Positions 1-64,000 of a stretch of 64,000 bases of DNA are shown one piece after another (within the stretch, counting starts at the first letter, position 1; each line of letters begins with the position of its first letter). The stretch covers positions 310,001-374,000 of the forward strand of contig WION01000017.1 in assembly GCA_015039365.1 (NCBI GenBank), given 5' to 3'. The notes under the pieces are model-generated. The model worked only from the letters and a program-made list of their open reading frames with translations, was not told the origin of the DNA and ran no database searches. Made by a program: the position numbers and the translations under genes. Source of the DNA: Amanita rubescens. Lineage: Eukaryota > Basidiomycota > Agaricomycetes > Agaricales > Amanitaceae.

Positions 1-3000
1 TGGGCTCAATTAAGGAAGGATAACGGTAGTCAGGAAGATAAAGAAGGCGAGAAAGAGGACGAGCTGAAGGATAGCGGCAAGTCGGAGACCCAGCGCAAGG
101 AGAAGAAGAGCAAGAAGGAGAAGAAGGAGAAGAGGGAGAAGAGGGAGAAGAGGGAGAAGAAGAAAGAGAAGGAGGCGGAGAAGATCACGACGACCACCGT
201 CGAAACCGGCCGCACGTCGCCCAGTACGACGAGGCCCGCCAGCTCGGATAGCCAGACTCTTAACAGAAAAGTCAGCATCCTCGGGCTCGGATTGCCCTCG
301 AGTATCCGACTGCCAACGCTCAGAGGAGGGTCAACCGCCTCTTCCGTCTTCTCGGCTGCACGATCAAGCTCTAACCGGCTCTCCGTCGATAGCGGTATCC
401 TGGGGAGGGTTCGCTCCGGCTCAGTGCTGTCAAACGGATCGTCTTTGCGCCCTGCGTCGACCGCGTCGAGTAATTCCCGGGTGTCGTCAAATAGCTCTTC
501 GTCCGTGCGTTGGGACGAGGAAGGTCTTGAAACAGTGAAGGAGCAGAGGAGGAAGGAGAGGTTGGAAAGGAAGGTGATGGAGGAGAGGAAGGCGAAGGAA
601 GAGAAGAAGGCGAAGGACGAGAAGAAGGGCAAGAAGCGCGGCGGGAAGGACAAGGCGAAAGATAAGGACCCAGCCAGTCGACGGGCTTTGGACGGGAAGA
701 AGAGGGTACCCGTTTCGGAAATCTTTCCAAACGCTGGACCTAGTGAATCGGACGAGACGACACCTAGACGCTCGTCTGTCACGCAAAGACCTCCAGTGGT
801 GGCGGAAGAAACAGGAAATGACGGCTCAGACGACGATAGACGCTTCAATGAGGATGCGACGCCTACACCAAGAATTCGTCCTCGTCCAGTTTCGGAGCAA
901 TTGTTGGGTAAGGCAAGGCCGCTTGCGATGTACGATAACGACGATGGTAATTATCTTGTCTTGCTCATGTCCTCGCAAGACGCTAATCCTCCTGCGTGCA
1001 TAGGTGCCTTGTCTGCATTGGACGCGGCGACGAACGACCTCGCGCAACTGATCATGACCTTGAATCTAGAAGCAACACCTGGAGCCACACCCAATCCCAC
1101 ACCCCTCAGACCTTCTTATGTTGACCGCGACGCTACGCCAAAGGTATCGAAAAACCCTCTCCAGAGAACATTGCTCCGGGGTATGTCGTCCATAGCATCT
1201 CTCCGACCCTATGCCCAGTCGATACGACGTACCGGGTCTCAATTATTAGGTGGCCCCAAGAATCGAGTTCGTCATGCCACAAATCCCGCAGCTGGCGAGG
1301 TCGCCATTGGACAGCAAATTGCGCCGTGGTCGAAGCTGTTGGAAGGAGTTTCGTCTAACAAGAAACAATCCACAAGTTCATTGTCACTGAGAGCGAAGCA
1401 GAAGCATTCAGTCTCGCCGCCGAGTACGTTCCGTAGAAGTCATCGAAGGCAGACGACACCCGCTCCTGAGCCAGAACCAGCTCCCGAGTTCCAGCCCCTC
1501 CAGCCAGCTGCAAGGCCGAAGACCGCGCCGTCCCATATGCCGGCTTATGATGAACTGAGGTTGTCGGAGTCGTCAGAGTCTTCGATTGAAATAGGTCGTG
1601 GCGGAATGACCATGCGCGGCGCGCCGTGCTCGAACACGTTTGGGTCCAGGAAACGAGGGACGTTCCGCTCGGCTGAGATTGAGAAGAACAGGGTCCCCAT
1701 TCCGCCAGAGACGAGGAAGATGTTAGCTTTGTCTGGTACGGGCGGTTCAGACGCACCAGCTATCTACTCTGTTCCAGAAATGGACGCGTCGGATCATGAA
1801 TCGGATATACCTGAAGAATTGCAACGCATACTATCTTCCAACATCGATGGATCCGCGCCTGTGGACGATGACACGCTGTCGTTCCGCAGGATCGTTAAGA
1901 AAGGTTCTGGTTCACCGCCTTCCGTTCCTCTTCCCGTCCCCTTTTCTTCAGAAATACCGTCTCTCGCTATGGAATTGGCTACCGAATTCCCATCGGTATT
2001 TGGAGCGCACATCATCGACGATGACCAAGATCATGTAGCTGACGAAGAAGAGGACACCATTCAGTCATTCGATTTTACTGGCGAGCTTAGGAAACTGAAA
2101 GAAACGGGTGGTTCTGACCGACGAAGCTTCGTCGAACAATTGGAGAATGCCTTCCGTACGCCTCCCCAGCTCGAGCTAAAGTTTGGAGGCCGGCGGGGAT
2201 CTGTTGCGGATCAGCTTCCTCTGTCCCGTTTGCCGTTTGCTTTGGTCAAGGAAGAGAATAAGGATGAAGGATTTAACAGCCAGACGGAAACGGAAGCTAC
2301 GACCGAAACCGAAGGCTCCGATTTGGAAACTCGATCCATCTTTACCTTGCGCAACCGTAAATCTGGAACATTGAAAGCCAAGAGGTCTGCCCTTCTCCCT
2401 CGAGGCGATAGTTTGAGCGAAACCGATGATGGCCGACCGCCGGTCCCAATCATAACCATCTCGCCCAGTTCAACCAGGCCGTCGAAAGGTGAACTGAATA
2501 TGTCATTTAAATTCGGCGGCTTGCCGAAACCATCCCCAACCGATATGAAGAAGCGACTTTCTCTCTCGGATATTATACCGCCGCTGCCAGTATTTCCTTC
2601 GCAGGCCGAATCGTCGCCCATGTCTGAAGAAGAGTCTATGGACTCTATTTTGAAATCCATCTTCCCCAAAGACAATACCGCTCCTTCCCAGTCCCGCTCT
2701 CGTCTCAACTCGAATACAAGTGCAAAACGATGGAGCAGAATTTCCGCCAAGTCTTACGTTGGTCATTCAAGGCAATCGTCCGCGTTGAGCTTTGCCGGGT
2801 TCGACTCTTTTGAAGAAGTCCGGCGCGGTTGGGAATTCGGTGGGGCTAGGCCTGTTTTTTACCCTCCCCCTCCGGCTTCCACAGATGTGAAGGTGGGCAA
2901 TCAACAGCGAGAGTCGGTTCTCAGCATCCCGTCCATTTCGTCTTACGGGCGAGTCATCAATCCGGGCGTAGTCGATCCTTTCGGGTTTTCCCTGCCAAGT

Positions 3001-5316
3001 CTCCAGGAGAGGCCTGTTTCCGAGGACATCTCATCGGCAACATTTTCGTTTAGCGTCGACGACACTTTTTCCTTCATGCACCGCCAGTCAAGGCGTATCA
3101 GAGTCGAGAGCGACGCTTCCAGCTTCTATTTCCGCCCTCCGCTTTCTCACATGGCCCAGGATCGCAGCAACCGTCGGGAGTCAGCTATTTCTGTCAGCAG
3201 CCCTCGCGTTAGCCTTTATAATAACCCGAACTTTACGTTCCACGACTTGGGCGCCAATGGCAGCCCGGCGGCGCCTTATCCTTTGCACGGTGCAAGTAAT
3301 GGACACGCTGCTTGGTCGAGACATCGGCGTGATCCTTCCATTGACTCTGTCATGAACGATCTATCAAGATTTAAAGTGGCTAGGCCCGGCTTAGGCGACA
3401 AGATGTTCGAGACAGAATTCCATCAAGATACGCAACAGTCGTATTCGCTGTCCTCCCTGTCTGATTACGACCAATCGTCGCAAGTGCTACCTCCAGAGTT
3501 GATGAGGAATTCGATGTGCGATTCTATCATGGACGTCGACGAGTTCAGATCTCCGGGAGACTCAATTTTCGACAAGACGAATCAACGTACATCCGAGCCG
3601 ACCACTTCTATCTTTGGCGATACTCGCGCGCAAGGATTCTTACCACCATTCAGGCCCCTTTCCGTCCTCAGCACGTTGAGCGTTCAAAGTCCTCCGAAGG
3701 AAGACGATACATGGATTAGCGTTAGTACCATACATTTACCTGCGGATTTTCTTCTAATGTCCCTGTAGATGATCGGTGGCGGGCAAATACGCCGAAATTC
3801 GGTGGCTTCCGTCATCCAAGCCTCTCCTTGCGCAAGAGTAGAGAAGCGAAAGAAGGCTTTCCAACCAATGGACCAGCACGAGGAAGAACAGCTTTCGCCT
3901 AAGAAAGCGAGGATTATCAAAGAGTCGCCCATCGCTTCCGCATCTTCCGCCAGACTCAACCGCAAGGAACAGATGATCAAGACTACGCGAGAGATCTTGG
4001 AAAAACTAAGCGTGGAAGAGAGCGTTTTAGTCGGTCAGGGCGAGGATTCGTCTGTGTCTTGTGAGTGTACATCAACGTTTTCAGCTTCCATTTTCTTATC
4101 ATTCTCGTCTAGTTGGCTCAGTACCTGTTTTCTCGAGGCCGTTACCAGCAGGCCGTTCTCGTTCAAATACTTGCACATCTAGTTCCGGGGCGGATACTCC
4201 TTCCCTCTCATCAGACGGCTCATCAATTTCCGGGGGTTCCCAATCAAGCATTGATCTCGCTCAACTCAACTCGCTACTAACTAATTCAACTCGTTCTCTA
4301 ATGTCTAATGGAAGCGCAGCGCGTCGGACCCGACTCCGCGCGCGTGGACAAGGTCACCGCCGTAGATACTCTGCCCGGGTGTCACGCCACTCGGTATACG
4401 AAACAATCGAAGAAGAATCCAACGCTTCTCCTGCCACGGTCAAGTCCTTTAAGTCGAATACCAAAGATGTGCCAGTCATTGTCGTCAGTTCCGGTTCGGT
4501 GGATCTAACAGCATCAGACGGTTCGTTGTGGGACGGCGAGCGAGGGATTGACGCGCTCGACCGGTATTACACTCTCAGAACAGAAGCGGAAGACGCGGTT
4601 GTTGAAAGTAAGCGGACATGGTTGGACACACCGTTTTCGTTATACGCCGTCCAAAGTGAGTTTGGGCTATTCCTCATAGAAACAGTACTAAGACTCGTCT
4701 AGATTTCCGGCCGCCTCATAATTCCGAGGGCATGAAGGCGCTTCTGCAGCATTCAGTCCAAAACTTTGGACCTCTCCCCTCCGAACTCAGGCCGCGCCGT
4801 CGTAGTAGGACCCATTCTAGACCATCTCCGTATCCTCTAGCTCGCGTCAGCAGAGTCTTCCACGCCCCCGAATCGAAATCGGGTTCGCCACCAGTTGACC
4901 ATAGCATGGGCAACGGCTCATTATTATCGCAGCCGGCGTTACAGGACGCCCGCACGAACTTGAACGTTCCGCCGTCACCCGCTCCTTCTTTTACGTACAA
5001 GGCCTTGTCGCCAGAGAAAGATATGCTCAAGAGACCACTACTCGGACGGTCCGCAGTGCGTCCTCGCATTAACTCGGGCGCTCGCCGGGTTCCCTCTGGT
5101 GGGGCAAAGCGCAACGCTAAATCGTCAAATGGTGACCTGAAAGAGAATAAGGAGAACATCAGTACGGGATCGGCCAAAAGGTAATTTCTTACCATAAGCA
5201 GATTTTTCTCGACTGATTAAGCCCTACCCAGCCCAGGAGACTCGCTTCGACTAAACCGTCCTCGTCCCCGCGGCCGCCCTGCCAACTCAACTCTATCACA
5301 CCCTATCCGAATCTAA
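1..5316 (+). CDS. Large Ser/Lys-rich protein of unknown function, 5' end outside window
   Basis: The frame is open from base 1, so the gene starts upstream of the window. I read five exons: 1-3720, 3769-4060, 4113-4655, 4703-5180 and 5232-5316. All introns are GT-AG, 47-52 nt, and phases close to a TAA stop at 5314-5316, giving at least 1,705 residues. The first 50 residues and residues about 180-220 are Lys/Glu-rich and probably coiled-coil or disordered. The rest is Ser/Pro-rich with many basic patches, as in a regulatory scaffold. Near the C terminus sits a block around 4560-4655 with YYTL, EAE, ESK and DTP, then PLPSE and RRRSRT, and a last exon with RPRPRGRP. The same blocks in the same order, split by an intron at the same place and phase, recur in the neighbour at 5747-7060. 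No catalytic domain is visible and the function is unknown. Confidence 0.75.
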
Positions 5317-5746
5317 CTCGACGCATTCGCCATCTTTGTATGCCGAACCGCTACTGCTTATGCTATGCCATGCTCTATATGCTCTTATCTCAATCTCTCA
5401 AGACCTTGTAACCACTGCATCAAATCTCGCAACGTCGCCTCCCCATCTATCGCGCAAGTTTCATAACTGTACAATCGCAATTTCGGAAACGATTCAAAGT
5501 TGATGGCAAACCTGACTTTCTTGTCCGTTAAGAGGTCTTGTCTGTTTTACTAGGTTTACGATGTTCTCTTGCCTCGAGCGTATTGCGCTCTCGATACCCA
5601 GCCTTTCCCTCGATTACTTTCATGCGTACTGTGTACCCTTTTTGCTTAATTCTTCTGATGTACAAAGTAGTGCTCCAATTTAGTTGTTGATTTTGTCTGT
5701 ATTGGCTGTGTGACTTTGTGACGTGGCATTCGATTCGGCGGCTGGC
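5317..5746. other. Intergenic region between the tandem paralogues
   Basis: About 430 bases with pyrimidine-rich stretches and no convincing coding frame. It must hold the 3' end of the first gene and the promoter of the second. I see no clear TATA box or other recognisable regulatory site. Confidence 0.5.
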
Positions 5747-7060
5747 ATGAACCACAACATGTTTCCTTCAACGCCGACGTCCAACTTGACTCCCAAGCGC
5801 TTTTTGCTCGCTGAACACCACCCAACACGCCCAAGAATCCCGCTTGCTGAACGAATACAAAGGCGCATCAACCAACTTCAAGGCAGGGACGAAAACGAGT
5901 CTCCGAGCAAAAATAAACGCACTGAAAGAGGCTCTCTGGCAACTCCTCCGTTCAAGTTTGGAAGGGAACGCATGACGCGCGCGAGAAGCGGACATTTTCG
6001 GAGACTTAGCTTGGAAAGGGCTTGTTTAAGCGCTCGAGGGGAAGACGCGCTCTCTGTTTCCTCAGGTCAGCCTTTGTCTGGAAACTTTTTGGGCTTATGG
6101 GAAGGAAGCCCGCATCTTGGTTGTTTGTCGACTTCCGGCGCTGTAGGACCCGTCAACCTCGACTCTTCTGGGATCGGCTCTTCTCGTATCAATGGCAACG
6201 CTGAGCATCCGCTACCTGGAGCATTCAGTACTCCGGTTGAAAACAATGTCTCAAGGATCCAAACTTCAGCATCCACGACCATGTTGCCCCAACTCAACTC
6301 TCCAGACGCTTCGGTCAACACGCGCAAGAACCCTTTACATGACTATTACACGCTGAAGTCTGAAGCAGAAACGGCTCTTTTGGAAAGCAAGAAGCAATGG
6401 GTTGACACACCTTACTCTGTCTCTGTCGTCCAAGGTAAGGGCGCCGTGATCGTGGTAGCGCATGTCTCTCATGCCCTTCTTTCGGTAGACTTCGAGCCCT
6501 CCTGTGATGCGGAGATCATAGAATCCATTCTTCAAGAGTCCTTGACTAACTACAAGCCGTTGCCTTCTGAGTTTCTCCGCCGCCGAAGCAGCTCTAGAAT
6601 CTCTTGCCGAATGTCCCCTTATGCCAACGTACGAAAGAGCAGGTTAATGTCTCCACAGGATATCCCTCCATCTCCGTCACCTTCATTAAAGAGGAAACGT
6701 AATGCGGTCATTCCCAAGGCGAACACACCTTTATCGGACGTGTTGACTAATTGGAACAGCTGCTCGACGCCGGCTCTAGCAGCAAAATCAAAATCTATCT
6801 TGCGCCCAGCATCTGTACCTCGGACCCCAACAGGCAAGCGGACTATTTCCGCTATTGGGTCGGAGAAACGCGCCAAGAACAAAGAAAATCTATTTCAGGA
6901 CCCGCCAAAGACGTGAGTCGCTTGTTCCTTGCTTTGGACTCGAGCGTAAGGGTGCTGATATACTGATTCTAGTCCTGGTGGTCCGCTTAGAGTCGATCGC
7001 CCTCGGCCTCGGTATCGGACTCCCACTCCTGGCCGCAAACGACGCCCAGCAAAGGAGTGA
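5747..7060 (+). CDS. Tandem paralogue of the C-terminal part of the upstream gene
   Basis: Three exons, 5747-6434, 6489-6912 and 6973-7060, give about 399 residues ending at TGA 7058-7060. I chose the ATG at 5747; a second ATG lies at 5759, and the upstream GTG at 5723 is not needed. The 54-nt intron at 6435-6488 is a multiple of three, so unspliced sequence stays open. It sits at the same position and phase as the intron at 4656-4702 of the upstream gene. Shared blocks are YYTLKSEAE, DTPYS, PLPSEF with a following Arg cluster, and a final exon with VDRPRPRYR. The protein lacks the long Ser/Lys-rich N-terminal part of its neighbour. The pair looks like a tandem duplication followed by loss or gain of the N-terminal region. 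Function is unknown; the basic Ser-rich composition would suit a nuclear or DNA-associated protein, which is inference. Confidence 0.7.
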
Positions 7061-7734
7061 CAAGCATGAAACTCAGGCATCTCTTTATCGTTTTGTGATT
7101 GTAATTGTTATATAACCCGTGTTACAATATTATCATCTATATTGCGTATTTCAAATGATAGCGACGTGTGGGTGGTCATAGCCCTCATAACACAAACAAA
7201 AGCCAAGACACAAATGAAACTCCTGACCTTCGCGAATATCCGTTCTTGACACAGGAAATAAATTTTATGTACAATGAGCGGCTCCACGCCGAAAAACTTG
7301 TCTTCTCCACTGCCAAACCAGAAAAAAATCATCTTTTGCGATGGTAATGGTTCGAGCCGGGAAAAGAAGACTTTTTGAGGACGTACATATGTGGTGCTTG
7401 TGAACGGTAAAGCTGGCACCGAGAATAGGACATGCACCACGTATGGTTTCACACGAGATGACGCTGCTACGTGGATGCCATAACCGCCTGATACGACGGT
7501 CCATACGAGTTTCTCCGCGCCTGTGTGATGTCAAACCGGATGTTTGAACGGGCAGGATTGTGACAACTCGACATGGACGTCAGGGTCTTCCCGTAGGAGG
7601 TTGATTTACTCGAGTCTTATGCTGAGCCGCCTCGCGAGATGCATGCGATGGACGTCGTGTCCCGATATCTTATCACTAGGTCGTGGTTTGAGTCCAAGGA
7701 TCCAAATTCCCGCGCTTCCTCCATCACACCCAAA
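7061..7734. other. Intergenic region upstream of UTP16-like gene
   Basis: About 670 bases without a supported gene. Short open frames on both strands lack family-like composition. The open frame that reads into the UTP16-like CDS from 7639 begins with an arbitrary upstream codon and is not needed for the protein. Confidence 0.5.
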
Positions 7735-8657
7735 ATGCCGAGGAAAAGACTCAGACCTACTAGCGACCCTTCCTCAGACTCTGACAACGCTCCCGAAGCA
7801 TTCACTCTAGCCGAGTCCAAAAAATCAGCCAAGCGCAAGAGCGGAGAAATCGAAAAGGCTCACGCGGCAATAAACAGGCAGAGTAAACTCAAGAATCAGG
7901 AAAGGGACCGGGTGTTGAAGGAACAGGCGAAAAGACGGAAAGAAAGAGTAAATGCTGAAGGGGATGAGGATGGGCGTGTTGGCAGTTTGGAGGCGCGTAT
8001 GGAACGTGCAATGAAGGAAGCGCAAGACGAAGAAAGTGTGGTTGTGGACTCGGAAGGGGAACATCATGACGGCGAACTCGCTTCAGATATGGACCTTGAC
8101 GTTCAAGCAGAGGATGAAGACATGGAATTTGGTGAAGATGGAACAGACGACGACGAAGAGGAAGAGGACCTGGAGAAAAAATCCACGAAACATCTTCCGG
8201 ATCACCTCTTTGAAGCTGCGTTTGCTTCTCAAAATGCTCAAGTAGAAGATGCGTCCAAATCAACGACCAAAAGCTCGAGCCTTAAGCCTAAACCATCGAA
8301 AAAGAAAAAACGGAAAACACAATCCAAAGACATCGTCCTCGGGTGCGTTTCTTTTCATAACCGCTGGCCGTGTTGACCTTATGTTGTTCTTGAAGATCAC
8401 GGACAATCAGAACGCTCCTGTCGACGTCACAAATTTCAAGAGAAGGCTCGTATGCGCCCATGCGAAAAACCCAAAAATACATCGATAGATCGCTCGCTCT
8501 CAAAGGCGGGAATTCGAGGGTGAGAGGATGGCAACGCAAAGCTGGTATGCACCCGTCCTACTCCAGCTCTTTCTAATCTCATCGTCGTTGACTGCGGCTA
8601 GCAAACATTGGCGTAATGAGGCATAGCGGGCCCGCAGCAAAATTCTCCAGATCTTAA
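7735..8657 (+). CDS. UTP16: UTP16/BUD21-like U3 snoRNA-associated ribosome biogenesis protein
   Basis: Three exons, 7735-8342, 8396-8544 and 8602-8657, encode about 270 residues and phases close exactly on TAA 8655-8657. The N terminus is basic with a charged helix, residues about 100-145 are very acidic, then comes the segment LPDHLFEAAF, a Lys-rich tail, and a C-terminal block ending in NIGVMRHSGPAAKF. The LF..A segment plus the C-terminal RGW...ANxGVM block match my memory of the fungal U3_snoRNA_assoc (Utp16/Bud21) family. That family acts in the nucleolus in the small-subunit processome on 18S rRNA precursor. The last 50 residues only appear once both short introns are removed, which supports the model. 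The initiator ATG directly precedes a run of basic residues, as expected. Assignment is by motif only. Confidence 0.72.
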
Positions 8658-9036
8658 ATTTACCCCACACTTAAATGTATCTATAATCAACGTTTGCAAC
8701 GGCATTTCATAAATGAACTATCTAATGTGACAAACTTCCGATTCGTGTTTAGTAGCTTTCCGATTCCCATAAAGGAGCGAGGAACTAAACCCGCCTCTTA
8801 GACGTACTGGGGACATTGTTATGCACCTTCTTCCGACGCTCTGAAAGCATTGTTCAAATTGAACCCAATAAGTTTCCGTATTGGAAAGCAGTTCGCGCTT
8901 CGGCGTTGCTGGACAACGTTTCGCAGGCTCGGTAGATAGCAGGAGTCAGAGAGTATCTCATGTTGACTCGTTTGAGCGACGGTACAGGAAGACTCGCGTT
9001 CCCCGGGCGACACTTCCGATCGAACGCCAGTGAGAG

Positions 9037-9114
9037 TTGGTGATATTGACATTGACGTTGATGTTGGTGTCAAAGTCAGAGTCGGAGACGCCGAGGATGT
9101 TGGTGTTGACGTTA
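9037..9114. repeat. GTTGAC / GTTGGTGT short tandem repeat
   Basis: Successive imperfect units of GTTGAC and GTTGGTGT are visible over about 80 bases. No function is implied. Confidence 0.5.
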
Positions 9115-9243
9115 GTTGCAGACGTCGATATAGTCAATGTTGCCAGGTGCCGGCTGAATACATCAGTAAATTAGTACCTTGCTAGTGACTGGGGGGGGTC
9201 GTCATAGCAATGACTCCCTGTTGTCGACAATCAAGACTCAGAG

Positions 9244-9336
9244 TCGAGCTGCCATATGGGGATGTTGGTGTCCAAATAGGTGCGCGCCTAGTCAGCACCG
9301 CACCTTAGCCAAACCTATCATTTAGCTCTTACCTTT
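9244..9336. repeat. Dispersed repeat, copy 1 (partner at 11761-11846)
   Basis: The two copies share TGCGCGCCTAG, AGCACCGCACCTT, GCCAAACC and CATTTAGCT in the same order and orientation, with small indels. They flank the HNH nuclease gene. They could be relics of a duplicated promoter or of a small transposon. Confidence 0.6.
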
Positions 9337-9952
9337 CAATTTGATGGATATTGACGACGACACAGGCATGGATGTTGATGGGCATGGAAATGGATATGAA
9401 GGTGATAACGATAGTGGGGATGAGGAAAATCCCGACGCAATGATCGGAACCGAGGAAGGTATAAACTATATTTTTGAATCCCGTATTCCTCTTATTATTT
9501 CTATAATTGATAGCAGAAATCTAATGAGATATGATTGGTATTTCCTCGGAGGGATTTTCCGTCCTTGATTCAACCTCTCGTTTCACGAATTTCCGCACCT
9601 CATGGGTGCAGGAGTACTGACGTATATCGAGTTATTTAATACTCTCATTTATGTGTTTTTCACCAAATTTGTAAGCTAAATTTCACGCAAAATACGCTGG
9701 CATTTTATGCCTTCTATGTATGATTACGCAAGGTATGAATTTCCCCCTTCGCACGATGCTCAGTGCAGGGAAATTGTTTGGTGCATACATTATGACTGAG
9801 CGCGTTACGCGAAGTGACTTATATATCGGTTTGCTTATGACAGTTTGGTGGAGTGCAGACTCGTCACCCGACGTGTCCCGCGACGAAGAAGCAACGACGC
9901 GCGCACCGTTGGGACGGGGTAGTCGCTCTATGTAATTGTGCTGAGCCAGTAA

Positions 9953-11266
9953 TTAAGTTACAAATTGAAGCCATTTTTGAATGCTCTCCCTGGTTTGCTC
10001 CTCCTCCATCATACGTGCCCGATGCATGTCCTTCCTTGCATTATGCTTCCACAATCCCACGACCACGTCTAAAATATCAACTGCCTTACTGTCTCCTGCC
10101 TTCTCCAGCGTCTCAGTCTGCGAATGACGATCTGCTTGCTTAGCTCGAACCGTCTTATTCCGACGAACCATCGCCCGTTTCCCTGCACCCCTAACTGAAT
10201 GACCGTCGTCACTGTCGTCACCATCATCGTCATAGTCCCCATCGTGGTAGTAAAACTCCTTGGTTTTTTCCACAGTAAATTGCACAAATTCCTTCACTCC
10301 CCATGTCTTGAGGGCAGCACAACCATAGGCGACATCGAAGAGAAAACGCGGCGGCCAGTGATTATTTGATTGCACCGCAACCGAGTTGTGAGGTACTATG
10401 AACTGGACCAGAGGATCACTGCAACTGAAGTTGTGAAAGGTGAGGCGACTGTTCGCGACTGATGGATGCACAGCGAATTGAAGATGGTCGACAATCGAGG
10501 GGTGTTGCATGACGAGGGGTACATCGTTGACGTTCATCGCGAAGTTGGGTGTCTAGCAAATCAACTCAATCACATTGAAGATAACTGCGTCGAGTAGCTG
10601 ACCTGTAAAAAGGCGACCTGGGAGGTTCCGAATGGGGGGTGCAACTGTCGATTAAGCAGGATCCCATTCCGCGTATCGTTGATACCTTCTAAGGGTGGAT
10701 CGACGACTTCTTTCCTGTAGGCGATGAGGTTCTTTATGTACTTCGTCTGGAATGAGCGACGTGAACGGTACAAAGGGCCGGAACGCACCTGGTCTCCATT
10801 TGCATGCGGAATTATATGACACGCCTCAAATAGTGTTGCGCCAGTCATCACGCAACACCTATCACGATTGACCACATCCTGCTTGAAGTTCGCCCGGCGA
10901 CTAGTGACTTCCGATGCGTAGGAGGTTCTGTCGTCCATCACCTTCGGATCAACCAAACGAAAGTCGTTGTCTATCAGTAAAGATGAATGACAGGTCCCGA
11001 TTTGCTTGAAATGACTCGCCTTGCGATATGTAGTAATAATTACCAGCCGATATAGCCACGTAGTCAGGACGATAATCCGCGACCTGTTCGCCATCGCGTT
11101 CACGGGAGATGTAACCTTCCTTGCCGTATATGGCGTACCCCAGAAAACGTAACCAGGTGAGAGGATGCAATGAGAATCGCTGACACTCGTGAACGGGGAT
11201 GGAGAGCGCATGCTGATACTCATCACTGAAACGGATCCAGAGCTGAACGTTAACGCTTGTGGCCAT
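9953..11266 (-). CDS. HNH endonuclease domain protein (basidiomycete HNH_2-like)
   Basis: Four exons read right to left, 11266-11020, 10970-10789, 10746-10603 and 10552-9953, give about 390 residues and end at TAA 9955-9953. The ATG at 11266 is preferred over an upstream GTG. The centre holds an HNH nuclease signature: RCCVMTGA, EACHIIPHA, then a segment with DTRNGILLN, a conserved His two residues later and QVAFL. This is the pattern of PF13391-type domains that are numerous in mushroom genomes. The invariant first His (CHIIP) and the Asn of the second helix are present, so it could be active. The C-terminal 70 residues are basic with an Asp-rich patch. The first intron has a GC donor (GCGAGT...TAG, 10971-11019). 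The target is unknown; related genes are often multicopy and associated with mobile regions. Confidence 0.75.
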
Positions 11267-12198
11267 TGCGAACACCTAGCGATCCCACATTTTGAGCCTT
11301 TTAATGGCTGGGCTAACATGAAGATGGCTCACTATTAAGGAGGCTGAAAGCTGCAAATTGTCGACACCGGCATGGAGGTCGAGAGTAACCTGCTGATGTA
11401 ACCATACTAATTTGGGAAATGCTAGTCCGCCATATACCAAATATAGTAACTCCTCTGGCGTTCTCATCGTCGGTGTCAACATTGAACGTCGCGAAGGCAG
11501 ATGAAAATGGAACACAGAGCGCCGAGCGCACCTCAATGTTGAGCGCCGGCTGAAGAAGTAAAATTAGTATCTTGCTTGAAAACGCCTGGGCCAACGCAAG
11601 TAGGATACGCTCGAATTGGTATGACACAATCCACCGCTAGAGCAAGCCAAATTGACTAGTATAGTTGGGATCGGGGAGATGGGGCATCATGAGAAATGCG
11701 CGATGGTGACTGGGAGGGTCTTCAAGGAAGAACCAGAATGGCCTGGTATCCGGGTCGAGAGTGAGGCTACCAAATGGGGAAGTTGGTGTGCGCGCCTAGT
11801 TAGCACCGCACCTTGGCCAAACCCACCATTTAGCTGATACCTTTAGGCTACTTGCACCGCGCTCTCACCTCTTGGACGCAGTCTAATATACTGTATAGTC
11901 GCGCACGACTGGCGACCGGTGTCACTGCGCCGTGCGGCACCAGCATTTGAGCCGATCAAACTCCGACCCAGCCGAGGTTCAACATATCGTCTACTACCTT
12001 TCATACTGGCAGGTTTAGCCCCGGGAGCATTCAATTATGGCGTGCTAACTTACATTCTAGATACACAATCCTTTGCCTCCTGTCACCAAGCCACACCTCC
12101 TCACCTTCTCGAAGCAAATACTTCCTTGAGGGGCCCCAGGATCATTCTATCACCACCCATCAAATACTTCCATTGCCATTCTAGCACATATTAATTTG
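11267..12198. other. Intergenic region between HNH gene and GTPase gene
   Basis: About 930 bases. Open frames on the minus strand at 11276-11627 show no recognisable domain. The stretch 11761-11846 is the second copy of the dispersed repeat seen at 9244-9336. It contains the divergent promoter region for the two neighbours. Confidence 0.45.
11761..11846. repeat. Dispersed repeat, copy 2 (partner at 9244-9336)
   Basis: Same ordered blocks as copy 1, including GCGCGCCTAG and GCACCGCACCTTGG, in direct orientation 2.5 kb away on the other side of the HNH gene. Confidence 0.6.
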
Positions 12199-15100
12199 AT
12201 GGCAGATAAAGCTAGCAAAGTTTCATCAAGTATGCCAACTTGAATTCTTGACATTCCCAATGTAATACTACTATACTAATTTAACTCACACAAATCAGAT
12301 ACAGAAGAAGCATATGTCAAAGGGCTCCGAGAGCGATATGAATGCCAACATTTTCGTATCCTTGTCATAGGCAGGGCTAATGCTGGCAAAACAACCATCC
12401 TTGAGAAGGTTTGTGGTGTGGCAAAGGGAACAAAACCCATCATATATGGCAAGGATGGTAAGAGAAATTGGATTTTTGCAAATCCTTTGACTATTGAGTT
12501 TCTCTTAGGCAAAAAGCTAAAACAGTCTTTATCTCATCTAATGCCATCAATGGAGGTCAGTCAAATATTGATGCATGAATGAACATTCATCAGCAATGAT
12601 AACAGAGAGGCCTACATGACATTGAGCATCAAATTACATACAAAGGCAGTAATTTCATTTTTCATGACTCTCAGGGTTTTGAATCTGGTGCAATTGAAGA
12701 ATTGAAGATTGCTTGGGAGTTCATCGAAAAAAGGTCTGCAGAAACTGAGCTAAAAGATCAGCTGCATGCAATCTGGTATACCACCTTAGCTCTTGTAATA
12801 TGTACCTGGCTGACTAACCTTCTTATAGGTACTGTATACCCATGGATAGTCCTCGACCCATTCTAGCCACAGAACTTGAGTTCTTTAACAAAGGGACTGG
12901 CAAAGGTACATTCTGATGATTAGCAAATTTGGTTTGGTGCAGGAAATTGCCTCTCAGCTTTGATTGACACTTCTTGCCCACTAATCAAGCCTTCCACTTC
13001 CCAAAAAATCTATGGTCAGGCCTATAGTGTGCTGATTAGTAAATGCTTTTTTTATACAGTTCCATTGGTGGTCGTATTCACCAAGTTTGATGGTCAAGTA
13101 ATCAGTGAATATACTGGCTTGCCTGATACAACAGCAACTGAGGATAAGTGGGAATATGCCAGGAAAAATGCTGAAAGTGTTTTCTGCAGTGTTTATCTTC
13201 CAAAAATCTTGGATACCAAATATGCACCCAAAGCATATGTGCGACTGGAAGGTGAGAATAGTGAACATTTCTGCCTCCAGACTGGAAATAATGGTGTTCA
13301 ATAGACATGGATCTATTTGAGAAGAATTGCCCTGAATTGACTCAGCAAACTGCTGATGCAATTGATGATATCATCTTACATGAGTTGTTCATCTCAACAC
13401 AGATGAATAACCTTGATCTCTGTGCTAAAGCTGCACTTCAGTAAGGGCCCATTTAAAATCTCATTTTAATCATTGACCTTGCTTAGACACATCTTGGTTT
13501 CTAAATTTGACTGGAATGATGCCATCATTGCAGTCTTTGTTAAATTTCCACATTTTTGGGTAAGCATATGGATTGTGCCAATAGTTGCATATGATGGATT
13601 TGGAACAGATTGACAGAAGTGTAGGTTTCTTGCATTATTGTATATGAAATAATAAATCACAAATTGTGCAACAGGATGTAAATGGCACTTCAATTCCTTT
13701 GTGTGCAAGCCTGGTTGACAATGCTAGAAATCTGTTGATGAAATACATGTGAGTTGACATCATCATACATATATGTATCCATTGCAAGATAGCAAGAAAG
13801 TATCTGATATGTATGATTGACAGTTGGTGAGTAGAATTCAATCAATATACCTTTAAGGTCTTATCCCATGATAAATAGTTTGTGAGTGATAATCCATGTT
13901 AATGCTCAGCAAGCTTGTCTTATGATCAACAGGGAGTGAGTGGCATCACTCCATTTTCCTCAGATAATCCCATGCTGAATCATATACATAACCAACAGAA
14001 AGTGAGTAAATCTATATTTTCAAGCTGCCTTGCCACATTCCATTGGCATCTTATCCAAATAACAGGGAGTGAGTGATGCCACATATTTCTTATATTGCCA
14101 CCTCATATCCTACTTGAATACAGAAGGTAATGAGTACCCTAATATTTCTGAGGTATCTTAGGCCTGATTAAAGTGACAGAGGGTTAGTGACACTATATTT
14201 TTATCTGGCAAATAATTTCATCAGATGTCACCTCATGAACAACAGAAAGTGAGTGATTATACCCTTCATCCTGTCATTCTAATGAAACCGATGAAACCTT
14301 CATGCATAAAAAGGCAGTAAGTATCAACATGCACATATCCAAAGTGATAACTAATCAGATTTCTATCAACAGGATGTGAGTGATACTTCTCATGAAAGCC
14401 GGCCTAATCATATCCAACACAGAAAGTGAGCAACTGTGACACTGTGTTTCTCTTCAAAAACAACTTACTATGATCATCAGGAAGTGAGTGGTGTGGACCA
14501 CCCCTCTGATGGGTAAACCCATGACATTTTTATGTTCAACAGCTAGTCAGTCACCTGCACATTTTCTGATAGCAGCTTCATGATACATGTTTCAACTACC
14601 AATAGAGAGTAAGAAAATTGCACATTTTCATGAAAGAATGTCTTATTCAAACATGTCTTTCCATGACCAACAGAAAGTTAGTAACACTGCACATTTTTCA
14701 TGAAAGGCAGCTTCATCACATCTTTTATGTGACCAACAGCAAGTAAGTGAAATTAGACATTTCTGCACAATTGTTGCAATCCTTCTATGACCAACAGAAA
14801 GTGAGTGACATTGCATGTTTTTATGAAATGCTTTAACACATCTTTCATTTGACCAACAGGATGTGTGTGGTATTGGAAATTACTTTGATGACCTTCTCAG
14901 CACATATCTTTCTATCACCAACAGGGAGTGAGTGACATTGCACTTCCTTTGTAAGGTACACTCACATATTTTTTTCCTTTTACCAACAGTTTGTGGGTAA
15001 CATTGCACATTTTTCTGAAAGACACTCTTGTCATATCTTTTGTCTTAACAAACAGGGTGTAAGTGATGTTGCAAATTGATCTAAACAGTGGTCTTAGGAC

Positions 15101-17127
15101 AGATTTTCCCATGACCAATAGGAAGTGAGTGATTTCCTTCTCAAAATGCAATCTCATCACTACTGATCCTATAACCAATAGGTTGTGAGTGAAACTTGTG
15201 CACTTTTGTGAATGATGTCTTATAACAATTTTTTCCATGATCAAAAGCTTGTGAGTGATATCCAATGTTTTAATGAAAATCATGTCACATCTTTTCCTCA
15301 TCAAAAGCGAGTGAGCTATTTTGCACATTTATCAGTCTTATCACATTGTTTCATATTGTCACTACATGTAGTTGGTAAGCATCATTTCTTATTTTCATGA
15401 GGGATGGTTTCATCACTTCTTTCACAGGCTGTGAGTGACTTTGGCCATTTTGATGCTGGCAGCAACTTGAACAACACATCCCTTGCATGATCACCAGTGG
15501 GTGAGTAATGATCTATGTCATTCTGAAATGTCATCTCATTCATCTCATTTCCTGCAATAAACAGCAAGTGAGTGAGATTGCACATTGTTTGAGAACTTTG
15601 TCTTATAACATCTTCCTTTTGCCAACAGCTTGTGAGTAATGTTGCAGTTTATGCTCAACAATAATCCCATAACATCTTTATCCAACCAATAGGGAGTGAG
15701 TGGTATGGCATTTTTGGTGATAGGCAGTCTCAACATATTATTTTATGACCAACAGTTTGTAAGTAACATTACATTTTGGGGAAAGGCAGTTTATTGAATA
15801 TTTCCTTATGGCCCACAGCAAGTGAGTGTTATTTCATATTCTTTACAAGGGGCATTCTCATCAATTCCCTTCCTATCAATAACAGGGAGTAAGTGACATG
15901 AACAATTTTCTTGAAAGTCTCATATGATGGTTTTTAATAACAGCATGTCAGTAACAATGAATATCAGTTTTAATAAGGCAACCTAATCACCTTTTCTGGA
16001 CCTAACAGGGAGTTAGTGACATTGCACAATTTCTCAAAGGCTCTCACCACCTCTTTTTCTCTGATGAACAGCTTGTGAGTTATATTGCAAACTTTCTCAA
16101 AGGCTATCTCATCACCTCTCTTTTTTTCTGATGAACAGCTTGTGAGTGATATTGCAAACTTTCTCACAGTGCTACAGTATCTCATGCTGCCAACAGAAAG
16201 TGAGCAATATTGAAAACATTTCCAAAAATCAGCTTAGTGACATTTTTTCCTATTACTCACAGGGTGTGAGTGACATGACACATTTTTTGGCAGTATCATC
16301 ACATATTTATATTTTTTATGATCAACAGCTAGTGAGTGACACTGGATATTCTTCTGCAAGGCAGACTTATCACATGGTATGGTTTCTTATACCCAATAGG
16401 AAGTGAGTGTCATTATAATTTTTTTAATGATCTTGATTTACATACACATTTAATAGCCAGTAAGCACATAAGCTTATCCTTCCTTGGTCTAATGTAACAT
16501 CACCCATAGATTGTATGATATCACTTCATCTCACCTAATCCTTCTTCCCCATATGAGTGTCTTGCTCTGCAGGTAAGTCTAGTAACTTGGGAGCTATCAA
16601 TTGTGATATCAATCTTCTTGCTAGATTGTAGGTCCAATGGTCCTGGCACTGGAGGTTCTTCAACTTCTTATAATCAGCATGAAATTTTCTGTTGGTTTGG
16701 AGATCAACAAACAAATCGAGACACCAGATTTGCAAAAACTGTATGGTCACCATTTTACCTTACATGAAGAAACTGACACAACTACGACCAGCCTACAACC
16801 TGCCAAGCCTTAGTTGGTAAATTATTCCATTCATTCATACTGTTTATGCTAACACTTTCAAGCAATCATTGTTGTCACCCAACTATCATTTTGGATTCAA
16901 AAGTCATTTATGCCAGCAATTAAAGAAGTATTGGACCAATGCAAGGATAAAGGCTATTTTGAAAAACTGAAAACCATCATTACTTCTGAAACTATGCATC
17001 TTGGTCATTCAGAATTGGTTGCATTCCTGCAGAAGCAAGTTATCCAATTGGTGGTATGTACTTCATTTACTATTCAGGGACTACTTATGCACATATTGTA
17101 TGGCAGGATGAAATACACATAACTTGA
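12199..17127 (+). CDS. P-loop G-domain GTPase with an array of 3-nt microexons
   Basis: N-terminal exons are 12199-12229, 12299-12457, 12509-12555, 12606-12775, 12829-12905, 12943-13014, 13060-13251, 13305-13440, 13487-13559 and 13609-13620. Joined, they show G1 GRANAGKT (residues 35-42), G3 DSQG (100-103) and G4 TKFD (193-196), as in the large mushroom family of G-domain proteins. Then follow exons GAT 13675-13677 and 13728-13748, 44 exons of exactly 3 nt between 13824 and 16512, a 15-nt exon 16558-16572, and a hydrophobic segment in 16625-16745. The last exons are 16814-16816 (3 nt, tentative), 16863-17053 and 17107-17127, stop TGA. This model has 61 exons, stays in frame and predicts about 491 residues. 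The second hydrophobic helix is in exon 16863-17053. The G domain is well supported. The downstream link around 16745-16862 is the weakest join. Function is unknown; membrane association is inferred from the hydrophobic helices. Confidence 0.75.
13824..16512 (+). repeat. Array of 44 intron-plus-codon units (3-nt microexons)
   Basis: The sequence repeats a unit of 50-71 nt whose only strict features are a 3' splice site (usually CAACAG), exactly three variable bases, and a 5' splice site (usually GTGAGTGA). Donors read as GTGAGT in 24 of 44, the rest are close variants; acceptors are CAG in 32, TAG in 9 and AAG in 3. The intron bodies share a loose consensus (TTGCACATTTT..., CTCATCACATCTTT..., ATGACCAACAG) but are strongly diverged, with many lengths. 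None of the 44 triplets is a stop codon. All are phase 0 with the exons on both sides (13728-13748 and 16558-16572). Confidence 0.85.
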
Positions 17128-17931
17128 TCCCCTGTTAACAACCACATTGCCTCTTCCATTTGAAATGATATTACTATGTATTTGTGCTGTTATATTTTCC
17201 CTATGATATGCCCTTCCAGTTTGTTTACAAGTATCTCAAATGTCTCCCTCCTTCCTGAATTTCTTTCATGTACACATACCTGGTCATGATTGTTTCTCAT
17301 GTCAATGCTGAGAAAAACAACATTGAAATAATGCTTTACTTAGTAAGCCTTTCAGAAGACTTGGTGGAAGGACAGAGTGCCATGATGTTTCCATAGTAAG
17401 GGAACTACCATCAACTGAACCAAGACAGCTAGTATGGATACATACATGACAAAACATCAAATAAGCACCACCCAACTCACGGCATAAAACAGGATTTTTT
17501 CTCTGTATTGTCGACTGCATGCCCATGATGGTAGGAGATTTGGTCACTCACCATATACCGTATGTGTGGGAGAGTACGCTGTACCGAACAGGCTAGGTCC
17601 ACTACAACATCATAGACCTCTGGCATGTAAGGATACGGCTGCCGACGAGATGGACTGTCGCGCGTGAATGCGGACCTAAGTTATGCGCGATTATTTCCTG
17701 CCTCCGTAGTTTTGAGAGACACATGAATCGTGCACGCTGCGGCGCCCTGCGAGCGGCTGGATAAGTTGGGCCATCGGCCGAAATCGGTTGAATGTAAACG
17801 AACGTACGAAGTTGAGGTCACCTCAGTTCTTCGCCTTTGAAAACGCGTCGTCGAAAATTGCCCTTTATCGTCAAGGTTAACGTAAAAGGGGGTGAGTCGC
17901 TGGTACCGACGTTGTTGAGTATTGTTTGGTC
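17128..17931. other. Intergenic region between GTPase gene and TRM2
   Basis: About 800 bases. Base composition changes from AT-rich on the left to GC-richer near 17.6 kb, matching the flanking genes. No supported coding region. Confidence 0.45.
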
Positions 17932-17976
17932 ATGCATCGGCGGTTCTTCCACCGTTTGATTCTCGTCAAGCCTTAC

Positions 17977-19826
17977 ATGGAGGCTCCAACTGGCTACGTC
18001 CGCCCTCTTCCAGACTCTGAAAAGGACCTCCCTCCTCCAAAAAAACAACGCCTACAATTTAAGCCAGAAAAAAGGAAAATCTCCAAGAAGGCTCGCGAGT
18101 TCCCTAACAAATACTCCCCCGAAGGCGTGTTATGGGACAACATCGTCTCTGTTCTCGGCAAGGATCACGTAGACGAGGCGATAAAGAGCGAAAAAGACTT
18201 TGATTCGCCTTACGAGAACGAGGAGGTTTTCCAAGTGGAGATTGTTAGTCTTTCCAGTACGGGTGAAGCTATCGGTCTAGGATTCGGCAAAAGACGACAT
18301 CCGTGGGCCATCGTGACCCGTTTTTGCTTCCCAGGAGAGACTGTCGTCGTTAAAGTGTATTGGAACCGGAGGTTGCATTCCTTTGCAAAGGTTCTGGATG
18401 TCCTTAAGCCCGATCTCCGGCTTAGAGACGATAGTCGGGTTAAATGCCAATATTTTGGTACATGCGGAGGATGCCAATACCAGGTCAGTTTCGTTGCGTA
18501 TATCCGGTCTAAGGTTAATTGCGCGTTATGCAGATGTTGTCATACGATCAACAGCTCAAGTTGAAACGGGATGTTATAGTTAAAGCCTATAGAGATCTTT
18601 CCGGTGAGAATCTCTTTCAGTATCTGTGCGCATCACGGTGATGTGTTTGCTTTACTTTTACCAGAGTTGCCTGAATCTTCCATCCCCATCATCCAAGATA
18701 CGATGCCTTCACCGCTCGAATACGGGTACAGAACCAAAATGACACCGCACTTTGACGCCCCTCCAAAGGAACATAGAGGGAAGGAAGCTGAAGTTAAGGA
18801 TGGTGTGGTGCAAAAGCCGGAATGGCTAAAAATTGGGTTCAACGTGGCCGGGACGAAAAAGCCCTTGGATATTGAGGCGAGTGCAAATAATTCTGGTTCT
18901 GAACGTATATTCATGTTATCTGCAACAAGGAATGTCCAATTTCAACACCAACGCTTAACGCTGCCATTCCCTCTATCCGAGAAAGCATTTTCAAGTGCGT
19001 ATCCCATCGAACCGATGTGCATACGTCGACTTATGATTATTCGATTAGAACTATACAAAGATATCGCAACGGCCTTTCGCTCACAATGCGCGACTCGCTA
19101 CAATCAATACCACCCCCCGAAACAAAAGATCCCGTAGACGCATTATCAACCTCTCTAGAAAACCACGTCTGCATATCAGATCCAAAAGCCACCGTACGCG
19201 AAAGAGTCGGAGAATGGTTATTCGAATACAACGCAAGTTCTTTCTTCCAAACCAACAACTCTGTTTTGAAACCTTTAACCGACTACGTCCGTGATGCCAT
19301 CTTTCCTCCCGACACCTCGGGCACCTCCATTTCAAGATCCTCTCCACAGCCAACGCACCTAGTAGATGCCTACTGCGGTGCAGGCCTCTTCTCCATCACC
19401 CTCTCACCCTATTTCGACCAAATCGCCGGAATCGAACTATCCAGAGAATCCATCAAAGCCGCCCAACACAACGCAAGTTTGAACAACATCCCCCCTTCTA
19501 AAATCACATTCCGAGAAGGAGACGCAGCTGACATATTCGCGAGCGTTAAAGCCGATTTCAATCCTTCTAAAACGGTGCTGATCATCGACCCTCCGAGGAA
19601 GGGGTGCGATGAGTGGTTTCTCCAGCAGGTATTAGATTTCAGGTGTGGGACGATTGTGTATGTGAGTTGTAATGTGCATACGCAAGCGAGGGATGTGGGT
19701 ATTTTGATTAATAAGACGAAGGATGATGGTGAAGGGAGGACGTATGTCCTTGAGAGTTTGAAAGGATGGGATTTGTTCCCGCAGACGGCGCATGTGGAGA
19801 GTGTTGCGGTACTCAGGCTGGTTTGA
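17977..19826 (+). CDS. TRM2: tRNA (uracil-5-)-methyltransferase, TrmA/RumA family
   Basis: Five exons, 17977-18483, 18534-18603, 18665-18876, 18930-18994 and 19049-19826, give 543 residues. The protein makes 5-methyluridine at position 54 of tRNA using S-adenosylmethionine. Visible in order: a basic N terminus, a TRAM-like beta domain (about residues 70-150), the CxxFGxCGGCQYQ cysteine motif, DIEECPI followed by the linker, RYRNGLSL, the SAM-binding DAYCGAGLFS, IDPPRKGC, and YVSCN with the catalytic Cys, then DLFPQTAHVESV at the end. All key residues are present. The third intron (18877-18929) needs a GC donor; without it the conserved ECPI block is lost. An in-frame ATG at 17932 would add 15 residues rich in Arg and hydrophobics. 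Confidence 0.92.
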
Positions 19827-19877
19827 AGTTGTGTTTATGATATTTATGTAAACTAATTATTTAATTACGAGCGCGTC

Positions 19878-21101
19878 TTTCCCACGCACGTTCATGTTCA
19901 CCAGCACGCAACAGGCCCCTTCAACAGGAGGATTTCTCTCCTCTGATCCATATCTTACTCAAACAGGTCCTAACTTGGACCCAAACTCTCCTGAAGTCTT
20001 TCGTCAAAACTTACAACTAGTGCAACAACACACGATCCAAGTCCAATCTTTGGCACGGAGCGCTCTAGCCGGGATGTACGTTTTTTTTTGCAGCCTAAAA
20101 TGCCTCTCAGCTAACAACACGAGAGAGACAAAATGCTTATCATCCTGGAACGAACCCATCTCAAACTTTTGCCGATTTGGCCAATGTTAAACAAGCCATC
20201 CACCTTTTATTAGAAGTGATGCGCCAATCTGGTGTTGGAGCTCTACCCTTGTTGGCGTTGGTACCCTCGTTGCAAGGGACGGATGTGGCGATGGGCGAAC
20301 CGTTTGGTCTTGACGCTGCGAGTACCACTGCGAGTGGTAGTACGGGTGGAGGAATAGCGTCGATTAAGGTTCCGAGCGAGGAGAAGTTGATGGAAGATAC
20401 GATGAATGGGATTAAAGTCTTGTTTGAGAGGCAGAAGAGGAGTCAAGAGAGTACGGCGGTGGTGGCGAATTTGTTGGGTGGGATGAGGTGAATTGAGGTG
20501 TAGTGCGTATTTGATTTTGCCTATCGTGACGTTCTGACGTGTATATACAATAGATTTATGCGGTTGACAAACTCGTACCAGTCTAATGCGATATGAAAAA
20601 TTCGGCTCCTCAGACTCAGCCATAACAGCTGCCGAGTCGGGACGATTTCAGTCGTAAATACTCCCCGAAGGCGTGCTATGGCGCGACCGATCGACGGCTG
20701 TAGTTTGAACACCCGCTTTATCCATGTGTTCAAGACAAAGCTGTGGAGTACGCGCTGTTCAACAACTTCCCCATCAAGGGCTGACGCGGAAGCTTGAGAC
20801 GAACGTTCTGACCACCGCCGCCATACGCCTAGCAATAAGCGAGATGTCGGAAACGAAATGTCAGCCTCTGTAAGTCTACATTCCCGCTTACGTCCACTTT
20901 ATCTTACAGCCCCGGGATCGAGGTGCCACCAGTGCCAGACAACTTGAAGAACCGAAAGGCCGAATTCGGGTACCTCATCGATGTCGATTTCCAGCGTAAC
21001 TACTACAACAACATCGGAATAGAGAAAGACATGACATTATCAGACTACCACAACAGACATACGAAGGAAGCTATCGTGCGGAGAGCTTGTCAAGTGACAA
21101 A
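19878..21101 (+). repeat. Segmental duplication, copy 1 (partner 42541-43760)
   Basis: From TTTCCCACGCACGTTCATG to GTCAAGTGACAAA the two regions align almost base for base, with scattered substitutions and small indels. Each carries the same two genes in the same order. Flanks are unrelated on both sides. Confidence 0.85.
19894..20491 (+). CDS. Conserved hypothetical protein, duplication copy 1
   Basis: Two exons, 19894-20075 and 20128-20491, join through a 52-nt intron to give about 181 residues. It has a Gln/Ser/Pro-rich start, a helical segment (FRQNLQLVQQHTIQVQ), a conserved middle with NAYHPGTNPSQTF, a Leu-rich helix ending MRQSGVGALPLL, a Gly/Ser/Thr linker and a charged C-terminal helix. 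I do not recognise the family with confidence. The helical, Gln-rich make-up would fit a subunit of a nuclear complex such as Mediator, but that is only an impression. The second copy at 42557-43168 keeps the frame, so both may be functional. Confidence 0.65.
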
Positions 21102-21126
21102 TTTTCCCAGAAACTGCTCGTTGTGA
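20844..21126 (+). CDS. Small two-exon family protein, short divergent member
   Basis: Exons 20844-20869 and 20910-21126 (40-nt intron) give about 80 residues. The first exon encodes a short MSE... leader of the same size as in the family members at 46065, 58794 and 62922; the second has NRKAEFGYLIDVDF, matching the KGREVxxGYLIDDxF core of that family. It lacks the C-terminal two thirds of full members, so it is truncated or a relic. It belongs to the duplicated segment. Confidence 0.5.
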
Positions 21127-21787
21127 TAATGACCCCTTCAATCCCTGACTTTTACAGCCACTTACATCGCTGAAACCCGTCAAACTGCACAGAGTCAACG
21201 TCATGCCAGCCCTGTGAGTCAAATACCCGCTCGGCGAGCAATGTTGTGACCCTTCAATTCGTAGCGGGAGATATCCACAACAATCGCATCCCCACGTGAC
21301 ATACATATATGAAACCATCTCACAGATGAAGGGGCCTTTGAACACCATTTGCATGATCCGGCACCTAGCAAGCTCAAGAGTGAGTAAGACCTGAATATAT
21401 GCACAGTAAAAACTTACCCCTCATCCCAATAGCACAAAGGAGACAAGCCATCAATGACTCTGACTTTTTTATAGATGATAATGTGAATGAATATGGTCAG
21501 TTGATGGATTCTAGCACACATATATGCACTGATAACTCAGCACCTTTGCCAATGGACACTTGATGCAGGTTGGACAGCTCGATGCTGATCTTGAGGATGG
21601 GAAACCAGTTGGAGCATTCCTCTTAGTGATGCAAGCAGTAGCCACACGCTTCAACGCTGGGAATCCGGAGAACTCTCAGACGGCAAACCCAAGCATTTTT
21701 TGTCCAAGAACTATGGTGACATGAGGATTATGGTGAAGACAGACAGCACTACAAGGGAGGCAAAGGTCCAATGTGCCATGGTCTTTG
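21127..21787. other. Flank left of retrotransposon; exon-like relics
   Basis: Short stretches flanked by splice-like sites (for example around 21433-21500, coding a run with NDSDFFIDD) suggest a decayed gene, but no frame can be followed. The chromovirus is inserted at 21787/21788. Confidence 0.35.
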
Positions 21788-22239
21788 TGTTACAACACGG
21801 TACGGACTCCCGCATTATGCTTACATGATACGTCGGACATGTTTATTTTCTTTATGCATACCTTATTCATCGCTCCCCTTATGCTCGATTCATACGGACT
21901 AACTCGTTCCCTTTCTTATACCATCCCTTGTTCCACATATGACGCCGTCTTTATACTTACTTTCGTACTTACCTTTATACATTAATTAGTACGTCTCATT
22001 GTACTTGCTAGTATAAGTACCGCATGTATTCTAGAGTCGAACCCTAAGTTCGACTTAGCTGTTTATTGTCGTCTGACAATATAACCTTGCTCTTAACTCA
22101 TCTACCACAATCGTCCTCAGATTCTAAGTCAACGTCTTGACTTAGTATTGAACTTATAATCTTAACGTTTGACTTAAGACTTGTAATCGTGACTAGAGTT
22201 GCCATTGCAACTTAGGTTGAGATTAACGAGTTCGTAACA
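21788..22239 (+). repeat. 5' LTR of chromovirus
   Basis: 452 bp, TG...CA ends, matching 29473-29924 with one mismatch. It contains a perfect 8-bp stem hairpin at 22035-22055. Confidence 0.95.
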
Positions 22240-22240
22240 A

Positions 22241-22254
22241 TTAAGTCGAACTTA
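22241..22254 (+). promoter_or_regulatory. Candidate primer-binding site (self-priming type)
   Basis: TAAGTCGAACTTA at 22242-22254, immediately after the LTR, is the exact reverse complement of LTR bases 22045-22057. Tf1/sushi-type chromoviruses prime reverse transcription from their own transcript end; this would fit, but I have not excluded a tRNA match. Confidence 0.45.
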
Positions 22255-23012
22255 TCAATAAAGCCTGAACATCGATTCATTGGCATTTGATAACATACAC
22301 TTCGACGAACTTCCGGAAAGCCAGCCCGTAGGTTACTGGCCACGTTGTCAAAACGGATTGGAGAGCTCCACCAAACAGAGCTACACGAGATCGTAAAGGG
22401 AATTACGTTCTTGACGGATACTACGTCAGATTAAACGGTGCAAAACGAATCTGGGAAGATCTAGGAGGAAATCCAGTTAAAGAACAAGAATTCTGGATAC
22501 CACAAAAAGAAACTAGACCTCCGAACGAATCGTACTATTATTTCGCAGATCTATATCTTCAGGAACAGCACATCAGATTCGATCACCTTACAGAACGTTG
22601 GATAGCATCCGAAACACAAGAATTTGTCCCTAACGAATACTTCAACACCCCCACTTGGATAAAAGGGACTGTTGACGCTCTACCAGAGAACTTAAGACCA
22701 AAAACTCTCCTTTCCATACAGACAACTACAAAAGGCAAAAAGAAAGCAAATTTTGGCCTAAACGATAGTGAATCCGAGAAAGAAGATACAGATCAAAAAC
22801 CCGATCTATCTCTTGATTTTCTCAGTGACCTTTCAGTTGGAACGACACCAACACCTGCCCAACAACCGACCAATCCCGAACCAGGTCCTTCGAGCCCTAA
22901 AGAAGAAAAGGACGAAGAAGACCCGTTTGACTCTGACAGAATCGAAGTAGACGAACCTAAACCCGATCCAACTCCACCACGCAGAGATCCATCACCCCCA
23001 CCATCACCAAGA

Positions 23013-24071
23013 ATGTCCGGAGGAAGTACAGACCCTATACCCAACCCACGAACCCCTAGTCTCATCGGAGATCTCCCTGAATTCAAAGGGAAGCGAAAGG
23101 ATGCCAATACATTCATAGAAGATATCGAAATCTTCTTTGACATGAATCCTGAACGGATGAATACAGACCGTTTAAAGATCCTTGCTGCCCTGAATAAGAT
23201 CTCAGATGGAGCTAGACAATGGAAAAAGAATAAATTAGCGGAGTTACGAAAATCACGCGCTACCGTAGAAGGAGGCGTCACAAGACCCGCTTTATTCGAT
23301 GACTGGGAAGCATTCAAACTATCATTCTTGACAGATTGGGGAGAAGTTGATCCAAGCGGAAATGCATACACGAAAATTCTCAATCTACAGAACAGATCGT
23401 CCATGAAAGGAAAGAAACAGATGACCTTGCCTAATTATGTCAATCAGTTCAAGGAACAAATCACGAAAGCAGGAATCGAAGGAGAAGCAGCATTCCATAT
23501 GTTCGGAAAAGGACTTACAGCACCCGAGTTCGAAAAAGCAATGCTCATGAACCCAAAAACATTACAAGATTGGTACGACATTGCTATCAAACTCGACAAC
23601 ATCCGAACCCGTTCATACGCTTATTCCCCCCGATCTGGAAATGGTCATTCATCATCCTCTCATAACGACGAATCATGGGCTATGCAGATCGATCATAAAT
23701 TTCTAGAACAAGAAGAAGACCCGGAGTTAGAACTTATGATCAGATCTATGTCCAAAGAAGAAAGAGAACGCTACATCAAAGACGGTTTATGTTTTATCTG
23801 CGGAATCAAAGGACACATGTCAGGGCAATGCCCGAAGAAGAAAAGAAACAAAGGGAAAGGCCGATTTAAAGGAGGAAGGAAAAGAGGATTCACGCCCAAA
23901 CGTCACATTCGAGCCACATCAAATGATGGTGACGGAAATTGGGAAGAAGAAGAAGTCCGAGAGTCTAAACCAAATTACACCAAGAACATCCGAGCGCTGA
24001 TGAAAGGGATGTCAACCGACGAAAAGAATGATCTATTACTATCTCTTGCCGATGATAACGAGGATTTTTGA
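23013..24071 (+). CDS. gag: Gag polyprotein of chromovirus
   Basis: From the first in-frame ATG, 352 residues. The core GDLPEFKGKRKDANTFIEDIE and the following helices are the retrotransposon Gag domain. A CCHC zinc knuckle CFICGIKGHMSGQC lies near residue 258, followed by a very basic stretch. The same frame is open without any Met back to 22332 and encodes a plausible N-terminal region (Tyr/Trp-rich, then Pro-rich), so the true protein is probably longer, with a lost or unspliced start. It ends in a TGA that overlaps the pol frame. Confidence 0.9.
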   Translation: MSGGSTDPIPNPRTPSLIGDLPEFKGKRKDANTFIEDIEIFFDMNPERMNTDRLKILAALNKISDGARQWKKNKLAELRKSRATVEGGVTRPALFDDWEAFKLSFLTDWGEVDPSGNAYTKILNLQNRSSMKGKKQMTLPNYVNQFKEQITKAGIEGEAAFHMFGKGLTAPEFEKAMLMNPKTLQDWYDIAIKLDNIRTRSYAYSPRSGNGHSSSSHNDESWAMQIDHKFLEQEEDPELELMIRSMSKEERERYIKDGLCFICGIKGHMSGQCPKKKRNKGKGRFKGGRKRGFTPKRHIRATSNDGDGNWEEEEVRESKPNYTKNIRALMKGMSTDEKNDLLLSLADDNEDF

Positions 24072-27000
24072 CAGTGGGACTCATGACAGTGGATGAAGTC
24101 TCAGACACACCAGATTCAACTATCGATATATCTCATGTAACAGTACAATCTATTTCGAAACGAAGACTATCTGTCCCTATCAAAGTTGAAACTGAAAACA
24201 ACACTGAAAACCTCGTTGCCCTTGTCGACTGCGGAGCCGAAGGGATATTTATCGACAAAAGGATAGCACACAAATGGAGAAAACGAAAAACTCTACGACC
24301 AATTAGAGTTTATAACGTCGATGGCACCATAAACAAAGAAGGAGAAATTGATGAACAATGTCTAATCACCTTCGAAATGAACGGAAAACGCATGACTGAA
24401 TGGTTTTACGTATCAGCAATAGGAAAACAAACGGTTATACTGGGGCTTCCTTGGTTAGAGAAGCATAACCCTGACGTAAATTGGAAAGAAAAGACTCTAG
24501 AGTTCCGAGACTCTGAACAGGATAAGATCAAGGCATCACTTCGGAGCATCTGTCAACAGATTGACAGAATAGCTATGCCTGAAAGGGAAGAAGATCTCGT
24601 CATCGGATATTTGATGTCACACAAAGGATCACAGACGACGGATCACAGATGGAACACGCATACATTTGAGGATATAGGAAGCTGGTCAGAAGACGAATAC
24701 GACCAAGTAACTATCGCACGATATACACCAGCTCAACAAATGGAACACAAATACCATCAAACAGAGGAGGTTTACACGCTCCCTCCTGAATACTCGGCAT
24801 GGAAAGATGTATTCGAGAAAAAAGCAAGTGAACGATTCCCGGAAAGCCGATCTTGGGATCACCAGATAGAACTTCGCGATGATTTCATACCAAAAAGAGG
24901 AAAAATCTATCCCTTATCTCCGAAACAGCAGAACACACTGGATGAATGGATCAAAGAACATATTGAAAAAGGCTACATCAGACCATCGAAATCGCCGCAG
25001 GCATCACCTTTCTTCTTTGTAGAGAAGAAAGAAGCACAAAAACTACGACCTTGCCAAGACTATCGATATTTGAACGAATACACTAAACCAAACGCATATC
25101 CACTACCCCTTATCTCCGATCTTATGATTAAACTCAAAGATTCGGAATATTTTATGAAATTGGACATCCGTTGGGGATATAATAACGTTCAAATCAAAGA
25201 ATCTGACAGATGGAAAGCCGCCTTTATCACCAATCGAGGTTTATTTGAACCTAACGTCATGTTCTTTGGATTACGAAATTCACCAGCAACGTTCCAAGCT
25301 ATGATGGACGATTATTTCAGGGATTTTACAGAAAAAGGATGGCTCGTCATCTACATGGATGACATACTAATACACGCGCGCACTAAAGAAGAACTCGAGA
25401 TTCGAACAAAACAAGTACTTGAACGATTACAGAAACACGATCTTTACCTCAAGCTTGAAAAGTGTAAATTCGCTGCCAAAGAAGTTGATTTTCTAGGCAC
25501 CGTCATATCCAAAAATACAATAAAAATGGACCCGATCAAACTTGCCGGAATTAGGGACTGGCCAACCCCTTCTACCGTTAAACAAGTTAGATCCTTTTTA
25601 GGATTCGGAAATTACTATCGAAGGTTTATTTTCGGATTCGCCCACCTTGCACGACCCCTGCACGACCTAACAAAGAAAAACAAATTATGGACATGGACCA
25701 CAGAATGCCAAGTCGCATTTGATCTATTAAAAGAACGCTTCACCTCCGCGCCTGTCTTAATGATGCCCGACGTTAACAAACCCTTCATTCTACAAACGGA
25801 CGCATCAGACCGCGCTATCGGAGCAGTTCTTATGCAGAAAGATGACAATGGCGACTTACACCCATGCGGATACCTATCCCACGCTTTAACACCGACTGAA
25901 ACACGATGGCAAATCTACGACCGAGAGTTATTCGCCATTTATTACGCTCTTTACAACGAATGGAGATACCTGCTTGAAGGAGCAGAACACCCTGTCATTA
26001 TTCATTGCGACCACAAGAATCTACTCTATTATCGAGAACCACAACGTCTCACGAACCGCCAAGCACGTTGGTGGAACGATTTGTCTCGATTTAATATTAA
26101 ATTAACCCACATCCCCGGAGCAAAACTAATAATAGCAGACGCACTATCCCGCCGACCCGATCACATGACAAAAGACGAACCAGAAGAGTTAATAACGATG
26201 CTCCCAAAAGAACTCTTTGTTCGCACAATCGCCGAAGATCTCCGTGACAGAGCAATGGAAATAACTGTCAAAGACGACTTCGCTCAATCAATCAAGAAAT
26301 GTCTAAAAGAAAAAGGAATACCACCTTTACGCACTGCCCTTTCTGATTGGACCCTTGACGACGAATTAATCCTGTACAAAGGGAAATCTTTTATTCCCCC
26401 TGATACCGATCTTCGCCGAGATATTATTAGAGATTTTCATGAATCACCAACAAGCGGACACCCCGGTTTCTTCAAAACACTCGCCTTATTAAAGGAACAT
26501 TACTGGTGGCCATTGATGTCAAAAATGGTTAAACAATTTATTGACGGATGCACGGCATGTCAACAAATGAAATCAAACACTCACCCTACCGCCGCACCTC
26601 TGATGCCAATCAAGTCTCACGCACACCGACCCTTCCAACAAATAACCATGGATTTCATAACCGACTTACCCATAAGTAACGGTTTTGATTCTATCTTTAT
26701 CGTGGTCGATCAAGGACTTACAAAGGGAGTAATTCTCATGCCTTGTAATAAAACTATCACCGCCGACGAAACCGCCGACCTCTACATTCGGAATGTATTC
26801 AAAAATTTCGGATTACCCGACACCATGATCTCCGATCGAGGACCACAGTTCGCATCACATGTCTTTAACGGCATAATGGACTCATTAAAGATTAAACACA
26901 AAATGAGTACCGCCTTCCATCCACAGACTGATGGACAAACGGAGCGATATAACGCCGAATTAGAAGCTTATCTTCGAATATTCTGTGCCTATGAACCAGA

Positions 27001-27679
27001 TACTTGGAACAAGATGATACCAATAGCACAATTCGCGCATAATTCACGCACTCATGAAACATTGAAACAATCGCCCTTCCAATTGATGTATGGAACATCC
27101 CCGGTTGCACTTCCCCTTGTCTCAAACAAGACAAATACACCAACCGCCGATAACCGCATCAACTTCTTGTTCCGCGCACGAGAAGAAGCACTCGCCGCAC
27201 ATGATCTAGCACGAGCTAAGATGATGGAAAGAACAACGAGAAAGACTAAACTGTTCAAAGTCAATGACAAAGTATGGTTAGAATCTAGGAACCTGAAGAT
27301 TCCTTATCAGAGCAGAAAGCTCGCACCTAAACGAGAAGGTCCCTTTTCCATCAAAGAAGTCTTAGGACCAGTGACATATCGTCTCACGCTACCAAGACAA
27401 TGGAAAATTCATAACGTATTCCACGCCGCCTTACTAACGCCGTTCAAAGAAACTTCCTTTCACGGAATAACAGAAACAAGGCCCCCTCCCGATCTGATCG
27501 AAGGAGAAAAAGAATACGAAGTAGAAGCACTGCTTGCACATCGCAAGTTTAGAGGGAAATTACAATTCCTAGTAAAGTGGAAAGGCTATGACACCAGCGA
27601 AAACACATGGGAACCAGAAAACAACTTGACGCATATGGAAGACCTCCTTCTAGAATATAAAAGACGAAGGAAACTCTGA
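24068..27679 (+). CDS. pol: Pol polyprotein with chromodomain
   Basis: 1,203 residues in the -1 frame relative to gag. In order: aspartic protease with LVDCGAEG (Cys where Ser or Thr is usual), reverse transcriptase with LRPCQDYRYLN and IYMDDILIH, RNase H with LQTDASDRAIGAVL, integrase with a His-His-Cys-Cys zinc region (HESPTSGH...CTAC) and catalytic Asp (MDFITDLP), Asp (SDRGPQF) and Glu (DGQTERYNAELE), then a C-terminal chromodomain ending in VKWKGYDTSENTWEPENN. All catalytic residues are intact, so the element may be active. The annotated start is a TTG; the first ATG is at 24083. Production probably needs a -1 frameshift on TTTTT just before the gag stop, or re-initiation. Confidence 0.95.
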   Translation: MTVGLMTVDEVSDTPDSTIDISHVTVQSISKRRLSVPIKVETENNTENLVALVDCGAEGIFIDKRIAHKWRKRKTLRPIRVYNVDGTINKEGEIDEQCLITFEMNGKRMTEWFYVSAIGKQTVILGLPWLEKHNPDVNWKEKTLEFRDSEQDKIKASLRSICQQIDRIAMPEREEDLVIGYLMSHKGSQTTDHRWNTHTFEDIGSWSEDEYDQVTIARYTPAQQMEHKYHQTEEVYTLPPEYSAWKDVFEKKASERFPESRSWDHQIELRDDFIPKRGKIYPLSPKQQNTLDEWIKEHIEKGYIRPSKSPQASPFFFVEKKEAQKLRPCQDYRYLNEYTKPNAYPLPLISDLMIKLKDSEYFMKLDIRWGYNNVQIKESDRWKAAFITNRGLFEPNVMFFGLRNSPATFQAMMDDYFRDFTEKGWLVIYMDDILIHARTKEELEIRTKQVLERLQKHDLYLKLEKCKFAAKEVDFLGTVISKNTIKMDPIKLAGIRDWPTPSTVKQVRSFLGFGNYYRRFIFGFAHLARPLHDLTKKNKLWTWTTECQVAFDLLKERFTSAPVLMMPDVNKPFILQTDASDRAIGAVLMQKDDNGDLHPCGYLSHALTPTETRWQIYDRELFAIYYALYNEWRYLLEGAEHPVIIHCDHKNLLYYREPQRLTNRQARWWNDLSRFNIKLTHIPGAKLIIADALSRRPDHMTKDEPEELITMLPKELFVRTIAEDLRDRAMEITVKDDFAQSIKKCLKEKGIPPLRTALSDWTLDDELILYKGKSFIPPDTDLRRDIIRDFHESPTSGHPGFFKTLALLKEHYWWPLMSKMVKQFIDGCTACQQMKSNTHPTAAPLMPIKSHAHRPFQQITMDFITDLPISNGFDSIFIVVDQGLTKGVILMPCNKTITADETADLYIRNVFKNFGLPDTMISDRGPQFASHVFNGIMDSLKIKHKMSTAFHPQTDGQTERYNAELEAYLRIFCAYEPDTWNKMIPIAQFAHNSRTHETLKQSPFQLMYGTSPVALPLVSNKTNTPTADNRINFLFRAREEALAAHDLARAKMMERTTRKTKLFKVNDKVWLESRNLKIPYQSRKLAPKREGPFSIKEVLGPVTYRLTLPRQWKIHNVFHAALLTPFKETSFHGITETRPPPDLIEGEKEYEVEALLAHRKFRGKLQFLVKWKGYDTSENTWEPENNLTHMEDLLLEYKRRRKL

Positions 27680-27680
27680 A

Positions 27681-29432
27681 ATGTCATACCAAGTTATTAT
27701 GCAAAATGGAAACAACACCACCGACGCCGTTCAGCACTTCCCCTGGTCTGAATTCTATGCTGGAGAGAACACCGACACCCGACTCACCACTCTCACTGAA
27801 CCCCACCGACCTCGACTCGTTCTTCATACCACTGACACCGACGAAGAAGACGCTGACCCGAACGACTTCGTTGATGTTCCCTACAGATCTCCCGATCAGA
27901 CCTCGTCTCAAACGATCCCGGTCACTCCCACCGAAACCCAGGAAACCCACCACGGAACATCAGAAACTCTGGCTGTACCTGGACGAATTACGGAAGATCG
28001 CAATAGCCGACCGATCCCACCTAGAAACGCTGAAGACATTAGCGTTACCTTACATAGAGAGACGGTACTTGCCGGTCACGCTTCGACTCAACCTCATAAC
28101 GAATCTATTCGAGGCAACGACCAGAGTCACGGTACAGATGGGACTAACCGCGATATGGCTGGCTCCATCATACGAACCACCCCCGATCTCTATCTCAGTT
28201 ATCACGGAGTTACTACTTACACCAAGGTTAGAGACCGCGTCACTCTGATCTGTAACGCCGCTAGACTACAGGTCGACATCTTTGACCAAGAAAGGATAGC
28301 TCGAGTCTGGCGACTTCTCATGGACTTCCGAACCGCCACTACCCTTGCCGGTCAAGCCCGAGATCAGTACAACTATCATTGTGCCGATTTAATCGAAACG
28401 TTTGTAAACGTTACGTCACTATACTGGGAAGACGTTCATCCGAAAGGAGGAAACCTAGATCAATTGGCGATAGATCTATTACGACGACTTCTCACAGCTG
28501 ACATCGAACGTTACATCATCCTTGCTATAGAAAGCATTGACGATCAAAGGTTTGGACTAAAAATACAGCCTCACGATCAGAATAACCGCATCGCGGTCAA
28601 CCATTGGTTTTGCGCTACCGAAGCTACACCCGACCGACACCGAGCAACTAGATGCATTATGGAAACAGATCGTAAATCGAGAGAAATCTGGTGCCTCACC
28701 GGAAAGATCCGAGACCTCTTGTCCAGTATCCAAGGAGACACAGAATGGACTACAGCCGAATTCGCAGATGGAGTTCCCCTGCATCAACTCACTAGCGACC
28801 ACATTGCGCAGATCAATAATGCGATCAGCGATCTCGATCTTCATCGCCGAATCCGTACAACAGGCGATCTCATTGAGGAAGAACCGAAACGAGATAAGAA
28901 GGCTCCTCCTCCTCTTCGATCCGCATCACCCCCAACCACCACCGTTATTCGCCACGGAGTCTGGAATATTCCTGTCCCCACTACTCGACGACACGACACT
29001 CCGCCTGCTCGACGACCTACGACCCGCAGTATGACCAATGCCGCCAACCAACGCCCTCACCGTTACAACCGCTGCATCCACTGCCGAGGTAAACATGCCT
29101 CTGAGGATCATCATCTTGCTACTGCAATTCCTCCTATGTCTACTCTACCTCCACGCGCTCCCACGCGCCGACGCGATCCGACGCCCGGTCCTTCCACTAA
29201 GAAGAAAGGACGTTCTCGAACTACCACAGATATCGCCAATACCCCCGCTTCCACTAGCCGCCGCCCTCATCAGCCGAAGAAGAAGGGAAAAAAGAAGGCA
29301 CACCACGCGTCACAGTGTCAGGCATGCGTCAACGGACGACAGTGCGACGGAGCCGACGACGACGCCTGTGATCTTTACGGCGACTACGGCTATCAGCACG
29401 ACGACGACGCCATGCACAACATGAACACCTGA
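27681..29432 (+). CDS. Third ORF of the chromovirus, unknown function
   Basis: Begins 1 base after the pol stop and encodes 583 residues. The N-terminal 170 residues are polar. The middle (about 180-400) looks like a folded helical domain. The C-terminal part is Arg/Pro/Thr-rich with a zinc-knuckle-like CIHCRGKHASEDHH, a Lys-rich stretch and a Cys cluster (CQACVNGRQC), ending in an Asp/His-rich tail. A nucleic-acid-binding accessory role is inferred from the Cys/His motifs and basic charge. It is not an envelope protein by sequence. The first 540 nt also carry an open overlapping frame (27706-28248). Confidence 0.7.
   Translation: MSYQVIMQNGNNTTDAVQHFPWSEFYAGENTDTRLTTLTEPHRPRLVLHTTDTDEEDADPNDFVDVPYRSPDQTSSQTIPVTPTETQETHHGTSETLAVPGRITEDRNSRPIPPRNAEDISVTLHRETVLAGHASTQPHNESIRGNDQSHGTDGTNRDMAGSIIRTTPDLYLSYHGVTTYTKVRDRVTLICNAARLQVDIFDQERIARVWRLLMDFRTATTLAGQARDQYNYHCADLIETFVNVTSLYWEDVHPKGGNLDQLAIDLLRRLLTADIERYIILAIESIDDQRFGLKIQPHDQNNRIAVNHWFCATEATPDRHRATRCIMETDRKSREIWCLTGKIRDLLSSIQGDTEWTTAEFADGVPLHQLTSDHIAQINNAISDLDLHRRIRTTGDLIEEEPKRDKKAPPPLRSASPPTTTVIRHGVWNIPVPTTRRHDTPPARRPTTRSMTNAANQRPHRYNRCIHCRGKHASEDHHLATAIPPMSTLPPRAPTRRRDPTPGPSTKKKGRSRTTTDIANTPASTSRRPHQPKKKGKKKAHHASQCQACVNGRQCDGADDDACDLYGDYGYQHDDDAMHNMNT
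27706..28248 (+). CDS. Overlapping frame inside the third ORF
   Basis: 180 residues in the +1 frame from ATG 27706. It has a Pro/Thr/Ser-rich start, a basic RPRLKRSRS patch and amphipathic helices (WLYLDELRKIAIADRSHLE). Its composition looks more protein-like than the main frame over the same stretch. It may be the original N-terminal part of the third ORF that was shifted by an indel near 28.2 kb, or a real overlapping gene. Confidence 0.35.
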   Translation: METTPPTPFSTSPGLNSMLERTPTPDSPLSLNPTDLDSFFIPLTPTKKTLTRTTSLMFPTDLPIRPRLKRSRSLPPKPRKPTTEHQKLWLYLDELRKIAIADRSHLETLKTLALPYIERRYLPVTLRLNLITNLFEATTRVTVQMGLTAIWLAPSYEPPPISISVITELLLTPRLETASL

Positions 29433-29472
29433 ACGTTTTGTTGTTGCGGTCAACAACGTAGGGGAGAGCTAG

Positions 29473-29924
29473 TGTTACAACACGGTACGGACTCCCGCAT
29501 TATGCTTACATGATACGTCGGACATGTTTATTTTCTTTATGCATACCTTATTCATCGCTCCCCTTATGCTCGATTCATACGGACTAACTCGTTCCCTTTC
29601 TTATACCATCCCTTGTTCCACATATGACGCCGTCTTTATACTTACTTTCGTACTTACCTTTATACATTAATTAGTACGTCTCATTGTACTTGCTAGTATA
29701 AGTACCGCATGTATTCTAGAGTCGAACCCTAAGTTCAACTTAGCTGTTTATTGTCGTCTGACAATATAACCTTGCTCTTAACTCATCTACCACAATCGTC
29801 CTCAGATTCTAAGTCAACGTCTTGACTTAGTATTGAACTTATAATCTTAACGTTTGACTTAAGACTTGTAATCGTGACTAGAGTTGCCATTGCAACTTAG
29901 GTTGAGATTAACGAGTTCGTAACA
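29473..29924 (+). repeat. 3' LTR of chromovirus
   Basis: 452 bp, same ends as the 5' copy. The one difference lies in the right arm of the hairpin (29733-29740), breaking one base pair. Confidence 0.95.
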
Positions 29925-29929
29925 CTTTG

Positions 29930-30669
29930 CCTCTTTACACAACTAAGAACTCCCGGAATCAATCACTATCAGCCACTCTCAAGTCATTGCTATTTCACTA
30001 TCAACCATTCTCAAATCATCGCAGTTTTGCTATCATTGCTTTCCTTGTAAGCCTGTACTGCTACATCGCTATGTGTGGCTCCTGATTCTGCCAAGTTTCT
30101 CACACCATTTGAACCACCAATTTCTATTCCTATCACCCACTCTCCCCTGCTACATTACTAGTACCATTGGCTCCCATTGTTACAATCAACAATAAAACTG
30201 CTTTTTTGCTGCATTTAATTTTGTGTTCAGCTTAAGAAAGATAAAAAAGCCACTGTCAGAGCGTTCAAATAGCTTTCAGAGCCACTGATTCAGCTCTGGG
30301 AGTGGTGTACCTTGCCTAAAAAAGCGGACAGCCACTTATACGTCTCTGGCAGCATTGACTACTCTGATAAGCCACTGGAATGGCTAGAGCAGAAGTTACC
30401 ATTTTGCTGATGCATGAACATCATGACATGCAGTATAGAAACTGGCCTTGTTTTTCATAATTGGAACTCAATGCCAGTTGACAGGTGGCAGATCATTTAC
30501 ACATAATAACTACACATACTACATTCTGGAGTCTGGACATATTGAAATTTACCAAACTAAATACACTTGAATTTCAATGCTTCTTTTTCCATATGCTTTT
30601 CAGCCCTTTGAGGAACTTTGAGCCATCCTGAAGTTTTACTGCAGTGTCTTGTTTGTCAGATGTAGAAGG
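29930..30669. other. AT-rich intergenic stretch 3' of the NLR-like gene
   Basis: About 740 bases, rich in short pyrimidine motifs such as CACTATCA. No coding potential seen. It contains the 3' untranslated region of the minus-strand NLR-like gene. Confidence 0.45.
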
Positions 30670-33600
30670 CTACATTAAAGAATAGATTAGGTATGCCAGT
30701 GAATCAAAGAAAACCATATGGATGGCAAACCATATTGGTACATCTTGGTTCAGTTGTTGCTTGATAGGTTGAAGAATGGGTGACTGGCTATATGAAAGAG
30801 ATAAATAACTTATGAACTCAAGTGAATTTGGAATGTGACCCACTATTGGTGCCATGGATGGGCCAGGCTTTGCTCTTCTTGCATTCATCACATCCATATC
30901 CAGCTTATTTGCCTCTTTCCACTTTCCCATTTTCCTGTATGTTGTGGCCAAAGTGGTCATGATAGCAAGAGTGCTTGGATGGTCTGACCCCAGCTGTGCC
31001 TTTCTGGAATCCATCACATATACTTGCAGCTTCTGTGCTTCATCCCACCATCCTTGTCTGAAGTATGTTAATGACAGATTGGACATGCTGATGAGAGTAG
31101 ATGGATGATTTGATCCAAGCTTTGTTTTCTTTGCATTCATCACATGCATCTCAAGCCTCTGTGCCTCATCCCACCTTCCCTGACGTTTGTATATTGTTGC
31201 CAAATTGTTCATGCTCATGAGTGTGTGCAGGTGGTCTGATCCAAGCTTTATTTGTCTTGCATTCACTACATCCACCAGAAGCCTCTGTGACTCATCCCAC
31301 CTTCCCTGATGCAAGTATGTCATCCCCAATTTGTTCATGCTGTTGAGAGTATCTGGGTGGTCTGATCCAAGCTTCATTTTTCTTGTCTTTATCACATCCA
31401 CTAGAAGCATCTCTGCCTCATGCAACCTTCCATGATGCATGAATATTGATGCTAAATTGGCAATACTGGTGAGAATGTGAGGGTCATCTTCAGACAGTGA
31501 CTCTGATCCAAGCTTTGCTTTTCTTGCATCCATCAGCTCCATCAAAAGCTTCTCTGCCTTGTCCCACCTATCCTGATTCATGTATGTTGATACCAAAACA
31601 TCCATGCTGGTGAGAATGGAGGCTTGGTAGTCTGATCCAATCTTTGTTTTTATTGCATTCATCACATCCATTTGGAGCTTCTCTGTCTCATTCCACCGTC
31701 TTTGATTTCCATATGTAGATGCCAAATTGGCCATGCTGGTGAGAGTGTCTGGGTGGTCTAATCCAAGCTTTGCTTTTCTTGCATCAACCACATCCACCAG
31801 AAGCTTCTCTGCCTCAATCCACCTTACTTGACTCATGTATGTGGATGCCAATTTGGCCATGCTAGTCAGAGTGTCTGGGTGGTCTAATCCAAGCTGCATT
31901 TTTCTTGCCTTCATCACATCCACCAGAAGCTTCTCTGCCTCATCCCACCTTTGTTGATTCATGAATGTTGATGCCAAATTAGCCATGCTGGTGAGAGTGT
32001 CTGGGTGGTCTGATCCAAGCTTTGCTTTTCTTGCATCAACCACATTCATCAAAATCTTCTCTGCCTCACCCCACCTTCCCTGATTCATATATGTTGATAC
32101 CAAATCATCCATGCTGGTGAGGGTGTCTGGGTGGTCTGACCCAAGCTTTATTTTTCTTGCATTCATCACATCCATCTGGAGCTCCTCTGCCTCATTCCAC
32201 TTTCCCTGATTTCCATATATGATTGCCAAATTGACCATGCTGGCAAGAGTGTCTGGGTGGTCTGATCCAAGCTTTGTTTTTCTTGCATCCACCACATCCA
32301 CCAGAAGGTGCTCTGCATCATCCCACCTTCCCTGATTTCCATATGTGAATGCTAAATTGACCATGCTGGTGAAAGTGTCTGGGTGGTCTGATCCAAGCTG
32401 TGTTTTTCTTGCATCCACCACATCCACCAGAAGGTGCTCTGCATCATCCCACCTTCCCTGATTTCCATATGTGAATGCTAAATTGACCATGCTGGTGAGA
32501 GTGTCTGGGTGGTTTGATCCAAGCTTTATGTTTCTTGCATTCTTCACATCTATCTGAAGCTTCTCTGCCTCATCCCACCTTCCCTGATTCCCATGTGTCA
32601 ATGCCAAATTGGCCATAATGTTGAGAGTGTCTTGGTGGTCTGAGCCAAGCTTTGTTTTGAATACATTCATTACATCTACCTCTAGCTTTTCTGCATCATC
32701 CCACTTTCCCTGATTCCTGTATGTTGATGCCAAATTGGCCATGCTGGTGAGAATCTCTGGGTGGTCTGATCCAAGCTTTGCTGTTCCTGCATTCATCACA
32801 TCCATCAAAAGCCTCTCTGCATCATCCCACCTTTTTTGATTCATGTATGTTGATGCCAAATTGGCCATGCTGGTGAGAGTGTCTGGGTGGTCTGATCCAA
32901 TCAGTGTTTTTCTTGCATTCATCACATCCATCTGCAGCTTCTCTGCATCATCCCACCTTCCCTGATTTCCATATGTGAATGCCAAATTGGCCATGCTGAT
33001 GAGAGTGTCTGGGTGGTCTGATCCAATCTGTGTTTTTCTTGCATACATCACATCCATCTGGAGCTTCTCTGCATCATCCCACCTTCCCTGATTTCCATAT
33101 GTGAATGCCAAATTGGCCATGCTGGTGAGAGTGTCTGGGTGGTCTGATCCAATCTGTGTTTTTCTTGTATACATCACATCCATCTGGAGCTTCTCTGCAT
33201 CATCCCACCTTCTCTGATTTCCATATGTGAATGCCAAATCAGCCATGCTGGTGAGAGTGTCTGGCTGGTCTGTTCCAATCTGTGTTTTCCTTGCATTCAT
33301 CACTTCCATCTGGAGCTTCTCTGCCTCATCCCACCTTCCTTGATTTCTGTATAGTGATGCCAAATTGACCATGCTAGTGAGAGTCTCTGGGTGATCTGGT
33401 CCAATCTTTGTTTTGAATGCATTCATCACATCTATCTCTAACTTCTCTGCATCATCCCACCTTCCCTGATTTCCATATGTGAATGCCAAACTGGCCATGC
33501 TGGTGAGAGTGTCTGAATGGTCTGATCCAATCTGTGTTTTTCTTGCATTCATCACATCCACCAGAAGCTTCTCTGCCTCATTCCACCTTTGTTGATTCAT

Positions 33601-36600
33601 GAATGTTGATGCCAAATTGGCCATGCTGGTGAGAGTGTCTGGGTGGTCTGATCCAAGCTTTGCTTTTCTTGCATCAACCACATTCATCAAAATCTTCTCT
33701 GCCTCATCCCACCTTCCCTGACACATGTGTGTTGATGCCAAATCAGCCATGCTGATGAGAGTGGCTGGGTGATCTGATCCAAGCTTTGCTTTACTTGCAT
33801 TCATCACATTCATCTGAAGCTTCTCTGCCTCATCCCATCTTCCCAGATTGCTGTATGTTGATGCCAAATTGCCCATACTGGTAAGAGTGTCTGGGTGGTC
33901 TGATCCAAGTTTTGCTTTGCTTGAATTCATCACATTCATCTGAAGCTTCTCTGCCTCATCCCATCTTCCAAGGCTACTGTATGTTAATGCCAAATTGCCC
34001 ATGCTGGTAAGAGTGTCTGGGTGGTCTGATCCAAGCTTTACTTTACTTGCATTCATCACATTCATCTGAAGCTTCTCTGCCTCATCCCATCTTCCCAGAT
34101 TGCTGTATGTTGATGCCAAATTGCCCATACTGGTAAGAGTGTCTGGGTGGTCTGATCCAAGTTTTGCTTTGCTTGAATTCATCACATTCATCTGAAGCTT
34201 CTCTGCCTCATCCCATCTTCCAAGGCTACTGTATGTTAATGCCAAATTGCCCATGCTGGTAAGAGTGTCTGGGTGGTCTGATCCAAGCTGTGCTTTAATT
34301 GCATTCATCACGTTCATCTGAAGCTTCTCTGCCTCATCCCATCTTCCAAGGCTACTGTATGTTAATGCCAAATTGCCCATGCTGGTAAGAGTGTCTGGGT
34401 GGTCTGATCCAAGCTTTACTTTACTTGCATTCATCACATTCATCTGAAGCTTCTCTGCCTCATCCCATCTTCCCAGATTGCTGTATGTTGATGCCAAATT
34501 GCCCATACTGGTAAGAGTGTCTGGGTGGTCTGATCCAAGTTTTGCTTTGCTTGAATTCATCACATTCATCTGAAGCTTCTCTGCCTCATCCCATCTTCCA
34601 AGGCTACTGTATGTTAATGCCAAATTGGCCATGCTGGTGAGAGTGTCTGGGTGGTCTGATCCAAGCTTTACTTTACTTGCATTCATCACATTCATCTGAA
34701 GCTTCTCTGCCTCATCCCATCTTCCCAGATTGCTGTATGTTGATGCCAAATTGCCCATACTGGTAAGAGTGTCTGGGTGGTCTGATCCAAGTTTTGCTTT
34801 GCTTGAATTCATCACATTCATCTGAAGCTTCTCTGCCTCATCCCATCTTCCAAGGCTACTGTATGTTAATGCCAAATTGCCCATGCTGGTAAGAGTGTCT
34901 GGGTGGTCTGATCCAAGCTGTGCTTTAATTGCATTCATCACGTTCATCTGAAGCTTCTCTGCCTCATCCCATCTTCCAAGGCTACTGTATGTTAATGCCA
35001 AATTGCCCATGCTGGTAAGAGTGTCTGGGTGGTCTGATCCAAGCTTTACTTTACTTGCATTCATCACATTCATCTGAAGCTTCTCTGCCTCATCCCATCT
35101 TCCCAGATTGCTGTATGTTGATGCCAAATTGCCCATACTGGTAAGAGTGTCTGGGTGGTCTGATCCAAGTTTTGCTTTGCTTGAATTCATCACATTCATC
35201 TGAAGCTTCTCTGCCTCATCCCATCTTCCAAGGCTACTGTATGTTAATGCCAAATTGGCCATGCTGGTGAGAGTGTCTGGGTGGTCTGATCCAAGCTTTG
35301 CTTTTCTTGAATTCATCACATTCATCTGAAGCTTCTCTGCCTCATCCCATCTTCCCAGATTGCTGTATGTTGATGCCAAATTACCCATACTGGTAAGAGT
35401 GTCTGGGTGGTCTGATCCAAGTTTTGCTTTGCTTGAATTCATCACATTCATCTGAAGCTTCTCTGCCTCATCCCATCTTCCAAGGCTACTGTATGTTAAT
35501 GCCAAATTGCCCATGCTGGTAAGAGTGTCTGGGTGGTCTGATCCAAGCTTTACTTTACTTGCATTCATCGCATTCATCTGAAGCTTCTCTGCCTCATCCC
35601 ATCTTCCAAGGCTACTGTATGTTAATGCCAAATTGCCCATGCTGGTAAGAGTGTCTGGGTGGTCTGATCCAAGCTTTTCTTTATGTGTATTCAACACATC
35701 CATCAGAAGCCTCTCTGCCTCATCCCACCTTCCCTGACGCATGTGTGTTGATGCCAAATTGGCCATGCTGATGAGAGTGGCTGGGTGATCTGATCCAAGC
35801 TTTGCTTTTCTTGAATTCATCACATTCATCTGAAGCTTCTCTGCCTCATCCCATCTTCCCAGATTGCTGTATGTTGATGCCAAATTACCCATACTGGTAA
35901 GAGTGTCTGGGTGGTCTGATCCAAGCTTTGTTTTGAATGCATTCATTACATCTACCGCTAGCTTCTCTGCATCATTCCACCTTCCCTGCTGCATGTATGT
36001 TGATGTCAAATTGCCCATGCTGATGAGAGTGCCTGGGTGGTCTGATCCAAGCTTTGCTTTTCTTGAATTCATCACATTCACCTGAAGCCTCTCTGCCTCA
36101 TCCCATCTTCCCAGATGGCTGTATGTTGATGCCAAATTGGCCATGCTGGTAAGAGTGTCTGGGTGGTCTGAACCAAGCTGTGCTTTAATTGCATTCATCA
36201 CGTTCATCTGAAGCTTCTCTGCTTCATCCCACCTTCCCTGATCCCCATATATTAATGCTAAATCGGACATGTCGATGAGAGTGTCTGGATGGTCTGATCT
36301 GATCTTTGCTTTTCTTGCCCTTATCACATCCAACAGCAGCTTTTCTGCCTTGTCCCACCTTCCCTGGTTTGTGTATGTTGATGCCAAACCAACCATGCTG
36401 TTGAGAGTGTCTGAGTGGTCTGATCCAACCTTCCTTTTGAATTCATTCATCACATCCATCTCAAGCTTCTCTGCATCATCCCACCTTCCCTGCCCCCTGT
36501 ATGTTGATGCCAAACTTAATATGCCAACAAGAGTGTCTCTGTGGTGTGATCCAATCTTCATTTTTTGTGCATTTATTACATCCATCTGGAGCTTTTCTGC

Positions 36601-38586
36601 CTCATCCCACCTTCCTTGATCCCAGTATACTGATGCCAAATTGGCCATGCTGGTAAGTGTGTGTTGGTGGTCTGATCCAAGTTTTATTTTCCTTGCATTC
36701 ATCACATCCATCTGGAGCTTCTCTGCCTCATCCCACCTTCCTTGATACTCATATGTTACTGCCAAATTGCCCATGATCATCAAAGTGAATTGTCCATCTG
36801 ATCCATGCTTTATTTTGCTTGCATTCAACACATCCATCTGAAGCTTCTCTGCCTCATCCCACCTTCCTTGATGCAGATATGTTGTTGCCAAATTGGCCAT
36901 GGTAGTGAGAGTGTCTGGGTGGTCTGATCCAAGCTTTGTTTTCCTTTGATGAACTCCAATGTGTAATAATTGTTCTTCCTCATCCCAGCTCCCAGCACGA
37001 TTGAATACAAGTGCAAATTTTGCATTTTCATCATCATAGTACTTGCTGTTCAATTTTAATTCCAATCCATGGCAAAAGTTTGTCCTAATGTGAGGTGCAA
37101 GCAATTGATAGAATTCATAATTATCAGTACTTGTTTCAAGTGCTATTGAACATGACAACAGTGCTCTTGCTCTGTAATAGCAACCAGTTGCTTCTGCTTT
37201 TGGTATGCAGTTTCTACTCCATTCATTTACTAGGAGGTGCATAGAATACAGGTGATTGTGACTCCTGACCAATGAGAATGAGAGTAAGACTTGGATGCCA
37301 TCTAGAAACTGTAGTTTGTTCCACTCCCCATCTTTTCCTATGAACACAGTTTCATCATCCAGTAAACTCAATGATGTTGGAAGATGATCATTCACATCCA
37401 AACCCAATGATGACAGAAACTCAATTGCATTATCCTCAACACCTTTTTTCAGGTAGTTCTTTGCAGCATCTTTGAATAATTCTTGTGGTATATTAGCATG
37501 ATTTAGGAATGCAAAGATCTTCAAGAGCTTGATGGCACTTTGTGCTCCAACAGCTTCTGGTGAACTATCCTTTGCAGCTATATCCTCCATCCTTTTCATG
37601 GAGATGTCCCATGTCCCATATGTAGATTTTCCATAATCTGAAGCACCTTCAAATCCTGGAGTATCCATCATTAACCTGTTCCTGTATCTTGCATACAACT
37701 CCAAATAATCATTAAGGCTGCAACCACAGGAATGTATATATGCTCCTGCTTGGTCAATAGCAAGAGGGAATCCATCCAATTGTGACACAAGCTGCTGGGC
37801 CAGGTTACAGATATCACTGTCTGTGTCATCAAGCATGCCTGACTTCAAAAGCAAGGAAATAGCATCTTGATTTTCCATGCAATGAACCTCCATTGAGTTA
37901 TTCTGGCTCAATCTCTTCAATCCAATATTCCTACTTGTTATCATAACATTTCCTCCATTTCCTGGGGGGAGGAAGTTCTCAACTACTGAGTAATGTCCAT
38001 CTGCTCCATCATACACAATCAAAGGGTTGAGCTTTTGAGATATCCATTTAAGAGCAGATCTGGCTGAGGGTCTACCATCTGGTGAAGTGCTGTTGGCCAA
38101 GGATATCTGCAAGAGTGCAAATTCAACAGTTTTCTCTGAAGAAGCATCAATCCAAAACACATCAGAGAACCTTGAATAGGTAAGTTGTTTTGAATTCCTG
38201 TATTAATGTGTAAAATACTCACAGATCAGGATTTTCTTCAATGAATTTAAGGCAAATCTGAGTCTTGCCAATGCCACCAAGACCATGCATGAGAAAGAGC
38301 TTGCTTTGGCCTCCAATATTGGAAGTAAAGTAGTCCTTCAGCTTCTGCAAGTACTTATCTTGGCCTGTAAAGAAAGCACTAGAATGTTTAATAGGAGGTA
38401 AAGGAGGTAAATCAACATTGGAAGAGTCTGCAAGATAGTAGTTGATCTATGAGTCTTCAGTATTGACAAGATCCAGGTGAAAATGATGAAATGCAATACC
38501 TCTATGAATTGGCCACCCATAACAACAACATTCGGGTATCCAGCAAAGATACCGGCATTCACTACCTGAGGTGGATCTGCTGACAT
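30670..38586 (-). CDS. NLR-like STAND protein: NB-ARC ATPase with 48 TPR repeats
   Basis: Exons 38586-38500, 38446-38223 and 38170-30670 give about 2,603 residues. A short N-terminal part (about 45 residues, with a VVVMGGQFIE motif) leads to an NB-ARC domain: Walker A GLGGIGKTQ, Walker B LIVYDGAD, VMITSRN, and the DGFPLAIDQAGAY (GLPLA-like) motif. A winged-helix-like region follows. From 36942 down to about 30875 there are 48 tandem 42-residue TPRs of the kinesin-light-chain type (GSDHPDTLTSMANLAxTY...GRWDEAEKL). The protein ends with a hydrophobic tail. Such fungal NLR-like proteins are thought to sense non-self and oligomerise after ATP exchange. No N-terminal effector domain is visible, so it may signal through a partner. 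Start chosen because it gives phase-consistent splicing to the P-loop exon. Confidence 0.9.
30875..36942 (-). repeat. 48 tandem TPR units of 126 bp, partly near-identical
   Basis: Each unit is 42 codons except units 43 and 44, which carry small insertions. Units 11-25 are almost identical in DNA, differing mostly at a few fixed codons (KVK/KAK/KAQ, MAN/MGN, ALTYSSL/ASTYSNL, MNAS/MNSS/MNAI). Units 15-19 (35178-34549) and 20-24 (34548-33919) form a five-unit 630-bp duplication. Outer units are diverged. This is the pattern of recent unequal exchange or slippage. Confidence 0.9.
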
Positions 38587-41085
38587 TGGTAATCACAGTC
38601 TATGAAAGAATTAGATATGGAATTGCCAACAGAACGGACCAAAATGAGGTTACCTGAGTGTATGCAATGACTCAGTGTAGCTATATGGTGGTCAAGAAGG
38701 AAGTGAGTGATGTAACATGTCACGGCGGAACTTCGTGGAAAAGGACTCTCGGGATAGCCCGGCAGATGGCAGACGTAGCTTACAATCACCAAACAGTCGC
38801 ATATGAAATCTGAGGTGCTTCGAGCGAGTTATGGCAGCAATTTGGTTACCCAATGTCACTTGGATACTTAACTCAGATTCGCTTCTTCAGCCCACGGCGA
38901 GCGATGCTCTGCACGTCACGTGTCACGCGTCAACTTGTCTGCGTCAGGTCGCCTCCACCCTGAACTTGTCGCTGTAGACAGCTAGCCAATATTAGTTGTT
39001 GCCACTTTCCATGTCCTACGCCATCTCGCACGGACTGATCCAGGGAAGCTCTCCCTTCAATATACACAGCAGACGTACCCGCGACCTTCGTCCAGGATCC
39101 GCTCCGCGGTCTCTCCCACTACAGATGGCACTTTCAAGATCGCCTGTTCATCGAGTCCCGGTTGCATTCTCGCCTAGCGACCTCTCCCTCGCAGCTTGGA
39201 TGTGAGGATACTACGACAGCCTCACGTCGGCCAAGCTATAGGCCGCCATCTCAAGCGCATCCTTCATCTAGCACACCATCCTTCCCTCGCTCTCGTCTCT
39301 CCAAGTGAACACCGTTTCGGACCAGCAAAGTTCGACACTTCCCAGAAACGAACGAGGAAGCAAAGATGAAATAGTACGCTGCGGGTGGTTGCTGCTGCGG
39401 GCAACCACGTCAACTGTTCCTTCTTCAACTACACAATAGGACGACGACAAGATGGAAGCAAAACGTTGCAATGGTCGCGGTTACTACTCCATCTCTGCAT
39501 TCTCCCTCACCAGGACCTGAAATGTCATGCGAAATGCCACTCAAATCTCCTTATACACCCTTTTCACAACGGACTTCGCGGCACCCATCGCTGCGTTTTT
39601 CCCGGCAGCTTCAGATCTCACGTATCGGTTAACGTCTGCGGAATGCGGTACTGCAGACGTCTAATAGGCAAGAATAAGGGGAGAATAGCGACAAGACTCG
39701 ATGACCGAGTCTGTATGATGAAGCGGCCCAGCAAGGTCATGTGCAGTTTGGTATGGATGGGAGACTCAGGAATAGGAGAGGAACGGGGATGAAAGCGACG
39801 ATCGACTCTCGGACGGTGAGTGCCTCTCCCTTCGTTGGGGTTACTGGGGAATTTACGCTCTTATCCAGTTACACATTGGAACCATTTGTCATCGAAGGGG
39901 ATCGGAGATATGCCAACCTAGACATTTAGGCTATGCGAAAAGTGAGAAAGAACCGCGAGCAAGTTACGGGTCGCGGCCTAGCGTCGCAGTCCACGCTTGA
40001 CCCAATACCCGGCCCGTTTTACCTTTGATGGGGACACAAGAAGAACTCGTCGTCATTACACAACATACTTTCATTCTGGATCTGTTGGGGAAGGGTGCAC
40101 CGTCTGAGCGATAGGCCTAGCAAGAAGTTGGAAACCTAAATGAAACGGCACAGCGCGGTTGTTGCTGCAGTGGGAGCGGACACGCCAACGGTTGTGACCA
40201 ACTTTTTCTTCTCCAGTTACAGAACAGGTTGATGGCAAAAAGGCTGAAATGACAGTGGTTGAACTCTGTCTCCGCGATGCTGCCTTCTCCTGCACCGATA
40301 TCTGAAAAACCATGATCAGCGCTACCCAAATCCTCCGATTCTCTCAGCTTCATTGAAGTACACCCTTCTCGCGTCAAACCTCGCGGAGTTCATCCCTGCG
40401 TCCTCTCCACTCAGAGCATTGCACATTGGAAGGGCACTTGAATCAGTTGAACTTTGGAGCGATGGTGCTGATGGACGGACATGACGAGACGACCTCGAAA
40501 GATTGGTCAACAGCAGCAAAATACGCTTCACCAGGCGTCGTTTACCGACTTATGCTTACGGTGCGATGAAGTTTGCGAATATGATGGCGATGGTGAGTGC
40601 CAGACGTTGATTGAATACAGCGTCTCAATTGGTTTTGTAGGGAAGTGTTTTTATATTTGATAGGAACGCTGGGGAGCAAGAGCTAGTGTTGTAACAAATG
40701 AAGATGCCCGGTCGTCGTCGTTTGCAATCGGGTGAGCAATTATCTTTTCGTTCGGTGTAGAGAATCTCGCTCGCTCACCGAGCTGCACAGGTTCAAAAGT
40801 GCCGGGATGTCGATGGGGACAAAGAGAAGCGCAATCGCGGCTGTTGCTAGCACCGCCACGAGACTACCTCTACTACCCCCACCTCTACTCATTACCTCCA
40901 CTTTTACTCAGCTACCTCTACTTCGTCACAGCAATGCATCTCCTGCGCTACTCAACTCATTGCCCAAATACTCTCACTACTTCGGGATCGGGGAGAAACG
41001 CGTGTAGGGATATACATCCCCGCATCTCCCGACGAGGAATATGCATCCAGAGAGCGGTCATTGGAAACAACAAGAGAAAGTAGTA
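38587..41085. other. Gene-poor stretch
   Basis: About 2.5 kb between the NLR-like gene and the eIF3e relic. Many short frames occur on both strands but none shows domain-like composition, splice-consistent extension or recognisable motif. Confidence 0.45.
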
Positions 41086-42545
41086 CTATGCTGCTGCCAC
41101 CATCTGTGGTTGCACCTGCTGCTGATGTTCAACTATCTCCTGCTGCTCTTGGAGCATTCCATCACCTCCCACCTGCTGCTGTGGCTGCTGATCAAATGGC
41201 ATAGCACCTCCTGCACGTGCAACAGCTGCCCCAATTGCCCGAGTTCTCAGTGCCAATCCGCGAGTCTTTCCAATCACGGTCTGGTATACGGGCTGTGGTG
41301 ACCGATGAATCTCTATGACATTCTGGTAATGACCGGACCAATTCAATAACGTGGCCGCTACACACGAAAGACAAACGCACCTTTTCCAAATCAATCTTGG
41401 CATCTGCACCCATCCGTATCTCTCTAATCAGGTTCACGATCCATTTCTCGCCTTCGTCTGGTGAAAGATCAAGTCTCTCCGACAAGTCCCTACACACGAA
41501 AACAGAGTCAACGCCTTCGTCTTTCGAACCCGGACAAACTCACCCAATGTCAATCTTTTGATGGATCCTACAATATATCCAATACCGAGCGTTGTCCAAA
41601 AAGTCATATTTAAACTCTCCCAAAAAGAAATCGGTTCCGACCACCACATCAACAGCTTCCTTGAGCGCCTTTTGCGCAGCTTCAAACTCGACGTAGAGCT
41701 CCTTCAAAAAATGACGTGACGGGTCTTGGTATTGGTACTCCTCCATCTGGATGACTTTGACGATGTCGCGGATGGCGTTCCGTACACGAGACGAGACGGA
41801 TACGCCGAGAGTTTGTTCGGCGGAGGAGGTTTTGCGGGAGAGAACGGCGGCAGCGGCAAGGTAGCGGTTTGGAGTAGGCGGAGGCCATGAACGTGTCAAG
41901 CAGGAGCGTTCGGCCATTTGGGTGGTTGAAATAGACGAAGAGCGCCGGGTCACTGATAGCTGTCGAGGATGTTGAAGAAGGGCCGGTTGTGGAAGAGGAG
42001 GCACGGCTGTCAAATGGCTTCGCGGAGGCTATTTAGCTCTTCGAGAGCGACTTCCCGCGGTGAGGATGTCAGAGGAGTGTTTACCCCAATGCGCAGAGGA
42101 TGCGAAAGTGGTACAAATAGTCTGCGATCCGCTGTAATTCCCGTATGAAAACTGAAACTGGCCAAAGTTGTATAGGGCAATGATTTGCTCTAGCGTCAAC
42201 TGTGGGGATGAAAAAAACACAAAGGTAAGCGCATGAGATCAAGTAGCACGGTAACGAGCAAGCACACCAAAGTTATCTTTTAGATACTGCAAATTTTTGA
42301 ATCTTGTCCTACCGCAATGACTGAGCTACGTCGGGATTTTCAATGACGTTCAACACAGCTTGAGCTTCCTCAGGTTGCAACCTTTCATTCGTAGACACAA
42401 CTTCTTCCCTTCTCCCTGCAAACTCTATCAAAAACGGTGTTGTCAATACCAACGTAGCGGTGGGATAAAAGATAACCGAAAACTCACCCTCGGGAACTGG
42501 CTCATCAGGATGGATCTGTTCAAACAGGGACAGTGCCATATTTCC
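41086..42545 (-). pseudogene. Broken eIF3e (INT6) copy, 5'-truncated
   Basis: Read right to left, pieces match translation initiation factor 3 subunit E: LFEQIHPDEPVPE, REEVVSTNERLQPEEAQ, IENPDVAQSLR, LTLEQIIALYNFGQFQF, NYSG, LFVYFNHPNGRTLLLDTF, RDIVKVIQMEEYQYQDP, and a PCI-domain end with [20 protein letters not shown] and [14 protein letters not shown]. Introns are retained, so it is not processed. Lesions: the first 40-50 residues are missing, one base is lost after NYSG near 42128, the frame shifts again near 42060, an in-frame TGA follows in the LREAI segment (about 42010), and the block between DTF and LAAAAVL is deleted. The C-terminal exons are still open. A functional copy must exist elsewhere in the genome. 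Confidence 0.8.
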
Positions 42546-43760
42546 CACGCACGTTCATGTTCACCAGCACGCAACAGGCCCCTTCAACAGGAGGATTTCT
42601 CTCCTCTGATCCATATCTTACTCAAACAGGTCCCAACTTGGACCCAAACTCTCCCGAAGTCTTTCGTCAAAACTTACAACTAGTGCAACAACACACGATC
42701 CAAGTCCAATCTTTGGCTCGGAGCGCTCTTGCCGGGATGTACGTTACTTTCATCTACAGCCTAAAAACTGCCTCTCAGCTAACAACACGAGAGAGACAAA
42801 ATGCTTATCATCCTGGAACGAACCCATCTCAAACTTTTGCCGATTTAGCCAATGTTAAACAAGCCATCCACCTTTTATTAGAAGCGATGCGCCAATCTGG
42901 TGTTGGAGCTCTACCCTTGTTGGCGTTAGTACCCTCTTTGCAAGGGACGGATGCGGCAATGTCTGCGGTGGGCGAGTCGTTTGGTCTTGATGCCGCGAGT
43001 ACAACGAGTGGTAGTCACACGGGTGGAGGAATGGCGTCGATTAAGGTTCCGAGCGAGGAGAAGTTGATGGAAGATACGATGAATGGGATTAAAGTCTTGT
43101 TTGAGAGGCAGAAGAGGAGTCAAGAGAGTACGGCGGTGGTGGCGAATTTGTTGAGTGGGACGAGGTGAATTGAGGTGTGGTGCGTATTTGATCCGCCTAT
43201 CGCGACGTTCTGACGTGTATACAATAGATCTATGCGGTTGAGAAACTCGTACCAGTCCAATGCGATATGAAAAATTCGGCTCCTCGGACTCAGCCATGAG
43301 AGCTGCCTCGAGACGATTTCAGTCGTAAATACTCCCCGAAGGCGTGCTGTAATTTGAACCATCCGCTGTTAAAGACAAAACTACTGTACCGCTGTATATG
43401 TACCAAACCGTGGTAACTGGAGTACGCGCTGTTCAACAACTTCTCCATCAAGGGCTGCCGCAGAAGCTTGAGACGAACGTTCTGACCGCCATACACTTAG
43501 CAATAAACGAGATGTCGGAAACGGAATGTCAGCCTCTGCAAGTCTGCATTCCCGCTTACGTCCACTTCATCTTACAGCCCGGGATCGAGCTGCCACCAGT
43601 GCCAGACAACTTGAAGAACCGAAAGGCCCAATTCGGGTACCTCACCCACGTCGATTTCCAGCGTAACTATTACAACATCGGAATAGAGGACGACATGATC
43701 AGACTACCGCAACAGATATACGAAGGAAGCTATCGTGCGGAGAGCTTGTCAAGTGACAAA
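42541..43760 (+). repeat. Segmental duplication, copy 2 (partner 19878-21101)
   Basis: Starts at the exact base where the eIF3e relic stops. Collinear with copy 1 to GTCAAGTGACAAA, then the two diverge. Confidence 0.85.
42557..43168 (+). CDS. Conserved hypothetical protein, duplication copy 2
   Basis: Exons 42557-42738 and 42796-43168 with a 57-nt intron give about 184 residues, near-identical to the product of 19894-20491. Differences are small (for example EAMRQSG instead of EVMRQSG, and an insertion in the Gly/Ser linker). The frame and splice sites are kept, which points to a recent duplication or continuing selection. Confidence 0.65.
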   Translation: MFTSTQQAPSTGGFLSSDPYLTQTGPNLDPNSPEVFRQNLQLVQQHTIQVQSLARSALAGMYVTFIYSLKTASQLTTRERQNAYHPGTNPSQTFADLANVKQAIHLLLEAMRQSGVGALPLLALVPSLQGTDAAMSAVGESFGLDAASTTSGSHTGGGMASIKVPSEEKLMEDTMNGIKVLFERQKRSQESTAVVANLLSGTR

Positions 43761-43829
43761 ATGTTATACGGCAATCCTGCCCGTCAGAACAACGAGGTGG
43801 CAGCATCGTACAAGACAGGAAACAATTAG
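43512..43829 (+). CDS. Small family protein, duplication copy 2, intron exonised
   Basis: One open frame of 105 residues from ATG 43512. It is the partner of 20844-21126. The 40-nt intron of copy 1 (GTAAGT...TTACAG) is here GCAAGT...TTACAG and reads through in frame: T-to-C change removes both the donor and the TAA stop, and one C is missing after the old acceptor, which restores the frame. The core NRKAQFGYLTHVDF is kept and the C-terminal end differs from copy 1. It may be a decaying copy. Confidence 0.45.
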   Translation: MSETECQPLQVCIPAYVHFILQPGIELPPVPDNLKNRKAQFGYLTHVDFQRNYYNIGIEDDMIRLPQQIYEGSYRAESLSSDKMLYGNPARQNNEVAASYKTGNN

Positions 43830-43884
43830 AAATACAATAACACGTTTCTTTTTTGTTGCCTAGTTGGAGGACTTTACACTCCCC

Positions 43885-44140
43885 CCCCCATTCCGCGCGG
43901 ATTCCGCACGGATTCCACAGGGATTCCACGGAATCCGCACTCATTCCGCACTGCTAATGTAGTCTTTGTAGTCTTTTTTTGTAACACTATCTCCATTCCA
44001 CACTCATTCCACACCCATTCCGCGCGGAATGTGGAATGAGTGCGGACATTCTGCGCGGAATATTCCGCACTCATTCCGCGGATTCCGCACTCATTCCACG
44101 CTCATTCCACGGATTCCACACTCATTCCACACAGATTCCC
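43885..44140. repeat. ATTCCGC-type palindromic minisatellite (left arm)
   Basis: Many copies of ATTCCGCACTC, GGATTCC and GGAATCCGC, which are partly self-complementary. A shorter matching array lies near the right end (45765-45945). Confidence 0.7.
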
Positions 44141-44460
44141 TGCAAATTTGGGCAAGTTAAAAATCTTAAAGGAAAAATCATGATTTCAAGTGAAGTCAAA
44201 CTCAAGATAGTTGTGTTGTTCTTTTCAAATTGAAAGGTTATAGAAAATCTTTAAAAAGTATGTGATAAGGAATGCTATGAAAGCTAATTGATGTTGTAAT
44301 GGGTGCTTGTTTGATTTGCCAGTGCTGTTCAGGCTATATCATCAGCCATTTGTCTTATACTGCTATGTAGATGTCCAGCCTTCCTGTCAGGGAGCAGGTG
44401 GTTACATACAAGTGGTTTCTTGTGATGGTGATGAGAGGTGGAAGTTAACCTTGATCACTG

Positions 44461-44830
44461 TGTTGGTATGGACTCCCACATTATGCACACCTGTACTTTT
44501 AGTTGGACAGGCCCAATTACTTTCTATATGTACTCATCTTATATGACTGACTCTGAGTCATACTTAGTTACCAATTCCCTCTCTAAGTTCCTATGATACC
44601 TTATGCAGTTATCTCCATATGTGTTAAAGGCCTATACTAGTATTCAGTAGAAGTTGAACCCCAAGTTCAACTTAGTGTTCTATCACTAGGTCTTGCCTAA
44701 ACAATGTTATCCCATCAGCATTGTGTTCAATGGGTGTCTCAATATTAAGACTCAGTATCCTATTGTATTAGTGTTAGTACTAGTCTATATCAACAATCGC
44801 ATGGGAGCTTACTACTAACTTTAAGCAGAG
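44461..44830 (+). repeat. Diverged solo LTR related to the chromovirus
   Basis: Begins TGTTGGTATGGACTCCCACATTATGC, matching the chromovirus LTR start (TACGGACTCCCGCATTATGC) and keeping the order of later blocks, including the hairpin at 44652-44672. The right end is uncertain. Confidence 0.6.
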
Positions 44831-46064
44831 ACTGACATGATCATCATAATGGACTGACTGTCACCAATATGCTACTAATGACTTAACCATCACCACCATG
44901 TATTACTATCACCAAATTACTGGCAAGCACTCATCTCAGCCCCCCTTCCTCCCCTTGAAACACATATCTCAAATTCCTCACAACCTCTAACCCTCTCACA
45001 TTTATTCATGATCTGACAACTCTTGAACTTGTCATGGGCAATTGGTGGTCATTGGTTGTTGCTGGCAACCAACAGCTAATAGCAGCCCGCTGCCCATGAT
45101 GAGCATGAGATTTGATAGCCCTGGCTACATTCACAGGAGTGACTGACCTCAGCAACTACTCATCATTGCACATTAAAGTCACATTGCACAACTTGTGGTT
45201 GCAACTACTTGCTTCCACTACCAGCAGCCATTCATCATCACCAGTAATCCCAAATTCCTAAAACTGACAAAACCACACTACTGGATGCCTCTGAAATTGT
45301 GTGAGTTGTGGCTTTGCAGGTGGTCACACATGGAATAGTGATACCAAGAGACAAAGTTTTTTTTTGTTTGCATTTACCTATGGTTTGGCTTACTTTGGTG
45401 TCAACTCTTGCATGACCTTGATCACATGATTTTTGCACATTGTGTGAGATTTTTTGCAGACTTTTCAAATTTCTTACACTCACATCTGAAAATGTATTTG
45501 ACAAATAGATCAAGTTTGACCTCATTTGGACTCATAATTCTTGTATGGCCAGGATCACATGATTTTTCTGCATTTTTTAAGTATTTTTTAGAGATTTTAT
45601 CTCAAGTATAACAATGCCAAATAACACCAAATAACCTTGATGGCATGATTTTTTGGTATTTTCAAGTATTTTTTTATTCCATGTGCAAACAGTGCCAAAC
45701 AATGCCAAACAATCAACCACATTTATCAGAAATGAAAGAGTAGTCAATTCCATATATATACATGCATTCTACATAGATTCCATGCAGATTCCACATAGAT
45801 TCCATGCAGATTCCACACAGATTCCATGTAGGATTACATATGTAACATATGTTAACATTTGTTGAAATCATGTGGAATGTGTGTGGAATATGTGTGGAAT
45901 CCACGGATTCCGCGGAATCCGTGCGGAATCCACAGGGAAGGGGGGGGGAGTGTAAAGTACTGCCTAGTTGGCCTTTTAGAACGAAGTGTATCCGTGATGC
46001 GTGACACTGAGTGACAGTTCGACGTTCTGCCTTCACCGTCCAACTCGCAATAAGTGAAAAAAAA

Positions 46065-46536
46065 ATGTCAGCGACGGATACACTGTGAGCCTTTGCGCGC
46101 AGGGCAGAGATAGCGCTTTCACGCTTACTTCTCCACCAGGATCTTTGAATTGCCAGACTTGGAGGATGAAATGAAGGGCCGAGAAGTTGCGTTCGGTTAC
46201 CTCATCGACGACAAATTCGTACACAAGTTCTTCCTGAATCGGGTACGCAGTGAAGGACTGCAAGATGTCACGGTATCTGAAGGTCCCTTCAAGCGATATG
46301 TGAAAGCGTCTCTCGGACGGGATGCTGCATTAGAGGCGGGATGTCCAATATCAACTCTGAATGTCAGCGTACCAAGAGGGAGTGGGGGAAAAGAAGAGGC
46401 GGTTATTGCCGCTTTTTTCATGCGTGGTCCCATATATGTTGACAAGTATCCCCCCACTGTCGATGACCTGGACAGATTCAAGGAGTGTCTGTTCTTAGAT
46501 GTGGATGATAATCCTAAATGGCATATATTGAGATGA
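46065..46536 (+). CDS. Small two-exon family protein, intact member
   Basis: Exons 46065-46084 and 46140-46536 give 138 residues. The 7-codon leader exon (MSATDT...) is split from the main exon by a 55-nt intron, as in all intact members. The main part has KGREVAFGYLIDDKFVHKFF, a basic helix, a small-residue strand (CPISTLNVSVP), a hydrophobic segment (VIAAFFMRGPIYVDKYPPT) and ends FLDVDDNPKWHIL. I do not recognise the family. It looks like a compact alpha/beta domain with no catalytic motif. Members are at 58313-58794, 62433-62922 and 63649-64000, with relics at 55704 and 61345. Confidence 0.65.
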
Positions 46537-46661
46537 GGCCCGCATACTTATCTCTTCGTCGCATGTGTGTTGCTTACGAGTACATTCAGTGTGTTATTTA
46601 CAGCTCTTGATACCCTGGTACTTTTAGGTAACATTACACTGCATATGCACATAGGCAATAC

Positions 46662-47080
46662 GAGTTGAGGAAGCGTCTATATTCATGCATAATCTCCCTC
46701 GTAATTTTGGTAATGGCTCTCTCCGTACGATAGAATTTGGCGAATTTGAGTCGAGACGCAATAGAGTCCCCTCTAATCGCGTAAGTGGCTTTGTTGATAA
46801 CCCTTCGCCATTCACTAATTTAGCTCGCAGAGGGTGGCCGAGGTCAACGTAGACGTTGTTCAAAGTGGTGATCATGACGAGGCTACACCGATACAAACTC
46901 TCCCAAGAGTCATCCGAGGTAGCATGCTCTATGCATACAATAAGTTTCGCAGAGTTACGATGGTCATGGTAAGAAAACTCACGACCGGACCGTAGAGGAT
47001 TTGATTGTACGATCCCTCGTCCTCTTTCTGGAATTCAACCTAGGAATATAACCTGTCAAAATCGAATACGGAAGGACCTG
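46662..47080. repeat. Duplicated segment A with internally inverted core
   Basis: Flanks 46662-46728 and 46924-47080 match 52678-52744 and 52965-53103 in direct orientation, while the core 46729-46923 matches 52745-52964 in inverted orientation. The right flank is a relic of the last exon of a DUF6534-like gene (minus strand). Confidence 0.8.
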
Positions 47081-48480
47081 CTCGGTTTTTGCGTTTTCTC
47101 CTCGCATTTCAATGCTCAGGCATCAAAATCCAAACAAAGACCACGGATACTACCCCTCACCAAAACTAGAAGTGAATCTGCAGCTCCCGGCTGACGCCGT
47201 TGAGGAGCTCGAAGTGTTTTGTGGCTTGGCTTTCCTTTTGCCGGCTCCTGACGCCATCGCGTCGATATTATTATGTTGGGGTTTGGTTTTCGTGTTCAAA
47301 TGTTTCTTTGGCTTGAATATTACTCTGCACTTGTGGAAGTGCAAAAAAAGTGTAACGGTTTTACTTGAATGGAAGCAGAGGATGGTTCCAACCTGATCAC
47401 ACTCCTTGCGCCATGCACTGAATCAACCTCTATTTGAAGACCATACGGGTACATATAATACACATGGCAAAGACCGGGACTACATGACTAGCATGTACTA
47501 GTATATGTAAACAACGTTACAACACCCCTTTTTTAATCCCCACAAGGAACACAGTCGACAAGTCGTATGGTAGTGATGATAAACGCCTGCGTAATTTTAA
47601 CCCTTCCCGAGGGCTGGAAGTGACTGAGGTATCAAACCCCTATGTAGGAAGGCTCAGAACCGAGTCTGAACTGCCAGAGGGAACGTGTGGTTCCAGTCTA
47701 GCTGGAGCTAGAAACCGCCAGGGAAGTCGAAAATAAAATAGGTATAATTTAGTCCATACGCTTGAGCTGTGTTCGGGAACTAAAATAAGATGACGATAGA
47801 CTGAAACAACAGTAGGTGATTCAGCTTTGTCTATGAATCAAATTATATCAGATAATCGAGACAGCAGCGAATGCAAAAGGGTGAACACACTTGTATTCGC
47901 GACAGTTTCTCAGTTACATCAACATTGCTAGCACTGGTAACTTCAGTGCGCACTATAGTAGTGATGTAAGGCCGCGCAGCGAAGCAATTCAATCCAAGCA
48001 CTGACCGATATGCACGTTCTCGGCGTTGTAAAAGGTCCCACTTGTGAAATCCAGATTGCGAGAACGTTGGAACATTTCTGTCAAAGTACACAAATCAGAC
48101 CGAAGAAATTTCAGTATAAAGACAACAATACGCACGAGAACCACCTCGATTGTGATCTTGCTGATCTTGTTGCATATGACTGGGAGGGGGTTTAGCAGGT
48201 GGACGATCGTGATGACAATTTACGTCTGTAGTCACAAGTCGTTCTTCCGCCGTAATCTTGGGAATGCTGTAATTTAGTCAGTTGACTTGAAGGTAGGATA
48301 TGAGCAACCCACAGCAAAATACCCATGTGCTTCAACTAGCCGTTGCTCAAAGCGGTTCAGGCTACCGTCCCTTCCAAGTCGGAGAAAGGAAAGTATTGCC
48401 CTTGATTGGCTTACCTGCACCGCCTCTTGAATATCGGTGAGAAGCCTATTTCACAGATAATCAAATGCTGTGCACGTTGA
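47081..48480. other. Stretch without a supported gene
   Basis: Open frames on both strands at 47112-47396 overlap and neither has a clear domain; the minus-strand one is Lys/Ser-rich. The downstream exons of the minus-strand gene at 48482-49003 may reach into 48.0-48.5 kb. Confidence 0.35.
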
Positions 48481-48481
48481 C

Positions 48482-49003
48482 TTATATTACGACGTACACC
48501 TTGAAGTTGTCGATTCTTCGACGCAAGAGAGGTGCAGTGTTTGATGGATCAGGTTGAAGAGCACCATTCAAGACTTTCACAGCATCAATGCAGCGATGCA
48601 AGAAGGCCCGTTGCGCAAGTGACATTTTCGGGTCCTGCATGGATATCTCGATCAGCAGAATGATGTGGTCGACATCGTATAAAGAACATTCTACCTCCAC
48701 TTTATCAAGTATATCAATCGCTGACTGAAGGACCGGGTTCAAAATAGGTGAACCAGTCCAGGTCGATGCCAGGTTCAGGAGGATACCCCGGGCCTGAGGA
48801 TTGACGCGTGAGGAGCTGTGATCGGATTCGGGATTATCTTGAGAGTTTGAGAACATGAGATGAGAAGTGAAGGGTGAAAAGGGATGCCAGAGGGTTGATA
48901 TAGTCTCGGCCATGTGCCTCGCCGCATGGTGAACACATTGTACGCACAGCCTCCAATCCGCCATTAGGTAATCCACCAGCCCTCCTGGACCTTCTCCTGC
49001 CAT
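48482..49003 (-). CDS. Hypothetical protein, 3' exons not resolved
   Basis: An open frame of 173 residues from ATG 49003. It starts with a short helix containing CVQCVHHAARHMAE, then a Ser-rich linker and helical segments (LQSAIDILDKVEVECSLYDVDHIILLIEISMQ, given here only by position about 95-130) and a charged end. Codon use and hydrophobic spacing look genuine. A GT donor at about 48489 could lead to a further exon near 48.4 kb with DIQEAV. No known domain recognised. Confidence 0.45.
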   Translation of the reverse strand: MAGEGPGGLVDYLMADWRLCVQCVHHAARHMAETISTLWHPFSPFTSHLMFSNSQDNPESDHSSSRVNPQARGILLNLASTWTGSPILNPVLQSAIDILDKVEVECSLYDVDHIILLIEISMQDPKMSLAQRAFLHRCIDAVKVLNGALQPDPSNTAPLLRRRIDNFKVYVVI

Positions 49004-49437
49004 CCGAACTTGGAGGGCTGGTGCTCATTTCTCAGAGAGCGCTGTCACGATAGAATGCCGCATGGATGCATGTTGTTATTCTAATTTTATCCTCGGTCTC
49101 AAAATAGTACTCGATTCTCACGACAAATTGTGTCTGGAGAGATAGGTATCAGTTCTACCTTCTGAATCCTGCAATTCCTTAACAACGAAAAAGCGATTTG
49201 CAACCAGGATACAGCTCTGACATCGGAATGACAGACATGCTTTCCGCAAGTGCAGTGCCGTCGACGTTCACATGGTCAGGCAAGGTGAGCTCCAAGTTCA
49301 TACGTCCTTTTTCCAGTCATTTGACGTTCGTTCAGCCCTCCCGGGCCACCAACCATCTACTTTACTGCTCTCTTGCTGCGTCACCGTGCTGAAATGGAAC
49401 TCATTACACTTCTCGAATTTGGCATAATAGTGAGTGC

Positions 49438-49893
49438 TTGCGATCCTCATGTCCACCCCAGCCACTTAATCGGACGCTAGTGAACATCGACGACCCTACA
49501 CCACCTGATAAGCTCCCTTGCACGGTGCAGACCTTTGTACGGCCGCTACATCAGTTTCCGCCCAACTTTGAAGCCCGAGCGAAGGCAGATGGAAAGGGTA
49601 CGATATCTCCTGCGAAGAACGAGCGTATGCTGCTAAACACGTTGCTAAGTGCGGTCATCCCTTCCTCTACGATACATAATCTCAACAAGTTTAAAGTATC
49701 TATCTTCAAAGCGGATCCCGACGTTATCATCGGGCACGAATTTTGTGATTTGGCAAGCGATAGCGCAAAGATAAGATTCTTTATAGATAAGACCGGGACC
49801 TACGCTACGTTATGGTCTCGGAATATCAAACATCATGCAGTTCCAAGACCCCCTAACACCATTACAAATATGGCAATCACGATGGGAATCTAG
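49438..49893 (+). pseudogene. Fragment of DNA polymerase alpha catalytic subunit gene
   Basis: The translation has DDPTPPDKLPCTVQTFVRP, FPPNFEARAKADGKGTI, NERMLLNTLL and, after a 49-nt intron-like gap, SIFKADPDVIIGHEF. These match the exonuclease-like region of POL1 (family B polymerase; the DPDVIxGH block is typical). The match stops soon after and no polymerase motifs follow, so this is an isolated gene fragment. The intron position is kept, so it arose by DNA duplication. Confidence 0.7.
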
Positions 49894-50635
49894 ACCATGT
49901 CCTTGTCGGCTTCCGTAGCCGTGGGCGGAACAGGCGGGATGGGCGGGGGATGCGGGATACTGAAAGCGGCGGCGGCGACATCCGGGAACTCGGAGGTGGC
50001 GCAGCGGCCTGCGGCCGTCGACAAATATAGATGGGAAAATGAACGTTGAACGCGTTTCGGCACCGGTACTCCGACTCGCCGAGCGCATTCTACCATAGCG
50101 ACCACCGCCACTGGCAAGTCCGTCGTACACGCAAGACGCGCTCAGGCTGTCGCCTGCTCGAACGTCAGTTTTATTACGCCTGCTCTAATAGGTCAAACGA
50201 GACATTTTCACCTCTTAGTCTGGAGCTCCTTCATTCCGGTCGGGCCATGAGTGGAACCGATAATGCTTCAGCTTATATTTGCTCTCGTGATTACCTCCAG
50301 TTATATATGCTATCTACACGAAGTGCGGTTCACAGAGTCGAGTCCCTCGTGGGAACCGTTTCAATGTCACCTACTGGCTATGATCCAGCGAGCGCCAATC
50401 AACGCTCTCTAACCCCCAAACGCATGGCCATTCACACTTCAACCCTAAATAACAGAAAACGAAATCTCCTCCGAGGCAATGAACCTTACACATCTATTAT
50501 TGCAATCAGCTTCCCTGGAACATGCTTCATTGTCCGCACACACCTTTTACACGCCTCTGCAAGGCAATCAATCCCCCCCCTCTCACTTCTTGACTTTGAG
50601 CCGTCGAGTACACTCCAGTGACTTACTAGGATAAG
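49894..50635. other. Stretch without a supported gene
   Basis: A frame at 50046-50621 is open but has random-looking composition and no motif. Contains the upstream region of the DUF6534-like gene. Confidence 0.35.
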
Positions 50636-52568
50636 ATGCCAGCGATGCTGCGTCTCGGCGATTCTCTTTCATCCGACTCGGCCAATGCGCCGAATCTGGC
50701 ACCTACGATGGGAGCGACGTATCTCGGAGCTATGGGAGCGGCAATGTACGTATTTTCGATGCATCTGCTATGCCCCATTGCAGGTGCCGTCCCTTGAATA
50801 CTGATTCTGACTTTTTTATGCAGACTTTACGGGTGTACCAATGTTCAGACGTATCTATATCTCAACAATTATCCGGACGATCCACTGTTCCAGAAACACG
50901 CTGTGAGTGAACCTGCCAATGGCTCGAGCAAGTAAGGCATGCTCATTCGTTTCGTCGCGCGTCAAGGTCGCAGTTCTTTGGTGAGTTGTCCAGCCCGTCT
51001 TAACACGCGCTTTGTCATCGAATGAGTACCGGATAACGACAATGATTCGAATTTCGTAGGTTATTAGATACGTTGCATATGGCTTTGACGATCACTGAAG
51101 TATGGCACTATCTAATCGATTCGGTCGGGAACTATGCAAGTCTCCTCGATATAACTTGGTGCGTTTCGGTTCGTACCCCTTGACTTGTTGTCGTGATACG
51201 TTCTTTCAGGTCTTACAAGGTGAACCTATTAGCCGTCCTAACATCTTCGTCTCATGCGTTGCTAGTTGCAAATTCTAGTCAGCGTAAGTACGCCTTATCA
51301 CCTGATCCAGTGGCGAAGTGTGTTAATTGGTATTGACAGATCCTTCTCATCGCTGCTATACAATTGTACGTCTTTTCGACTGCCCTTTTGGTTTTTCGAT
51401 ATTTGACGGGTTAACGTACTGCTAGTGCGTACGCGGTGCGATTATGGAAACGTGGGTGTCCTTCCCTTGGTCTACTATTTGTTGGTTTGTGGCTAAATTT
51501 TGTTGGTTTGCAGTCGGCTCGAGCTACACCAGAATTTGGGCGTGGAGCTTGGTGCGTGATACCGAGAGTGACTTGCCAATCTTTCCGACGGAATTTACGA
51601 TAGACCCTCATTCTTATAATTGGATATTGTGCGTGTCGTTTTTCCGTCTTTCTTCCGGCCATTCTGATCCTGTTATCCGTTAGCCGCTGTTATTAGTGCG
51701 TTCAACGACTACATATCTTTGTATATGCTTTACCGTTTCCTTTCAATTAGCCTTCCTCGTCAAGATGTGAGTAGAACATTTGGAGCGCCTTCCGTGACGT
51801 GACTCCTCCACAGGTATAGCGTTTCCACGTTTTTGCAACTCGGTCAGCTCCGTGTATGTTACTTGTCTTCATCCCCTGCTACGGATGCCTCTGATCTCGC
51901 CGCTTGCAATAGTGGGAGATTTTAGTTTCTTTCGCAATGTCAACCCTCAACGATTTTGTTCTTTCCGCCGGAATTTGCCATTTACTTTCTCTTTGGCAGA
52001 CAACGTTTGCGCAGTAAGTTTATAACTTGTACATACCCTTTGGCAGTCCGCTAAGGTTCGATGACTTCAATGCAGGACGAAATCGAGGATATGGGTCATC
52101 ATGTGTTATGCTGTCATCTCTGGAATGATAACAAGGTACGTAAAGGCATATCACACGTGCATCATATCCTGACGCCAGTTTGTAGCATTTGTTCATTAAC
52201 GTCTTTGATTACAGTAAGTATACGATAACTAGCTTTGCTCTAATTGAAATTGAGGTGGCGAAAGTGCGCCGTCATGCCGCACAATCTTATATTCCAGAGC
52301 ATCGGGTTATTGCTCCCAAAACGCGAGGTTTCTCCCCTTTATTTCAAGGCATGTTACTAATACCTTTTTTTTAGTCTATTTCAATAGTTATCTGGCAATG
52401 TTAGTGTTCGATGGCATTCCATACCGAGTTTCTCTTTGATTTCTTTTTAGGTTGAACGCCAGAAGGGGAGGAAGAAATTATGCCACAACTGTCCCTTTGG
52501 CGGTAACACGTACAATACAACAAAGAGAGGTTCAAGTGATGACATGCCTTAAAACGTATACCAGCTAG
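50636..52568 (+). CDS. DUF6534-like multi-pass membrane protein
   Basis: A gene with many small exons. It begins at 50636 (MPAML...), exon 1 ends at 50745 with PTMGATYLGAMGAA, then LYGCTNVQTYLYLNNYPDDPLFQKHA, VAVLW, LLDTLHMALTITEVWHYLIDSVGNYA, WSYK, an 18-nt exon LQILVS, ILLIAAIQFAYAVRLWK, and, after less certain exons, a last part VYFNSYLAM joined across an intron to LNARRGGRNYATT and the stop at 52566-52568. This order (LLDTLH..LT...WHYL, WS.KLQ, FAYAVRLW, NSYLAMLNAR) is that of the mushroom DUF6534 membrane proteins, which have about seven predicted helices. Function is unknown. The exons between 51.45 and 52.37 kb are only partly resolved. Confidence 0.7.
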
Positions 52569-52677
52569 GATCTTTGTCTGTGAACAAACGCTTTTTGATG
52601 CCCTGACAGCTGCGCTAATAAGTGGAGGTTCGTAGGGCAAAGGAAGTGAAGAGTTGTCGAAAATAGATAGTTGAAGA

Positions 52678-53103
52678 AGCGTAGGGAAGCGTCTATATTC
52701 ATGCATAATCTCCCTCGTAATTTTGGTAATGGCTCTCTCCGTACGCTACCTCGGATGACTCTTGGAAGGGTTTGTATCGGTATAGCCTTCCTCGTCATGA
52801 TCACCATCTTGAACAACGTCTATGTTGACCTCGGCCACCCTCTGCGAGCTAAATCAGTGAATGGCGAAGGGTTATCAACAAATTCACTTACTCGATTAGA
52901 GGAGGCTCTATTGCGGGGATCGGGGATCGTTAAGTGTCTCGACTCAAATTCGCCGAATTCTATCATGCTCTATGCATCGGTACAATAAGTTTCGCGGAGT
53001 TACGATGGACATGGTAAGAAAACTCACGACCGGACCGTTAGAGGATTTGATACGATCCATCGTGCTCTTTCTGGAATTCAACCTAGGAATATAATCTGTC
53101 AAA
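52678..53103. repeat. Duplicated segment B (partner A at 46662-47080)
   Basis: Same flanks as A, opposite orientation of the core 52745-52964. In B the arrangement keeps the end of the minus-strand DUF6534-like gene open to its stop. Confidence 0.8.
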
Positions 53104-54828
53104 ATCGAACACGTGCAACGTAATCACCACTAACATCGCGAGATAACTGTTGACATAAAGTGATTGACAAAAAACATTAACTTCTCTCTGAATGCGAGAA
53201 AGATCACGTTTTGGAACAAAAAATTCAAAAGGCCTGAAATACCAGATTATTTGGCATGACAGCCAACTTGGGAATGTCATGTTCACTTCGGTCAAACAAA
53301 GCTAGCTTCACGGACTTACAGTAACCACAAAGATAAGCGAGCAAATACTAGAAACCATCACGTCGATGAAAAAGATCTCTGATGCGCTATCACAAACCTC
53401 GTCAACGCTCCTGAGATGACGGCATACGTCATTATTGTCCAGACTATAGACTTCGTCCTACAAGTTGGAGAAGATCAAGAGGTTACGTTGAGTTATGTAT
53501 GGACTGCAAACTTACTCTTTGAAAGGTGTCCGCCCGAGAGACAAGAAAACACAAAGAGTGATGGCGAGGATAAAATCTTCGAAACTGCAGAAGGAAAAAC
53601 CAAGGATCGTCAACCACTATGGACAGCACCGACATCAGATATCCACGGTACATTGCGGGAACAGGGAACCTACGCGGATCCGGGTCAGTTGCAAAAATGT
53701 GGTGGTGCGATATCTGTTAAGGGAATTCAAATCTGCGCAAAGCCATCATCTATGCTACTCACAATTCGACGAAGAAGACTAATTCAAGAAGTTGAATGAG
53801 AATATAGAAACAAGATCATCGTTGAACCTACAGAATCCCCCGGCTGAGCAGATCAAAGATCAGCATGGCTGCAAGCATGTAGAGAATTGTATATACATAC
53901 CATATCCGGTCAACAGGACGAGGACCTACAGGCTCATTGGGGAAAGTAATTGAGACTCTTTGGACACACGTACCAGAATCCATGACCAAATTCGTTGGTA
54001 ACGGTTCATGCTGACTTGAGACGATAAGCTCTATCCGCAGGACCAGCTCATACAAGTAGTCAGACACTTACGTATCCATATTCGCCGTGTGTACAAACTT
54101 CGAAGCGTCAAATTTCAAGCAAGTGAAAGACATGCGAAAGACATGCCTTTGTACAACAAGAATGATGACAGCCTGAGCGTACCAATAGGATTTAACGTTG
54201 GGCTTAAAACCACATTAAGAAACGCACGCTGATCAGAATTTGCAACTAATATCAGGCGTCAGGACAACTACATCATGCTTAACGCATCAGATAGCCCACC
54301 GAAAATGACCTAAGAATGCATTATGATTGAGTTTCGACGAGGGCCTGTTAAAACATAGCGCACCAATGCAACTCGAGGAGGGCAGGATAATCTCCAAAGG
54401 AATCGATAAGATAATGCCATAATTCGATAATGGTGCAGATCGCGTGCAACGAGTCCAAAAGCCTATCGCCATTCTTGCCTTAGTATTCGGAAAAATGCCG
54501 GGTGCTGTGGAATACATACCAAAGGAGGGCGACCTTGACGTCCGAAGAGCGGAAATTCTAAGTGCCAATCCCAATCCAGCCATGCACGCTCACTCACTGC
54601 ACATTTCTGGAACGTCTGATCATGAGGGAAGTTCCTGTAGTACAGTAGAGTCTGCACGTTTGTGGATCCATAGAGTCTATGAAACGACTCGGAGTTAGCA
54701 AATGATTTCGGCAAGTGAACGGTGATAAAAACGTACATTCCAGTTAATATTGCACCCACACATAGCCCACCCATGGTTGGCGCTATGTTCGTTACCTGTA
54801 CTACGGAAGAATTTTCTATCGCTGGCAT
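52944..54828 (-). CDS. DUF6534-like membrane protein, convergent paralogue
   Basis: Starts at ATG 54828 (MPAIENSS...) with PTMGGLCVGAILTGM, then LYGSTNVQTLLYYRNFPHDQ, VALLW, LLDSLHAICTIIELWHYLIDSFG, and near the end LYVNSYLAM joined to LNSRKS across an intron. The last exon closes at TGA 52946-52944. The motifs and intron positions mirror the plus-strand gene at 50636-52568; the two are convergent and about 375 bases apart. Middle exons (53.3-54.3 kb) are not resolved, and some frames there may be damaged. Confidence 0.55.
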
Positions 54829-55703
54829 GTTGGAACGGCCAAAGTCGAAATGTAGGAATGGCACAAAGGCGAAGAAAACCGGGCACTCTAATACCGGGCT
54901 ATAAAGCAGTGCAATCATCGGTTCCCTGTCCATGCCGAGCTCATATAACAACCTTCCTATCAATCTAACCATTTGTGACTCGCCTAAACGATTTACTTGA
55001 TTCGGCGGAAACCTCCTTAATGGCCCACTGTAGCCTTCCAGTCTAACAAGACCCACTTGCCGCTGACGACCTCCAGAGGGATTGGCAAGAAATGCCCAAG
55101 TCTTCAGCTGGTATCTCGGCGGCCGATGGCACCAACGCGTGTTACCGTTCTCACCGTCATCTAACTCTGAGGTTAAGTTTACAAGTTCCAAAATAGAACT
55201 TGAACGTTACCCCGATACGAGACCGATCGATCGTGGATGGACTCATCAGATAACTTATCCCACCTCAAGCGTTCACATATCCGTGATCGCAGTGGACCGC
55301 AGGTCAAGAAGAACGGTCTGCTGAGTGTGCAAGACAGGACGGCAAGTCACGGAGCGGTCACGCCGTTGTTTGTTTGGTCAGCGTAGAAGCACCCGAGTCG
55401 GCTGCCTTTCCCGATCTTGCATATGGCCAATCACGCACGTCGCCGAGAAGAACACAAATTTGCTACGCTTTTTTCTCCCAAACTATAACGGTTAGGGGTA
55501 CTTGTGCCAATCTCAGCACTGTGACGTTATTCATGTGGGACTCGGAAGTTTGAACCACCCGCTCTATCGCGCGTTAAGTATAACCCTGTGCCATGTCTTC
55601 TCACACTCACGTTGCCCCTCAGACCCAATACACCTTCTGAGAGTTCCATCACCGTATATTGTGAGCCTTACAGTTTATCGTTCACCAAGGAACTACAAGA
55701 GAC

Positions 55704-56117
55704 ATGTCAGCCACATATTCTCCGTAAGTTCAACTCCAGTCAGAAGGTGCATTCACGCTCACGTCCGCCCAGCTCATCTTCCACTAAGGTTCACGTGGCC
55801 GAGGTGCCAGTCGAGATGAAGGACCGAAAATCTGTATTCGGGTTACATCGATAGGAACTGGTACTCGAAGAAACAAGATTTCAGCGAATTTGACCAGTAT
55901 TTCGACGCGCGGGGTGCCGGAAGGACCCATCTGGAGAGATAGTCTTTGCTTATTTTGCCTCTTACAAGCCCCCGTATATTTTAACCACCACCCAGGTCAA
56001 CTTCAAAAGTTCAAGGATTATCTGTTGTTGGATAACGATCCAACGTGGCATTCGTTGTTGATACAAGGTACGTGCAGATTTTTTCACGTCTCTCCATTGC
56101 ATATCGCTCCAGTGTAA
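55704..56117 (+). pseudogene. Decayed member of the small two-exon family
   Basis: Keeps the leader exon (MSATYS, donor GTAAGT) and parts of the main exon: VPVEMKDRKSVFG, then, after a one-base insertion that creates a stop, IDRNWYSKKQDF, and later PVYFNHHPGQLQKFKDYLLLDNDPTWHSL. The middle is deleted. The ending matches FKAQLFLDADDDPTWH of intact members. Confidence 0.65.
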
Positions 56118-56506
56118 TGTTACCCAAGCATTTTTTGTACAATAAATGATTCAGCCGCTTCTCGTGATGAGGGCAAGATTTTTGGAAGCTTTGTGCCTGT
56201 GTGATTGACCTGTAGCTGATCCGTTCTTGCCTACAGCGCATTTCGCTAGCACCGCTCCATCCCGCCATTCGGCAATACGACTCGGCCCCGTCGAAATACA
56301 CCCACAGTACTGTAATAGTCGTATGCGTCATCACATATAGCAACCCCATTAGGTTCTCAACGCGGTATTATCGCGCGTGCTTGGAGTGTACTTGGCCGTC
56401 AAGATTAACGTGATCAATGTCATTAATAGAAGTGGGGCCCCGACTCCAAACTGATGCTCGAAATAAAATACATCCGAGACCTCGATTCAACGCACAACCA
56501 GACACT

Positions 56507-58024
56507 ATGCCAGTTGTCCAACCAGGCTCCAGAATTCTCGTTACAGGCGGAAACAGCTACATCGGTGTTGGCGCCATTCGTGCCCTACTCGACCAGGGGT
56601 TCGCTGTTCGCGCTACCGTTAGGTCGAAGGAGAAGAATCTATGGCTTGAAGACCTCTTCAAAGAGTATAAGGATAAGTTTGAACTGGTTGTTGTTGAAGA
56701 TATCCAAAAGGTGTGTGGGTTTTGACGAGGTCCGAGTGGATTGCTGACCGTGGTGGCGGTCTACAGGAAGGAGCATTTGACGAGGTTATAAAAGGCGTAG
56801 ATGCGATTGAGCATACGTCCTCGCCGGTTACGTTTAATCTTGAGGATCCAGACGGTGCGGTCGTTTTTTTTCTTTATAGAGGCGTTGGTAAAAGTTAATG
56901 CCATCAGAGATTATCGGGCCTGCCGTGAAAGGTACACTCGGGATATTGAAGAGCGCTCTCAAAGTGTGCGTGCATTTGCCAGGTCTATCATGTCTTTGTG
57001 TCGACCCGACCCCATTGACCCTGTTGCAGCCCTGCAATAAAGCGCGTCGTTGTTGTTGGTTCGATTGCTGGGGTTGCTTCGCACCCTCGTTCAAGTGGAG
57101 AACCTAAAAAGTTCACTGAAAATGATTGGAACGACGAGTCCGTGAGGCAAGTGGAGCGGCTCGGGAAAGGGGCGATGGGTGCAGACAAGTATTCCGCGTC
57201 AAAGACGCTCTCGGAGAAGGGTAACTGGGTTGCAAGTTGCTTTCGTGGAAAGCGACTGACACAAGCGCGTAGCTGCGTGGGCTTTTTACAGGGAACACCA
57301 GAAGGACGTCAATTGGGACATGGTGGCCATCCTCCCTGCATATGTGCGCTTATCCTCCAGATTTGAAACATCCCATGAACTAATTATATCGTTATAGGTC
57401 TTTGGGGTAAGTTAGGCCTCAATTGCACCCCGGGCGGCTAATGCACCATCCGTTCACAGCTAACTTCTAATCCTGTTTCAAAACCAAAAGATTTAAACCT
57501 GTCCATGAGGCACTTTTACGAGATGGTGATAGGACCCGAGAATGATAGGACAGAAGAGGCAAACCAGCTCGCTTCTCTAGGTTATGGAGGTGTTGATATC
57601 AAAGACGTTTCTGAAGCGATGGTGAAAGCGTTGATTGTCCCTGAAGTGGCTGGGGAGCGGTTTATCGTTTGTGCTCGTGAGTAAAATGCGAACCTGCGCA
57701 GTAGAATGTCAAATCTGACGTGCGTTCCCAGTTAATTTTCGTTGGCAAGATTATCGTGAGTGGGAAAACAATCTCGAAATCCGGAGCTGATTTGTACTTG
57801 AGGCAGGTGATGCGGCTAATCAAATCGCATCATCTGCGATTCCCTCTCGTGCATCTGGTACAACTAACCCTCTGCCTGTTGGTGAGCCAGGGTCGGGGAA
57901 GAAAGAGCCATATTACGTTGGGTTTGATGGATCCAAGGCGGCAACGGTTCTAGGGTTACATTATCGGGGGATGGAAGAGACGATGAGAGACATTCTAGTC
58001 CAGTGCGAGCGGAGGGGATGGTGA
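56507..58024 (+). pseudogene. GRE2-like NAD(P)-dependent reductase, interrupted
   Basis: An extended short-chain dehydrogenase. It has the Rossmann motif ILVTGGNSYIGVGAIRALL, VDAIEHTSSPV, PSEIIGPAVKGTLGILKSAL, VVVGSIAG, the catalytic YSASK, WAFYREHQKDVNWD, LPAYVFG, DLNLSMRHFYE, GVDIKDVSEAMV, FRWQDY and a C terminus YYVGFDGSKAATVLG...ERRGW. Most introns are phase-consistent. Two lesions are visible: no splice choice joins 56855 to the SEIIGPAV exon in frame, and an in-frame TGA (57788-57790) cuts the last exon about 78 residues before the family's end. It could be a recent pseudogene, or RNA evidence could rescue the model. Confidence 0.7.
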
Positions 58025-58312
58025 ACGCTGCAACTGCTAAAATACTGAGGTCGTCCCTGACTCACGCCGCCTGTTTCATAGTGCAAAAACTAATGCAATC
58101 TGGAGGAATCACCATTGATTGTAGTTTATATTGAATGGCGAGGAAGCCGTGAGGGGTAATGCTACAATACTAATACGTAAAACGACAAATTGAACGGCAC
58201 CAGTGAATAGTGTCTGAGTGTATTGGAACTTGACGTGATCGAACTTGAGGTCTGAGCAATTGCTCGTAAGCAACACGCATGCGACGAAGAGATAAAATAT
58301 GCGCACCTCATT

Positions 58313-58794
58313 TCAACATATATGCCATGTAGGATCATCATCAGCATCTAGGAACAGCTGCGCCTTAAACTTGGCCATCCGACGGGCAGTGGGGCGGTGC
58401 GTGTCAGAATATGTGGGACCACGCCTGTAAAAAGCGGCAATAATCGCCTCTTCTTCCATCCCGCTCTCTCTTGGTAGGCTGACATTCAGAATTGCTACTG
58501 GACATCCGGCCTCCTGAGCAGCATGCCGTGCTATAAACGCTTTCACATGTCGCCTGAAGGGGCCTGCTGATGTTTTGACATCATATAGTCCTTTACTGCG
58601 TGCCCGATTCAGGAAGAACTTTTGCATGAACTTGTCGTCGATGAGGTAACCGAGTACAACTTCTCGGCTCTTCATTTCGTCTTCCAAGGGTGGCGATGGA
58701 AAGAACTTGGTGGAAGATGAGCTGGGGAGAATCAGCGTAAATGACATTTCTCTGCACTGTGCGCAGACGCTCACTGTGTATCCGGCGCCGACAT
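58313..58794 (-). CDS. Small two-exon family protein, intact member
   Basis: Exons 58794-58775 and 58721-58313 with a 53-nt intron give 142 residues. Leader MSAPDT, then SREVVLGYLIDDKFMQKFF, a basic helix with ARSKGLYDV, CPVAILNVSLPRESG, IIAAFYRRGPTYSDT and a C-terminal FKAQLFLDADDDPTWHI. Intact splice sites and close similarity to the members at 62.4 and 63.6 kb suggest recent duplication. Function unknown. Confidence 0.65.
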
Positions 58795-59134
58795 TTCACG
58801 TATTGCTAAGTGGACGATGAAAGCAGAACATGTTCTGGCTTTTTATAGTTGAACTGTCACTCGCGAGTCACGCGTCACGCGCCAGGCGTGCGACATCGAA
58901 ACAAAAGGGAAGCTTATTAGTCATTTGCCAGAAGAATCGCCTCCCGTCTTGCACGATACTAGCTAAGACCCATTCTTTTGACATTGTCCGCGTCCTTATT
59001 CGTATTTATCTCTAGATTTAGACTATTGTCCACCACGAGATGCTGATGCGTTGTCGTTTCCGCAGCTCCGAGTCTTTTGTTTTGTGAATCGGTACCTCCA
59101 TTTAGAAAATTCAGGGAAAGAGAACAATGGAAGG

Positions 59135-60475
59135 ATGACGACCTCCTCCAGCGTACTTAAACGCGCTGGTTATCCATCCTCTCTGTCCTCGCACCCTCTC
59201 TTTCTGCCATTTTCAAGTCATTCCAACGTTGGTGTCTTTCATCCGAGCCATCGGCTTTCCTATCATGTACGCTCCTGAATCTCTCACTGTCCCACACCCG
59301 GAACTGACCAGTTCGAGTATACAGTCTTCACATTTTATCTTCCCCACGAACAAATCATGAAACAAAGGTCTCATGAGGAGCCTGTACCTGAAAGCGATGT
59401 GAATCACTTTGCGATTGTATGAACAGTGCCAGTACTTTCAATTGCCTGAAAACATTAACTATTCCAGGACGAGATTACACTCTTGTATGACGGTCCTTTT
59501 TATCTCAACAAGAAACTTTTCGACTTCTTTGGGATCTTATTTCGCCGGGCACTGAAATACACATCAAACCCTCGCAACCTAGAAGCACTTTGGAAACCCG
59601 TGTACTTTGTGTGGTTGGATCGAATGGCGTCCAAATATGCGAACCTTGTCTGCTTTCAAGAACAACCAGTCTGGTCGACCCCAAAACCACTGGACCCTGA
59701 TCGGAGCATAACGGGAGGCAAGGGTCAATTTATCACGCTGTTCCCTGACCTTGGGATCGCTAGAATAGGCGAAGACACAGATGTATGGCTACTGCTTTGT
59801 GAGTTGAAGCGCTCCCCGAGACGAGCATACATGAAACAGAGTTTGGAGCTTGGATCAAATGGCTGGCAGGATCTGCTCGAAAAAATGCGGACAGCCATCA
59901 GTCAAGTTCAGCGACAGGCGTTCATTGCCCTTCATAAAGAAGATGATGCGACAGAAATCTTCCTACTTGCCGCCTGTGGACCATTTTGGACATACGTATT
60001 TGCCTCGCGCGAGCAGATTGAGGCATTCACACCTCAAACAACCGGTGATCAGGAAGAAGAAGAGCTCAGTGACGAGTCCTCGGGACAACTTGATGAACTC
60101 GAAGGCCGAGTCCTTGAACAAGCTGAAATACTTGACCTTGAAAAGTCTCGCGAGGTGGACGGGGATGAAGACCTTGTTCAGGAAGACGTGCTGTCTATCT
60201 CTTCTGGATTTGAAATGACGCGGGAGCATCTGTTTGGTACTAGCGATGATAATAACGATCTCGGAGGACTTGAGGGAAATGATTCGACAGAATTATTGGA
60301 GCCGCATATACCAGAGGAAATCGCTGGGGCAAGTCTTAAAGCCGGTCTGCCATGGGCAGACGTCATGGTTACAGGCTCAACGGCGTCGAATAAGGGGATC
60401 AACGACGTCCGTGGTGGAATCAATCAGCTGATGAAGAAATGGGCAGACACTCAGAAGAAGAATCGCCCCACTTGA
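59135..60475 (+). CDS. Unrecognised protein with PD-...ExK pattern (nuclease-like fold?)
   Basis: Exons 59135-59266, 59312-59416 and 59468-60475 join in phase 0 with introns of 45 and 51 nt to give 414 residues. The first exons have a Ser-rich start, then SHRLSYH|FEYTVFTFYLPHEQIM. The large exon has a conserved-looking block (about residues 80-240) with an FPDLGIARI strand, then DVWLLLCELKRSP, then a helix and ATEIFLLAACGPFW. PD followed by ExK on a hydrophobic strand is the signature of PD-(D/E)xK nuclease-like folds, though I cannot confirm the fold. The C-terminal 130 residues are acidic and disordered. The gene looks intact, unlike its neighbours. Confidence 0.6.
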
Positions 60476-61344
60476 AAACAATATTGTAAGTGATCGTTAT
60501 ACCTTGATATTAATCCTGGGACCGATTTGACTGTTCAGATGTAGTCTATATGTTTAAGCCGAGTCAAGCTATGCCAGCCTCGAACCGCGAGATCGTGACC
60601 GTCACCGTACGATACGTAACGTAGTCTCCTCTTGTACAACTTGGCGTGCTATATGCGTTGTATTTTGTGAATTGTGAGATGCTAGTTTTTGGGGAAAGGC
60701 GTGGAATTTACAAACAACCTCGCCGCACCTCTCAGCTTAATGTTCGCTTATTTCGAATTTGGCGGGGGTGCAAACTATGGTTCCGATCGGGGAAATGGAG
60801 CAGCTGAATTATCAACGCGATCATCGGCAATTCTAACTTGAGCCAGTAACCTGAACACCATAAGTGTCGTGAAAATAACAAATTGAACGGCATCAGTGCT
60901 GGAGAGTGTATCAGAGCTAGGCATGTGCACGGATTCAGAGCTGTACATAAATGAACTATTTCACTACGAATCAGTGAGATTTGGGCAATAAAAGACTGAA
61001 TGTCGAGCTGGGTGGAAATAAGCGCAGATACCCCTTTTCTGCACGCACGGAGGCTCACTGTATATCCGTCGCCGACATTTCACCTATCGCTAGGTGGGAG
61101 AATATGCTTCGCCACCGTGGCACTCACTGTCACGCTAAGCGCTGTACTTCACTTTCCGTTACTACTCCGGAAGGATAGTATGGCATGGGAATCCGAGTCA
61201 TACTAATACGTAAAAAAAATAATCGAACGGCACGTATCTTACTATCAGAGCTGTACTACGAACCAGTGAGAGTTAGGCAATGATACACTGAATGTGTCGT
61301 AAGCAACACGCATGGGACGCAAGTGGTAAATATGTGAACCTCAT
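60476..61344. other. Relic region with family 5' and 3' flank fragments
   Basis: Contains stray copies of the small-family flanks: AACAAATTGAACGGCATCAG near 60.88 kb and a leader-exon-like ACTGTATATCCGTCGCCGACAT near 61.05 kb. No open gene. Confidence 0.5.
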
Positions 61345-61735
61345 TTCAATATGCCATTTGGGGTCATCATCAGCATCTAAGCAGTGGGCGGGTACGTGTC
61401 AGCATATGTGGGACCACGCCTGTAAAAAACGGCAATAATGGCCTCTTCTTTCGCTCCGCTCTCTCTTGGTATGCTGACATGAAATTGGACATCCGGCTTC
61501 TTGAGCAGCATGCCGTGCGAGAAACGCTTTCACATATTGCCTGAAGGGGCTTGCTGATCTCGTGACATCATACAGTCCTTTACTGCGTGCCAGTGCGTGC
61601 CTGATTCAGGAAAAATTTGTGCACGAACTCGTCGTTGATGAGGTAACCGAGTACAACTTCTCGGCTCCTCATTATGTCTTCCAAGGGTGGCAATGAAAAG
61701 TTCTTGATGGAAGATGAGCTGGGGGGGGGATGAGC
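61345..61735 (-). pseudogene. Decayed member of the small two-exon family
   Basis: Reads SREVVLGYLINDEFVHKFF, then breaks at an 8-base tandem duplication (GTGCGTGCCAGTGCGTGCC region near 61590). The C-terminal part has lost about 30 bases before the QLFLD block, and no leader exon follows. Closest to the member at 58313-58794. Confidence 0.65.
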
Positions 61736-62432
61736 ATGAATGCCCGTCTTTGAATTGCGCGCGGAGGCTCGCTGTGCTACAGTTGCGCGCTGCCGCAACG
61801 CTCGCTCCGAGTCTAAGCGTGGGAACCACGCCAACTTTCGAATCACCGTTCCGAAATGATCGGGCCGGAGTTTTACAATTCCGCAACGCGCGCGAACCCC
61901 ACTACATTGTCATTCCCTGTACTGGCCGGCGCGCCACTCAGGACAAGCATCCACACTCCTCCGCTTCCGAAACGGTCGATTAGTCAACTCTGTATTCCCC
62001 TAATGTAAGTGACCGTTATACCTTGATATTAATTCCTTCTTCAGATGTGCCTATATGTATAAGCCAAGTCAAGCTATGCCACTTCCTCTCGGAACCGGCC
62101 GTGACCGTCGCCATCTCGTTTGTGCGATATGTAGCGTAGTTTACAATTTAGTGTGTTATAGATGTTGTCATTTTTCAAACTATCATTAGTTCCGATCGGG
62201 GGAAATCGAGCAATGGATCATCGGAAATTCCAACTTGAGCTGGTAACTTGAACACCGTAAGTGTCGTGAACACAACAAATTGAACGGCATCAGCAGTACT
62301 AGAAGCACCAGTGTATCAGAACTGTACGTAATCGAACTACTTCACAAGTAACCAACCAATGAGATTTGGGCAATAATACACCTATACGCTCGTAAGCAAC
62401 ACACATGTGACGAAGAGATAAGTATGCGCACC

Positions 62433-62922
62433 TCATTTCATTATACGCCATTTCGGATTATGATCCGCAGCTAAGAACAGGCGCGCCTTGAACTTGGTCA
62501 GTTCACCGGTAGTGGGAAGGTACTTGTCAACATATGTGCGACCACGCATGTGAAAAGAGACAAAAATCGCCGCTTCTTTCTCGCCGTTGTCTCTTGGTAG
62601 GCTGACATGCAGAATTGCTATTGAAGATCCCGCCACCCAAGCGGCCTGCCGCGCGATAGTCGCTTTCACATGTCGCTTAAAGGGGGCCTTCAATGCTTTG
62701 TCATCATCCAGTCCTTTACTGCGTGCCTGATTCAGGTAGAACCTCTGCACGAAATTGTCGTCGATGAGGTAACCGAGTGCAACTTCTCGGCCCTTCATTT
62801 CGTCTTCCAAAGGCGGTGGTTTAAAGACCTCGGTGGAAGACAAGCTAGTGTGGGGGGGATGAGCGTGAATGCCCTTAGTCTGCGCTAGTGGAAACTCACG
62901 GCGTGCCTGTCGGCGCCGACAT
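62433..62922 (-). CDS. Small two-exon family protein, intact member
   Basis: Exons 62922-62900 and 62844-62433 with a 55-nt intron give 144 residues. Leader MSAPTGT, then KGREVALGYLIDDNFVQRFY, the basic helix, SSIAILHVSLPRD, FVSFHMRGRTYVDKY and an end with FKARLFLAADHNPKWRI. Its sequence is between the 46-kb and 58-kb members. Confidence 0.65.
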
Positions 62923-63309
62923 CTGGCCAAGTTGATGTAGTTTTAGTAAAACTACCTGCGGTCACACGTCACGCAAATTCACCCACCTGCATCATTGAAG
63001 TAAATTATCGAGTTCTATAAACGCCCGATTCTTTTGATTTGCCAGGCTATCTAACGAACATGGCCATCGCAATTTGTGCCAGACAGGATCCACATCTTCT
63101 ATTATCTATCTCGAAGGTGTCTTCTGGTATTGCGTCGTCAGGGTAGTAGTCCTTAACTACGATCCCCATTGAGGAAATAATAGCGTTGGAAATTGTCATT
63201 CATGACATAACGAAAGGCGTATTCGCGGCCCTTGATCTCATCTGACACACTTGGGAATCACGGTAATTGCGCCGGGCACGTACACTTACGGAGCATTTTC
63301 TGATGACAT

Positions 63310-63480
63310 TTCGCCCGTGACACACCGCGTGTACGCTTGGAATTCTGAAGAGTGCCACTCTCGATTCCTACATGCATACGTCAGATCCATCATGTGCTAC
63401 GCATGTGAACCTGTTGAACCTGGTGCAGCCCTGAAGTAAAGCGGATTGTTAGCGTCGGTTCGATTGCTGTGGGCAAGTGG
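63310..63480 (+). pseudogene. Fragment of the GRE2-like reductase gene
   Basis: TTGGAATTCTGAAGAGTGCC, then GATCCATCATGT, TGCAGCCCTG and GTCGGTTCGATTGCTG follow the same order and spacing as 56938-57075 in the reductase relic, covering an exon end, the intron, and the start of the VVVGSIAG exon. Confidence 0.6.
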
Positions 63481-63648
63481 AGGTTCGGAGCCTGGAAGGC
63501 TACATAGCATTACTAATACGTAAAAAAAAATAGAACGGCACGTATCATACTATCAGAGCTGTACTACAACCGAGGTCTAGGCAATAATACACTGAATGGG
63601 TTCGTAAGAAACACGCATGCGACGAAGAGGTAAATAAATATGCGAACC

Positions 63649-64000
63649 TCATTTCAATATATGCCATTTGGGGTCATCATCAGCATCCAAGAACAGCTGC
63701 GCCTTGAACTTGGCCATCCGACGGGCAGTGGGAAGGTACGTGTCAGAAGATGTAGGACCACGCCTGTAAAGAGCGACAATAATCGCCTCTTCTTTCATTC
63801 CGCTCTCCCTTGGTAGGTTGACATTCAGAATGGCTATTGCACATCCGGCCTCCCGAGCAGCTCGCCGCGCGATAGATGCTTTCACATGTCGCCAGAAGGG
63901 GCCTTCTGATGTTGTGACATCATACAGTCCTTTACTGCGGGCCCGATTCAGCAAGAACTTGCGCACGAACTTGTCGTCGATGATGTAACCGAGCACAACC
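63649..64000 (-). CDS. Small two-exon family protein, cut by window edge
   Basis: Open from the right edge to the stop at 63649. Shows LGYIIDDKFVRKFL, ARSKGLYDV, AIAILNVNLPRESG, FKAQLFLDADDDPKWHI. The leader exon lies beyond the window. Very close to the 58-kb member. Confidence 0.6.
   Translation of the reverse strand, partial: VVLGYIIDDKFVRKFLLNRARSKGLYDVTTSEGPFWRHVKASIARRAAREAGCAIAILNVNLPRESGMKEEAIIVALYRRGPTSSDTYLPTARRMAKFKAQLFLDADDDPKWHILK

Follow-up and report, generated by a model that had tools for sequence, protein, structure and literature searches.

A block of the Amanita rubescens genome, located at positions 13824..16512 on the + strand of the 64,000-nt stretch of DNA analysed here (the window), very probably represents a genuine one-codon exon array belonging to a gene that encodes a P-loop GTPase-like protein. 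It comprises 44 consecutive 3-nt exons (LFGKGKRKADKELRKQKDGFGEVLRLAWQLGFQGHGLLKGLEPI) and 43 introns, as delimited by exact sites, a splice-site chain finder and a comparison of four copies, and joining of the codons in phase 0 would give rise to a linker, presumably a variable one, through stepwise, intron-defined splicing. In a large GTPase-like family of a mushroom genome, part of the protein would be encoded by dozens of consecutive one-codon exons. With thousands of one-codon exons, the genome offers an extreme case of how the spliceosome copes with splice sites located 3 nt apart.

Architecture of the array and its gene

All 44 triplets listed in the original prediction were found at their coordinates, each with AG before and GT after it (AG-NNN-GT), so that the run of consecutive 3-nt exons with its fixed acceptor-to-donor distance is borne out. 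The 43 introns between them measure 47–68 nt (mean 59.5), in agreement with the roughly 45–70 nt foreseen, and stop codons are absent from the 44 triplets (0/44), again as foreseen. Matches to YAGNNNGTRAGTR number 26 in the window compared with a mean of 0.66 and a maximum of 3 in shuffles, and across the 75.7 Mb genome there are 4,376 matches to YAGNNNGTGAGTGA compared with 76 for the reversed control. The chain finder, which ignores triplet content and whose matrix was trained on these same 44 sites, detected a run of 38 in the window array; it missed the weak site at 14124, where the run of 44 was consequently split. Its longest run was 2 in 300 dinucleotide shuffles of 13560–16760 and 1 in the rest of the window outside the array. 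In the window and in eight other regions, the distance between acceptor and donor showed a peak at 3, with 6 to 50 matches, whereas every other distance from 0 to 30 yielded at most 3 matches per strand in the same regions. A chance origin of the array is ruled out by the shuffles and the reversed-pattern control.

The G-domain part of the gene, modelled with the help of homologues, consists of eight ordinary exons (12199..13559, + strand; 12199–12229, 12299–12457, 12509–12555, 12606–12775, 12829–12905, 13060–13251, 13305–13440 and 13487–13559) and ends in FPHFW. Its Walker A sequence, GRANAGKTT, conforms to GxxxxGK[ST], and the corresponding columns are nearly invariant in an alignment of 36 sequences (A1). 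The Pfam family MMR_HSR1 (PF01926) reached 20.9 bits on the window protein, just below the cut-off of 21.9, and precomputed PF01926 annotation is present on some of its close homologues. On the window protein, P0026 and P0018, Pfam returned weak GTPase matches only, NACHT and ankyrin domains being absent. Between the G-domain part and the main run we place a probable 12-nt exon, IDRS (13609..13620, +; acceptor ACAG, donor GTAGGT), proposed on its by-eye resemblance to VDRA at the same place of P0004, and an isolated 3-nt exon, GAT (13675..13677, +; chain finder score 9.5), which brings the 3-nt exons to 45 and is separated from the main run by the 21-nt exon KSVDEIH (13728..13748, +; phase 0). 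Downstream, the model continues with the 15-nt exon CLALQ (16558..16572, +), with the exon IVGPMVLALEVLQLLIISMKFS (16625..16690, +), whose 3' end, 16690 or alternatively 16745, was picked by eye against the P0018 tail, and with a C-terminal coding exon (SFMPAIKEVLDQ...; 16904..17053, +, 3' end tentative). The tails of the window protein and of P0018 match overlapping places 3' of arrays in paralogue regions.

Array triplets as codons in an expanded family

Genome-wide, the F-E exon pair pattern is matched 128 times (control, 0), and runs of 3-nt exons comprise 44 (window), 52 and 72 exons. The same GTPase-like domain lies 5' of the array in 18 and the C-terminal exon 3' of it in 16 of 19 fetched regions, which were selected by array patterns. 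The array start F-E-Q-G-K-K-E-T-D-R-E-I recurs in paralogues, with altered versions in contigs P0004 and P0055. Some array copies look broken, for example L055, whose frame is apparently disrupted. Beyond A. rubescens, the linker composition of P0089, P0105 and P0109 hints that arrays may exist in other species as well. All four public gene models examined that reach the array region end at the array or jump across it.

The array triplets are codons, because no stop occurs in 782 distinct units (identical contexts removed), whereas 2,000 permutations average 54.7 stops and never yield fewer than 39; the full set of 849 triplets (50 chains, 20 regions) likewise holds none. In four copies of the window array, i.e., the window and three close copies, AG|GT is intact at 44/44 sites in each. 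Their triplets vary at 1 of 135 positions, a synonymous change where only ~3 triplet changes are expected, and their intron interior varies at 46 of 1,980 positions.

Decisive evidence for codon joining, which we regard as shown for paralogues, comes from JGI contigs of ~1.5 kb that encode proteins whose residues track genomic triplets one by one. Since they contain no introns, we infer that these contigs, whose records carry no RNA label, are transcripts; their coding share amounts to 1,434/1,486 nt in P0026, 1,383/1,506 in P0018 and 1,335/1,492 in P0023. Between P0026 and the triplets of locus L031, 38/46 positions are identical (score 199, at most 62 in 200 shuffles). With 8/46 residues differing, L031 is not the source gene of P0026, and its by-eye reading includes a single irregular unit of 4 nt as well as two GC donors. 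Exact 8-mers of L031 also cover 231/239 residues of P0090, and a search with residues 296–478 of P0026 matched P0026 itself and P0018 only. When 20 array strings were compared with 13 database proteins, the best shuffle z (uncorrected) was at least 5 for 11 strings and lower for 9, the window string reaching an uncorrected z of 3.4 (score 47 vs. best shuffle 46). As related genes have messenger-like sequences with the codons joined, such a gene would in part be read out residue by residue between very small introns, and by extension from the paralogues the window's own copy is presumably spliced in the same way. The absence of stops in the distinct units, the conservation across four copies, the coding exons of the same gene that flank the arrays and the intron-less paralogue contigs together support the original prediction that a GTPase gene contains 3-nt exons in direct succession, with phase 0 throughout.

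In the mechanism that we propose, each unit would consist of a complete small intron (GTGAGTGA ... CAACAG) and one codon, and removal of the introns would join the codons in phase 0 into a linker that connects the G domain to the hydrophobic C-terminal part. Splicing would proceed by intron definition, the introns being removed one after another because splice sites 3 nt apart could hardly be occupied simultaneously, and every removal would add one codon to the upstream exon. Exon skipping would cost whole codons and always keep the frame, and the linker would be the variable region of an expanded, possibly recognition-related family.

Near-identical introns and alternative readings

Unexpectedly, the introns of some arrays are near-identical and the intervening codons unrelated, the triplets being far more diverse than the adjoining introns; one 24-nt intron end plus NNNGTGAGTGA has 577 exact matches in the genome (control, 0). 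Near-identical introns separated by unrelated codons represent a natural experiment on intron gain, and they do not fit a model in which a fixed unit of intron plus codon was simply duplicated in tandem. Tandem or block duplication also occurs, as shown by a slight excess of shared triplets in the L044 array and by block-wise duplication, recognised by eye in how the triplets of the C13 and C79 arrays are ordered. A search for an uninterrupted, intron-less sequence from which the L047 codon string could derive found none, an empty result that carries no weight.

One tentative and rather doubtful interpretation is that the arrays are a diversification device, in which near-identical introns serve as scaffolds and exchange or mutation of single codons greatly outpaces change in the introns, be it via unit-level recombination and selection, targeted mutation, or intron copies spreading between existing codons (e.g., templated by excised intron RNA), with frame-neutral skipping in addition allowing many linker variants per gene. 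There is a considerable, if somewhat less than even, chance that splicing proceeds as described but that the variety is useless, neutral intron multiplication being merely tolerated. The near-identical introns inside some arrays and the block-wise duplication in C13 and C79 agree with such neutrality, whereas the excess of triplet over intron diversity and the divergence between P0018 and P0023, which by eye is greatest in the linker, would be expected if variety were favoured, although neither is decisive.

It is unlikely that the copy in the window represents an unexpressed pseudogene within a family truly spliced codon by codon, a reading compatible with our explanation for the family as a whole. 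None of 139 candidates matched the window's own array, as protein or transcript, at E ≤ 1, and L055 looks like a frame-broken counterpart; however, the frame is open throughout all modelled window exons, the splice dinucleotides are kept at 44/44 sites and the three close copies display no nonsynonymous triplet change. Excision of the whole block as one ~2.8 kb intron of decayed tandem small-intron copies, with the triplets as meaningless spacers, is very improbable: whole-block skipping would preserve the frame too, the array introns are interrelated (mean identity 0.60 vs. 0.49 shuffled), in P0085, an annotated A. rubescens model, FPHYW leads straight to the C-terminal part with the array absent, and the 139 candidates held no transcript of the window array, but the stop-free distinct triplets, their match to residues in intron-less paralogue contigs and the purely synonymous change in the four copies all speak against it. 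Given the lack of stops and the paralogues' transcript-like contigs, one large intron or a satellite is ruled out as the sole explanation; a block-skipping isoform may occur alongside codon-by-codon splicing.

Comparison with known systems

Introner-like elements are near-identical introns found at many places in one genome. The 577 exact intron-end matches in A. rubescens resemble them in this respect; the A. rubescens introns may differ in forming arrays within one gene family in the regions examined, which were picked by array patterns and of which 18 of 19 carry the same G domain. In recursive splicing at zero-length exons, acceptor and donor are too close for joint use and successive steps result. 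In A. rubescens, too, the steps would have to follow each other, whereas each of them would add a codon to the mRNA.

Micro-exon genes of schistosomes, treated by DeMarco et al. in 2010, reportedly contain exons that vary in size and reach at most 36 nt, and encode secreted proteins. Their short exons keep the frame on skipping and generate protein variation, as outlined in PMC11121469. Frame-keeping short exons are common to both, those of A. rubescens having a fixed length of 3 nt within units of ~63 nt. P450 genes of the basidiomycete Phanerochaete chrysosporium carry microexons of 2–10 codons, the shortest of 6 bp, along with introns of 45–55 bp (PMC1184071). They likewise combine microexons with small introns in a basidiomycete, and one-codon-exon arrays are not mentioned in the excerpted text of PMC1184071.

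The closest precedent is provided by the nank (NACHT-ANK) genes of Tuber melanosporum, for which tens of alternatively spliced codon-sized (3-bp) microexons have been reported (Iotti et al. 2012, as described in PMC3689799, PMC4986451 and PMC10197012); the statement in the original prediction that no run of such length had been described was therefore too strong. According to these descriptions, both cases involve a fungus, an expanded gene family and tens of exactly one-codon exons. The microexons are joined in mRNA in Tuber and, if the contigs are transcripts, in the A. rubescens paralogues (P0026 vs. L031). Compared by description, Tuber is an ascomycete with NACHT-ANK receptors, whereas the A. 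rubescens arrays belong to another phylum and to P-loop GTPase-like genes. Taken with the truffle case, our analysis points to a possible repeated origin of codon-sized exon arrays in fungi, in each instance within an expanded family, which renders a role in recognition testable.

Codon-sized exons in the window gene

Every one of the 44 triplets between 13824 and 16512 is flanked by AG and GT, with introns of 47–68 nt, and the run is far longer than expected by chance in shuffle controls, which confirms the pattern behind the original prediction of 44 consecutive 3-nt exons. The array sites share the donor consensus GTGAGTGA and the acceptor end CAACAG, while the triplets carry little information at their first two bases (0.08 and 0.17 bits) and 0.64 bits at the third. 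The array is preceded by eight ordinary exons, which encode the GTPase-like part of the protein and end in FPHFW, and then by a probable 12-nt exon, a single 3-nt exon at 13675 and one exon of 21 nt; a 15-nt exon and then C-terminal exons follow downstream.

Using a site finder blind to triplet sequence, no stop codon was observed among 849 triplets (50 chains, 20 regions), nor among the 782 that remained once identical contexts were removed. Swapping codon positions among units 2,000 times yielded a mean of 54.7 stops (minimum 39), and triplets taken at 13 set distances from these exons included 8 to 160 stops per 782. The 782 array triplets are not independent trials, as several of the regions overlap or appear allelic and the units share ancestry. 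The third base of the 849 triplets is A in 448, T in 343, G in 56 and C in 2, compared with 18.6% C and 17.3% G across 295 codons from ordinary exons of the window gene. Judging from this scarcity of C and G, synonymous choice is restricted in the triplets, plausibly as a consequence of splicing.

Three more copies of the window array (96% identity, 98% ignoring gaps) retain all 44 AG|GT frames, as does the window itself. Among the four copies, 1 of 135 triplet positions varies, synonymously (T to C at 16512), and 46 of 1,980 intron-interior positions vary. Of the 58 gap columns, none falls inside a triplet: 45 lie in the interior of introns, 9 affect the first six bases of an intron, 3 are close to acceptors and 1 is outside. 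Since only about three triplet changes would be expected at the intron rate, this constancy supports a coding role but does not decide it.

Elsewhere in the window, Gypsy-type retrotransposon reading frames occupy 22332–29432 (+), with reverse transcriptase, RNase H, integrase and chromodomain matches at 24059–27679 (+). A gene fragment starting FPRTFMFTSTQQAPSTGG is present in two copies (19852–20491 and 42476–43168, both +), without Pfam match in the frames tested, and 11-bp tandem repeats of the ATTCCACAC type cluster at 43890–45931. A single 2,510-aa reading frame at 30670–38202 (−) contains about 48 tandem 126-bp repeats, assigned to TPR_10/TPR_12 by Pfam; its start appears NB-ARC-like by eye, without an NB-ARC match in Pfam at E ≤ 1e-4. 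It is probably a receptor-type gene in which the repeats form a very long array.

The gene family and its transcript-like members

Of 19 regions, 18 have exons of the GTPase-like G domain upstream of the array and on its strand, and 16 have a C-terminal exon downstream. Neither part matched in region L047, where, by eye, the reading frame downstream looks like the C-terminal part. Pfam matches are weak. Of the five A. rubescens gene models examined, P0064 ends upstream of the FPH.W motif that closes the G domain, P0001, P0002 and P0003 end at most 22 residues from it, and P0085 jumps directly into the C-terminal part.

Homologues numbered 1,314, of which 120 were listed and 48 proteins examined; the closest named ones among the matches listed are A. 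rubescens F5887DRAFT proteins. Several derive from JGI contigs, mostly of 1.0–1.9 kb, in which the reading frame continues across the intron places. One such protein, P0026, carries W-FESADDAAGKEREYYDDGIHSGGYGYYGGKKISEKERDHRRDFVEREI between G domain and C-terminal part. The triplets of region L031 translate to FESADNAAAKERQYYDD-VHA-GYGYYGGEKISEKERDKRKDFVEREI, identical to P0026 at 38 of 46 aligned codons (score 199; highest score among 200 shuffles, 62). Visual inspection further shows that L031 encodes the W and G positions by TGG and GGG exons whose donors are GC, and that one of its units is irregular, with 4 nt. Exact 8-mers of L031 cover 231 of the 239 residues of P0090, which ends before the array; judging from this match, the L031 gene, or one nearly identical to it, is expressed.

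The linkers of P0004 and P0055 start with WFEKGKKESDREIEYDG and WFEHGKKDTDKQIVYDG, respectively, resembling arrays that open TTT GAA CAA GGA AAA AAA GAA ACA GAT AGA GAA ATT. When 20 array strings were compared with 13 proteins, 11 strings had a best z of at least 5 and 9 a lower one; that of the window string (3.4) is at chance level given the number of comparisons. P0018 and P0023 have close G domains and, by eye, linkers unlike in sequence and length. As protein queries, the C-terminal part of P0026 matched P0026 and P0018 alone, and the array-encoded stretch of the window protein had no match. Three JGI-contig proteins with 43–45% identity to the window protein (P0089, P0105, P0109) have linkers at the same place in which A, P and T are scarce (0, 0 and 4.8%); these are perhaps also microexon-coded.

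Genome-wide scale and the pairing of codons with introns

A strict pattern for one unit, i.e., a small intron plus one codon, matched 4,376 times in the 75.7 Mb assembly, vs. 76 times for the same pattern backwards. As it recovers only 13 of the window's 44 units and 318 of the 846 present in 19 fetched regions, we estimate that the assembly may hold about 11,600–14,800 one-codon exons, alleles included. An F-E exon pair gave 128 matches genome-wide (control 0), and acceptor–donor distance peaks at 3 in nine sources (the window and L031–L038). The longest runs among L031–L049 comprise 72 (L046) and 52 (L043) exons, and introns reach 95 nt.

The least explained aspect of the arrays is the decoupling of codons from introns in some of them. 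In L047 (reverse complement 1176–3255), 33 introns of 60 nt show five substitutions from their consensus in total, while the triplets they flank read GAT, GAA, TTT, CAA, CTT, GGA, GTT, CGA and CAC, with no block order visible. L055 lies on the same contig at a distance of about 13 kb and shares these introns, with 4 mismatches among 2,057 aligned bases outside the triplets; its triplets agree with those of L047 at chance level (35 of 84 bases, 0.417; permutation mean 0.409). Among the exons of L055 are two of 4 nt and two of 2 nt, and in the assembled sequence the joined reading frame runs into stops, possibly through sequencing error. Taking 22 sources together, introns of one array form 681 pairs with an identity of 97% or more, most of them from the single array L047; the upstream triplet is the same in 12.3% of these pairs and the downstream triplet in 12.9% (expected 11.3%). 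Triplets are stable in the four window copies.

At 95% identity, upstream and downstream triplets are shared by 59 and 59 of 528 pairs in L047 (54.1 expected), 11 and 9 of 89 in L056 (10.2), 3 and 3 of 17 in L043 (2.4), and 2 and 2 of 21 in one of two pieces of L055 (2.2); L046 and L049 together have 3 pairs, none shared. The small excess in L044 (21 and 18 of 103; 14.3 expected), L045 (7 and 12 of 50; 5.7) and the other piece of L055 (6 and 6 of 21; 4.1) fits some whole-unit duplication. The listed places of array locus C13 use mainly CAA, CTA, CGA and CTT; these few codons, in an order that looks partly block-duplicated, argue against decoupling as a general rule. The mismatch may reflect block duplication plus selection favouring codon variety, but may also result from targeted mutation or from intron copies spreading between pre-existing codons.

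Splicing, possible role and precedents

With 3 nt between them, two splice sites could hardly be bound simultaneously. The introns would therefore likely be removed one by one, each removal joining one codon to the preceding exon and so providing the next donor with a full-length upstream exon. As the exons are 3 nt long and in phase 0, any number could be skipped with the frame kept, and the linker would differ from gene to gene, perhaps from transcript to transcript. Given the expansion of the family and the truffle parallel, our guess, by analogy, is a role in recognition.

The finding of a codon-by-codon exon array stands; the accompanying remark that no described run of this length was known goes too far. 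In the open-licence literature, we found no microexon report for Amanita; its titles, abstract openings and selected passages did not show a basidiomycete with arrays of one-codon exons. The available excerpts mention plant microexons down to 1 nt (PMC8831610), describe work on fungal microexons as limited (PMC11121469) and report exons of 2–10 codons, the shortest being 6 bp, in P450 genes of one basidiomycete (PMC1184071). A precedent exists in the NACHT-ANK (nank) genes of T. melanosporum: excerpts of papers citing the original work of Iotti et al. 2012 describe their diversification through alternatively spliced 3-bp microexons, each the size of a codon, whose number is given as multiple or tens (PMC3689799, PMC4986451, PMC10197012). 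The truffle genes belong to another phylum and another gene family; the Amanita arrays occur genome-wide.
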